In this document: piece by piece, positions 1 through 64,000 of the stretch
Layout: each line of letters starts with the position of its first letter
Numbering within the stretch: the stretch's first letter is position 1
Origin: Tupaia tana
Lineage: Eukaryota; Chordata; Mammalia; Scandentia; Tupaiidae
Direction: 5' to 3'
Length of the DNA: 64,000 nt
Assembly (NCBI GenBank): GCA_026018925.1
Contig: JAKSZU010000219.1
Coordinates: forward strand, 62,001-126,000
Made by a program: the position numbers and the translations under genes
Notes under the pieces: model-generated
What the model saw: only the letters and a program-made list of their open reading frames with translations
Databases searched by the model: none
What the model was told of the DNA's origin: nothing

Positions 1-1249
1 CTGTCTCTGTGTCTCTGAGGTCTCTTTCTCTCTCTGCTCCTGTATCCTCATTTTTTTGGTAATTTTTCCTTTTTACGATTTTTTTAAAGGTAGAATTTCT
101 CTCTGGCTCTCAGCTCCATCTTTTGTTTTGTTAATAAGCCCTTCTGCTCCTTTCTCCCAGGCAGGAGAGTTGAGCCATTCTCTGAGAAGATTCCACATGG
201 ATACTGGGAACTAGATATTTCAGGGCACAGGCGAAATGAAGATTTTCTACTCATAATTCAGCCTCCAGCAAGCAAAGCTAGTGTGGTAGGGAGCCCCTCT
301 GGCCTTCTATCCCTGTCTCTGTGTCTCTGATGTCTTTGTCTCTCTCTGCTCCTGTCTCCTTTTTTTTTTGTTAATTTGTCCTTTTTACGATTTTTTTAAA
401 GGTAGAATTTCTCTCTGGCTCTCCGCTCCATCTTTTGTTTTGTTAATAAGCCCTTCTGCTCCTTTCTCCCAGGCAGGAGAGTTGAGCCATTCTCTGAGAA
501 GATTCCACATGGATACTGGGAACTAGCTATTTCAGGGCACAGGCGAAATGAAGATTTTCTACTCATAATTCAGCCTCCAGCAAGCAAAGCTAGTGTGGTA
601 GGGAGCCCCTCTGGCCTTCTATCCCTGTCTCTGTGTTTCTGATGTCTCTGTCTCTCTCTGCTCCTGTCTCCTCTTTTTTTTTGGTAATTTGTCCTTTTTA
701 CGATTTTTTTAAAGGTAGAATTTCTCTCTGGCTCTCCGCTCCATCTTTTGTTTTGTTAATAAGCCCTTCTGCTCCTTTCTCCCAGGCAGGATAGTTGAGC
801 CATTCTCTGAGAAGATTCCACATGGATACTGGTAACATGATATTTCAGGGCACAGGCGAAATGAAGATTTTCTACTCATAATTCAGCCTTCAGCAAGCAA
901 AGCTAGTGTGGTAGGGAGCCCCTCTGGCCTTCTATCCCTGTCTCTGTGTCTCTGAGGTCTCTGTCTCTCTCTGCTCCTGTCTCCTCATTTTCTTGGGTAA
1001 TTTTTCCTTTTTACGATTTTTTTAAAGGTAGAATTTCTCTCTGGCTCTCAGCTCCATCTTTTGTTTTGTTAATAAGCCCTTCTGCTCCTTTCTCCAGGCA
1101 GGAGAGTTGAGCCATTCTCTGAGAAGATTCCACATGGATACTGGGAACTAGATATTTCAGGGCACAGGCGAAATGAAGATTTTCTACTCATAATTCAGCC
1201 TCCAGCAAGCAAAGCTAGTGTGGTAGGGAGCCCCTCTGGCCTTCTATCC
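1..1249 (+). repeat. Four diverged monomers at the left edge
   Basis: Monomer starts are 1, 313, 625 and 938. They resemble the following 5-mer with one member missing: 1 carries CTCTTTCTC like 1250; 313 is a GATGTC/CTCCGCTCC type; 625 carries GATGTC, GATAGTTG, GGTAACATG and CAGCCTTCAG; 938 carries CTTGGGTAAT and a one-base-shorter CTCCAGGCAG. The copy at 625 shares its rare changes with the copy at 15325, about 14.7 kb away, which indicates a long-range duplicate. Confidence 0.75.
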
Positions 1250-4200
1250 TTGTCTCTGTGTCTCTGAGGTCTCTTTCTCTCTCTGCTCCTGTCTCCTCAT
1301 TTTTTTGGTAATTTTTCCTTTTTACGATTTTTTTAAAGGTAGAATTTCTCTCTGGCTCTCAGCTCCATCTTTTGTTTTGTTAATAAGCCCTTCTGCTCCT
1401 TTCTCCCAGGCAGGAGAGTTGAGCCATTCTCTGAGAAGATTCCACATGGATACTGGGAACTAGATATTTCAGGGCACAGTCGAAATGAAGATTTTCTACT
1501 CATAATTCAGCCTCCAGCAAGCAAAGCTAGTGTGGTAGGGAGCCCCTCTGTCCTTCTATCCCCTGTCTCTGTGTCTCTGATGTCTCTGTCTCTCTCTGCT
1601 CCTGTCTCCTCTTTTTTTTTGGTAATTTGTCCTTTTTACGATTTTTTTAAAGGTAGAATTTCTCTCTGGCTCTCCGCTCCATCTTTTGTTTTGTTAATAA
1701 GCCCTTCTGCTCCTTTCTCCCAGGCAGGAGAGTTGAGCCATTCTCTGAGAAGATTCCACATGGATACTGGGAACTAGATATTTCAGGGCACAGGCGAAAT
1801 GAAGATTTTCTACTCATAATTCAGCCTCCAGCAAGCAAAGCTAGTGTGGTAGGGAGCCCCTCTGGCCATCTATCCCTGTCTCTGTGTCTCTGAGGTCTCT
1901 TTCTCTCTTTGCTCCTGTCTCCTCATTTTTTTGGTAATTTTCCTTTTTATGATTTTTTTAAAGGTAGAATTTCTCTCTGGCTCTCAGCTCCATCTTTTGT
2001 GTTGTTAATAAGCCCTTCTGCTCCTTTCTCCCAGGCAGGAGAGTTGAGCCATTCTCTGAGAAGATTCCACATGGATACTGGGAACTAGATATTTCAGGGC
2101 ACAGGCGAAATGAAGATTTTCTACTCATAATTCAGCCTCCAGCAAGCAAAGCTAGTGTGGTAGGGAGCCCCTCTGGCCTTCTATCCCTGTCTCTGTGTCT
2201 CTGATGTCTCTGTCTCTCTCTGCTCCTGTCTCCTCTTTTTTTTTGGTAATTTGTCCTTTTTACGATTTTTTTAAAGGTAGAATTTCTCTCTGGCTCTCCG
2301 CTCCATCTTTTGTTTTGTTAATAAGCCCTTCTGCTTCTTTCTCCCAGGCAGCAGAGTTGAGCCATTCTCTGAGAAGATTCCACATGGATACTGGTAACAT
2401 GACATTTCAGGGCACAGGCGAAATGAAGATTTTCTACTCATAATTCAGCCTCCAGCAAGCAAAGCTAGTGTGGTAGGGAGCCCCTCTGGCCTTCTATCCC
2501 TGTCTCTGTGTTTCTGAGGTCTCTGTCTCTCTCTGCTACTGTCTCCTCATTTTCTTGGGTAATTTTTCCTTTTTACGATTTTTTTAAAGGTAGAATTTCT
2601 CTCTGGCTCTCCGCTCCATCTTTTGTTTTGTTAATAAGCCCTTCTGCTCCTTTCTCCAGGCAGGAGAGTTGAGCCATTCTCTGAGAAGATTCCACATGGA
2701 TACTGGGAACTAGATATTTCAGGGCACAGGCGAAATGAAGATTTTCTACTCATAATTCAGCCTCCAGCAAGCAAAGCTAGTGTGGTAGGGAGACCCTCTG
2801 GCCTTCTATCCTTGTCTCTGTGTCTCTGAGGTCTCTTTCTCTCTCTGCTCCTGTCTCCTCATTTTTTTGGTAATTTTTCCTTTTTACGATTTTTTTAAAG
2901 GTAGAATTTCTCTCTGGCTCTCAGCTCCATCTTTTGTTTTGTTAATAAGCCCTTCTGCTCCTTTCTCCCAGGCAGGAGAGTTGAGCCATTCTCTGAGAAG
3001 ATTCCACATGGATACTGGGAACTAGATATTTCAGGGCACAGTCGAAATGAAGATTTTCTACTCATAATTCAGCCTCCAGCAAGCAAAGCTAGTGTGGTAG
3101 GGAGCCCCTCTTTCCTTCTATCCCTGTCTCTGTGTCTCTGATGTCTCTGTCTCTCTCTGCTCCTGTCTCCTCTTTTTTTTGGTAATTTGTCCTTTTTACG
3201 ATTTTTTTAAGGTAGAATTTCTCTCTGGCTCTCCGCTCCATCTTTTGTTTTGTTAATAAGCCCTTCTGCTTCTTTCTCCCAGGCAGGAGAGTTGAGCCAT
3301 TCTCTGAGAAGTTTCCACATGGATACTGGGAACTAGATATTTCAGGGCACAGGCGAAATGAAGATTTTCTACTCATAATTCAGCCTCCAGCAAGCAAAGC
3401 TAGTGTGGTAGGGAGCCCCTCTGGCCTTCTATCCCTGTCTCTGTGTCTCTGAGGTCTCTTTCTCTCTTTGCTCCTGTCTCCTCATTTTTTTGGTAATTTT
3501 TCCTTTTTACGATTTTTTTAAAGGTAGAATTTCTCTCTGGCTCTCAGCTCCATCTTTTGTGTTGTTAATAAGCCCTTCTGCTCCTTTCTCCAGGCAGGAG
3601 AGTTGAGCCATTCTCTGAGAAGATTCCACATGGATACTGGGAACTAGATATTTCAGGGCACAGGCGAAATGAAGATTTTCTACTCATAATTCAGCCTCCA
3701 GCAAGCAAAGCTAGTGTGGTAGGGAGCCCCTCTGGCCTTCTATCCCTGTCTCTGTGTCTCTGATGTCTCTGTCTCTCTCTGCTCCTGTCTCCTCTTTTTT
3801 TTTGGTAATTAGTCCTTTTTACGATTTTTTTAAAGGTAGAATTTCTCTCTGGCTCTCCGCTCCATCTTTTGTTTTGTTAATAAGCCCTTCTGCTCCTTTC
3901 TCCCAGGCAGCAGAGTTGAGCCATTCTCTGAGAAGATTCCACATGGATACTGGTAACATGACATTTCAGGGCACAGGCGAAATGAAGATTTTCTACTCAT
4001 AATTCAGCCTCCAGCAAGCAAAGCTAGTGTGGTAGGGAGCCCCTCTGGCCTTCTATCCCTGTCTCTGTGTTTCTGAGGTCTCTGTCTCTCTCTGCTACTG
4101 TCTCCTCATTTTCTTGGGTAATTTTTCCTTTTTACGATTTTTTTAAAGGTAGAATTTCTCTCTGGCTCTCCGCTCCATCTTTTGTTTTGTTAATAAGCCC

Positions 4201-4371
4201 TTCTGCTCCTTTCTCCCAGGCAGCAGAGTTGAGCCATTCTCTGAGAAGATTCCACATGGATACTGGTAACATGACATTTCAGGGCACAGGCGAAATGAAG
4301 ATTTTCTACTCATAATTCAGCCTCCAGCAAGCAAAGCTAGTGTGGTAGGGAGCCCCTCTGGCCTTCTATCC
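1250..4371 (+). repeat. Two tandem copies of a 5-monomer HOR (1250-2811 and 2812-4371)
   Basis: Starts are 1250, 1563, 1876, 2187, 2500 and then 2812, 3124, 3435, 3746, 4059. Members pair at a distance of five: 1250/2812 share CTTGTCTC and CAGTCGAAATG; 1876/3435 share CTCTTTGCTCC and GTGTTG; 2187/3746 share GCAGAGTTG and GGTAACATGACA; 2500/4059 share GTGTTTCTGAGG, CTGCTACTG and CTTGGGTAAT. The copies differ at many single sites, so this HOR is older or less homogenised than those on the right. The last member, 4059-4371, has a foreign 3' half and is listed separately. Confidence 0.85.
4059..4371 (+). repeat. Chimeric monomer (5' of the 2500 type, 3' of the 3746 type)
   Basis: The 5' part carries GTGTTTCTGAGG, CTGCTACTG and CTTGGGTAAT as in the monomer at 2500. 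The 3' part carries CAGCAGAG and GGTAACATGACATTTC as in its immediate left neighbour at 3746. The switch lies between 4118 and 4224. Crossover or conversion tracts from the neighbour both explain it; conversion is slightly favoured because the next monomer is not of the expected following type. Confidence 0.75.
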
Positions 4372-5935
4372 CTGTCTCTGTGTCTCTGAGGTCTCTGTCT
4401 CTCTCTGCTCCTGTCTCCTCATTTTTTTGGTAATTTTTAGTTTTTACGATTTTTTTAAAGGTAGAATTTCTCTCTGGCTCTCAGCTCCATCTTTTGTTTC
4501 ATTAATAAGCCCTTCTGCTCCTTTCTCCCAGGCAGGAGAGTTGAGCCATTCTCTGAGAAGATTCCACATGGATACTGGGAACTAGATATTTCAGGTCACA
4601 GGCGAAATGAAGATTTTCTACTCATAATTCAGCCTCCAGCAAGCAAAGCTAGTGTGGTAGGGAGCCCCTCTGGCCTTCTATCCCTGTCTCTGTGTCTCTG
4701 AGGTCTCTGTCTCTCTCTGCTCCTGTCTCCTCATTTTTTTTGGTAATTTTTCCTTTTTACGATTTTTTTAAAGGTAGAATTTCTCTCTGGCTCTCAGCTC
4801 CATCTTTTGTTTTGTTAATAAGCCCTTCTGCTCCTTTCTCCCAGGCAGGAGAGTTGAGCCATTATCTGAGAAGATTCCACATGGATACTGAGAACTAGAT
4901 ATTTCAGGGCACAGGCGAAATGAAGATTTTCTACTCATACTTCAGCCTCCAGCAAGCAAAGCTAGTGTGGTAGGGAGCCCCTCTGGCCTTCTATCCCTGT
5001 CTCAGTGTCTCTGAGGTCTCTGTCTCTCTCTGCTCCTGTCTCCTCAATTTTTTTTGGTAATTTTTCTTTTTACGATTTTTTTAAAGGTAGAATTTCTCTC
5101 TGGCTCTCAGGTCCATCTTTTGTTTTGTTAATAAGCCCTTCTGCTCCTTTCTCCCAGGCAGGAGAGTTGAGCCATTCTCTGAGAAGATTCCACATGGATA
5201 CTGGGAACTAGATATTTCAGGGCACAGGCGAAATGAAGATTTTCTACTCATAATTCAGCCTCCAGCAAGCAAATCTAGTGTGGTAGGGAGCCCCTCTGGC
5301 CTTCTATCCCTGTCTCTGTGTCTCTGAGGTCTCTGTCTCTCTCTGCTCCTGTCTCCTCATTATTTTTGGTAATTTTTCCTTTTTAAGAATTTTTTAAAGG
5401 TAGAATTTCTCTCTGGCTCTCAGCTCCATCTTTTGTTTTGTTAATAAGCCCTTCTGCTCCTTTCTCCCAGGCAGGAGAGTTGAGCCATTCTCTGAGAAGA
5501 TTCCACATGGATACTGGGAACCAGATATTTCAGGGCACAGGCGAAATGAAGATTTTCTACTCATAATTCAGCCTCCAGCAAGCAAATCTAGTGTGGTAGG
5601 GAGCCCCTCTGGCCTTCTATCCCTGTCTCTGTGTCTCTGAGGTCTCTGTCTCTCTCTGCTCCTGTCTCCTCATTATTTTTGGTAATTTTTCCTTTTTAAG
5701 AATTTTTTAAAGGTAGAATTTCTCTCTGGCTCTCAGCTCCATCTTTTGTTTTGTTAATAAGCCCTTCTGCTCCTTTCTCCCAGGCAGGAGAGTTGAGCCA
5801 TTCTCTGAGAAGATTCCACATGGATACTGGGAACCAGATATTTCAGGGCACAGGCGAAATGAAGATTTTCTACTCATAATTCAGCCTCCAGCAAGCAAAG
5901 CTAGTGTGGTAGGGAGCCCCTCTGGCCTTCTATCC
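4372..5935 (+). repeat. Five monomers, left copy of an ~11.9-kb-distant duplicate
   Basis: Starts are 4372, 4684, 4997, 5310 and 5623. 4372 is the TTTTAGTTTTTACG plus CAGGTCACAGG type. 4684 has ACTGAGAAC. 4997 has CTCAGTG, TCAATTTT and CTCAGGTCC. 5310 and 5623 both carry CATTATTTTTGG, TTAAGAATTT and GAACCAG and look like a single-monomer tandem duplication. The same order, with one copy of the last type, is at 16266-17518. Confidence 0.8.
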
Positions 5936-8900
5936 CTGTCTCTGTGTCTCTGAGGTCTCTGTCTCTCTCTGCTCCTGTCTCCTCATTTTTTTTGGTAATT
6001 TTTCCTTTTTACAATTTTTTTAAAGGTAGAATTTCTCTCTGGCTATCAGCTCCATCTTTTGTTTTGTTAATAAGCCCTTCTGCTCCTTTCTCCCAGGCAG
6101 GAGAGTTGAGCCATTCTCTGAGAAGATTCCACATGGATACTGGGAACTAGATATTTCAGGGCACAGGCGAAATGAAGATTTTCTACTCATAATTCAGCCT
6201 CCAGCAAGCAAAGCTAGTGTGGTAGGGAGCCCCTCTGGCCTTCTATCCCTGTCTCAGTGTCTCTGAGGTCTCTGTCTCTCTCTGCTCCTGTCTCCTCAAT
6301 TTTTTTTGGTAATTTTTCTTTTTACGATTTTTTTAAAGGTAGAATTTCTCTCTGGTTCTCAGCTCCATCTTTTGTTTTGTTAATAAGCCCTTCTGCTCCT
6401 TTCTCCCAGGCAGGAGAGTTGAGCCATTCTCTGAGAAGATTCCACATGGATACTGGGTACTAGATATTTCAGGGAACAGGCGAAATGATGATTTTCTACT
6501 CATATTTCAGCCTCCAGCAAGCAAAGCTAGTGTGGTAGATAGCCCCTCTGGCCTTCTATCCCTGTCTCTGTGTCTCTGAGGTCTCTGTCTCTCTCTGCTC
6601 CTGTCTCCTCATTTTTTTTGGTAATTTTTCCTTTTTAAGAATTTTTTAAAGGTAGAATTTCTCTCTGGCTCTCAGCTCCATCTTTTGTTTTGTTAATAAG
6701 CCCTTCTGCTCCTTTCTCCCAGGCAGGAGAGTTGAGCCATTCTCTGAGAAGATTCCACATGGATACTGGGAACTAGATATTTCAGGGCACAGGCGAAATG
6801 AAGATTTTCTACTCATAATTCAGCCTCCAGCAAGCAAAGCTAGTGTGGTAGGGAGCCCCTCTGGCCTTCTATCCCTGTCTCTGTGTCTCTGAGGTCTCTT
6901 TCTCTCTCTGCTCCTGTCTCCTCATTTTATTGGTAATTTTTCCTTTTTACGATTTTTTTAAAGGTAGAATTTCTCTCTGGCTCTCAGCTCCATCTTTTGT
7001 TTTGTTAATAAGCCCTTCTGCTCCTTTCTCTCAGGCAGGAGAGTTGAGCCATTCTCTGAGAAGGTTACACATGGATACTGGGAACTAGATATTTCAGGAC
7101 ACAGGCGAAATGAAGATTTTCTACTCATAATTCAGCCTCCAGCAAGCAAAGCTAGTGTGGTAGGGAGGCCCTCTGGCCTTCTATCCCTGTCTCTGTGTCT
7201 CTGAGGTCTCTGTCTCTCTCTGCTCCTGTCTCCTCATTTTTTTTGGTAATTTTTCCTTTTTACGATTTTTTTAAAGGTAGAATTTCTCTCTGGCTATCAG
7301 CTCCATCTTTTGTTTTGTTAATAAGCCCTTCTGCTCCTTTCTCCCAGGCAGGAGAGTTGAGCCATTCTCTGAGAAGATTCCACATGGATACTGGGAACTA
7401 GATATTTCAGGGCACAGGCGAAATGAAGATTTTCTACTCATAATTCAGCCTCCAGCAAGCAAAGCTAGTGTGGTAGGGAGCCCCTCTGGCCTTCTATCCC
7501 TGTCTCAGTGTCTCTGAGGTCTCTGTCTCTCTCTGCTCCTGTCTCCTCAATTTTTTTTTGGTAATTTTTCTTTTTACGATTTTTTTAAAGGTAGAATTTC
7601 TCTCTGGCTCTCAGCTCCATCTTTTGTTTTGTTAATAAGCCCTTCTGCTCCTTTCTCCCAGGCTGGAGAGTTGAGCCATTCTCTGAGAAGATTCCACATG
7701 GATACTGGGTACTAGATATTTCAGGGAACAGGCGAAATGAAGATTTTCTACTCATATTTCAGCCTCCAGCAATCAAAGCTAGTGTGGTAGGGAGCCCCTC
7801 TGGCCTTCTATCCCTGTCTCTGTGTCTCTGAGGTCTCTGTCTCTCTCTGCTCCTGTCTCCTCATTTTTTTTGGTAATTTTTCCTTTTTAAGAATTTTTTA
7901 AAGGTAGAATTTCTCTCTGGCTCTCAGCTCCATCTTTCGTTTTGTTAATAAGCCGTTCTGCTCCTTTCTCCCAGGCAGGAGAGTTGAGCCATTCTCTGAG
8001 AAGATTCCACATGGATACTGGAAACCAGATATTTCAGGGCAGAGGCGAAATGAAGATTTTCTACTCATAATTCAGCCTCCAGCAAGCAAAGCTAGTGTGG
8101 TAGGGAGCCCCTCTGGCTTTCTATCCCTGTCTCTGTGTCTCTGAGGTCTCTTTCTCTCTCTGCTCCTTTCTCCTCATTTTTTTGGTAATTTTTCCTTTTT
8201 ACGATTTTTTTAAAGGTAGAATTTCTCTCTGGCTCTCAGCTCCATCTTTTGTTTTGTTAATAAGCCCTTCTGCTCCTTTCTCTCAGGCAGGAGAGTTGAG
8301 CCATTCTCTGAGAAGGTTCCACATGGATACTGGGAACTAGATATTTCAGGACACAGGCGAAATGAAGATTTTCTACTCATAATTCAGCCTCCAGCAAGCA
8401 AAGCTAGTGTGGTAGGGAGGCCCTCTGGCCTTCTATCCCTGTCTCTGTGTCTCTGAGGTCTCTGTCTCTCTCTGCTCCTGTCTCCTCATTTTTTTTGGTA
8501 ATTTTTCCTTTTTACGATTTTTTTAAAGGTAGAATTTCTCTCTGGCTATCAGCTCCATCTTTTGTTTTGTTAATAAGCCCTTCTGCTCCTTTCTCCCAGG
8601 CAGGAGAGTTGAGCCATTCTCTGAGAAGATTCCACATGGATACTGGGAACTAGATATTTCAGGGCACAGGCGAAATGAAGATTTTCTACTCATAATTCAG
8701 CCTCCAGCAAGCAAAGCTAGTGTGGTAGGGAGCCCTCTGGCCTTCTATCCCTGTCTCAGTGTCTCTGAGGTCTCTGTCTCTCTCTGCTCCTGTCTCCTCA
8801 ATTTTTTTTGGTAATTTTTCTTTTTACGATTTTTTTAAAGGTAGAATTTCTCTCTGGCTCTCAGCTCCATCTTTTGTTTTGTTAATAAGCCCTTCTGCTC

Positions 8901-9377
8901 CTTTCTCCCCAGGCTGGAGAGTTGAGCCATTCTCTGAGAAGATTCCACATGGATACTGGGTACTAGATATTTCAGGGAACAGGCGAAATGAAGATTTTCT
9001 ACTCATATTTCAGCCTCCAGCAATCAAAGCTAGTGTGGTAGGGAGCCCCTCTGGCCTTCTATCCCTGTCTCTGTGTCTCTGAGGTCTCTGTCTCTCTCTG
9101 CTCCTGTCTCCTCATTTTTTTTGGTAATTTTTCCTTTTTAAGAATTTTTTAAAGGTAGAATTTCTCTCTGGCTCTCAGCTCCATCTTTCGTTTTGTTAAT
9201 AAGCCGTTCTGCTCCTTTCTCCCAGGCAGGAGAGTTGAGCCATTCTCTGAGAAGATTCCACATGGATACTGGGAACCAGATATTTCAGGGCAGAGGCGAA
9301 ATGAAGATTTTCTACTCATAATTCAGCCTCCAGCAAGCAAAGCTAGTGTGGTAGGGAGCCCCTCTGGCCTTCTATCC
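5936..9377 (+). repeat. 4-monomer HOR, two full copies and three further members
   Basis: Units are 5936, 6249, 6562, 6875; 7187, 7500, 7814, 8127; and 8439, 8751, 9065. Unit length is about 1251-1252 bp. The order is: a GGCTATCAG type; a CTCAGTG, TCAATTTT, GGGTACTAG, GGGAACAGG, CATATTTC type; a TTAAGAATTT type; and a CTCTTTCTC, CTCTCAGG, GGACACAGG, GAGGCCC type. The second and third units are closest: both carry CAATCAAAG, and GCCGTTCTG with GGCAGAGG. The first unit differs more, for example with GTAGATAGCC. Confidence 0.9.
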
Positions 9378-12300
9378 CTGTCTCTGTGTCTCTGAGGTCT
9401 CTGTCTCTCTCTGCTCCTGTCTCCTCATTTTTTTTGGTAATTTTTCTTTTTACGATTTTTTTAAAGTTAGAATTTCTCTCTGGCTCTCAGCTCCATCTTT
9501 TGTTTTGTTAATAAGCCTTTCTGCTCCTTTCTCCCAGGCAGGAGAGTTGAGCCATTCTCTGAGAAGATTCCACATGCATACTGGGAACTAGATATTTCAG
9601 GGCACAGGCGAAATGAAGATTTTCTACTCATAATTCAGCCTCCAGCAAGCAAAGCTAGTGTGGTAGGGAGCCCCTCTGGCCTTCTATCCCTGTCTCTGTG
9701 TCTCTGAGGTCTCTGTCTCTCTCTGCTCCTGTCTCCTCTTTTTTTTTGGTAATTTGTCCTTTTTACGATTTTTTTAAAGGTAGAATTTCTCTCTGCATCT
9801 CCGCTCCATCTTTTGTTTTGTTAATAAGCCCTTCTGCTCCTTTCTCCCAGGCAGGAGAGTTGAGCCATTCTCTGAGAAGATTCCACATGGATACTGGTAA
9901 CATGATATTTCAGGGCACAGGCGAAATGAAGATTTTCTACTCATAATTCAGCCTCCAGCAAGCAAAGCTAGTGTGATAGGGAGCCCCTCTGGCCTTATAT
10001 CCCTGTCTCTGTGTCTCTGATGTCTCTGTCTCTCTCTGCTCCTGTCTCCTCATTTTCTTGGGTAATTTTTCCTTTTTACGATTTTTTTAAAGGTAGAATT
10101 TCTCTCTGGCTCTCAGCTCCATCTTTTGTTTTGTTAATAAGCCCTTCTGCTCCTTTCTCCCAGGCAGGAGAGTTGAGCCATTCTCTGAGAAGATTCCACA
10201 TGGATACTGGGAACTAGATATTTCAGGGCACAGGCGAAATGAAGATTTTCTACTCATAATTCAGCCTCCAGCAAGCAAAGCTAGTGTGGTAGGGAGCCCC
10301 TCTGGCCTTCTATCCCTGTCTATGTGTCTCTGAGGTCTCTTTCTCTCTCTGCTCCTGTCTCCTCATTTTCTTGGTAATTTTTCCTTTTTACGATTTTTTT
10401 AAAGGTAGAATTTCTCTCTGGTTCTCAGCTCCATCTTTTGTTTTGTTAATAAGCCCTTCTGCTCCTTTCTCCCAGGCAGGAGAGTTGAGCCATTCTCTGA
10501 GAAGTTTCCACATGGATACTGGGAACTAGATATTTCAGGGCACAGGCGAAATGAAGGTTTTCTACTCATAATTCAGCCTCCAGCAAGCAAAGCTAGTGTG
10601 GTAGGGAGCCCCTCTGGGCTTCTATCCCTGTCTCTGTGTCTCTGATGTCTCTGTCTTCCTCTGCTCCTGTCTCCTCTTTTTTTTTGGTAATTTGTACTTT
10701 TAAGATTTTTTTAAAGGTAGAATTTCTCTCTGGCTCTCCGCTCCATCTTTTGTTTTGTTAATAAGCCCTTCTGCTCCTTTCTCCCAGGCAGGAGAGTTGA
10801 GCCCATTCTCTGAGAAGATTCCACATGGATACTGGGAACTAGATATTTCAGGGCACAGGCGAAATGAAGATTTTCTACTCATAATTCAGCCTCCAGCAAG
10901 CAAAGCTAGTGTGGTAGGGAGACCCTCTGGCCTTCTATCCCTGTCTCTGTGTCTCTGAGGTCTCTGTCTCTCTCTGCACCTGTCTCCTCATTTTTTGGGT
11001 AATTTTTCCTTTTTACGATTTTTTTAAAGGTAGAATTTTTCTCTGGCTCTCAGCTCCATCTTTTGTTTTGTTAATAAGCCCTTCTGCTCCTTTCTCCCAG
11101 GCAGGAGAGTTGAGCCATTCTCTGAGAAGATTCCACATGGATACTGGGAACTAGATATTTCAGGGCACAGTCGAAATGAAGATTTTCTACTCATAATTCA
11201 GCCTCCAGCAAGCAAAGCTAGTGTGGTAGGGAGCCCCTCTGGCCTTCTATACCTGTCTCTGTGTCTCTGAGGTCTCTGTCTCTCTCTGCTCCTGTCTCCT
11301 CATTTTTTTGGTAATTTTTCCTTTTTATGATTTTTTTAAAGGTAGAATTTCTCTCTGCCTCTCAGCTCCATCTTTTTGTTTTGATAATAAGACCTTCTGC
11401 TCCTTTCTCCCAGGCAGGAGAGTTGAGCCATTCTCTGAGAAGTTTCCACATGGATACTGGGAACTAGATATTTCAGGGCACAGGCGAAATGAAGATTTTC
11501 TACTCATAATTCAGCCTCCAGCAAGCAAAGCTAGTGTGGTAGGGAGCCCCTCTGGCCTTCTATCCCTGTCTCTGTGTCTCTGAGGTCTCTGTCTCTCTCT
11601 GCTCCTGTCTCCTTTTTTTTTTGGTAATTTTTCCTTTTTACGATTTTTTTAAAGGTAGAATTTCTCTCTGGCTCTCAGGTCCATCTTTTGTTTCGTTAAT
11701 AAGCCCTTCTGCTCCTTTCTCCCAGGCAGGAGAGTTGAGCCATTCTCTGAGAAGATTCCACATGGATACTGGGAACTAGATATTTCAGGTCACAGGCGAA
11801 ATGAAGATTTTCTACTCATAATTCAGCCTCCAGTAAGCAAAGCTAGTGTGGTAGGGAGCCCCGTCTGGCCTTCTATCCCTGTCTCTGTGTCTCTGAGGTC
11901 TCTGTCTCTCTCTGCTACTGTCTCCTCATTTTTTTGGGTAATTTTTCCTTTTTACGATTTTTTTAAAGGTAGAATTTCTCTCTGGCTCTCAGCTCCATCT
12001 TTTGTTTTGTTAATAAGCCCTTCTGCTCCTTTCTCCCAGGCAGGAGAGTTGAGCCATTCTCTGAGAAGATTCCACATGGATACTGGGAACTAGATATTTC
12101 AGGGCACAGGCGAAATGAAGATTTTCTACTCATAATTCAGCCTCCAGCAAGCAAAGCTAGTGTGGTAGGGAGCCCCTCTGGCCTTCTATCCCTGTCTCAG
12201 TGTCTCTGAGGTCTCTGTCTCTCTCTGCTCCTGTCTCCTCATTGTTTTTGGTAATTTTTCTTTTTACGATTTTTTTAAAGGTAGAATTTCTCTCTGGCTC

Positions 12301-15300
12301 TCAGGTCCATCTTTTGTTTTGTTAATAAGCCCTTCTGCTCCTTTCTCCCAGGCAGGAGAGTTGAGCCATTCTCTGAGAAGATTCCACATGGATACTGGGA
12401 ACTAGATATTTCAGGGCACAGGCGAAATGAAGATTTTCTAGTCATATTTCAGCCTCCCAGCAAGCAAAGCTAGTGTGGTAGGGAGCCCCTCTGGCCTTCT
12501 ATACCTGTCTCTGTGTCTCTGAGGTCTCTGTCTCTCTCTGCTCCTTTCTCCTCATTTTTTTGGTAATTTTTCCTTTTTAAGATTTTTTTAAAGGTAGAAT
12601 TTCTCTCTGGCTCTCAGCTCCATCTTTTGTTTTATTAATAAGCCCTTCTGCTCCTTTCTCCCAGGCAGGAGAGTTGAGCCATTCTCTGAGAAGATTCCAC
12701 ATGGATACTGGGGAACCAGCTATTTCAGGGCACAGGCGAAATGAAGATTTTCTACTCATAATTCAGCCTCCAGCAAGCAAAGCTAGTGTGGTAGGGAGCC
12801 CCTCTGGCCTTCTATCCCTGTCTCTGTGTCTCTGAGGTCTCTGTCTCTCTCTGTTCCTGTCTCCTCTTTTTTTTTGGTAATTTTTCCTTTTTACAATTTT
12901 TTTAAAGGTAGAATTTCTCTCTGGCTATCAGCTCCATCTTTTGTTTTGTTAATAAGCCCTTCTGCTCCTTTCTCCCAGGCAGGAGAGTTGAGCCATTCTC
13001 TGAGAAGATTCCACATGGATACTGGTAACTAGATATTTCAGGGCACAGGCGAAATGAAGATTTTCTACTCATAATTCAGCCTCCAGCAAGCAAAGCTAGT
13101 GTGGTAGGGAGCCCCTCTGGCCTTCTATCCCTGTCTCAGTGTCTCTGAGGTCTCTGTCTCTCTCTGCTCCTGTCTCCTCATTTTTTTGGGTAATTTTTCC
13201 TTTTTAAGATTTTTTTAAAGGTAGAATTTCTCTCTGGCTCTCAGCTCCATCTTTCGTTTTGTTAATAAGCCCTTCTGCTCCTTTCTCCCAGGCAGGAGAG
13301 TTGAGCCATTCTCTGAGAAGATTCCACATGGATACTGGGAACCAGATATTTCAGGGGCACAGTCGAAATGAAGATTTTCTACTCATAATTCAGCCTCCAG
13401 CAAGCAAAGCTAGTGTGGTAGGGAGCCCCTCTGTCCTTCTATTCCTGTCTCTGTGTCTCTGAGGTCTCTGTCTCTCTCTGCTCCTGTCTCCTCATTGTTT
13501 TTGGTAATTTTTCCTTTTTATGATTTTTTTAAAGGTAGAATTTCTCTCTGCCTCTCAGCTCCATCTTTTGTTTTGATAATAAGCCCTTCTGCTCCTTTCT
13601 CCCAGGCAGGAGAGTTGAGCCATTCTCTGAGAAGATTCCACATGGATACTGGGAACTAGATATTTCAGGGCATATGCGAAATGAAGATTTTTCTACTCAT
13701 AATTCAGCCTCCCACAAGCAAAGCTAGTGTGGTAGGGAGCCCCTCTGGCCTTCTATCCCTGTCTCTGTGTCTCTGAGGTCTCTGTCTCTCTCTGCTCCTG
13801 TCTCCTCATTTTTTTGGTAATTTTTAGTTTTTACGATTTTTTTAAAGGTAGAATTTCTCTCTGGCTCTCAGGTCCATCTTTTGTTTCGTTAATAAGCCCT
13901 TCTGCTCCTTTCTCCCAGGCAGGAGAGTTGAGCCATTCTCTGAGAAGATTCCACATGGATACTGGGAACTAGATATTTCAGGTCACAGGCGAAATGAAGA
14001 TTTTCTACTCATAATTCAGCCTCCAGCAAGCAAAGCTAGTGTGGTAGGGAGCCCCTCTGGCCTTCTATCCCTGTCTCTGTGTCTCTGAGGTCTCTGTCTC
14101 TCTCTGCTCCTGTCTCCTCATTTTTTTTGGTAATTTTTTCCTTTTTACGATTTTTTTAAAGGTAGAATTTCTCTCTGGCTCTCAGCTCCATCTTTTGTTT
14201 TGTTAATAAGCCCTTCTGCTCCTTTCTCCCAGGCAGGAGAGTTGAGCCATTCTCTGAGAAGATTCCACATGGATACTGAGAACTAGATATTTCAGGGCAC
14301 AGGCGAAATGAAGATTTTCTACTCATAATTCAGCCTCCAGTAAGCAAAGCTAGTGTGGTAGGGAGCCCCTCTGGCCTTCTATCCCTGTCTCTGTGTCTCT
14401 GAGGTCTCTGTCTCTCTCTGCTACTGTCTCCTCATTTTCTTGGGTAATTTTTCCTTTCTACGATTTTTTTAAAGGTAGAATTTCTCTCTGGCTCTCCGCT
14501 CCATCTTTTGTTTTGTTAATAAGCCCTTCTGCTCCTTTCTCTCCAGGCAGGAGAGTTGAGCCATTCTCTGAGAAGATTCCACATGGATACTGGGAACTAG
14601 ATATTTCAGGGCCCAGGCGAAATGAAGATTTTCTACTCATAATTCAGCCTCCAGCAAGCAAAGCTAGTGTGGTAGGGAGCCCCTCTGGCCTTCTATCCCT
14701 GTCTCTGTGTCTCTGAGGTCTCTGTCTCTCTCTGCTCCTGTCTCCTCATTGTTTTTGGTAATTTTTCCTTTTTACGATTTTTTTAAAGGTAGAATTTCTC
14801 TCTGCCTCTCAGCTCCATCTTTTGTTTTGTTAATAAGCCCCTTCTGCTCCTTTCTCCCAGGCAGGAGAGTTGAGCCATTCTCTGAGAAGATTCCACATGG
14901 ATACTGGGAACTAGATATTTCAGGGCACAGGCGAAATGAAGATTTTCTACTCATAATTCAGCCTCCCACAAGCAAAGCTAGTGTGGTAGGGAGCCCCTCT
15001 GGCCTTCTATACCTGTCTCTGTGTCTCTGAGGTCTCTTTCTCTCTCTGCTCCTTTCTCCTCATTTTTTTGGTAATTTTTCCTTTTTACGATTTTTTTAAA
15101 GGTAGAATTTCTCTCTTGGTCTCAGCTCCATCTTTTGTTTTATTAATAAGCCCTTCTGCTCCTTTCTCCCAGGCAGGAGAGTTGAGCCATTCTCTGAGAA
15201 GATTCCACATGGATACTGGGAACTAGCTATTTCAGGGCACAGGTGAAATGAAGATTTTCTACTCATAATTCAGCCTCCAGCAAGCAAAGCTAGTGTGGTA

Positions 15301-16265
15301 GGGAGCCCCTCTGGCCTTCTATCCCTGTCTCTGTGTCTCTGATGTCTCTGTCTCTCTCTGCTCCTGTCTCCTCTTTTTTTTTTGGTAATTTGTCCTTTTT
15401 ACGATTTTTTTAAAGGTAGAATTTCTCTCTGGCTCTCCGCTCCATCTTTTGTTTTGTTAATAAGCCCTTCTGCTCCTTTCTCCCAGGCAGGATAGTTGAG
15501 CCATTCTCTGAGAAGATTCCACATGGATACTGGTAACATGATATTTCAGGGCACAGGCGAAATGAAGATTTTCTACTCATAATTCAGCCTTCAGCAAGCA
15601 AAGCTAGTGTGGTAGGGAGCCCCTCTGGCCTTCTATCCCTGTCTCTGTGTCTCTGAGGTCTCTGTCTCTCTCTGCTCCTGTCTCCTCTTTTTCTTGGGTA
15701 ATTTTTCCTTTTTACGATTTTTTTAAAGGTAGAATTTTTCTCTGGCTCTCAGCTCCATCTTTTGTTTTGTTAATAAGCCCTTCTGCTCCTTTCTCCCAGG
15801 CAGGAGAGTTGAGCCATTCTCTGAGAAGATTCCACATGGATACTGGGAACTAGATATTTCAGGGCACAGTCGAAATGAAGATTTTCTACTCATAATTCAG
15901 CCTCCAGCAAGCAAAGCTAGTGTGGTAGGGAGCCCCTCTGTCCTTCTATTCCTGTCTCTGTGTCTCTGAGGTCTCTGTCTCTCTCTGCTCCTGTCTCCTC
16001 ATTGTTTTTGGTAATTTTTCCTTTTTATGATTTTTTTTAAAGGTAGAATTTCTCTCTGCCTCTCAGCTCCATCTTTTGTTTTGATAATAAGCCCTTCTGC
16101 TCCTTTCTCCCAGGCAGGAGAGTTGAGCCATTCTCTGAGAAGATTCCACATGGATACTGGGAACTAGATATTTCAGGGCATAGGCGAAATGAAGATTTTC
16201 TACTCATAATTCAGCCTCCCACAAGCAAAGCTAGTGTGGTAGGGAGCCCCTCTGGCCTTCTATCC
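9378..16265 (+). repeat. Mixed zone of 22 monomers without one dominant HOR
   Basis: Starts are 9378, 9690, 10003, 10316, 10628, 10941, 11253, 11566, 11879, 12192, 12505, 12818, 13131, 13445, 13759, 14071, 14385, 14699, 15013, 15325, 15639 and 15952. Local order is partly repeated: 13445, 13759, 14071 match 15952, 16266, 16579 (about 2507 bp, eight monomers). The pair 13445/15952 shares CATTGTTTTTGG, TTTTATGA, CTGCCTCTCAG, TTGATAAT and CCCACAAGC. The copy at 9378 is the first of the AAAGTTAG/GCCTTTCTG type that recurs to the right end. I see nothing except monomers here. Confidence 0.8.
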
Positions 16266-17518
16266 CTGTCTCTGTGTCTCTGAGGTCTCTGTCTCTCTCT
16301 GCTCCTGTCTCCTCATTTTTTTGGTAATTTTTAGTTTTTTACGATTTTTTTAAAGGTAGAATTTCTCTCTGGCTCTCAGGTCCATCTTTTGTTTCGTTAA
16401 TAAGCCCTTCTGCTCCTTTCTCCCAGGCAGGAGAGTTGAGCCATTCTCTGAGAAGATTCCACATGGATACTGGGAACTAGATATTTCAGGTCACAGGCGA
16501 AATGAAGATTTTCTACTCATAATTCAGCCTCCAGCAAGCAAAGCTAGTGTGGTAGGGAGCCCGTCTGGCCTTCTATCCCTGTCTCTGTGTCTCTGAGGTC
16601 TCTGTCTCTCTCTGCTCCTGTCTCCTCATTTTTTTTGGTAATTTTTCCTTTTTACGATTTTTTTAAAGGTAGAATTTCTCTCTGGCTCTCAGCTCCATCT
16701 TTTGTTTTGTTAATAAGCCCTTCTGCTCCTTTCTCCCAGGCAGGAGAGTTGAGCCATTCTCTGAGAAGATTCCACATGGATACTGAGAACTAGATATTTC
16801 AGGGCACAGGCGAAATGAAGATTTTCTACTCATAATTCAGCCTCCAGCAAGCAAAGCTAGTGTGGTAGGGAGCCCCTCTGGCCTTCTATCCCTGTCTCAG
16901 TGTCTCTGAGGTCTCTGTCTCTCTCTGCTCCTGTCTCCTCAATTTTTTTTGGTAATTTTTCTTTTTACGATTTTTTTAAAGGTAGAATTTCTCTCTGGCT
17001 CTCAGGTCCATCTTTTGTTTTGTTAATAAGCCCTTCTGCTCCTTTCTCCCAGGCAGGAGAGTTGAGCCATTCTCTGAGAAGATTCCACATGGATACTGGG
17101 AACTAGATATTTCAGGGCACAGGCGAAATGAAGATTTTCTACTCATATTTCAGCCTCCAGCAAGCAAAGCTAGTGTGGTAGGGAGCCCCTCTGGCCTTCT
17201 ATCCCTGTCTCTGTGTCTCTGAGGTCTCTGTCTCTCTCTGCTCCTGTCTCCTCATTATTTTTGGTAATTTTTCCTTTTTAAGAATTTTTTAAAGGTAGAA
17301 TTTCTCTCTGGCTCTCAGCTCCATCTTTTGTTTTGTTAATAAGCCCTTCTGCTCCTTTCTCCCCAGGCAGGAGAGTTGAGCCATTCTCTGAGAAGATTCC
17401 ACATGGATACTGGGAACCAGATATTTCAGGGCACAGGCGAAATGAAGATTTTCTACTCATAATTCAGCCTCCAGCAAGCAAAGCTAGTGTGGTAGGGAGC
17501 CCCTCTGGCCTTCTATCC
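16266..17518 (+). repeat. Right copy of the 4372-5935 segment
   Basis: Starts are 16266, 16579, 16892 and 17205. They match 4372, 4684, 4997 and 5310 at a constant offset of 11894-11895 bp (38 monomers), including ACTGAGAAC, CTCAGTG with CTCAGGTCC, and CATTATTTTTGG with GAACCAG. The left copy has an extra monomer (5623), so pairs beyond it sit 37 monomers apart, for example 5936/17519. Confidence 0.85.
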
Positions 17519-20500
17519 CTGTCTCTGTGTCTCTGAGGTCTCTGTCTCTCTCTGTTCCTGCCTCCTCATTTTTTTGGTAATTTTTCCTTTTTACAATTTT
17601 TTTAAAGGTAGAATTTCTCTCTGGCTATCAGCTCCATCTTTTGTTTTGTTAATAAGCCCTTCTGCTCCTTTCTCCCAGGCAGGAGAGTTGAGCCATTCTC
17701 TGAGAAGATTCCACATGGATACTGGGAACTAGATATTTCAGGGCACAGGCGAAATGAAGATTTTCTACTCATAATTCAGCCTCCAGCAAGCAAAGCTAGT
17801 GTGGTAGGGAGCCCCCTCTGGCCTTCTATCCCTGTCTCAGTGTCTCTGAGGTCTCTGTCTCTCTCTGCTCCTGTCTCCTCAATTTTTTTTGGTAATTTTT
17901 CTTTTTACGATTTTTTTAAAGGTAGAATTTCTCTCTGGCTCTCAGCTCCATCTTTTGTTTTGTTAATAAGCCCTTCTGCTCCTTTCTCCTAGGCAGGAGA
18001 GTTGAGCCATTCTCTGAGAAGATTCCACATGGATACTGGGTACTAGATATTTCAGGGAACAGGCGAAATGAAGATTTTCTACTCATATTTCATCCTCCAG
18101 CAAGCAAAGCTAGTGTGGTAGATAGCCCCTCTGGCCTTCTATCCCTGTCTCTGTGTCTCTGAGGTCTCTGTCTCTCTCTGCTCCTGTCTCCTCATTTTTT
18201 TTGGTAATTTTTCCTTTTTAAGAATTTTTTAAAGGTAGAATTTCTCTCTGGCTCTCAGCTCCATCTTTCGTTTTGTTAATAAGCCCTTCTGCTCCTTTCT
18301 CCCAGGCAGGAGAGTTGAGCCATTCTCTGAGAAGATTCCACATGGATACTGGGAACCAGATATTTCAGGGCACAGGCGAAATGAAGATTTTCTACTCATA
18401 ATTCAGCCTCCAGCAAGCAAAGCTTGTGTGGTAGGGAGCCCCCTCTGGCCTTCTATCCCTGTCTCTGTGTCTCTGAGGTCTCTGTCTCTCTCTGCTCCTG
18501 TCTCCTCATTTTTTTTTGGTAATTTTTGCTTTTTACGATTTTTTTAAAGTTAGAATTTCTCTCTGGCTCTCAGCTCCATCTTTTATTTTGTTAATAAGCC
18601 TTTCTGCTCCTTTCTCCCAGGCAGGAGAGTTGAGCCATTCTCTGAGAAGTTTCCACATGCATACTGGGAACTAGATATTTCAGGGCACAGGCGAAATGAA
18701 GATTTTCTACTCATAATTCAGCCTCCAGCAAGCAAAGCTAGTGTGGTAGGGAGCCCCTCTGGCCTTCTATCCCTGTCTCTGTGTCTCTGAGGTCTCTGTC
18801 TCTCTCTGCTCCTGTCTCCTCATTTTTTTGGTAATTTTTCCTTTATACGATTTTTTTAAAGGTAGAATTTCTCTCTGGCTCTCCGCTCCATCTTTTGTTT
18901 TGTTAATAAGCCCCTTCTGCTCCTTTCTCCCAGGCAGGAGAGTTGAGCCATTCTCTGAGCAGATTCCACATGGATACTGGGAACAAGATATTTCAGGGCA
19001 CAGGCGAAATGAAGATTTTCTACTCATAATTCAGCCTCCAGCAAGCAAAGCTAGTGTGGTAGGGAGCCCCTCTGGCCTTCTATCCCTGTCTCTGTGTCTC
19101 TGAGGTCTCTGTCTCTCTCTGCTCCTGTCTCCTCATTTTCTTGGGTAATTTTTCCTTTTTACGACTTTTTTAAAGGTAGAATTTCTCTCTGGCTCTCAGC
19201 TCCATCTTTTGTTTTGTTAATAAGCCCTTCTGCTCCTTTCTCCCAGGCAGGAGAGCTGAGCCATTCTCTGAGAAGATTCCACATGGATACTGGGAACTAG
19301 ATATTTCAGGGCACAGGCGAAATGAAGATATTCTACTCATAATTCAGCCTCCCGCAAGCAAAGCTAGTGTGGTAGGGAGCCCCTCTGGCCTTCTATCCCT
19401 GTCTCTGTGTCTCTGAGGTCTCTGTCTCTCTCTGCTCCTGTCTCCTCATTTTTTTTGGTAATTTTTACTTTTTTACGATTTTTTTAAAGGTAGAATTTCT
19501 CTCTGGCTCTCAGCTCCATCTTTTGTTTCGTTAATAAGCCCTTCTGCTCCTTTCTCCCAGGCAGGAGAGTTGAGCCATTCTCTGAGAAGATTCCACATGG
19601 ATACTGGGAACTAGATATTTCAGGTCACAGGCGAAATGAAGATTTTCTACTCATAATTCAGCCTCCAGCAAGCAAAGCTAGTGTGGTAGGGAGCCCCTCT
19701 GGCCTTCTATCCCTGTCTCTGTGTCTCTGAGGTCTCTGTCTCTCTCTACTCCTGTCTCCTCATTTTTTTTTGCTAATTTTTCCTTTTTTACGATTTTTTT
19801 AAAGGTAGAATTTCTCTCTGGCTCTCAGCTCCATCTTTTGTTTTGTTAATAAGCCCTTCTGCTCTTTCTCCCAGGCAGGAGAGTTGAGCCATTCTCTGAG
19901 AAGATTCCACATGGATACTGGGAACTAGATATTTCAGGGCACAGGCGAAATGAAGATTTTCTACTCATAATTCAGCCTCCAGCAAGCAAAGCTAGTGTGG
20001 TAGGGAGCCCCTCTGGCCTTCTATCCCTGTCTCTGTGTCTCTGAGGTCTCTTTCTCTCTCTGCTCCTGTCTCCTCATTTTTTTGGTAATTTTTCCTTTTT
20101 ACGATTTTTTTAAAGGTAGAATTTCTCTCTGGCTCTCAGCTCCATCTTTTGTTTTGTTAATAAGCCCTTCTGCTCCTTTCTCTCAGGCAGGAGAGTTGAG
20201 CCATTCTCTGAGAAGGTTCCACATGGATACTGGGAACTAGATATTTCAGGACACAGGCGAAATGAAGATTTTCTACGCATAATTCAGCCTCCAGCAAGCA
20301 AAGCTAGTGTGGTAGGGAGGCCCTCTGGCCTTCTATCCCTCTCTCTGTGTCTCTGAGGTCTCTGTCTCTCTCTGCTCCTGTCTCCTCATTTTTTTTGGTA
20401 ATTTTTCCTTTTTACGATTTTTTTAAAGGTAGAATTTCTCTCTGGCTATCAGCTCCATCTTTTGTTTTGTTAATAAGCCCTTCTGCTCCTTTCTCCCAGG

Positions 20501-22219
20501 CAGGAGAGTTGAGCCCATTCTCTGAGAAGATTCCACATGGATACTGGGAACTAGATATTTCAGGGCACAGGCGAAATGAAGATTTTCTACTCATAATTCA
20601 GCCTCCAGCAAGCAAAGCTAGTGTGGTAGGGAGCCCCCTCTGGGCCTTCTATCCCTGTCTCAGTGTCTCTGAGGTCTCTGTCTCTCTCTGCTCCTGTCTC
20701 CTCAATTTTTTTTGGTAATTTTTCTTTTTACGATTTTTTTAAAGGTAGAATTTCTCTCTGGCTCTCAGCTCCATCTTTTGTTTTGTTAATAAGCCCTTCT
20801 GCTCCTTTCTCCCAGGCAGGAGAGTTGAGCCATTCTCTGAGAAGATTCCACATGGATACTGGGTACTAGATATTTCAGGAACAGGCGAAATGAAGATTTT
20901 CTACTCATATTTCAGCCTCCAGCAATCAAAGCTAGTGTGGTAGGGAGCCCCTCTGGCCTTCTATCCCTGTCTCTGTGTCTCTGAGGTCTCTGTCTCTCTC
21001 TGCTCCTGTCTCCTCATTTTTTTTGGTAATTTTTCCTTTTTAAGAATTTTTTAAAGGTAGAATTTTTCTCTGGCTCTCAGCTCCATCTTTCGTTTTGTTA
21101 ATAAGCCGTTCTGCTCCTTTCTCCCAGGCAGGAGAGTTTAGCCATTCTCTGAGAAGATTCCACATGGATACTGGGAACCAGATATTTCAGGGCACAGGCG
21201 AAATGAAGATTTTCTACTCATAATTCAGCCTCCAGCAAGCAAAGCTAGTGTGGTAGGGAGCCCCTCTGGCCTTCTATCCCTGTCTCTGTGTCTCTGAGGT
21301 CTCTGTCTCTCTCTGCTCCTGTCTCCTCATTTTTTTTTTGGTAATTTTTCTTTTTACGATTTTTTTAAAGTTAGAATTTCTCTCTGGCTCTCAGCTCCAT
21401 CTTTTGTTTTGTTAATAAGCCTTTCTGCTCCTTTCTCCCAGGCAGGAGAGTTGAGCCATTCTCTGAGAAGATTCCACATGCATACTGGGAACTAGATATT
21501 TCAGGGCACAGGCGAAATGAAGATTTTCTACTCATAATTCAGCCTCCAGCAAGCAAAGCTAGTGTGGTTGGGAGCCCCTCTGGCCTTCTATCCCTGTCTC
21601 TGTGTCTCTGAGGTCTCTGTCTCTCTCTGCTCCTGTCTCCTCATTTTTTTGGTAATTTTTCCTTTATACGATTTTTTTAAAGGTAGAATTTCTCTCTGGC
21701 TCTCCGCTCCATCTTTTGTTTTGTTAATAAGCCCTTCTGCTCCTTTCTCCCAGGCAGGAGAGTTGAGCCATTCTCTGAGAAGATTCCACATGGATACTGG
21801 GAACAAGATATTTCAGGGCACAGGCGAAATGAAGATTTTCTACTCATAATTCAGCCTCCAGCAAGCAAAGCTAGTGTGGTAGGGAGCCCCTCTGGCCTTC
21901 TATCCCTGTCTCTGTGTCTCTGAGGTCTCTGTCTCTCTCTGCTCTTGTCTCCTCATTTTCTTGGGTAATTTTTCCTTTTTACGACTTTTTTAAAGGTAGA
22001 ATTTCTCTCTGGCTCTTCAGCTCCATCTTTTGTTTTGTTAATAAGCCCTTCTGCTCCTTTCTCCCAGGCAGGAGAGTTGAGCTATTCTCTGAGAAGATTC
22101 CACATGGATACTGGGAACTAGATATTTCAGGGCACAGGCGAAATGAAGATTTTCTACTCATAATTCAGCCTCCAGCAAGCAAAGCTAGTGTGGTAGGGAG
22201 CCCCTCTGGCCTTCTATCC
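17519..22219 (+). repeat. 9-monomer HOR, one full copy and six further members
   Basis: First copy starts: 17519, 17832, 18145, 18459, 18773, 19086, 19399, 19713, 20027. Second copy starts: 20339, 20655, 20967, 21280, 21594, 21906. Pairs lie about 2820 bp apart. Strong pairs are 18459/21280 (AAAGTTAG, GCCTTTCTG, CATGCATAC), 18773/21594 (CTTTATACG, CTCCGCTCC, GAACAAG) and 19086/21906 (CTTGGGTAAT, ACGACTTTTT). Members 20027-21593 also match 8127-9689, linking this block to the 4-mer zone. Confidence 0.85.
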
Positions 22220-25200
22220 CTGTCTCTGTGTCTCTGAGGTCTCTGTCTCTCTCTGCTCCTGTCTCCTCAATTTTTGGTAATTTTTCCTTTTTACGAATTT
22301 TTTAAAGGTAGAATTTCTCTCTGGCTCTCAGCTCCATCTTTTTTTTTGTTAATAAGCCCTTCTGCTCCTTTCTCCCAGGCAGGAGAGTTGAGCCATTCTC
22401 TGAGAAGATTCCACATGGATACTGGGAACCAGATATTTCAGGGCACAGGCGAAATGAAGATTTTCTACTCATAATTCAGCCTCCAGCAAGCAAAGCTAGT
22501 GTGGTAGGGAGCACCTCTGGCCTTCTATACCTGTCTCTGTGTCTCTGAGGTCTCTGTCTCTCTCTGCTCCTGTCTCCTCATTTTTTTTTGGTAATTTTTC
22601 TTTTTACGATTTTTTTAAAGTTAGAATTTCTCTCTGGCTCTCAGCTCCATCTTTTGTGTTGTTAATAAGCCTTTCTGCTCCTTTCTCCCAGGCAGGAGAG
22701 TTGAGCCATTCTCTGAGAAGATTCCACATGGATACTGGGAACTAGATATTTCAGGGCACAGGCGAAATGAAGATTTTCTACTCATAATTCAGCCTCCAGC
22801 AAGCAAAGCTAGTGTGGTAGGGAGCCCCTCTGGCCTTCTATCCCTGTCTCTGTGTCTCTGAGGTCTCTGTCTCTCTCTGCTCCCGTCTCCTCATTTTTTT
22901 GGTAATTTTTCCTTTTTACGATTTTTTTAAAAGTAGAATTTCTCTCTGGCTCTCGAGCTCCATCTTTTGTTTTGTTAATAAGCCCCTTCTGCTCCTTTCT
23001 CCAAGGCAGGAGAGTTGAGCCATTCTCTGAGAAGATTCCACATGGATACTGGGAACTAGATATTTCAGGGCACAGGCAAAATGAAGATTTTCTACTCATA
23101 ATTCAGCCTCCAGCAAGCAAAGCTAGTGTGGTAGGGAGCCCCTCTGGCCTTCTATCCCTGTCTCTGTGTCTCTGAGGTCTCTGTCTCTCTCTGCTCCTGT
23201 CTCCTCATTTTTTTTGGTAATTTTTCCTTTTTACGATTTTTTTAAAGGTAGAATTTCTCTCTGGCTCTCCGCTCCATCTTTTGTTTTGTTAATAAGCCCT
23301 TCTGCTCCTTTCTCCCAGGCAGGAGAGTTGAGCCATTCTCTGAGAAGATTCCACATGGATACTGGGAACTAGATATTTCAGGGCACAGGCGAAATGAAGA
23401 TTTTCTACTCATAATTCAGCCTCCAGCAAGCAAAGCTAGTGTGGTAGGGAGCCCCTCTGGCCTTCTATCCCTGTCTCTGTGTCTCTGAGGTCTCTGTCTC
23501 TCTCTGCTCCTGTCTCCTCATTTTTTTTGGTAATTTTTCCTTTTTACGATTTTTTTAAAAGTAGAATTTCTCTCTGGCTCTCAGCTCCATCTTTTGTTTT
23601 GATAATAAGCCCTTCTGCTCCTTTCTCCCAGGCAGGAGAGTTGAGCCATTCTCTGAGAAGATTCCACATGGATACTGGGAACTAGATATTTCAGGGCACA
23701 GGCGAAATGAAGATTTTCTACTCATAATTCAGCCTCCAGCAAGCAAAGCTAGTGTGGTAGGGAGCCCCTCTGGCCTTCTATCCCTGTCTCTGTGTCTCTG
23801 AGGTCTCTTTCTCTCTCTGCTCCTGTCTCCTCATTTTTTTGGTAATTTTTCCTTTTTACGATTTTTTTAAAGGTAGAATTTCTCTCTGGCTCTCAGCTCC
23901 ATCTTTTCTTTTGTTAATAAGCCCTTCTGCTCCTTTCTCTCAGGCAGGAGAGTTGAGCCATTCTCTGAGAAGGTTCCACATGGATACTGGGAAATAGATA
24001 TTTCAGGACACAGGCGAAATGAAGATTTTCTACTCATAATTCAGCCTCCAGCAAGCAAAGCTAGTGTGGTAGGGAGCCCCCTCTGGCCTTCTATCCCTGT
24101 CTCTGTGTCTCTGAGGTCTCTGTCTCTCTCTGCTCCTGTCTCCCCATTTTTTTTGGTAATTTTTCCTTTTTACGATTTTTTTAAAGGTAGAATTTCTCTC
24201 TGGCTCTCAGCTCCATCTTTTGTTTTGTTAATAAGCCCTTCTGCTCCTTTCTCCCAGGCAGGGAGAGTTGAGCCATTCTCTGAGAAGATTCCACATGGAT
24301 ACTGGGAACAAGATATTTCAGGGCACAGGCGAAATGAAGATTTTCTACTCATAATTCAGCCTCCAGCGCAGCAAAGCTAGTGTTTTAGGGAGCCCCTCTG
24401 GCCTTCTATCCCTGTCTCTGTGTCTCTGAGGTCTCTGTCTCTCTCTGCTCCTGTCTCCCCATTTTTTGTGGTAATTTTTTCCTTTTTACGATTTTTTTAA
24501 AGGTAGAATTTCTCTCTGGCTCTCAGCTCCATCTTTTGTTTTGTTAATAAGCCCTTCTGCTCCTTTCTCCCAGGCAGGAGAGTTGAGCCATTCTCTGAGA
24601 AGATTCCACATGGATACTGGGAACTAGATATTTCAGGGCACAGGCGAAATGAAGATTTTCTACTCATAATTCAGCCTCCAGCAAGCAAAGCTAGTGTGGT
24701 AGGGAGCCCCTCTGGCCTTCTATCCTTGTCTCTGTGTCTCTGAGTTCTCTGTCTCTCTCTGCTCCTGTCTCCTCATTTTTTTTTGGTAATTTTTCCTTTT
24801 TACGATTTTTTTAAGGTAGAATTTCTCTCTGGCTCTCAGCTCCATCTTTTGTTTTGTTAATAAGCCCCTTCTGCTCCTTTTTCCCAGGCTGGAGAGTTGG
24901 GCCATTCTCTGAGAAGATTCCACATGGATACTGAGAATAAGATATTTCAGGGCACAGGCGAAATGAAGGTTTTCTACTCATAATTCAGGCCTCCAGCAAG
25001 CAAAGATAGTGTGTTAGGGAGCCCCTCTGGCCTTCTATCCCTGTCTCTGTGTCTCTGAGGTCTCTGTCTCTCTCTGCTCCTGTCTCCTCATTTTTTGTTA
25101 ATTTTTCCTTTTTACGATTTTTTTAAAGGTAGAATTTCTCTCTGGCTATCAGCTCCATCTTTTGTTTTGTTAATAAGCCCTTCTGCCCCTTTCTCCCAGG

Positions 25201-26291
25201 CAGGAGAGTTGAGCCATTCTCTGAGAAGTTTCCACATGGATACTGGGAACTAGATATTTCAGGGCACAGGCGAAATGAAGATTTTCTACTCATAATTCAG
25301 CCTCCAGCAAGCAAAGCTAGTGTGGTAGGGAGCCCCTCTGGCCTTCTATCCATGTCTCTGTGTCTCTGAGGTCTCTTTCTCTCTCTGCTCCTCTCTCCTC
25401 ATTTTTTTGGTAATTTTTCCTTTTTACGATTTTTTTAAAGGTAGAATTTCTCTCTGGCTCTCAGCTCCATCTTTTGTTTTGTTAATAAGCCCTTCTGCTC
25501 CTTTCTCTCAGGCAGGAGAGTTGAGCCATTCTCTGAGAAGGTTCCACATGGATACTGGGAACTAGATATTTCAGGTCACAGGCGAAATGAAGATTTTCTA
25601 CTCATAATTCAGCCTCCAGCAAGCAAAGCTAGTGTGGTAGGGAGCCCCTCTGGCCTTCTATCCCTGTCTCTGTGTCTCTGATGTCTCTGTCTTTCTCTGC
25701 TCCTGTCTCCTCTTTTTTTTTGGTAATTTGACCTTTTTACGATTTTTTTAAAGGTAGAATTTCTCTCTGGCTCTCCGCTCCATCTTTTGTTTCGTTAATA
25801 AGCCCTTCTGCTCCTTTCTCCCAGGCAGGAGAGTTGAGCCATTCTCTGAGAAGATTCCACATGGATACTGGGAACTAGATATTTCAGGGCACAGGCGAAA
25901 TGAAGATTTTCTACTCATAATTCAGCCTCCAGCAAGCAAAGCTAGTGTGGTAGGGAGCCCCCTCTGGCCTTCTATCCCTGTCTCTGTGTCTCTGAGTTCT
26001 CTGTCTCTCTCTGCTCCTGTCTCCTCATTTTTTTTTGGTAATTCTTCCTTTTTACGATTTTTTTAAAGGTAGAATTTCTCTCTGGCTCTCAGCTCCATCT
26101 TTTGTTTTGTTAATAAGCCCTTCTGCTCCTTTCTCCAGGCAGGAGAGTTGAGCCATTCTCTGAGAAGATTCCACATGGATACTGGGAACTAGATATTTCA
26201 GGGCACAGGCGAAATGAAGATTTTCTACTCATAATTCAGCCTCCAGCAAAGCAAAGCTAGTGTGGTAGGGAGCCCCTCTGGCCTTCTATCC
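22220..26291 (+). repeat. Mixed zone of 13 monomers
   Basis: Starts are 22220, 22531, 22844, 23158, 23471, 23784, 24097, 24412, 24726, 25041, 25352, 25664 and 25978. Types known from elsewhere appear singly: 22531 is the AAAGTTAG/GCCTTTCTG type; 23784 is the CTCTCAGG/GGACACAGG type; 24726 has GGCTGGAG and AAGGTTTTC like 39730 and 44111; 25978 has GAGTTCTC and AATTCTTCC like 32230 and 35671. The copy at 25664 may be chimeric: GATGTC with AATTTG in its 5' part, as at 31605, and TGTTTCGTTAAT in its 3' part, as at 31918. Confidence 0.75.
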
Positions 26292-29200
26292 CTGTCTCTG
26301 TGTCTCTGAGGTCTCTTTCTCTCTCTGCTCCTGTCTCCTCATTTTTTTGGTAATTTTTCCTTTTTACGATTTTTTTAAAGGTAGAATTTCTCTCTGGCTC
26401 TCAGCTCCATCTTTTGTTTTGTTAATAAGCCCTTCTGCCTCCTTTCTCCCAGGCAGGAGAGTTGAGCCATTCTCTGAGAAGATTCCACATGGATACTGGG
26501 AACTAGCTATTTCAGGGCACAGGCGAAATGAAGATTTTCTACTCATAATTCAGCCTCCAGCAAGCAAAGCTAGTGTGGTAGGGAGCCCCCTCTGGCCTTC
26601 TATCCCTGTCTCTGTGTCTCTGAGGTCTCTGTCTCTCTCTGCTCCTGTCTCCTCTTTTTTTTGGTAATTTGTCCTTTTTACGATTTTTTAAAGGTAGAAT
26701 TTCTCTCTGGCACTCCTCTCCATCTTTTGTTTTGTTAATAAGCCCTTCTGCTCCTTTCTCCCAGGCAGGCGAGTTGAGCCATTCTCTGAGAAGATTCCAC
26801 ATGGATACTGGGAACGAGATATTTCAGGGCACAGGCGAAATGAAGATTTTCTACTCATAATTCAGCCTCCAGCAAGCAAAGCTAGTGTGGTAGGGAGCCC
26901 CTCTGGCCTTCTATCCCTGTCTCTGTGTCTCTGAGGTCTCTTTCTCTCTCTGCTCCTCTCTCCTCATTTTTTTGGTAATTTTTCCTTTTTACGATTTTTT
27001 AAAGGTAGAATTTCTCTCTGGCTCTCAGCTCCATCTTTTGTTTTGTTAATAAGCCCTTCTGCTCCTTTCTCCCAGGCAGGAGTGTTGAACCATTCTCTGA
27101 GAAGTTTCCACATGGATACTGGGAACTAGATATTTCAGGGCACAGGCGAAATGAAGATTTTCTACTCATAATTCAGCCTCCAGCAAGCAAAGCTAGTGTG
27201 GTAGGGAGCCCCTCTGGCCTTCTATCCCTGTCTCTGTATCTCTGATGTCTCTGTCTCTCTCTGCTCCTGTCTCCTCTTTTTTTTTTGGTAATTTGTCCTT
27301 TTTACGATTTTTTAAAGGTAGAATTTCTCTCTGGCTCTCCGCTCCATCTTTTGTTTTGTTAATAAGCCCTTCTGCTCCTTTCTCCCAGGCAGGAGAGTTG
27401 AGCCATTCTCTGAGAAGATTCCACATGGATACTGGGAACTAGATATTTCAGGGCACAGGCGAAATGAAGATTTTCTACTCATAATTCAGCCTCCAGCAAG
27501 CAAAGCTAGTGTGGTAGGGAGCCCCTCTGGTCTTCTATCCCTGTCTCTGTGTCTCTGAGGTCTCTTTCTCTCTCTGCTCCTGTCTCCTCATTTTTTTGGT
27601 AATTTTTCCTTTTTACGATTTTTTTAAAGGTAGAATTTCTCTCTGGCTCTCAGCTCCATCTTTTGTTTTGTTAATAAGCCCTTCTGCTCCTTTCTCCCAG
27701 GCAGGAGAGTTGATCCATTCTCTGAGAAGATTCTACATGGATACTGGGAACTAGATATTTCAGGGCACAGGCGAAATGAAGATTTTCTACTCATAATTCA
27801 GCCTCCAGCAAGCAAAGCTAGTGTGGTAGATAGCCCCTCTGGCCTTCTCTACCTGTCTCTGTGTCTCTGATGTCTCTGTCTCTCTCTGCTCCTGTCTCCT
27901 CTATTTTTTGGGAATTTGTCCATTTTACGATTTTTTTAAAGGTAGAATTTCTCTCTGGCTCTCCGCTCCATCTTTTGTTTTGTTAATAAGCCCTTATGTT
28001 CCTTTCTCCCAGGCAGGAGATTTGAGCCATTCTCTGAGAAGATTCCACATGGATACTTGTAACATGATATTTCAGGGCACAGGCGAAATGAAGATTTTCT
28101 ACTCATAATTCAGCCTCCAGCAAGCAAAGCTAGTGTGGTAGGGAGCCCCTCTGGCCTTCTATCCCTGTCTCTGTGTCTCTGAGGTCTCTGCCTCTCTCTG
28201 CTCCTGTCTCCTCATTTTCTTGGGTAATTTTTCCTTTTTACGATTTTTTTAAAGGTAGAATTTCTCTCTGGCTCTCCGCTCCATCTTTTGTTTTGTTAAT
28301 AAGCCCTTCTGCTCCTTTCTCCCAGGCAGGAGAGTTGAGCCATTCTCTGAGAAGATTCCACATGGATACTGGGAACTAGATATTTCAGGGCACAGGCGAA
28401 ATGAAGATTTTCTACGCATAATTCAGCCTCCAGCAAGCAAAGCTAGTGTGGTAGGGAGCCCCTCTGGCCTTCTATCCCTGTCTCTGTGTCTCTGAGGTCT
28501 CTGTCTCTCTCTGCTCCTGTCTCATCTTTTTTTTGGTAATTTGTCCTTTTTACGATTTTTTTAAAGGTAGAATTTCTCTCTGGCACTCCGCTCCATCTTT
28601 TGTTTTGTTAATAAGCCCTTCTGCTCCTTTCTCCCAGGCAGGAGAGTTGAGCCATTCTCTGAGAAGATTCCACATGGATACTGGGAACGAGATATTTCAG
28701 GGCACAGGCGAAATGAAGATTTTCTACTCATAATTCAGCCTCCAGCAAGCAAAGCTAGTGTGGTAGGGAGCCCCTCTGGCCTTCTATCCCTGTCTCTGTG
28801 TCTCTGAGGTCTCTTTCTCTCTCTGCTCCGCTCTCCTGATTTTTTTGGTAATTTTTCCTTTTTACGATTTTTTTAAAGGTAGAATTTCTCTCTGGCTCTC
28901 AGCTCCATCTTTTGTTTTGTTAATAAGCCCTTCTGCTCCTTTCTCCCAGGCAGGAGTGTTGAACCATTCTCTGAGAAGGTTCCACATGGATACTGGGAAC
29001 TAGATATTTCAGGGCACAGGCGAAATGAAGATTTTCTACTCATAATTCAGCCTCCAGCAAGCAAAGCTAGTGTGTTAGGGAGCCCCTCTGGCCTTCTATC
29101 CCTGTCTCTGTATCTCTGATGTCTCTGTCTCTTTCTGCTCCTGTCTCCTCTTTTTTTTGGTAATTTGTCCTTTTTACGATTTTTTAAAGGTAGAATTTCT

Positions 29201-30350
29201 CTCTGGCTCTCCGCTCCATCTTTTGTTTTGTTAATAAGCCCTTCTGCTCCTTTCTCCCAGGCAGGAGAGTTGAGCCATTCTCTGAGAAGATTCCACATGG
29301 ATACTGGGAACTAGATATTTCAGGGCACAGGCGAAATGAAGATTTTCTACTCATAATTCAGCCTCCAGCAAGCAAAGCTAGTGTGGTAGGGAGCCCCTCT
29401 GGTCTTCTATCCCTGTCTCTGTGTCTCTGAGGTCTCTTTCTCTCTCTGCTCCTCTCTCCTCATTTTTTTGGTAATTTTTCCCTTTTTACGATTTTTTTAA
29501 AGGTAGAATTTCTCTCTGGCTCTCAGCTCCATCTTTTGTTTTGTTAATAAGCCCTTCTGCTCCTTTCTCCCAGGCAGGAGAGTTGAGCCATTCTCTGAGA
29601 AGATTCTACATGGATACTGGGAACTAGATATTTCAGGGCACAGGCGAAATGAAGATTTTCTACTCATAATTCAGCCTCCAGCAAGCAAAGCTAGTGTGGT
29701 AGAGAGCCCCTCTGGCCTTCTATCCCTGTCTCTGTGTCTCTGATGTCTCTGTCTCTCTCTGCTCCTGTCTCCTCTTTTTTTTGGGAATTTGTCCATTTTA
29801 CGATTTTTTTAAAGGTAGAATTTCTCTCTGGCTCTCCGCTCCATCTTTTGTTTTGTTAATAAGCCCTTATGCTCCTTTCTCCCAGGCAGGAGATTTGAGC
29901 CATTCTCTGAGAAGATTCCACATGGATACTGGTAACATGATATTTCAGGGCACAGGCGAAATGAAGATTTTCTACTCATAATTCAGCCTCCAGCAAGCAA
30001 AGCTAGTGTGGTAGGGAGCCCCTCTGGCCTTCTATCCCTGTCTCTGTGTCTCTGAGGTCTCTGCCTCTCTCTGCTCCTGTCTCCTCATTTTCTTGGGTAA
30101 TTTTTCCTTTTTACGATTTTTTTAAAGGTAGAATTTCTCTCTGGCTCTCCGATCCATCTTTTGTTTTGTTAATAAGCCCTTCTGCTCCTTTCTCCCAGGC
30201 AGGAGAGTTGAGCCATTCTCTGAGAAGATTCCACATGGATACTGGGAACTAGATATTTCAGGGCACAGGCGAAATGAAGATTTTCTACGCATAATTCAGC
30301 CTCCAGCAAGCAAAGCTAGTGTGGTAGGGAGCCCCTCTGGCCTTCTATCC
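26292..30350 (+). repeat. 6-monomer HOR, two tandem copies (26606-28477, 28478-30350) plus one flanking monomer
   Basis: After a flanking copy at 26292 (GAACTAGCTAT), the units start at 26606, 26917, 27228, 27541, 27853, 28165 and at 28478, 28790, 29102, 29413, 29726, 30038; unit length is 1872-1873 bp. I label members A-F: A has GGCACTCC and GAACGAG; B has AGGAGTGTTGAACC; C has CTGTATCTCTGATG; D has GATTCTACATGG and precedes E; E has GGGAATTTGTCCATTTT and GAGATTTGAGCC; F has CTCTGCCTCTC, CTTGGGTAAT and CTACGCATAATTC. The same A-F order recurs at 36296-38167 inside a larger HOR, so the 6-mer is a local amplification of part of it. Confidence 0.9.
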
Positions 30351-31291
30351 CTGTCTCTGTGTCTCTGAGGTCTCTGTCTCTCTCTGCTCCTGTCTCCTCA
30401 TTGTTTTTGTTAATTTTTCCTTTTTACGATTTTTTTAAAGGTAGAATTTCTCTCTGCCTCTCAGCTCCATCTTTTGTTTTGTTAATAAGCCCTTCTGCTC
30501 CTTTCTCCCAGGCAGGAGAGTTGAGCCATTCTCTGAGAAGATTCCACATGGATACTGGGAACTAGATATTTCAGGGCACAGGCGAAATGAAGATTTTCTA
30601 TTCATAATTCAGCCTCCCGCAAGCAAAGCTAGTGTGGTTGGTAGCCTCTCTGGCCTTCTATCCCTGTCTCTGTGTCTCTGAGGTCTCTGTCTATCTCTGC
30701 TCCTGTCTCCTCATTTTTTTGGTAATTTTTAGTTTTTTACGATTTTTTTAAAGGTAGAATTTCTCTCTGGCTCTCAGCTCCATTTTTTTTTTTCGTTAAT
30801 AAGCCCTTCTGCTCCTTTCTCCCAGGCAGGAGAGTTGAGCCATTCTCTGAGAAGATTCCACATGGATACTGGGAACTAGATATTTCAGGTCACAGGCGAA
30901 ATGAAGATTTTTCTACTCATAATTCAGCCTCCAGCAAGCAACCCTAATGTGGTAGGGAGCCCTCTGGCCTTCTATCCCTGTCTCTGTGTCTCTGAGGTCT
31001 CTGTCTCTCTCTGCTCCTGTCTCCTCATTTTTTTTTGGTAATTTTTCCTTTTTACGATTTTTTTAAAGGTAGAATTTCTCTCTGGCTCTCAGCTCCATCT
31101 TTTGTTTTGTTAATAAGCCCTTCTGCTCCTTTCTCCCAGGCAGGAGAGTTGAGCCATTCTCTGAGAAGATTCCATATGGATACGTGGAACTAGATATTTC
31201 AGGGCACAGGCGAAATGAAGATTTTCTACTCATAATTCAGCCTCCAGCAAGCAAAGCTAGTGTGGTAGGGAGCCCCTCTGGCCTTCTATCC
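30351..31291 (+). repeat. Members G, H and a possible chimera that continue the A-F series
   Basis: Starts are 30351, 30664 and 30978. G (30351) has CATTGTTTTTGTTAATT, CTGCCTCTC and CCCGCAAGC. H (30664) has TTTTTAGTTTTTTACG, a long T-run before CGTTAAT, and ACCCTAATGTGG. The third copy follows H as 33482 and 38792 do, but ends with ATACGTGG like 34421. It may therefore be a fusion of those two positions, which would delete three monomers. Confidence 0.7.
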
Positions 31292-34200
31292 CTGTCTCTG
31301 TGTCTCTGAGGTCTCTGTCTCTCTCTGCTCCTGTCTCCTCATTTTCTTGGGTAATTTTTCCTTTTTACGATTTTTTTAAAGGTAGAATTTCTCTCTGGCT
31401 CTCCGCTCCATCTTTTGTTTTGTTAATAAGCCCTTCTGCTCCTTTCTCCCAGGCAGGAGAGTTGAGCCATTCTCTGAGAAGATTCCACATGGATACTGGG
31501 AACTAGATATTTTAGGGCACAGGCGAAATGAAGATTTTCTACTCATAATTCAGCCTCCAGCAAGCAAAGCTAGTGTGGTAGGGAGCCCCTCTGGCCTTCT
31601 ATCCCTGTCTCTGTGTCTCTGATGTCTCTGTCTCTCTCTGCTCCTGTCTCCTCATTTTTTTTGGTAATTTGTCCTTTTTACGATTTTTTAAAGGTAGAAT
31701 TTCTCTCTGGCTCTACGCTCCATCTTTTGTTTTGTTAATAAGCCCTTCTGCTCCTTTCTCCCAGGCAGGAGAGTTGAGCCATTCTCTGAGAAGATTCCAC
31801 ATGGATACTGGGAACTAGATATTTCAGGGCACAGGCGAAATGAAGATTTTCTACTCATAATTCAGCCTCCAGCAAGCAAAGCTCGTGTGGTAGGGATCCC
31901 CCTCTGGCCTTCTATCCCTGTCTCTGTGTCTCTGAGGTCTCTTTCTCTCTCTGCTCCTGTCTCCTCATTTTTTTGGTAATTTTTCCTTTTTACGATTTTT
32001 TTAAAGGTAGAATTTCTCTCTGGCTCTCCGCTCCATCTTTTGTTTCGTTAATAAGCCCTTCTGCTCCTTTCTCCCAGGCAGGAGAGTTGAGCCATTCTCT
32101 GAGAAGATTCCACATGGATACTGGGAACTAGATATTTCATGGCACAGGCGAAATGAAGATTTTCTACTCATAATTCAGCCTCCAGCAAGCAAAGCTAGTG
32201 TGGTAGGGAGCCCCTCTGGCCTTCTATCCCTGTCTCTGTGTCTCTGAGTTCTCTGTCTCTCTCTGCTCCTGTCTCCTCATTTTTTTTGGTAATTCTTCCT
32301 TTTTACGATTTTTTTAAAGGTAGAATTTCTCTCTGGCTCTCAGCTCCATCTTTTGTTTTGTTAATAAGCCCTTCTGCTCCTTTCTCCCAGGCAGGAGAGT
32401 TGAGCCATTCTCTGAGAAGATTCCACATGGATACTGGGAAACCTAGATATTTCAGGGCACAGGCGAAATGAAGATTTTCTACTCATAATTCAGCCTCCAG
32501 CAAGCAAAGCTAGTGTGGTAGGGAGCCCCCTCTGGCCTTCTATCCCTGTCTCTGTGTCTCTGAGGTCTCTTTCTCTCTCTGCTCCTGTCTCCTCATTTTT
32601 TTGGTAATTTTTCCTTTTTACGATTTTTTAAAGGTAGAATTTCTCTCTGGCTCTCAGCTCCATCTTTTGTTTTGTTAATAAGCCCTTCTGCTCCTTTCTC
32701 CCAGGCAGGAGAGTTGAGCCATTCTCTGAGAAGATTCCACATGGATACTGGGAACTAGCTATTTCAGGGCACAGGCGAAATGAAGATTTTCTACTCATAA
32801 TTCAGCCTCCAGCAAGCAAAGCTAGTGTGGTAGGGAGCCCCTCTGGCCTTCTATCCCTGTCTCTGTGTCTCTGAGGTCTCTGTCTCTCTCTGTTCCTGTC
32901 TCCTCTTTTTTTTGGTAATTTGTCCTTTTTACGATTTTTTAAAGGTAGAATTTCTCTCTGGCACTCCGCTCCATCTTTTGTTTTGTTAATAAGCCCTTCT
33001 GCTCCTTTCTCCCCAGGCAGGAGAGTTGAGCCATTCTCTGAGAAGATTCCACATGGATACTGGGAACTAGATATTTCAGGGCACAGGCGAAATGAAGATT
33101 TTTCTACTCATAATTCAGCCTCCCGCAAGCAAAGCTAGTGTGGTTGGGAGCCCCTCTGGCCTTCTATCCCTGTCTCTGTGTCTCTGAGGTCTCTGTCTCT
33201 CTCTGCTCCTGTCTCCTCATTTTTTTGGTAATTTTTAGTTTTTTACGATTTTTTTAAAGGTAGAATTTCTCTCTGGCTCTCAGCTCCATTTTTTTTTTCG
33301 TTAATAAGCCCTTATGCTCCTTTCTCCCAGGCAGGAGAGTTGAGCCATTCTCTGAGAAGATTCCACATGGATACTGGGAACTAGATATTTCAGGGCGCAG
33401 GCGAAATGAAGATTTTCTACTCATAATTCAGCCTCCAGCAAGCAACCCTAATGTGGTAGGGAGCCCTCTGGCCTTCTATCCCTGTCTCTGTGTCTCTGAG
33501 GTCTCTGTCTCTCTCTGCTCCTGTCTCCTCATTTTTTTTGGTAATTTTTCCTTTTTACGATTTTTTTAAAGGTAGAATTTCTCTCTGGCTCTCAGCTCCA
33601 TCTTTTGTTTTGTTAATAAGCCCTTCTGCTCCTTTCTCCCAGGCAGGAGAGTTGAGCCATTCTCTGAGAAGATTCCACATGGATACTGTGAACTAGATAT
33701 TTCAGGGCACAGGCGAAATGAAGATTTTCTACTCATAATTCAGCCTCCAGCAAGCAAAGCTAGTGTGGTAGGGAGCCCCTCTGTCCTTCTATCCCTGTCT
33801 CTGTGTCTCTGAGGTCTCTTTCTCTCTCTGCTCCAGTCTCCTCATTTTTTTGGTAATTTTTCCTTTTTACGATTTTTTTAAAGGTAGAATTTCTCTCTGG
33901 CTCTCAGCTCCATCTTTTGTTTTGTTAATAAGCCCTTCTGATCCTTTCTCTCAGGCAGGAGAGTTGAGCCATTCTCTGAGAAGGTTCCACATGGATACTG
34001 GGAACAAGATATTTCAGGACACAGGCGAAATGAAGATTTTCTACTCATAATTCAGCCTCCAGCAAGCAAAGCTAGTGTGGTAGGGAGCCCCTCTGGCCTT
34101 CTATCCCTGTCTCTGTGTCTCTGAGGTCTCTGTCTCTCTCTGCTCCTGTCTCCTCATTTTTTTTTGGTAATTTTTCCTTTTTACGATTTTTTTAAAGGTA

Positions 34201-34734
34201 GAATTTCTCTCTGGCTCTCAGCTCCATCTTTTGTTTTGTTAATAAGCCCTTCTGCTCCTTTCTCCCAGGCAGGAGAGTTGAGCCATTCTCTGAGAAGATT
34301 CCACATGGATACTGTGAACTAGATATTTCAGGGCACAGGCGAAATGAAGATTTTCTACTCATAATTCAGCCTCCAGCAAGCAAAGCTAGTGTGGTAGGGA
34401 GCCCCTCTGGCCTTCTATCCCTGTCTCTGTGTCTCTGAGGTCTCTGTCTCTCTCTGCTCCTGTCTCCTCATTTTTTTTGGTAATTTTTCCTTTTTACGAT
34501 TTTTTTAAAGGTAGAATTTCTCTCTGGCTCTCAGCTCCATCTTTTGTTTTGTTAATAAGCCCCTTCTGCTCCTTTCTCCCAGGCAGGAGAGTTGAGCCAT
34601 TCTCTGAGAAGATTCCACATGGATACGTGGAACTAGATATTTCAGGGCACAGGCGAAATGAAGATTTTCTACTCATAATTCAGCCTCCAGCAAGCAAAGC
34701 TAGTGTGGTAGGGAGCCCCTCTGGCCTTCTATCC
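31292..34734 (+). repeat. 11-monomer HOR copy, a shortened form of the inferred 17-mer
   Basis: Starts are 31292, 31605, 31918, 32230, 32546, 32857, 33170, 33482, 33795, 34107 and 34421; length is 3443 bp. Five members, K-O, run 31292-32856: K has CTTGGGTAAT and ATATTTTAGGG; L has GATGTC with six-T ACGATTTTTTAAAG; M has CTCCGCTCC and TTTCG; N has GAGTTC and AATTCTTCC; O has GAACTAGCTAT. Then come a chimeric A/G monomer (32857), H (33170) and four more. K returns at 34735, which closes the unit. Confidence 0.85.
32857..33169 (+). repeat. Chimeric A/G monomer at the 17-mer to 11-mer deletion
   Basis: The 5' part is type A: AATTTGTCC, the six-T ACGATTTTTTAAAG and GGCACTCC (A at 32963), as at 26606 and 28478. 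The 3' part is type G: CCCGCAAGC (C at 33124) and GTGGTTGGGAG, as at 30351 and 38168. The type A mark GAACGAG is absent, which puts the switch between 32963 and about 33068. O precedes and H follows, as expected for fusion of A to G with six monomers lost. Confidence 0.85.
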
Positions 34735-37700
34735 CTGTCTCTGTGTCTCTGAGGTCTCTGTCTCTCTCTGCTCCTGTCTCCTCATTTTCTTGGGTAATTT
34801 TTCCTTTTTACGATTTTTTTAAAGGTAGAATTTCTCTCTGGCTCTCCGCTCCATCTTTTGTTTTGTTAATAAGCCCTTCTGCTCCTTTCTCCCAGGCAGG
34901 AGAGTTGAGCCATTCTCTGAGAAGATTCCACATGGATACTGGGAACTAGATATTTTAGGGCACAGGCGAAATGAAGATTTTCTACTCATAATTCAGCCTC
35001 CAGCAAGCAAAGCTAGTGTGGTAGGGAGCCCCTCTGGCCTTCTATCCCTGTCTCTGTGTCTCTGATGTCTCTGTCTCTCTCTGCTCCTGTCTCCTCATTT
35101 TTTTGGTAATTTGTCCTTTTTACGATTTTTTAAAGGTAGAATTTCTCTCTGGCTCTCCGCTCCATCTTTTGTTTTGTTAATAAGCCCTTCTGCTCCTTTC
35201 TCCCAGGCAGGAGAGTTGAGCCATTCTCTGAGAAGATTCCACATGGATACTGGGAACTAGATATTTCAGGGCACAGGCGAAATGAAGATTTTCTACTCCT
35301 AATTCAGCCTCCAGCAAGCAAAGCTCGTGTGGTAGGGAGCCCCTCTGGCCTTCTATCCCTGTCTCTGTGTCTCTGAGGTCTCTTTCTCTCTCTGCTCCTG
35401 TCTCCTCATTTTTTTGGTAATTTTTCCTTTTTACGATTTTTTTAAAGGTAGAATTTCTCTCTGGCTCTCCGCTCCATCTTTTGTTTCGTTAATAAGCCCT
35501 TCTGCTCCTTTCTCCCAGGCAGGAGAGTTGAGCCATTCTCTGAGAAGATTCCACATGGATACTGGGAACTAGATATTTCAGGGCACAGGCGAAATGAAGA
35601 TTTTCTACTCATAATTCAGCCTCCAGCAAGCAAAGCTAGTGTGGTAGGGAGCCCCTCTGGCCTTCTATCCCTGTCTCTGTGTCTCTGAGTTCTCTGTCTC
35701 TCTCTGCTCCTGTCTCCTCATTTTTTTGGTAATTCTTCCTTTTTTACGATTTTTTTAAAGGTAGAATTTCTCTCTGGCTCTCAGCTCCATCTTTGTTTTG
35801 TTAATAAGCCCTTCTGCTCCTTTCTCCCAGGCAGGAGAGTTGAGCCATTCTCTGAGAAGATTCCACATGGATACTGGGAACTAGATATTTCAGGGCCCAG
35901 GCGAAATGAAGATTTTCTACTCATAATTCAGCCTCCAGCAAGCAAAGCTAGTGTGGTAGGGAGCCCCTCTGGCCTTCTATCCCTGTCTCTGTGTCTCTGA
36001 GGTCTCTTTCTCTCTCTGCTCCTGTCTCCTCATTTTTTTGGTAATTTTTCCTTTTTACGATTTTTTTAAAGGTAGAATTTCTCTCTGGCTCTCAGCTCCA
36101 TCTTTTGTTTTGTTAATAAGCCCTTCTGCTCCTTTCTCCCAGGCAGGAGAGTTGAGCCATTCTCTGAGAAGATTCCACATGGATACTGGGAACTAGCTAT
36201 TTCAGGGCACAGGCGAAATGAAGATTTTCTACTCATAATTCAGCCCTCCAGCAAGCAAAGCTAGTGTGGTAGGGAGCCCCTCTGGCCTTCTATCCCTGTC
36301 TCTGTGTCTCTGAGGTCTCTGTCTCTCTCTGCTCCTGTCTCCTCATTTTTTTGGTAATTTTTCCTTTTTACGATTTTTTTAAAGGTAGAATTTCTCTCTG
36401 GCACTCCGCTCCATCTTTTGTTTTGTTAATAAGCCCTTCTGCTCCTTTCTCCCAGGCAGGAGAGTTGAGCCATTCTCTGAGAAGATTCCACATGGATACT
36501 GGGAACGAGATATTTCAGGGCACAGGCGAAATGAAGATTTTCTAATCATAATTCAGCCTCCAGCAAGCAAAGCTAGTGTGGTAGGGAGCCCCTCTGGCCT
36601 TCTATCCCTGTCTCTTGTCTCTGAGGTCTCTTTCTCTCTCTGCTCCTCTCTCCTCATTTTTTTGGTAATTTTTCCTTTTTACGATTTTTTTAAAGGTAGA
36701 ATTTCTCTCTGGCTCTCAGCTCCATCTTTTGTTTTGTTAATAAGCCCTTCTGCTCCTTTCTCCCAGGCAGGAGTGTTGAACCATTCTCTGAGAAGGTTCC
36801 ACATGGATACTGGGAACTAGATATTTCAGGGCACAGGCGAAATGAAGATTTTCTACTCATAATTCAGCCTCCAGCAAGCAAAGCTAGTGTGGTAGGGATC
36901 CCCTCTGGCCTTCTATCCCTGTCTCTGTATCTCTGATGTCTCTGTCTCTCTCTGCTCCTGTCTCCTCTTTTTTTTTGGTAATTTGTCCTTTTTACGATTT
37001 TTTAAAGGTAGAATTTCTCTCTGGCTCTCCGCTCCATCTTTTGTTTTGTTAATAAGCCCTTCTGCTCCTTTCTCCCAGGCAGGAGAGTTGAGCCATTCTC
37101 TGAGAAGATTCCACATGGATACTGGGAACTAGATATTTCAGGGCACAGGCGAAATGAAGATTTTCTACTCATAATTCAGCCTCCAGCAAGCAAAGCTAGT
37201 GTGGTAGGGAGCCCCTCTGGTCTTCTATCCCTGTCTCTGTGTCTCTGAGTTCTCTTTCTCTCTCTGCTCCTGTCTCCTCATTTTTTTGGTAAATTTTTCC
37301 TTTTTACGATTTTTTTAAAGGTAGAATTTCTCTCTGGCTCTCAGCTCCATCTTTTGTTTTGTTAATAAGCCCTTCTGCTCCTTTCTCCCAGGCAGGAGAG
37401 TTGAGCCATTCTCTGAGAAGATTCTACATGGATAATGGGAACTAGATATTTCAGGGCACAGGCGAAATGAAGATTTTCTACTCATAATTCAGCCTCCAGC
37501 AAGCAAAGCTAGTGTGGTAGAGAGCCCCTCTGGCCTTCTATCGCTGTCTCTGTGTCTCTGATGTCTCTGTCTCTCTCTGCTCCTGTCTCCTCTTTTTTTT
37601 TGGGAATTTGTCCATTTTACGATTTTTTTAAAGGTGGAATTTCTCTCTGGCTCTCCGCTCCATCTTTTGTTTGTTAATAAGCCCTTATGCTCCTTTCTCC

Positions 37701-39417
37701 CAGGCAGGAGATTTGAGCCATTCTCTGAGAAGATTCCACATGGATACTGGTAACATGATATTTCAGGGCACAGGCGAAATGAGATTTTCTACTCATAATT
37801 CAGCCTCCAGCAAGCAAAGCTAGTGTGGTAGGGAGCCCCTCTGGCCTTCTATCCCTGTCTCTGTGTCTCTGAGGTCTCTGCCTCTCTCTGCTCCTGTCTC
37901 CTCATTTTCTTGGGTAATTTTTCCTTTTTACGATTTTTTTAAAGGTAGAATTTCTCTCTGGCTCTCCGCTCCATCTTTTGTTTTGTTAATAAGCCCTTCT
38001 GCTCCTTTCTCCCAGGCAGGAGAGTTGAGCCATTCTCTGAGAAGATTCCACATGGATACTGGGAACTAGATATTTCAGGGCACAGGCGAAATGAAGATTT
38101 TCTACGCATAATTCAGCCTCCAGCAGGCAAAGCTAGTGTGGTAGGGAGCCCCTCTGGCCTTCTATCCCTGTCTCTGTGTCTCTGAGGTCTCTGTCTCTCT
38201 CTGCTCCTGTCTCCTCATTGTTTTTGTTAATTTTTTCTTTTTACGATTTTTTTAAAGGTAGAATTTCTCTCTGCCTCTCAGCTCCATCTTTTGTTTTGTT
38301 AATAAGCCCTTCTGCTCCTTTCTCCCAGGCAGGAGAGTTGAGCCATTCTCTGAGAAGATTCCACATGGATACTGGGAACTAGATATTTCAGGGCACAGGC
38401 GAAATGAAGATTTTCTACTCATAATTCAGCCTCCCGCAAGCAAAGCTAGTGTGGTTGGGAGCCCCTCTGGCCTTCTATCCCTGTCTCTGTGTCTCTGAGG
38501 TCTCTGTCTCTCTCTGCTACTGTCTCCTCATTTTTTTGGTAATTTTTAGTTTTTACGATTTTTTTAAAGGTTGAATTTCTCTCTGGCTCTCAGCTCCATT
38601 TTTTTTTTCGTTAATAAGCCCTTCTGCTCCTTTCTCCCAGGCAGGAGAGTTGAGCCATTCTCTGAGAAGATTCCACATGGATACTGGGAACTAGATATTT
38701 CAGGGCACAGGCGAAATGAAGATTTTCTACTCATAATTCAGCCTCCAGCAAGCAACCCTAATGTTGTAGGGAGCCCTCTGGCCTTCTATCCCTGTCTCTG
38801 TGTCTCTGAGGTCTCTGTCTCTCTCTGCTCCTGTCTCCTCATTTTTTTTTGGTAATTTTTCCTTTTTACGATTTTTTTAAAGGTAGAATTTCTCTCTGGC
38901 TCTCAGCTCCATCTTTTGTTTTGTTAATAAGCCCTTCTGCTCCTTTCTCCCAGGCAGGAGAGTTGAGCCATTCTCTGAGAAGATTCCACATGGATACTGG
39001 GAACTAGATATTTCAGGGCACAGGCGAAATGAAGATTTTCTACTCATAATTCAGCCTCCGGCAAGCAAAGCTAGTGTGGTAGGGAGCCCCTCTGTCCTTC
39101 TATCCCTGTCTCTGTGTCTCTGAGGTCTCTTTCTCTCTCTGCTCCTGTCTCCTCATTTTTTTGGTAATTTTTCCTTTTTACGATTTTTTTAAAGGTAGAA
39201 TTTCTCTCTGGCTCTCAGCTCCATCTTTTGTTTTGTTAATAAGCCCTTCTGCTCCTTTCTCTCAGGCAGGAGAGTTGAGCCATTCTCTGAGAAGGTTCCA
39301 CATGGATACTGGGAACAAGATATTTCAGGACACAGGCGAAATGAAGATTTTCTACTCATAATTCAGCCTCCAGCAAGCAAAGCTAGTGTGGTAGGGAGCC
39401 CCTCTGGCCTTCTATCC
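34735..39417 (+). repeat. Fifteen consecutive members of the inferred 17-mer HOR
   Basis: Starts are 34735, 35048, 35359, 35671, 35983 (K-O), 36296, 36608, 36919, 37231, 37544, 37855, 38168, 38481 (A-H), 38792 and 39106. The first five match 31292-32856 at offset 3443 bp. A-F match 28478-30350 at offset about 7817 bp. H plus the next two match 33170-34106. Adding the two members seen only at 34107 and 34421 gives an inferred full unit of 17 monomers; no single complete copy is in the window. Confidence 0.8.
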
Positions 39418-42400
39418 CTGTCTCTGTGTCTCTGAGGTCTCTGTCTCTCTCTGCTCCTGTCTCCTCATTTTTTTTGGTAATTTTTCCTTTTTACGATTTT
39501 TTAAAGGTAGAATTTCTCTCTGGCTCTCAGCTCCATCTTTTGTTTTGTTAATAAGCCCTTCTGCTCCTTTCTCCCAGGCAGGAGAGTTGAGCCATTCTCT
39601 GAGAAGATTCCACATGGATACTGGGAACTAGATATTTCAGGGCACATGCGAAATGAAGATTTTCTACTCATAATTCAGCCTCCAGCAAGCAAAGCTAGTG
39701 TGGTAGGGAGCCCCTCTGGCCTTCTATCCCTGTCTCTGTGTCTCTGAGGTCTCTGTCTCTCTCTGCTCCTGTCTCCTCATTTTTGTTTGGTAATTTTTCC
39801 TTTTTACGATTTTTTTAAAGGTAGAATTTCTCTCTGGCTCTCAGCTCCATCTTTTGTTTTGTTAATAAGCCCTTCTGCTCCTTTTTCCCAGGCTGGAGAG
39901 TTGAGCCATTCTCTGAGAAGATTCCACATGGATACTGAGAACAAGATATTTCAGGGCACAGGCGAAATGAAGGTTTTCTACTCATAATTCAGCCTCCAGC
40001 AAGCAAAGCTAGTGTGGTAGTGAGCCCCTCTGGCCTTCTATCCCTGTCTCTGTGTCTCTGAGGTCTCTGTCTCTCTCTGCTCCTGTCTCCTCATTTTTTT
40101 TGTTAATTTTTCCTTTTTATGATTTTTTTAAAGGTAGAATTTCTCTCTGGCTCTCAGCTCCATCTTTTGTTTTGTTAATAAGCCCTTCTGCTCCTTTCTC
40201 CCAGGCAGGAGAGTTGAGCCATTCTCTGAGAAGATTCCACATGGATACTGGGAACTAGATATTTCAGGGCACAGGCGAAATGAAGATTTTCTACTCATAA
40301 TTCAGCCTCCAGCAAGCAAAGCTAGTGTGGTAGGGAGCCCCTCTGGCCTTCTATCCCTGTCTCAGTGTCTCTGAGGTCTCTGTCTCTCTCTGCTCCTGTC
40401 TCCTCAATTTTTTTTGGTAATTTTTCTTTTTACGATTTTTTTAAAGGTAGAATTTCTCTCTGGCTCTCAGCTCCATCTTTTGTTTTGTTAATAAGCCCTT
40501 CTGCTCCTTTCTCCCAGGCAGGAGAGTCGAGCCATTCTCTGAGAAGATTCCACATGGATACTGGGAACTAGATATTTCAGGGCACAGGCGAAATGAAGAT
40601 TTTCTACTCATATTTCAGCCTCCAGCAAGCAAAGCTAGTGTGGAAGGGAACCCCTCTGGCCTTCTATCCCTGTCTCTGTGTCTCTAGGGTCTCTGTCTCT
40701 CTCTGCTCCTGTCTCCTCATTTTTTTTGGTAATTTTTCCTTTTTACGAATTTTTTAAAGGTACAATTTCTCTTGCTCTCAGCTCCATCTTTTGTTTTGTT
40801 AATAAGCCCTTCTGCTCTTTTCTCCCAGGCAGGAGAGTTGAGCCATTCTCTGAGAAGATTCCACATGGATACTGGGAACCAGATATTTCAGGGCACAGGC
40901 GAAATGAAGATTTTCTACTCATAATTCAGCCTCCAGCAAGCAAAGCTAGTGTGGTAGGGAGCCCCTCGGGCCTTCTATCCCTGTCTCTGTGTCTCTGAGG
41001 TCTCTGTCTCTCTCTGCTCCTGTCTCCTCATTTTTTTTTGGTAATTTTTCTTTTTACGATTTTTTTAAAGTTAGAATTTCTCTCTGGCTCTCAGCTCCAT
41101 CTTTTGTTTTGTTAATAAGCCTTTCTGCTACTTTCTCCCAGGCAGGAGAGTTGAGCCATTCTCTGAGAAGATTCTACATGGATACTGGGAACTAGATATT
41201 TCAGGGCACAGGCGAAATGAAGATTTTCTACTCATAATTCAGCCTCCAGCAAGCAAAGCTAGTGTGGTAGGGAGCCCCTCTGGCCTTCTATTCCTGTCTC
41301 TGTGTCTCTGAGGTCTCTGTCTCTCTCTGCTCCTGTCTCCTCATTTTTTTGGTAATTTTTCCTTTTTACGATTTTTTTAAAGGTAGAATTTCTCTCTGGC
41401 TCTCAGCTCCATCTTTTGTTTTGTTAATAAGCCCTTCTGCTCCTTTCTCCCAGGCAGGAGAGTTGAGCCATTCTCTGAGAAGATTCCACATGGATACTGG
41501 GAACTAGATATTTCAGGGCACAGGCGAAATGAAGATTTTCTACACATAATTCAGCCTCCAGCAAGCAAAGCTACTGTGGTAGGGAGCCCCTCTGGCCTTC
41601 TATCCCTGTCTCTGTGTCTCTGAGGTCTCTGTCTCTCTCTGCTCCTGTCTCCTCATTTTTTTTTGGTAATTTTTCCTTTTTACGATTTTTTTAAAAGTAG
41701 AATTTCTCTCTGGCTCTCAGCTCCATCTTTTGTTTTGTTAATAAGCCCTTCTGCTCCTTTCTCCCAGGCAGGAGAGTTGAGCCATTCTCTGAGAAGATTC
41801 CACATGGATACTGGGAACAAGATATTTCAGGGCACAGGCGAAATGAAGATTTTCTACTCATAATTCAGCCTCCAGCAAGCAAAGCTAGTGTGGTAGGGAG
41901 CCCCTCTGGCCTTCTATCCCTGTCTCTGTGTCTCTGAGGTCTCTTTCTCTCTCTGCTCCTGTCTCCTCATTTTTTTGGTAATTTTTCCCTTTTACGATTT
42001 TTTTAAAGGTAGAATTTCTCTCTGGCTCTCAGCTCCATCTTTTGTTTTGTTAATAAGCCCTTCTGCTCCTTTCTCCCAGGCAGGAGAGTTGAGCCATTCT
42101 CTGAGAAGATTCCACATGGATACTGGGAACTAGATATTTCAGGGCACAGGCGAAATGAAGATTTTCTACTCATAATTCAGCCTCCAGCAAGCAAAGCTAG
42201 TGTGGTAGGGAGCCCCTCTGGCCTTCTATCCCTGTCTCTGTGTCTCTGAGGTCTCTGTCTCTCTCTGCTCCTGTCTCCACATTTTCTTGGGTAATTGTTC
42301 CTTTTTACGATTTTTTTAAAGGTAGAATTTCTCTCTGGCTCTCAGCTCCATCTTTTGTTTTGTTAATAAGCCCTTCTGCTCCTTTCTCCCAGGCAGAAGA

Positions 42401-43797
42401 GTTGAGCCATTCTCTGAGAAGATTCCACATGGATACTTGGAACTAGATATTTCAGGGCACAGGCGAAATGAAGATTTTCTACTCATAATTCAGCCTCCAG
42501 CAAGCAAAGCTAGTGTGGTAGGGAGCCCCTCTGGCCTTCTATCCCTGTCTCTGTGTCTCTGAGGTCTCTGTCTCTCTCTACTCCTGTCTCCTCATATTTT
42601 TTTGGTTATTTTTCATTTTTACGATTTTTTTAAAGGTAGAGTTTCTCTCTGGCTCTCAGCTCCATCTTTTGTTTTGTTAATAAGCCCTTCTGCTCCTTTC
42701 TCCCAGGCAGGAGAGTTGAGCCCTTCTCTGAGAAGATTCCACATGGATACTGGGAACTAGATATTTCAGGGCACAGGCGAAATGAAGATTTTCTACTCAT
42801 AATTCAGCCTCCAGCAAGCAAAGCTAGTGTGGTAGGGAGCCCCTCTGGCCTTCTATCCCTGTCTCTGTGTCTCTGAGTTCTCTGTCTCTCTCTGCTCCTG
42901 TCTCCTCATTTTTCTTTTGGAAATTTTTCCTTTTTACGATTTTTTTAAAGGTAGAATTTCTCTCTGGCTCTCAGCTCCATCTTTTGTTTTGTTAATAAGC
43001 CCTTCTGCTCCTTTCTCCCAGGCAGGAGAGTTGAGCCATTCTCTGGGAAGATTCCACATGGATACTGGGAACTAGATATTTCAGGGCACAGGCGAAATGA
43101 AGATTTTCTACTCATATTTCAGCCTCCAGCAAGCAAAGCTAGTGTGGTAGGGAACCCCTCTGGCCTTCTATCCCTGTCTCTGTGTCTCTAGGGTCTCTGT
43201 CTCTCTCTGCTCCTGTCTCCTCAATTTTTTTGGTAATTTTTCCTTTTTACGAATTTTTTAAAGGTACAATTTCTCTTGCTCTCAGCTCCATCTTTTGTTT
43301 TGTTAATAAGCCCTTCTACTCTTTTCTCCCAGGCAGGAGAGTTGAGCCATTCTCTGAGAAGTTTCCACATGGATACTGGGAACTAGATATTTCAGGGCAC
43401 AGGCGAAATGAAGATTTTCTACTCATAATTCAGCCTCCAGCAAGCAAAGCTAGTGTGGTAGGGAGCCCCTCTGGCCTTCTATCCCTGTCTCTGTGTCTCT
43501 GAGGTCTCTGTCTCTCTCTGCTCCTGTCTCCTCATTTTTTTTGGTAATTTTTCCTTTTTAAGAATTTTTTAAAGGTAGAATTTCTCACTGGCTCTCAGCT
43601 CCATCTTTTGTTTTGTTAATAAGCCCTTCTGCTCCTTTCTCCCAGGCAGGAGAGTTGAGCCATTCTCTGAGAAGATTCCACATGGATACTGGGAACCAGA
43701 TATTTCAGGGCACAGGCGAAATGAAGATTTTCTACTCATAATTCAGCCTCCAGCAAGCAAAGCTAGTGTGGTAGGGAGCCCCTCTGGCCTTCTATCC

Positions 43798-43847
43798 CTG
43801 TCTCTGTGTCTCTGAGGTCTCTGTCTCTCTCTGCTCCTGTCTCCTCA
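43798..43847 (+). repeat. CT-rich tract of the monomer (recurs in every copy)
   Basis: About 50 bp built of GTCTCT/CTCTGT-like words, with only a few purines other than the G of TG steps. The same tract opens each monomer. Subfamily-diagnostic changes here include GATGTC, GAGTTC, GAAGTC or CTAGGGTC for GAGGTC; CTCTTTCTC for CTCTGTCTC; and CTCAGTG for CTCTGTG. It reads like a decayed simple repeat that has been frozen into the satellite unit. Confidence 0.85.
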
Positions 43848-43887
43848 TTTTTTTTGGTAATTTTTCCTTTTTACGATTTTTTTAAAG

Positions 43888-43958
43888 GTAGAATTTCTCT
43901 CTGGCTCTCAGCTCCATCTTTTGTTTTGTTAATAAGCCCTTCTGCTCCTTTCTCCCAG
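43888..43958 (+). other. Intron-like 71-bp segment of the monomer (recurs in nearly every copy)
   Basis: The segment begins at a donor-like AAAG|GTAGAA (GT at 43888-43889) and ends at an acceptor-like CCCAG|GCAG (AG at 43957-43958). A branch-like TTAAT has its A at 43932, 26 nt before the end of the acceptor, and a strong polypyrimidine tract lies between. These elements sit in the right order and spacing for a very short GT-AG intron. Variants exist: GTATAA, GTACAA, AAAGTTAG and AAAAGTAG at the donor side, and CTCTCAG, CCAAGGCAG or CAATGCAG at the acceptor side. The match may be chance in a CT-rich repeat. Nothing shows that the array is transcribed or spliced. Confidence 0.35.
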
Positions 43959-43975
43959 GCAGGAGAGTTGAGCCA

Positions 43976-43991
43976 TTCTCTGAGAAGATTC
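43976..43991 (+). other. Short dyad TTCTC-T-GAGAA overlapping a GAAGATTC element (per monomer)
   Basis: TTCTCTGAGAA at 43976-43986 is an inverted repeat with 5-bp arms around one T. It overlaps GAAGATTC at 43984-43991, which fits two adjacent nGAAn/nTTCn units of a heat-shock element. A functional element normally needs three or more units in register, and the upstream TTC is out of register. Many copies keep the element; some subfamilies change it to GAAGTTTCC, GAAGGTTCC or GAAGCTTCC. Binding is not claimed. Confidence 0.25.
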
Positions 43992-45361
43992 CACATGGAT
44001 ACTGGGAACTAGATATTTCAGGGCACAGGCGAAATGAAGATTTTCTACTCATAATTCAGCCTCCAGCAAGCAAAGCTAGTGTGGTAGGGAGCCCCTCTGG
44101 CCTTCTATCCCTGTCTCTGTGTCTCTGAGGTCTCTGTCTCTCTCTGCTCCGGTCTCCTCATTTTTTTTTGGTAATTTTTCCTTTTTACGATTTTTTTAAA
44201 GGTAGAATTTCTCTCTGGCTCTCAGCTCCATCTTTTGTTTTGTTAATAAGCCCTTCTGCTCCTTTTTCCCAGGCTGGAGAGTTGAGCCATTCTCTGAGAA
44301 GATTCCACATGGATACTGAGAACAAGATATTTCAGGGCACAGGCGAAATGAAGGTTTTCTACTCATAATTCAGCCTCCAGCAAGCAAAGCTAGTGTGGTA
44401 GGGAGCCCCTCTGGCCTTCTATCCCTGTCTCTGTGTCTCTGAGTTCTCTGTCTCTCTCTGCTCCTGTCTCCTCATTTTTTTTGTTAATTTTTCCTTTTTA
44501 TGATTTTTTTAAAGGTAGAATTTCTCTCTGGCTCTCAGCTCCATCTTTTGTTTTGTTAATAAGCCCTTCTGCTCCTTTCTCCCAGGCAGGAGAGTTGAGC
44601 CATTCTCTGAGAAGATTCCACATGGATACTGGGAACTAGATATTTCAGGGCACAGGCGAAATGAAGATTTTCTACTCATAATTCAGCCTCCAGCAAGCAA
44701 AGCTAGTGTGGTAGGGAGCCCCTCTGGCCTTCTATCCCTGTCTCAGTGTCTCTGAGGTCTCTGTCTCTCTCTGCTCCTGTCTCCTCAATTTTTTTTGGTA
44801 ATTTTTCTTTTTACGATTTTTTTAAAGGTAGAATTTCTCTCTGGCTCTCAGCTCCATCTTTTGTTTTGTTAATAAGCCCTTCTGCTCCTTTCTCCCAGGC
44901 AGGAGAGTTGAGCCATTCTCTGAGAAGATTCCACATGGATACTGGGAACAAGATATTTCAGGGCACAGGCGAAATGAAGATTTTCTACTCATAATTCAGC
45001 CTCCAGCAAGCAAAGCTAGTGTGGTAGGGAGCCCCTCTGGCCTTCTATCCCTGTCTCTGTGTCTCTGAGGTCTCTTTCTCTCTCTGCTCCTGTCTCCTCA
45101 TTTTTTTGGTAATTTTTCCTTTTTACGATTTTTTAAAGGTAGAATTTCTCTCTGGCTCTCAGCTCCATCTTTTGTTTTGTTAATAAGCCCTTCTGCTCCT
45201 TTCTCCCAGGCAGGAGAGTTGAGCCATTCTCTGAGAAGATTCCACATGGATACTGGGAACTTGATATTTCAGGGCACAGGCGAAATGAAGATTTTCTACT
45301 CATAATTCAGCCTCCAGCAAGCAAAGCTAGTGTGGTAGGGAGCCCCTCTGGCCTTCTATCC

Positions 45362-46302
45362 CTGTCTCTGTGTCTCTGAGTTCTCTGTCTCTCTCTGCTC
45401 CTGTCTCCACATTTTCTTGGGTAATTGTTCCTTTTTACGATTTTTTTAAAGGTAGAATTTCTCTCTGGCTCTCAGCTCCATCTTTTGTTTTGTTAATAAG
45501 CCCTTCTGCTCCTTTCTCCCAGGCAGAAGAGTTGAGCCATTCTCTGAGAAGATTCCACATGGATACTTGGAACTAGATATTTCAGGGCACAGGCGAAATG
45601 AAGATTTTCTACTCATAATTCAGCCTCCAGCAAGCAAAGCTAGTGTGGTAGGGAGCCCCTCTGGCCTTCTATCCCTGTCTCTGTGTCTCTGAGGTCTCTG
45701 TCTCTCTCTACTCCTGTCTCCTCATATTTTTTTGGTTATTTTTCATTTTTACGATTTTTTTAAAGGTAGAGTTTCTCTCTGGCTCTCAGCTCCATCTTTT
45801 GTTTTGTTAATAAGCCCTTCTGCTCCTTTCTCCCAGGCAGGAGAGTTGAGCCCTTCTCTGAGAAGATTCCACATGGATACTGGGAACTAGATATTTCAGG
45901 GCACAGGCGAAATGAAGATTTTCTACTCATAATTCAGCCTCCAGCAAGCAAAGCTAGTGTGGTAGGGAGCCCCTCTGGCCTTCTATCCCTGTCTCTGTGT
46001 CTCTGAGTTCTCTGTCTCTCTCTGCTCCTGTCTCCTCATTTTCTTTTGGAAATTTTTCCTTTTTACGATTTTTTTAAAGGTAGAATTTCTCTCTGGCTCT
46101 CAGCTCCATCTTTTGTTTTGTTAATAAGCCCTTCTGCTCCTTTCTCCCAGGCAGGAGAGTTGAGCCATTCTCTGGGAAGATTCCACATGGATACTGGGAA
46201 CTAGATATTTCAGGGCACAGGCGAAATGAAGATTTTCTACTCATATTTCAGCCTCCAGCAAGCAAAGCTAGTGTGGTAGGGAACCCCTCTGGCCTTCTAT
46301 CC
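45362..46302 (+). repeat. Left edge of the 12-mer HOR domain (members c, d, e)
   Basis: Starts are 45362, 45675 and 45989. Member c has CTCCACATTTTCTTGGG, TAATTGTTCC, GGCAGAAGAG and TACTTGGAAC. Member d has TCTCTACTCC, CATATTTTTTTGG, TTATTTTTCATTTTT, GTAGAGTTTC and GAGCCCTTC. Member e has GAGTTC, CTTTTGGAAATTTTT, TCTCTGGGAAG, CATATTTC and GGGAACCCC. The same c-d-e order recurs at 42232, 51303, 54122 and 57878. Confidence 0.9.
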
Positions 46303-48489
46303 CTGTCTCTGTGTCTCTAGGGTCTCTGTCTCTCTCTGCTCCTGTCTCCTCATTTTTTTTGGTAATTTTTCCTTTTTACGAATTTTTTAAAGGTACAATT
46401 TCTCTTGCTCTCAGCTCCATCTTTTGTTTTGTTAATAAGCCCTTCTGCTCTTTTCTCCCAGGCAGGAGAGTTGAGCCATTCTCTTAGAAGATTCCACATG
46501 GATACTGGGAACCAGATATTTCAGGGCACAGGCGAAATGAAGATTTTCTACTCATAATTCAGCCTCCAGCAAGCAAAGCTAGTGTGGTAGGGAGCCCCTC
46601 GGGCCTTCTATCCCTGTCTCTGTGTCTCTGAAGTCTCTGTCTCTCTCTGCTCCTGTCTCCTCATTTTTTTTTGGTAATTTTTCTTTTTACGATTTTTTTA
46701 AAGTTAGAATTTCTCTCTGGCTCTCAGCTCCATCTTTTGTTTTGTTAATAAGCCTTTCTGCTCCTTTCTCCCAGGCAGGAGAGTTGAGCCATTCTCTGAG
46801 AAGATTCTACATGGATACTGGGAACTAGATATTTCAGGGCACAGGCGAAATGAAGATTTTCTACTCATAATTCAGCCTCCAGCAAGCAAAGCTAGTGTGG
46901 TAGGGAGCCCCTCTGGCCTTCTATCCCTGTCTCTGTGTCTCTGAGGTCTCTGTCTCTCTCTGCTCCTGTCTCCTCATTTTTTTGGTAATTTTTCCTTTTT
47001 ACGATTTTTTTTAAAGGTATAATTTCTCTCTGGCTCTCAGCTCCATCTTTCATTTTGTTAATAAGCCCTTCTACTCCTTTCTCCCAGGCAGGAGAGTTGA
47101 GCTATTCTCTGAGAAGATTCCACATGGATACTGGGAACAAGATATTTCAGGGCACAGGCGAAATGAAGATTTTATACTCATAATTCAGCCTCCAGCAAGC
47201 AAAGCTAGTGTGGTAGGGAGCCCCTCTAGCCTTCTATCCCTTTCTCTGTGTCTCTGAGGTCTCTGTCTCTCTCTGCTCCTGTCTCCTCATTTTTTTTGGT
47301 AATTTTTCCTTTTTACGATTTTTTTAAAAGTAGAATTTCTCTCTGGCTCTCAGCTCCATCTTTTGTTTTGTTAATAAGCCCTTCTGCTCCTTTCTCCAAT
47401 GCAGGAGAGTTGAGCCATTCTCTGAGAAGATTCCACATGGATACTGGGAACTAGATATTTCAGGGCACAGGCGAAATGAAGATTTTCTACTCATAATTCA
47501 GCCTCCAGCAAGCAAAGCTAGTGTGGTAGGGAGCCCCTCTGGCCTTCTATTCCTGTCTCTGTGTCTCTGAGGTCTCTGTCTCTCTCTGCTCCTGTCTCCT
47601 CATTTTTTTGGTAATTTTTCCTTTTTACGATTTTTTTAAAGGTAGAATTTCTCTCTGGCTCTCAGCTCCATCTTTTGTTTTGTTAATAAGCCCTTCTGCT
47701 CCTTTCTCCCAGGCAGGAGAGTTGAGCCATTCTCTGAGAAGCTTCCACATGGATACTGGGAACTAAATATTTCAGGGCACAGGCGAAATGAACATTTTCT
47801 ACTCATAATTCAGCCTCCAGCAAGCAAAGCTACTGTGGTAGGGAGCCCCTCTGGCCTTCTATCCCTGTCTCTGTGTGTCTGAGGTCTCTGTCTCTCTCTG
47901 CTCCTGTCTCCTCATTTTTTTTGGTAATTTTTCCTTTTTACGATTTTTTTAAAAGTAGAATTTCTCTCTGGCTCTCAGCTCCATCTTTTGTTTTGTTAAT
48001 AAGCCCTTCTGCTCCTTTCTCCCAGGCAGGAGAGTTGAGCCATTCTCTGAGAAGATTCCACATGGATACTGGGAACAAGATATTTCAGGGCACAGGCGAA
48101 ATGAAGATTTTCTACTCATAATTCAGCCTCCAGCAAGCAAAGCTAGTGTGGTAGGGAGCGCCTCTGGCCTTCTATCCCTGTCTCTGTGTCTCTGAGGTCT
48201 CTTTCTCTCTCTGCTCCTGTCTCCTCATTTTTTTGGTAATTTTTCCTTTTTACGATTTTTTTAAAGGTAGAATTTCTCTCTGGCTCTCAGCTCCATCTTT
48301 TGTTTTGTTAATAAGCCCTTCTGCTCCTTTCTCCCAGGCAGGAGAGTTGAGCCATTCTCTGGGAAGATTCCACATGGATACTGGGAACTAGATATTTCAG
48401 GGCACAGGCGAAATGAAGATTTTCTACTCATATTTCAGCCTCCAGCAAGCAAAGCTAGTGTGGTAGGGAACCCCTCTGGCCTTCTATCC
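46303..48489 (+). repeat. 7-monomer HOR unit (members f-k plus an l/e chimera)
   Basis: Starts are 46303, 46614, 46927, 47240, 47553, 47865 and 48178; length is 2187 bp. Marks: f, CTAGGGTCTC and the 2-bp-shorter CTCTTGCTCTC; g, GAAGTC, AAAGTTAG, GCCTTTCTG and GATTCTAC; h, GTATAATTTC, CTTTCATTTTG, GAGCTATTC and TTTATACTC; i, CCCTTTCTCTG and CTCCAATGCAGG; j, GAAGCTTCC, CTAAATATTT and GAACATTTT; k, AAAAGTAG and GAACAAG. The seventh member is chimeric and returns the series to f. Confidence 0.9.
48178..48489 (+). repeat. Chimeric l/e monomer that shortens the 12-mer to a 7-mer
   Basis: The 5' part is type l (CTCTTTCTC and CATTTTTTTGGTAAT) as at 50364 and 53183. The 3' part is type e (TCTGGGAAG with G at 48362, CATATTTC, GGGAACCCC) as at 45989 and 54749. 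The switch lies between 48237 and 48362. Fusing l to e removes a, b, c, d and one of the two parents' equivalents, five monomers net, and 12 minus 5 is the observed 7. Confidence 0.88.
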
Positions 48490-50675
48490 CTGTCTCTGTG
48501 TCTCTAGGGTCTCTGTCTCTCTCTGCTCCTGTCTCCTCATTTTTTTTGGTAATTTTTCCTTTTTACGATTTTTTTAAAGGTAGAATTTCTCTTGCTCTCA
48601 GCTCCATCTTTTGTTTTGTTAATAAGCCCTTCTGCTCTTTTCTCCCAGGCAGGAGAGTTGAGCCATTCTCTTAGAAGATTCCACATGGATACTGGGAACC
48701 AGATATTTCAGGGCACAGGCGAAATGAAGATTTTCTACTCATAATTCAGCCTCCAGCAAGCAAAGCTAGTGTGGTAGGGAGCCCCTCGGGCCTTCTATCC
48801 CTGTCTCTGTGTCTCTGAAGTCTCTGTCTCTCTCTGCTCCTGTCTCCTCATTTTTTTTTGGTAATTTTTCTTTTTACGATTTTTTTAAAGTTAGAATTTC
48901 TCTCTGGCTCTCAGCTCCATCTTTTGTTTTGTTAATAAGCCTTTCTGCTCCTTTCTCCCAGGCAGGAGAGTTGAGCCATTCTCTGAGAAGATTCTACATG
49001 GATACTGGGAACTAGATATTTCAGGGCACAGGCGAAATGAAGATTTTCTACTCATAATTCAGCCTCCAGCAAGCAAAGCTAGTGTGGTAGGGAGCCCCTC
49101 TGGCCTTCTATCCCTGTCTCTGTGTCTCTGAGGTCTCTGTCTCTCTCTGCTCCTGTCTCCTCATTTTTTTGGTAATTTTTCCTTTTTACGATTTTTTTAA
49201 AGGTATAATTTCTCTCTGGCTCTCAGCTCCATCTTTCATTTTGTTAATAAGCCCTTCTACTCCTTTCTCCCAGGCAGGAGAGTTGAGCTATTCTCTGAGA
49301 AGATTCCACATGGATACTGGGAACAAGATATTTCAGGGCACAGGCGAAATGAAGATTTTATACTCATAATTCAGCCTCCAGCAAGCAAAGCTAGTGTGGT
49401 AGGGAGCCCCTCTAGCCTTCTATCCCTTTCTCTGTGTCTCTGAGGTCTCTGTCTCTCTCTGCTCCTGTCTCCTCATTTTTTTTGGTAATTTTTCCTTTTT
49501 ACGATTTTTTTAAAAGTAGAATTTCTCTCTGGCTCTCAGCTCCATCTTTTGTTTTGTTAATAAGCCCTTCTGCTCCTTTCTCCAATGCAGGAGAGTTGAG
49601 CCATTCTCTGAGAAGATTCCACATGGATACTGGGAACTAGATATTTCAGGGCACAGGCGAAATGAAGATTTTCTACTCATAATTCAGCCTCCAGCAAGCA
49701 AAGCTAGTGTGGTAGGGAGCCCCTCTGGCCTTCTATTCCTGTCTCTGTGTCTCTGAGGTCTCTGTCTCTCTCTGCTCCTGTCTCCTCATTTTTTTGGTAA
49801 TTTTTCCTTTTTACGATTTTTTTAAAGGTAGAATTTCTCTCTGGCTCTCAGCTCCATCTTTTGTTTTGTTAATAAGCCCTTCTGCTCCTTTCTCCCAGGC
49901 AGGAGAGTTGAGCCATTCTCTGAGAAGCTTCCACATGGATACTGGGAACTAAATATTTCAGGGCACAGGCGAAATGAACATTTTCTACTCATAATTCAGC
50001 CTCCAGCAAGCAAAGCTAGTGTGGTAGGGAGCCCCTCTGGCCTTCTATCCCTGTCTCTGTGTGTCTGAGGTCTCTGTCTCTCTCTGCTCCTGTCTCCTCA
50101 TTTTTTTTGGTAATTTTTCCTTTTTACGATTTTTTTAAAAGTAGAATTTCTCTCTGGCTCTCAGCTCCATCTTTTGTTTTGTTAATAAGCCCTTCTGCTC
50201 CTTTCTCCCAGGCAGGAGAGTTGAGCCATTCTCTGAGAAGATTCCACATGGATACTGGGAACAAGATATTTCAGGGCACAGGCGAAATGAAGATTTTCTA
50301 CTCATAATTCAGCCTCCAGCAAGCAAAGCTAGTGTGGTAGGGAGCGCCTCTGGCCTTCTATCCCTGTCTCTGTGTCTCTGAGGTCTCTTTCTCTCTCTGC
50401 TCCTGTCTCCTCATTTTTTTGGTAATTTTTCCTTTTTACGATTTTTTTAAAGGTAGAATTTCTCTCTGGCTCTCAGCTCCATCTTTTGTTTTGTTAATAA
50501 GCCCTTCTGCTCCTTTCTCCAAGGCAGGAGAGTTGAGCCATTCTCTGAGAAGATTCCACATGGATACTGGGAACTAGATATTTCAGGGCACAGGCGAAAT
50601 GAAGATTTTCTACTCATAATTCAGCCTCCAGCAAGCAAAGCTAGTGTGGTAGGGAGCACCTCTGGCCTTCTATCC
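48490..50675 (+). repeat. Second 7-monomer unit (members f-l with an intact l)
   Basis: Starts are 48490, 48801, 49114, 49426, 49739, 50051 and 50364; length is 2186 bp. The first six match 46303-48177 closely; the f copies at 46303 and 48490 share the rare CTCTTAGAAG. The last member is a complete l (CTCTTTCTC with CTCCAAGGCAG and GAGCACCTC), so the series continues to member a at 50676. The f copy here has GATTTTTTTAAAGGTAGAA in place of GAATTTTTTAAAGGTACAA, which suggests local conversion to consensus. Confidence 0.9.
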
Positions 50676-53494
50676 CTGTCTCTGTGTCTCTGAGGTCTCT
50701 GTCTCTCTCTGCTCCTGTCTCCTCATTTTCTTGGTTAATTTTTCCTTTTTACGATTTTTTTAAAGGTAGAATTTCTCTCTGGCTATCAGCTCCATCTTTT
50801 GTTTTGTTAATAAGCCCTTCTGCTCCTTTCTCCAAGGCAGGAGAGTTGAGCCATTCTCTGAGAAGATTCCACATGGATACTGGGAACTAGATATTTCAGG
50901 GCACAGGCGAAATGAAGATTTTCTACTCATAATTAAGCCTCCAGCAAGCAAAGCTAGTCTGGTAGGGAGCCCCTCTGGCCTTCTATCCCTGTCTCTGTGT
51001 CTCTGAGGTCTATTTCTCTCTCTGCTCCTGTCTCCTCATTTTTTTTTGGTTATTTTTCCTTTTTACGATTTTTTTAAAGGTAGAGTTTCTCTCTGGCTCT
51101 CAGCTCCATCTTTTGTTTTGTTAATAAGCCCTTCTGCTCCTTTCTCCCAGGCAGGAGAGTTGAGCCATTCTCTGAGAAGATTCCACATGGATACTGGGAA
51201 CTAGATATTTCAGGGCACAGGCGAAATGAAGATTTTCTACTCATAATTCAGCCTCCAGCAAGCAAAGCTAGTGTGGTAGGGAGCCCCTCTGGCCTTCTAT
51301 CCCTGTCTCTGTGTCTCTGAGGTCTCTGACTCTCTCTGCTCCTGTCTCCACATTTTCTTGGGTAATTGTTCCTTTTTACGATTTTTTTAAAGGTAGAATT
51401 TCTCTCTGGCTCTCAGCTCCATCTTTTGTTTTGTTAATAAGCCCTTCTGCTCCTTTCTCCCAGGCAGAAGAGTTGAGCCATTCTCTGAGAAGATTCCACA
51501 TGGATACTTGGAACTAGATATTTCAGGGCACAGGCGAAATGAAGATTTTCTACTCATAATTCAGCCTCCAGCAAGCAAAGCTAGTGTGGTAGGGAGCCCC
51601 TCTGGCCTTCTATCCCTGTCTCTGTGTCTCTGAGGTCTCTGTCTCTCTCTACTCCTGTCTCCTCATATTTTTTTGGTTATTTTTCATTTTTACGATTTTT
51701 TTAAAGGTAGAGTTTCTCTCTGGCTCTCAGCTCCATCTTTTGTTTTGTTAATAAGCCCTTCTGCTCCTTTCTCCCAGGCAGGAGAGTTGAGCCCTTCTCT
51801 GAGAAGATTCCACATGGATACTGGGAACTAGATATTTCAGGGCACAGGCGAAATGAAGAATTTCTACTCATAATTCAGCCTCCAGCAAGCAAAGCTAGTG
51901 TGGTAGGGAGCCCCTCTGGCCTTCTATCCCTGTCTCTGTGTCTCTGAGTTCTCTGTCTCTCTCTGCTCCTGTCTCCTCATTTTTCTTTTGGAAATTTTTC
52001 CTTTTTACGATTTTTTTAAAGGTAGAATTTCTCTCTGGCTCTCAGCTCCATCTTTTGTTTTGTTAATAAGCCCTTCTGCTCCTTTCTCCCAGGCAGGAGA
52101 GTTGAGCCATTCTCTGGGAAGATTCCACATGGATACTGGGAACTAGATATTTCAGGGCACAGGCGAAATGTAGATTTTCTACTCATATTTCAGCCTCCAG
52201 CAAGCAAAGCTAGTGTGGTAGGGAACCCCTCTGGCCTTCTATCCCTGTCTCTGTGTCTCTAGGGTCTCTGTCTCTCTCTGCTCCTGTCTCCTCATTTTTT
52301 TTGGTAATTTTTCCTTTTTACGAATTTTTTAAAGGTACAATTTCTCTTGCTCTCAGCTCCATCTTTTGTTTTGTTAATAAGCCCTTCTGCTCTTTTCTCC
52401 CAGGCAGGAGAGTTGAACCATTCTCTGAGAAGATTCCACATGGATACTGGGAACCAGATATTTCAGGGCACAGGCGAAATGAAGATTTTCTACTCATAAT
52501 TCAGCCTCCAGCAAGCAAAGCTAGTGTGGTAGGGAGCCCCTCGGGCCTTCTATCCCTGTCTCTGTGTCTCTGAAGTCTCTGTCTCTCTCTGCTCCTGTCT
52601 CCTCATTTTTTTTTGGTAATTTTTCTTTTTACGATTTTTTTAAAGTTAGAATTTCTCTCTGGCTCTCAGCTCCATCTTTTGTTTTGTTAATAAGCCTTTC
52701 TGCTCCTTTCTCCCAGGCAGGAGAGTTGAGCCATTCTCTGAGAAGCTTCCACATGGATACTGGGAAATAAATATTTCAGGGCACAGGCGAAATGAACATT
52801 TTCTACTCATAATTCAGCCTCCAGCAAGCAAAGCTACTGTGGTAGGGAGCCCCTCTGGCCTTCTATCCCTGTCTCTGTGTGTCTGAGGTCTCTGTCTCTC
52901 TCTGCTCCTGTCTCCTCATTTTTTTTTGGTAATTTTTCCTTTTTACGATTTTTTTAAAAGTAGAATTTCTCTCTGGCTCTCAGCTCCATCTTTTGTTTTG
53001 TTAATAAGCCCTTCTGCTCCTTTCTCCCAGGCAGGAGAGTTGAGCCATTCTCTGAGAAGATTCCACATGGATACTGGGAACAAGATATTTCAGGGCACAG
53101 GCGAAATGAAGATTTTCTACTCATAATTCAGCCTCCAGCAAGCAAAGCTAGTGTGGTAGGGAGCCCCTCTGGCCTTCTATCCCTGTCTCTGTGTCTCTGA
53201 GGTCTCTTTCTCTCTCTGCTCCTGTCTCCTCATTTTTTTGGTAATTTTTCCTTTTTACGATTTTTTTAAAGGTAGAATTTCTCTCTGGCTCTCAGCTCCA
53301 TCTTTTGTTTTGTTAATAAGCCCTTCTGCTCCTTTCTCCAAGGCAGGAGAGTTGAGCCATTCTCTGAGAAGATTCCACATGGATACTGGGAACTAGATAT
53401 TTCAGGGCACAGGCGAAATGAAGATTTTCTACTCATAATTCAGCCTCCAGCAAGCAAAGCTAGTGTGGTAGGGAGCACCTCTGGCCTTCTATCC
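50676..53494 (+). repeat. 9-monomer HOR unit (a-f, g/j chimera, k, l)
   Basis: Starts are 50676, 50989, 51303, 51616, 51930, 52245, 52556, 52869 and 53183; length is 2819 bp. It matches the 12-mer that follows almost base for base except that h, i and the outer parts of g and j are missing. Member a has CTTGGTTAATT, GGCTATCAG, CTCCAAGGC and AATTAAGCC; member b has GAGGTCTATTTC, TTGGTTATTTTTCC and GTAGAGTTTC. Confidence 0.92.
52556..52868 (+). repeat. Chimeric g/j monomer that shortens the 12-mer to a 9-mer
   Basis: The 5' part is type g (GAAGTC, AAAGTTAG, GCCTTTCTG with T at 52697). The 3' part is type j (GAAGCTTCC with C at 52746, AATAAATATTT, GAACATTTT, CTACTGTGG). The switch lies in the 49 bp between those sites, where the parents are identical. 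The next monomer is k, as expected. Three monomers are lost, which equals 12 minus 9. Confidence 0.93.
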
Positions 53495-56400
53495 CTGTCT
53501 CTGTGTCTCTGAGGTCTCTGTCTCTCTCTGCTCCTGTCTCCTCATTTTCTTGGTTAATTTTTCCTTTTTACGATTTTTTTAAAGGTAGAATTTCTCTCTG
53601 GCTATCAGCTCCATCTTTTGTTTTGTTAATAAGCCCTTCTGCTCCTTTCTCCAAGGCAGGAGAGTTGAGCCATTCTCTGAGAAGATTCCACATGGATACT
53701 GGGAACTAGATATTTCAGGGCACAGGCGAAATGAAGATTTTCTACTCATAATTAAGCCTCCAGCAAGCAAAGCTAGTGTGGTAGGGAGCCCCTCTGGCCT
53801 TCTATCCCTGTCTCTGTGTCTCTGAGGTCTATTTCTCTCTCTGCTCCTGTCTCCTCATTTTTTTTTGGTTATTTTTCCTTTTTACGATTTTTTTAAAGGT
53901 AGAGTTTCTCTCTGGCTCTCAGCTCCATCTTTTGTTTTGTTAATAAGCCCTTCTGCTCCTTTCTCCCAGGCAGGAGAGTTGAGCCATTCTCTGAGAAGAT
54001 TCCACATGGATACTGGGAACTAGATATTTCAGGGCACAGGCGAAATGAAGATTTTCTACTCATAATTCAGCCTCCAGCAAGCAAAGCTAGTGTGGTAGGG
54101 AGCCCCTCTGGCCTTCTATCCCTGTCTCTGTGTCTCTGAGGTCTCTGTCTCTCTCTGCTCCTGTCTCCACATTTTCTTGGGTAATTGTTCCTTTTTACGA
54201 TTTTTTTAAAGGTAGAATTTCTCTCTGGCTCTCAGCTCCATCTTTTGTTTTGTTAATAAGCCCTTCTGCTTCTTTCTCCCAGGCAGAAGAGTTGAGCCAT
54301 TCTCTGAGAAGATTCCACATGGATACTTGGAACTAGATATTTCAGGGCACAGGCGAAATGAAGATTTTCTACTCATAATTCAGCCTCCAGCAAGCAAAGC
54401 TAGTGTGGTAGGGAGCCCCTCTGGCCTTCTATCCCTGTCTCTGTGTCTCTGAGGTCTCTGTCTCTCTCTACTCCTGTCTCCTCATATTTTTTTGGTTATT
54501 TTTCATTTTTACGATTTTTTTAAAGGTAGAGTTTCTCTCTGGCTCTCAGCTCCATCTTTTGTTTTGTTAATAAGCCCTTCTGCTCCTTTCTCCCAGGCAG
54601 GAGAGTTGAGCCCTTCTCTGAGAAGATTCCACATGGATACTGGGAACTAGATATTTCAGGGCACAGGCGAAATGAAGAATTTCTACTCATAATTCAGCCT
54701 CCAGCAAGCAAAGCTAGTGTGGTAGGGAGCCCCTCTGGCCTTCTATCCCTGTCTCTGTGTCTCTGAGTTCTCTGTCTCTCTCTGCTCCTGTCTCCTCATT
54801 TTTCTTTTGGAAATTTTTCCTTTTTACGATTTTTTTAAAGGTAGAATTTCTCTCTGGCTCTCAGCTCCATCTTTTGTTTTGTTAATAAGCCCTTCTGCTC
54901 CTTTCTCCCAGGCAGGAGAGTTGAGCCATTCTCTGGGAAGATTCCACATGGATACTGGGAACTAGATATTTCAGGGCACAGGCGAAATGTAGATTTTCTA
55001 CTCATATTTCAGCCTCCAGCAAGCAAAGCTAGTGTGGTAGGGAACCCCTCTGGCCTTCTATCCCTGTCTCTGTGTCTCTAGGGTCTCTGTCTCTCTCTGC
55101 TCCTGTCTCCTCATTTTTTTTGGTAATTTTTCCTTTTTACGAATTTTTTAAAGGTACAATTTCTCTTGCTCTCAGCTCCATCTTTTGTTTTGTTAATAAG
55201 CCCTTCTGCTCTTTTCTCCCAGGCAGGAGAGTTGAGCCATTCTCTGAGAAGATTCCACATGGATACTGGGAACCAGATATTTCAGGGCACAGGCGAAATG
55301 AAGATTTTCTACTCATAATTCAGCCTCCAGCAAGCAAAGCTAGTGTGGTAGGGAGCCCCTCGGGCCTTCTATCCCTGTCTCTGTGTCTCTGAAGTCTCTG
55401 TCTCTCTCTGCTCCTGTCTCCTCATTTTTTTTTGGTAATTTTTCTTTTTACGATTTTTTTAAAGTTAGAATTTCTCTCTGGCTCTCAGCTCCATCTTTTG
55501 TTTTGTTAATAAGCCTTTCTGCTCCTTTCTCCCAGGCAGGAGAGTTGAGCCATTCTCTGAGAAGATTCTACATGGATACTGGGAACTAGATATTTCAGGG
55601 CACAGGCGAAATGAAGATTTTCTACTCATAATTCAGCCTCCAGCAAGCAAAGCTAGTGTGGTAGGGAGCCCCTCTGGCCTTCTATCCCTGTCTCTGTGTC
55701 TCTGAGGTCTCTGTCTCTCTCTGCTCCTGTCTCCTCATTTTTTTGGTAATTTTTCCTTTTTACGATTTTTTTAAAGGTATAATTTCTCTCTGGCTCTCAG
55801 CTCCATCTTTCATTTTGTTAATAAGCCCTTCTACTCCTTTCTCCCAGGCAGGAGAGTTGAGCTATTCTCTGAGAAGATTCCACATGGATACTGGGAACAA
55901 GATATTTCAGGGCACAGGCGAAATGAAGATTTTATACTCATAATTCAGCCTCCAGCAAGCAAAGCTAGTGTGGTAGGGAGCCCCTCTAGCCTTCTATCCC
56001 TTTCTCTGTGTCTCTGAGGTCTCTGTCTCTCTCTGCTCCTGTCTCCTCAGTTTTTTTGGTAATTTTTCCTTTTTACGATTTTTTTAAAAGTAGAATTTCT
56101 CTCTGGCTCTCAGCTCCATCTTTTGTTTTGTTAATAAGCCCTTCTGCTCCTTTCTCCAATGCAGGAGAGTTGAGCCATTCTCTGAGAAGATTCCACATGG
56201 ATACTGGGAACTAGATATTTCAGGGCACAGGCGAAATGAAGATTTTCTACTCATAATTCAGCCTCCAGCAAGCAAAGCTAGTGTGGTAGGGAGCCCCTCT
56301 GGCCTTCTATCCCTGTCTCTGTGTCTCTGAGGTCTCTGTCTCTCTCTGCTCCTGTCTCCTCATTTTTTTGGTAATTTTTCCTTTTTACGATTTTTTTAAA

Positions 56401-57250
56401 GGTAGAATTTCTCTCTGGCTCTCAGCTCCATCTTTTGTTTTGTTAATAAGCCCTTCTGCTCCTTTCTCCCAGGCAGGAGAGTTGAGCCATTCTCTGAGAA
56501 GCTTCCACATGGATACTGGGAACTAGATATTTCAGGGCACAGGCGAAATGAAGATTTTCTACTCATAATTCAGCCTCCAGCAAGCAAAGCTACTGTGGTA
56601 GGGAGCCCCTCTGGCCTTCTATCCCTGTCTCTGTGTCTCTGAGGTCTCTGTCTCTCTCTGCTCCTGTCTCCTCATTTTTTTTTGGTAATTTTTCCTTTTT
56701 ACGATTTTTTTAAAAGTAGAATTTCTCTCTGGCTCTCAGCTCCATCTTTTGTTTTGTTAATAAGCCCTTCTGCTCCTTTCTCCCAGGCAGGAGAGTTGAG
56801 CCATTCTCTGAGAAGATTCCACATGGATACTGGGAACAAGATATTTCAGGGCACAGGCGAAATGAAGATTTTCTACTCATAATTCAGCCTCCAGCAAGCA
56901 AAGCTAGTGTGGTAGGGAGCCCCTCTGGCCTTCTATCCCTGTCTCTGTGTCTCTGAGGTCTCTTTCTCTCTCTGCTCCTGTCTCCTCATTTTTTTGGTAA
57001 TTTTTCCTTTTTACGATTTTTTTAAAGGTAGAATTTCTCTCTGGCTCTCAGCTCCATCTTTTGTTTTGTTAATAAGCCCTTCTGCTCCTTTCTCCAAGGC
57101 AGGAGAGTTGAGCCATTCTCTGAGAAGATTCCACATGGATACTGGGAACTAGATATTTCAGGGCACAGGCGAAATGAAGATTTTCTACTCATAATTCAGC
57201 CTCCAGCAAGCAAAGCTAGTGTGGTAGGGAGCACCTCTGGCCTTCTATCC
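53495..57250 (+). repeat. Complete 12-monomer HOR unit (members a-l)
   Basis: Starts are 53495, 53808, 54122, 54435, 54749, 55064, 55375, 55688, 56000, 56313, 56625 and 56939; length is 3756 bp. It is the only complete a-l series in the window and the reference for the derivatives on either side. Member a returns at 57251 with its full set of marks. In this copy j (56313) keeps GAAGCTTCC and CTACTGTGG but has consensus CTAGATATTT and GAAGATTTT, unlike the j copies at 47553 and 49739. Confidence 0.93.
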
Positions 57251-59130
57251 CTGTCTCTGTGTCTCTGAGGTCTCTGTCTCTCTCTGCTCCTGTCTCCTCA
57301 TTTTCTTGGTTAATTTTTCCTTTTTACGATTTTTTTAAAGGTAGAATTTCTCTCTGGCTATCAGCTCCATCTTTTGTTTTGTTAATAAGCCCTTCTGCTC
57401 CTTTCTCCAAGGCAGGAGAGTTGAGCCATTCTCTGAGAAGATTCCACATGGATACTGGGAACTAGATATTTCAGGGCACAGGCGAAATGAAGATTTTCTA
57501 CTCATAATTAAGCCTCCAGCAAGCAAAGCTAGTGTGGTAGGGAGCCCCTCTGGCCTTCTATCCCTGTCTCTGTGTCTCTGAGGTCTATTTCTCTCTCTGC
57601 TCCTGTCTCCTCATTTTTTTTTGGTTATTTTTCCTTTTTACGATTTTTTTAAAGGTAGAATTTCTCTCTGGCTCTCAGCTCCATCTTTTGTTTTGTTAAT
57701 AAGCCCTTCTGCTCCTTTCTCCCAGGCAGGAGAGTTGAGCCATTCTCTGAGAAGATTCCACATGGATACTGGGAACTAGATATTTCAGGGCACAGGCGAA
57801 ATGAAGATTTTCTACTCATAATTCAGCCTCCAGCAAGCAAAGCTAGTGTGGTAGGGAGCCCCTCTGGCCTTCTATCCCTGTCTCTGTGTCTCTGAGGTCT
57901 CTGTCTCTCTCTGCTCCTGTCTCCACATTTTCTTGGGTAATTGTTCCTTTTTACGATTTTTTTAAAGGTAGAATTTCTCTCTGGCTCTCAGCTCCATCTT
58001 TTGTTTTGTTAATAAGCCCTTCTGCTCCTTTCTCCCAGGCAGAAGAGTTGAGCCATTCTCTGAGAAGATTCCACATGGATACTTGGAACTAGATATTTCA
58101 GGGCACAGGCGAAATGAAGATTTTCTACTCATAATTCAGCCTCCAGCAAGCAAAGCTAGTGTGGTAGGGAGCCCCTCTGGCCTTCTATCCCTGTCTCTGT
58201 GTCTCTGAGGTCTCTGTCTCTCTCTACTCCTGTCTCCTCATATTTTTTTGGTTATTTTTCATTTTTACGATTTTTTTAAAGGTAGAGTTTCTCTCTGGCT
58301 CTCAGCTCCATCTTTTGTTTTGTTAATAAGCCCTTCTGCTCCTTTCTCCCAGGCAGGAGAGTTGAGCCCTTCTCTGAGAAGATTCCACATGGATACTGGG
58401 AACTAGATATTTCAGGGCACAGGCGAAATGAAGAATTTCTACTCATAATTCAGCCTCCAGCAAGCAAAGCTAGTGTGGTAGGGAGCCCCTCTGGCCTTCT
58501 ATCCCTGTCTCTGTGTCTCTGAGTTCTCTGTCTCTCTCTGCTCCTGTCTCCTCATTTTTCTTTTGGAAATTTTTCCTTTTTACGATTTTTTTAAAGGTAG
58601 AATTTCTCTCTGGCTCTCAGCTCCATCTTTTGTTTTGTTAATAAGCCCTTCTGCTCCTTTCTCCCAGGCAGGAGAGTTGAGCCATTCTCTGGGAAGATTC
58701 CACATGGATACTGGGAACTAGATATTTCAGGGCACAGGCGAAATGTAGATTTTCTACTCATATTTCAGCCTCCAGCAAGCAAAGCTAGTGTGGTAGGGAA
58801 CCCCTCTGGCCTTCTATCCCTGTCTCTGTGTCTCTAGGGTCTCTGTCTCTCTCTGCTCCTGTCTCCTCATTTTTTTTGGTAATTTTTCCTTTTTACGAAT
58901 TTTTTAAAGGTACAATTTCTCTTGCTCTCAGCTCCATCTTTTGTTTTGTTAATAAGCCCTTCTGCTCTTTTCTCCCAGGCAGGAGAGTTGAGCCATTCTC
59001 TGAGAAGATTCCACATGGATACTGGGAACCAGATATTTCAGGGCACAGGCGAAATGAAGATTTTCTACTCATAATTCAGCCTCCAGCAAGCAAAGCTAGT
59101 GTGGTAGGGAGCCCCTCGGGCCTTCTATCC
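57251..59130 (+). repeat. Partial 12-mer unit (members a-f)
   Basis: Starts are 57251, 57564, 57878, 58191, 58505 and 58820. They match 53495-55374 at an offset of 3756 bp. A visible difference is in b (57564), which has the consensus GTAGAATTTC in place of GTAGAGTTTC. The series breaks at 59131, where a clean member g is expected. Confidence 0.92.
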
Positions 59131-59756
59131 CTGTCTCTGTGTCTCTGAAGTCTATTTCTCTCTCTGCTCCTGTCTCCTCATTTTTTTTTGGTAATTTTTC
59201 CTTTTTACGATTTTTTTAAAGTTAGAGTTTCTCTCTGGCTCTCAGCTCCATCTTTTGTTTTGTTAATAAGCCCTTCTGCTCCTTTCTCCCAGGCAGGAGA
59301 GTTGAGCCATTCTCTGAGAAGATTCTACATGGATACTGGGAACTAGATATTTCAGGGCACAGGCGAAATGAAGATTTTCTACTCATAATTCAGCCTCCAG
59401 CAAGCAAAGCTAGTGTGGTAGGGAGCCCCTCTGGCCTTCTATCCCTGTCTCTGTGTCTCTGAGGTCTCTGTCTCTCTCTGCTCCTGTCTCCTCATTTTTT
59501 TGGTAATTTTTCCTTTTTACGATTTTTTTAAAGGTAGAATTTCTCTCTGGCTCTCAGCTCCATCTTTCATTTTGTTAATAAGCCCTTCTACTCCTTTCTC
59601 CCAGGCAGAAGAGTTGAGCCATTCTCTGAGAAGTTTCCACATGGATACTTGGAACTAGATATTTCAGGGCACAGGCGAAATGAAGATTTTATACTCATAA
59701 TTCAGCCTCCAGCAAGCAAAGCTAGTGTGGTAGGGAGCCCCTCTAGCCTTCTATCC
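59131..59756 (+). repeat. Two mosaic monomers (g with b, then h with c)
   Basis: The monomer at 59131 alternates between g and b marks along its first 200 bp: GAAGTC (g), TATTTC (b), GGTAATT (g), TTTTTCC (b), AAAGTTAG (g), AGTTTC (b), CCCTTCTG (b), GATTCTAC (g). The monomer at 59445 alternates between h and c: GTAGAA (c-compatible), CTTTCATTTTG and CTACTCC (h), GGCAGAAGAG and TACTTGGAAC (c), TTTATACTC and CTCTAGCC (h). Member d follows at 59757, as it should after c. A simple crossover gives one switch, not many. Patchy conversion, or a consensus of two collapsed copies, would explain it. Confidence 0.85.
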
Positions 59757-61948
59757 CTGTCTCTGTGTCTCTGAGGTCTCTGTCTCTCTCTACTCCTGTC
59801 TCCTCATATTTTTTTGGTTATTTTTCATTTTTACGATTTTTTTAAAGGTAGAGTTTCTCTCTGGCTCTCAGCTCCATCTTTTGTTTTGTTAATAAGCCCT
59901 TCTGCTCCTTTCTCCCAGGCAGGAGAGTTGAGCCCTTCTCTGAGAAGATTCCACATGGATACTGGGAACTAGATATTTCAGGGCACAGGCGAAATGAAGA
60001 TTTTCTACTCATAATTCAGCCTCCAGCAAGCAAAGCTAGTGTGGTAGGGAGCCCCTCTGGCCTTCTATCCCTGTCTCTGTGTCTCTGAGGTCTCTGTCTC
60101 TCTCTGCTCCTGTCTCCTCATTTTTTTGGGTAATTTTTCCTTTTTACGATTTTTTTAAAGGTAGAATTTCTCTCTGGCTCTCAGCTCCATCTTTTGTTTT
60201 GTTAATAAGCCCATTTGCTCCTTTCTCCCAGGCAGGAGAATTGAGCCATTCTCTGAGAAGATTCCACATGGATACTGGGAACTAGATATTTCAGGGCACA
60301 GGCGAAATGAAGATTTTCTACTCATAATTCAGCCTACAGGAAGCAAAGCTAGTGTGGTAGGGAGGCCCTCTGGCCTCCTGTCCCTGTCTCTGTGTCTCTG
60401 AGGTCTCTGTCTCTCTCTGCTCCTGTCTCCTCATTTTTTTTGGTAATTTTTCTTTTTACGATTTTTTTAAAGGTAGAATTTCTCTCTGGCTCTCAGCTCC
60501 ATCTTTTGTTTTGTTAATAAGCACTTCTGCTCCTTTCTCCCAGGCAGGAGAGTTGAGCCATTCTCTGAGAAGATTCCACATGGATACTTGGAACTAGATA
60601 TTTCAGGGCACAGGCGAAATGAAGATTTTCTACTCATAATTCAGCCTCCAGCAAGCAAAGGTAGTGTGGTAGGGAGCCCCTCTGGCCTTCTATCCCTGTC
60701 TCTGTGTCTCTGAGATCTCTGTCTCTCTCTGCTCCTGTCTCCTAATTTTTTTTGGTAATTTTTCCTTTTTACGATTTTTTTAAAGGTAGAATTTCTCTCT
60801 GGCTCTCAGCTCCATCTTTTGTTTTGTTAATAATCCCTTCTGCTCCTTTCTCCCAGGCAGGAGAGTTGAGCCATTTTCTGGGAAGATTCCACATGGATAC
60901 TGGGAACTAGATATTTCAGGGCACAGGCGAAATGAAGATTTTCTACTCATAATTCAGCCTCCAGCAAGCAAAGCTAGTGTGGTAGGGAGCCCCTCTGGCC
61001 TTCTATCCCTGTCTCTGTGTCTCTGAGTTCTCTGTCTCTCTCTGCTCCTGTCTCCTCATTTTTCTTTTGGAAATTTTTCCTTTTTACGATTTTTTTAAAG
61101 GTAGAATTTCTCTCTGGCTCTCAGCTCCATCTTTTGTTTTGTTAATAAGCCCTTCTGCTCCTTTCTCCCAGGCAGGAGAGTTGAGCCATTCTCTGGGAAG
61201 ATTCCACATGGATACTGGGAACTAGATATTTCAGGGCACAGGCGAAATGAAGATTTTCTACTCATAATTCAGCCTCCAGCAAGCAAAGCTAGTGTGGTAG
61301 GGAGCCCCTCTGGCCTTCTATTCCTGTCTCTGTGTCTCTGAGGTCTCTGTCTCTCTCTGCTCCTGTCTCCTCATTTTTTTTGGTAATTTTTCCTTTTTAC
61401 GATTTTTTTAAAGGTAGAATTTCTCTCTGGCTCTCAGCTCCATCTTTTGTTTTGTTAATAAGCCCTTCTGCTCCTTTCTCCCAGGCAGGAGAGTTGAGCC
61501 ATTCACTGAGAAGATTCCACATGGATATGGGAACTAGATATTTCAGGGCACAGGAGAAATGAAGATTTTCTACTCATAATTCAGCCTCCAGCAAGCAAAG
61601 CTAGTGTGGTAGGGAGCCCCTCTGGCCTTCTATCCCTGTCTCTGTGTCTCTGAGGTCTCTGTCTCTCTCTGCTCCTGTCTCCTCATTTTTTTGGGTAATT
61701 TTTCCTTTTTACGATTTTTTTAAAGGTAGAATTTCTCTCTGGCTCTCAGCTCCATCTTTTGTTTTGTTAATAAGCCCATTTGCTCCTTTCTCCCAGGCAG
61801 GAGAATTGAGCCATTCTCTGAGAAGATTCCACATGGATACTGGGAACTAGATATTTCAGGGCACAGGCGAAATGAAGATTTTCTACTCATAATTCAGCCT
61901 CCAGCAAGCAAAGCTAGTGTGGTAGGGAGCCCCTCTGGCCTTCTATCC
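59757..61948 (+). repeat. New 7-monomer HOR, first copy
   Basis: Starts are 59757, 60071, 60384, 60696, 61009, 61324 and 61636; length is 2192 bp. It contains member d (59757) and an e-like member (61009, with CTTTTGGAAATTTTT and TCTGGGAAG but without CATATTTC) with five other types between and after: CCCATTTGC with GAGAATTG (60071 and 61636); AAGCACTTCTG with TACTTGG (60384); GAGATC with TAATCCCTTC (60696); and CATTCACTGAG with GATATGGG (61324). These types are absent from the 12-mer. Confidence 0.92.
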
Positions 61949-64000
61949 CTGTCTCTGTGTCTCTGAGGTCTCTGTCTCTCTCTACTCCTGTCTCCTCATA
62001 TTTTTTTGGTTATTTTTCATTTTTACGATTTTTTTAAAGGTAGAGTTTCTCTCTGGCTCTCAGCTCCATCTTTTGTTTTGTTAATAAGCCCTTCTGCTCC
62101 TTTCTCCCAGGCAGGAGAGTTGAGCCCTTCTCTGAGAAGATTCCACATGGATACTGGGAACTAGATATTTCAGGGCACAGGCGAAATGAAGATTTTCTAC
62201 TCATAATTCAGCCTCCAGCAAGCAAAGCTAGTGTGGTAGGGAGCCCCTCTGGCCTTCTATCCCTGTCTCTGTGTCTCTGAGGTCTCTGTCTCTCTCTGCT
62301 CCTGTCTCCTCATTTTTTTGGGTAATTTTTCCTTTTTACGATTTTTTTAAAGGTAGAATTTCTCTCTGGCTCTCAGCTCCATCTTTTGTTTTGTTAATAA
62401 GCCCATTTGCTCCTTTCTCCCAGGCAGGAGAATTGAGCCATTCTCTGAGAAGATTCCACATGGATACTGGGAACTAGATATTTCAGGGCACAGGCGAAAT
62501 GAAGATTTTCTACTCATAATTCAGCCTACAGGAAGCAAAGCTAGTGTGGTAGGGAGGCCCTCTGGCCTCCTGTCCCTGTCTCTGTGTCTCTGAGGTCTCT
62601 GTCTCTCTCTGCTCCTGTCTCCTCATTTTTTTTGGTAATTTTTCTTTTTACGATTTTTTTAAAGGTAGAATTTCTCTCTGGCTCTCAGCTCCATCTTTTG
62701 TTTTGTTAATAAGCACTTCTGCTCCTTTCTCCCAGGCAGGAGAGTTGAGCCATTCTCTGAGAAGATTCCACATGGATACTTGGAACTAGATATTTCAGGG
62801 CACAGGCGAAATGAAGATTTTCTACTCATAATTCAGCCTCCAGCAAGCAAAGGTAGTGTGGTAGGGAGCCCCTCTGGCCTTCTATCCCTGTCTCTGTGTC
62901 TCTGAGATCTCTGTCTCTCTCTGCTCCTGTCTCCTAATTTTTTTTGGTAATTTTTCCTTTTTACGATTTTTTTAAAGGTAGAATTTCTCTCTGGCTCTCA
63001 GCTCCATCTTTTGTTTTGTTAATAATCCCTTCTGCTCCTTTCTCCCAGGCAGGAGAGTTGAGCCATTTTCTGGGAAGATTCCACATGGATACTGGGAACT
63101 AGATATTTCAGGGCACAGGCGAAATGAAGATTTTCTACTCATAATTCAGCCTCCAGCAAGCAAAGCTAGTGTGGTAGGGAGCCCCTCTGGCCTTCTATCC
63201 CTGTCTCTGTGTCTCTGAGTTCTCTGTCTCTCTCTGCTCCTGTCTCCTCATTTTTCTTTTGGAAATTTTTCCTTTTTACGATTTTTTTAAAGGTAGAATT
63301 TCTCTCTGGCTCTCAGCTCCATCTTTTGTTTTGTTAATAAGCCCTTCTGCTCCTTTCTCCCAGGCAGGAGAGTTGAGCCATTCTCTGGGAAGATTCCACA
63401 TGGATACTGGGAACTAGATATTTCAGGGCACAGGCGAAATGAAGATTTTCTACTCATAATTCAGCCTCCAGCAAGCAAAGCTAGTGTGGTAGGGAGCCCC
63501 TCTGGCCTTCTATTCCTGTCTCTGTGTCTCTGAGGTCTCTGTCTCTCTCTGCTCCTGTCTCCTCATTTTTTTTGGTAATTTTTCCTTTTTACGATTTTTT
63601 TAAAGGTAGAATTTCTCTCTGGCTCTCAGCTCCATCTTTTGTTTTGTTAATAAGCCCTTCTGCTCCTTTCTCCCAGGCAGGAGAGTTGAGCCATTCACTG
63701 AGAAGATTCCACATGGATATGGGAACTAGATATTTCAGGGCACAGGAGAAATGAAGATTTTCTACTCATAATTCAGCCTCCAGCAAGCAAAGCTAGTGTG
63801 GTAGGGAGCCCCTCTGGCCTTCTATCCCTGTCTCTGTGTCTCTGAGGTCTCTGTCTCTCTCTGCTCCTGTCTCCTCATTTTTTTGGGTAATTTTTCCTTT
63901 TTACGATTTTTTTAAAGGTAGAATTTCTCTCTGGCTCTCAGCTCCATCTTTTGTTTTGTTAATAAGCCCATTTGCTCCTTTCTCCCAGGCAGGAGAATTG
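61949..64000 (+). repeat. New 7-monomer HOR, second copy, cut by the window end
   Basis: Starts are 61949, 62263, 62576, 62888, 63201, 63516 and 63828, the last being partial (173 bp). Comparing by eye against 59757 onward at an offset of 2192 bp, I found no difference over the members checked, including rare marks such as CTACAGGAAGC with GAGGCCC and CTCCTGTCCC. This is the least diverged HOR pair in the window, so its amplification is the most recent, or the assembly duplicated it. Confidence 0.92.

Follow-up and report, generated by a model that had tools for sequence, protein, structure and literature searches.

Two successive monomers of a tandem satellite, m190 and m191, interleave alleles of two pairs of neighboring monomers, A-B and H-I, and this composite pair lies where one register of the higher-order unit gives way to another. 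We give an even chance to the explanation that the seam m190-191 arose in a single event of misaligned (non-allelic) homologous recombination, resolved in patches or by template switching.

The satellite array and its higher-order units

The window analyzed here is a stretch of 64,000 bases (C330:62001-126000) from the 316,619-bp contig C330, in an assembly of 2.95 Gb and 1198 contigs; features whose coordinates are written as start..end are on the plus strand, and positions are counted from the start of the window unless preceded by C330. The entire window is occupied by one tandem satellite with a period of 313 bp, from which 204 whole monomers (m1-m204) were cut. Monomer anchors extend from base 98 to base 316,429 of the contig, and the contig-wide set comprises 1009 retained monomers, with two broken spans. 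Monomer length is broken at C330:152753-153253 and C330:212060-212579, with spans of 205 and 520 bp; the 205-bp broken span is followed by a 296-bp span at C330:152958. Among the matches listed, related monomers are present on many other contigs. The satellite shows strong strand asymmetry: over sixteen 4-kb steps across 1-64000, the GC skew ranges from -0.107 to -0.129 and the AT skew from -0.287 to -0.318.

The monomer of alpha satellite is ~171 bp long; with a period of 313 bp, the present satellite does not belong in that class. The region 57001-64000 had no match in Rfam, a conserved 42-mer of the satellite produced zero exact matches in a prokaryote collection, and a literature search for a 313-bp satellite yielded no paper attributable to the family in this window.

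Left of the seam, monomer alignment delineates a 12-monomer higher-order unit, denoted A..L (m178-m189; 55375..59130), which differs from its copy m157-168 by 0-3 positions per monomer and thus conforms to the definition of a HOR, that is, diverged monomers in a multi-monomer unit that is repeated near-identically. Near the seam, this 12-mer is accompanied by derivatives of 9, 8 and 7 monomers. For this unit type, near-identical copies of m186-m192, with the mosaic pair taken out, occur among the 1009 monomers only between m131 and m199. Right of the seam (m192-m204; 59757..63827), monomer identity defines a unit of seven monomers, m192-198, followed by a second copy of which six are present: m199-204 are exactly the same as m192-197, so that six of the seven monomers are repeated. 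The next monomer, m205, located beyond the window, again resembles the second monomer of the unit, with 2 differences; therefore, the '7-mer' represents a local duplication in two copies rather than a new array. Accordingly, the first-pass annotation, which put the composite pair at the point where the 12-mer yields to a new 7-mer, was right about the place, with m189 ending the 12-mer and m192 starting the 7-monomer unit, but overstated the novelty of the latter.

Two monomers alternating between two registers

Informative sites were defined by comparing the A-B pair m178-179 (55375..55999; copies at 46614-47239 and 48801-49425) with the H-I pair m164-165 (50989..51615; copies m173-174 and m185-186), using a three-way alignment and a per-consensus feature table, which gave 24 sites in total. 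Two indels of the A-type monomers, a T-run insertion and a C deletion, were scored as indels, and T-run length was excluded from the switch counts.

Monomer m190 (59131..59444; 314 bp) is a mosaic of A-type and H-type alleles, with 6 switches over 9 informative sites: A at 59149; H at 59154 and 59156; A at 59193; H at 59200; A at 59222; H at 59227 and 59273; and A at 59326. Monomer m191 (59445..59756; 312 bp) is a mosaic of B-type and I-type alleles, with 4 switches over 15 informative sites: B at five sites in 59471-59509 (the first of which is informative solely through a variant private to m165); I at 59537; B at 59568, 59569 and 59590; I at 59609, 59620, 59650 and 59656; and B at 59691 and 59745. 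Position 59634 of m191 matches neither parent. With this alignment, no additional donor needs to be invoked for any part of m190. The change to the J register falls between 59745 and 59759 and adds one switch to the internal ten.

When only derived (non-consensus) alleles are counted, with m164-165 as the H-I parent, 6 of the 10 internal switches are retained, 4 in m190 and 2 in m191. If m185-186, the H-I copy that lies nearest, is taken as the parent, 4 are retained, 2 in each monomer, because m185 lacks the 59227 allele. These counts bear out the earlier claims of at least five switches between types g and b in 59131-59444 and of several between h and c in 59445-59756; the parents indeed are consecutive pairs, with b,c corresponding to A,B and g,h to H,I, and the two interleaved HOR registers are the same as those of the flanks.

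The mosaic is poorly described by a small number of breakpoints: 8 sites remain discordant under the best single breakpoint, 5 under three breakpoints and 3 under five, and eleven are required to accommodate every site. Thus, m190 and m191 resemble hybrid monomers in length, at 314 and 312 bp, but not in the arrangement of left and right parts around one breakpoint. At sites 59149 and 59154, separated by only 5 bp, all four gametes (G-C, A-C, G-A and A-A) are found; therefore, point mutation alone is an uneconomical explanation.

The left flank, m189 (58820..59130), is a pure L monomer that is identical to m131 and m177; the right flank, m192 (59757..60070), is a J monomer that lacks the A at 60001 and is identical to m137, m147 and m199. 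Given that m189 and m192 exactly match existing copies, little mutation appears to have occurred since the seam was formed. L is the monomer that precedes A-B, and J is the one that follows H-I; the seam is a 7-monomer register jump with the interleaved pair inside. Site 60001 in m192 is the sole exception to the purity of register in m188-189 and m192. The seam thus combines discontinuous tracts from two parents with exchanged flanks, as expected of a complex crossover with patchy heteroduplex repair.

Tests against chance and of site order

The pair m190-191 carries 14 derived alleles. One register accounts for at most 8 of them and two registers for 13. Among the 19,900 pairs of registers that the window offers, only 6 account for 13 of the 14, all of them A-B by H-I combinations; when the whole contig was scanned, the best pair was again m150-151 with m164-165, with one site unexplained. 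Allowing two registers instead of one parent reduces the mismatches from 11 to 1, a gain that is exceeded by 4 and equalled by 7 of the 203 monomer pairs. The nearest relatives of m190 among the 1009 monomers of the contig are H and A copies, and those of m191 are B copies.

Several of the alleles involved are rare: in consensus positions, 24A is present in 4, 302A in 4, 126A in 5 and 248A in 6 of the 1009 monomers, compared to 75 for 26T and 65 for 191T. The 31-mer that links the A-type allele at 59149 to the H-type allele at 59154 occurs once in the 2.95-Gb assembly; the pure H-type counterpart has 18 exact occurrences on 7 contigs, with 3 of the 18 in C330. Related words from m190-191 that were tried in the contig each occur there once.

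The order of the sites, with 11 runs in 24 (P = 0.31), resembles random choice at each site, which argues against continuous conversion tracts. GC-biased mismatch repair is the usual mammalian signature, with 68% GC retention as the yardstick. At the AT/GC sites of m190-191, the GC allele was kept in 5 of 19 cases with m164-165 as the parent (P = 0.0002 against this yardstick) and in 4 of 18 with m185-186. This result argues against GC-biased patchy repair, the direction being opposite to that given for humans in the part of PMC4404656 on complex crossovers, where the corresponding value is 74%.

Other junctions in the contig

Most junctions between registers are simpler. The control junctions include m155 (48178..48489), a clean F|K hybrid with one derived switch, and m169 (52556..52868), a clean A|D hybrid with one switch that creates a 9-mer. 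In the recent part of the array, junctions J1-J6 have one derived switch each, compared to 7 at the m190-191 seam. When all sites are included, J1-J6 show 8, 7, 9, 3, 3 and 1 switches in 45, 46, 50, 42, 52 and 49 sites, respectively, and the m190-191 seam shows 12 in 59; this narrows the gap, and therefore, the contrast rests on derived alleles, with less power at the control junctions because the registers there differ by 4-10 per monomer, vs 12 at m190-191. The L monomer m139 (43174-43484) carries the m191 alleles 147A and 191T (consensus positions) and lacks two right-hand L alleles.

We also compiled a catalogue of 96 junctions across the contig, requiring that both tracts comprise at least 2 monomers and that each register have at least 5 derived alleles. 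No discordant derived allele was detected at 74 of these, one at 13, and two or more at 9. The discordant derived alleles number 9 at m42 (in the m38-43 seam; 14 switches), 4 at m277, 3 at m237 (7 switches), 3 at m286 (5 switches) and 3 at m654. The catalogue rated the m190 seam clean, because the 7-mer had been taken as the register on its right; when H-I is used instead, over m188-m193, this seam has 5 discordant derived alleles, or 15 discordant sites if consensus states are included, in part because m193 belongs to neither register. At the m237 junction (C330 ~135470-136521; 73470-74521 on the window scale), the 7 derived switches and 3 discordant alleles are spread over ~1 kb. Of the 1008 monomer pairs scanned as blocks, 59 had at least 4 derived alleles per parent; 44 of the 59 show a single switch and 6 show five or more. 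These six multi-switch blocks are three overlapping pairs at m40-43 and the blocks at m190-191, m286-287 and m807. The m807 block was set aside for its poor fit, with 15 sites from neither parent.

The second interleaved seam in the window, m38-m43 (11566..13444), alternates between the registers +8 (m46-51) and +15 (m53-58), which are seven monomers apart, as at m190-191. It has 35 switches in 72 sites, or 15 in 28 when only derived alleles are counted, and 9 sites come from neither parent. Among the derived alleles of the flanks, those of m36-37 are shared with +15 only and those of m44-46 with +8 only, apart from some that derive from neither. Here too, the site order is that of random choice (P = 0.45); the GC allele was kept at 20 of 41 sites, and the six monomers contain 4 singletons (counted within the window). 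A weaker interleaved seam, m286-288, lies outside the window (C330 ~151187-152125) and involves the registers +9 and -9: m280-285, except for m282, follow +9, and m289-290 follow -9. Across m285-288, there are 15 switches in 56 sites and 5 in 27 derived ones, and the mixed zone of derived alleles is only 137 bp long. The three seams are alike in shape, with one register, then a mixed zone, then the other register.

Most of the well-marked seams in the contig look like single-breakpoint exchanges, and m190-191 looks like a member of the patchily resolved minority. Tentatively, the register jumps in one array might fall into two modes, which we consider possible but doubtful: mostly clean single breakpoints and a minority that is interleaved nearly site by site, with no GC bias, over a zone that extends from some hundreds of bases to nearly 2 kb. 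If real, the two modes would suggest that a separate pathway resolves misaligned satellite repeats, for which unrepaired heteroduplex that is fixed randomly and rapid template switching would be the candidates.

Possible origins of the interleaved seam

Misaligned recombination with patchy resolution would account for the seven-monomer jump and the mixture together. A strand with ...K-L-A-B would pair with an H-I-J copy that is offset by seven monomers, yielding L-[A/H]-[B/I]-J, with the two templates alternating within ~600 bp. The flanks, the parental registers and the interleaving are direct observations; we infer a single event, in which the mismatches of the heteroduplex would have been repaired one at a time or the invading strand would have repeatedly switched template; the allele at 59634 calls for a third source or a mutation. 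The first-pass annotation had offered two readings, heteroduplex repaired in patches and a consensus drawn from two collapsed copies, and is supported in part. Its register logic holds up, with L-A-B on the left and H-I-J on the right as the parents and flanks that are pure except at 60001; the signature of GC-biased repair is not seen (5 of 19), and the artefact reading is weakened by the observations that follow.

An artefact of consensus or assembly, which we consider rather unlikely, would imply that real copies or haplotypes L-A-B-J and L-H-I-J were merged, with alleles drawn from both. Mixing site by site predicts both the random-like order seen here and at m38-43 (P = 0.31 and 0.45) and the lack of GC favoring; the 31-mer spanning the first A and H alleles occurs once in the assembly and so is not corroborated by another copy; and mixed zones between pure flanks are what a wrong overlap would leave. 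However, the recent part of the array has few singletons (3 in the 15,024 bp of m157-204), suggestive of good base quality, and the distinct flanks are within one monomer on each side, so that long reads, if such were used, would be expected to span the 626 bp together with these flanks; a collapse limited to two monomers probably would need reads that share both. Moreover, the T at 59634 is found in neither parent; the m38-43 seam, which has its own singletons (4 in the six monomers) and 9 alleles that neither parent carries, therefore is not a plain blend of copies in the window; and an error would have to be selective, given that 74 of the 96 junctions lack a discordant derived allele. Should the interleaved seams prove to be consensus errors, they would provide a useful test for errors in satellite assembly.

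In an alternative, stepwise history, a clean junction would have been overwritten later by separate short conversions, some of them from third monomers. For the alpha satellite D1Z5, the section of PMC2853522 on domain boundaries describes conversion superimposed on unequal exchange, and potential donors are plentiful, considering that H-like sequence is not confined to C330 (7 contigs share the 18 exact 31-mers, of which C330 has 3). The presence of two m191 alleles (consensus 147 and 191) in m139 (43174-43484), the 5 sites from neither register at the m139 junction (J3), and the occurrence of the 59634 T allele in 65 of the 1009 contig monomers are also compatible with such a history. Nevertheless, the two flanking registers by themselves supply 13 of the 14 derived alleles, and m188-189 and m192 are free of overwriting by the opposite register; we regard stepwise overwriting as unlikely.

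Finally, point mutation and shared ancestral states could imitate alternation in this 313-bp family, whose monomers differ pairwise by ~11. Consensus states make up 11 of the 24 informative sites, some derived alleles turn up on several different backgrounds, and other junctions have up to 9 all-site switches, but such a coincidence is most improbable in view of the six derived-only switches, the four gametes within 5 bp, and the fit of just 6 of the 19,900 register pairs.

Comparison with known recombination junctions

The route by which satellites change register is disputed, with unequal crossover, conversion and break-induced replication all invoked. Seams are fossil breakpoints, and a catalogue from one contig, in which 74 of the 96 junctions lack discordant derived alleles and few are densely interleaved, allows the repair route to be addressed seam by seam.

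In the titles and abstract openings of the literature searched, we found no description of a seam at which two registers interleave on the scale of monomers, which is no claim of its absence from print. In the HORs of alpha satellite, hybrid monomers, in which part of one monomer is fused to part of another, are abundant, according to the passages of PMC9549924 that deal with them. Like these, m190-191 combines two monomer sources, keeps the monomer length and is associated with HOR structural variants; unlike these, it switches ten times over two successive monomers and belongs to a 313-bp rather than a 171-bp family. The alphoid D1Z5 arrays have domain boundaries with an intermediate subset that has been interpreted as the result of unequal crossover and conversion (PMC2853522). 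The m190-191 seam shares with them the boundary with an intermediate form and this type of explanation; the D1Z5 description, in contrast, is given per HOR copy, and its section 5 contains no monomer-scale alternation of two registers.

In human meiosis, complex crossovers and patchy non-crossovers with discontinuous tracts have been described, and patchy GC-biased repair or repeated template switching was proposed, in the sections of PMC4404656 on such events. The discontinuous tracts near a crossover are a common feature; those human events, however, are allelic and GC-biased, whereas m190-191 is out of register and GC was not favored. The model of HOR evolution by break-induced replication, as outlined in the relevant part of PMC8997354, includes out-of-register re-invasion and template switching in satellites; the similarity to m190-191 would lie in the out-of-register template switching, which that model puts forward for nested HOR structure. 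Hybrid monomers and conversion-associated crossovers thus are known already, and m190-191 represents a familiar type of satellite junction in a densely interleaved form.
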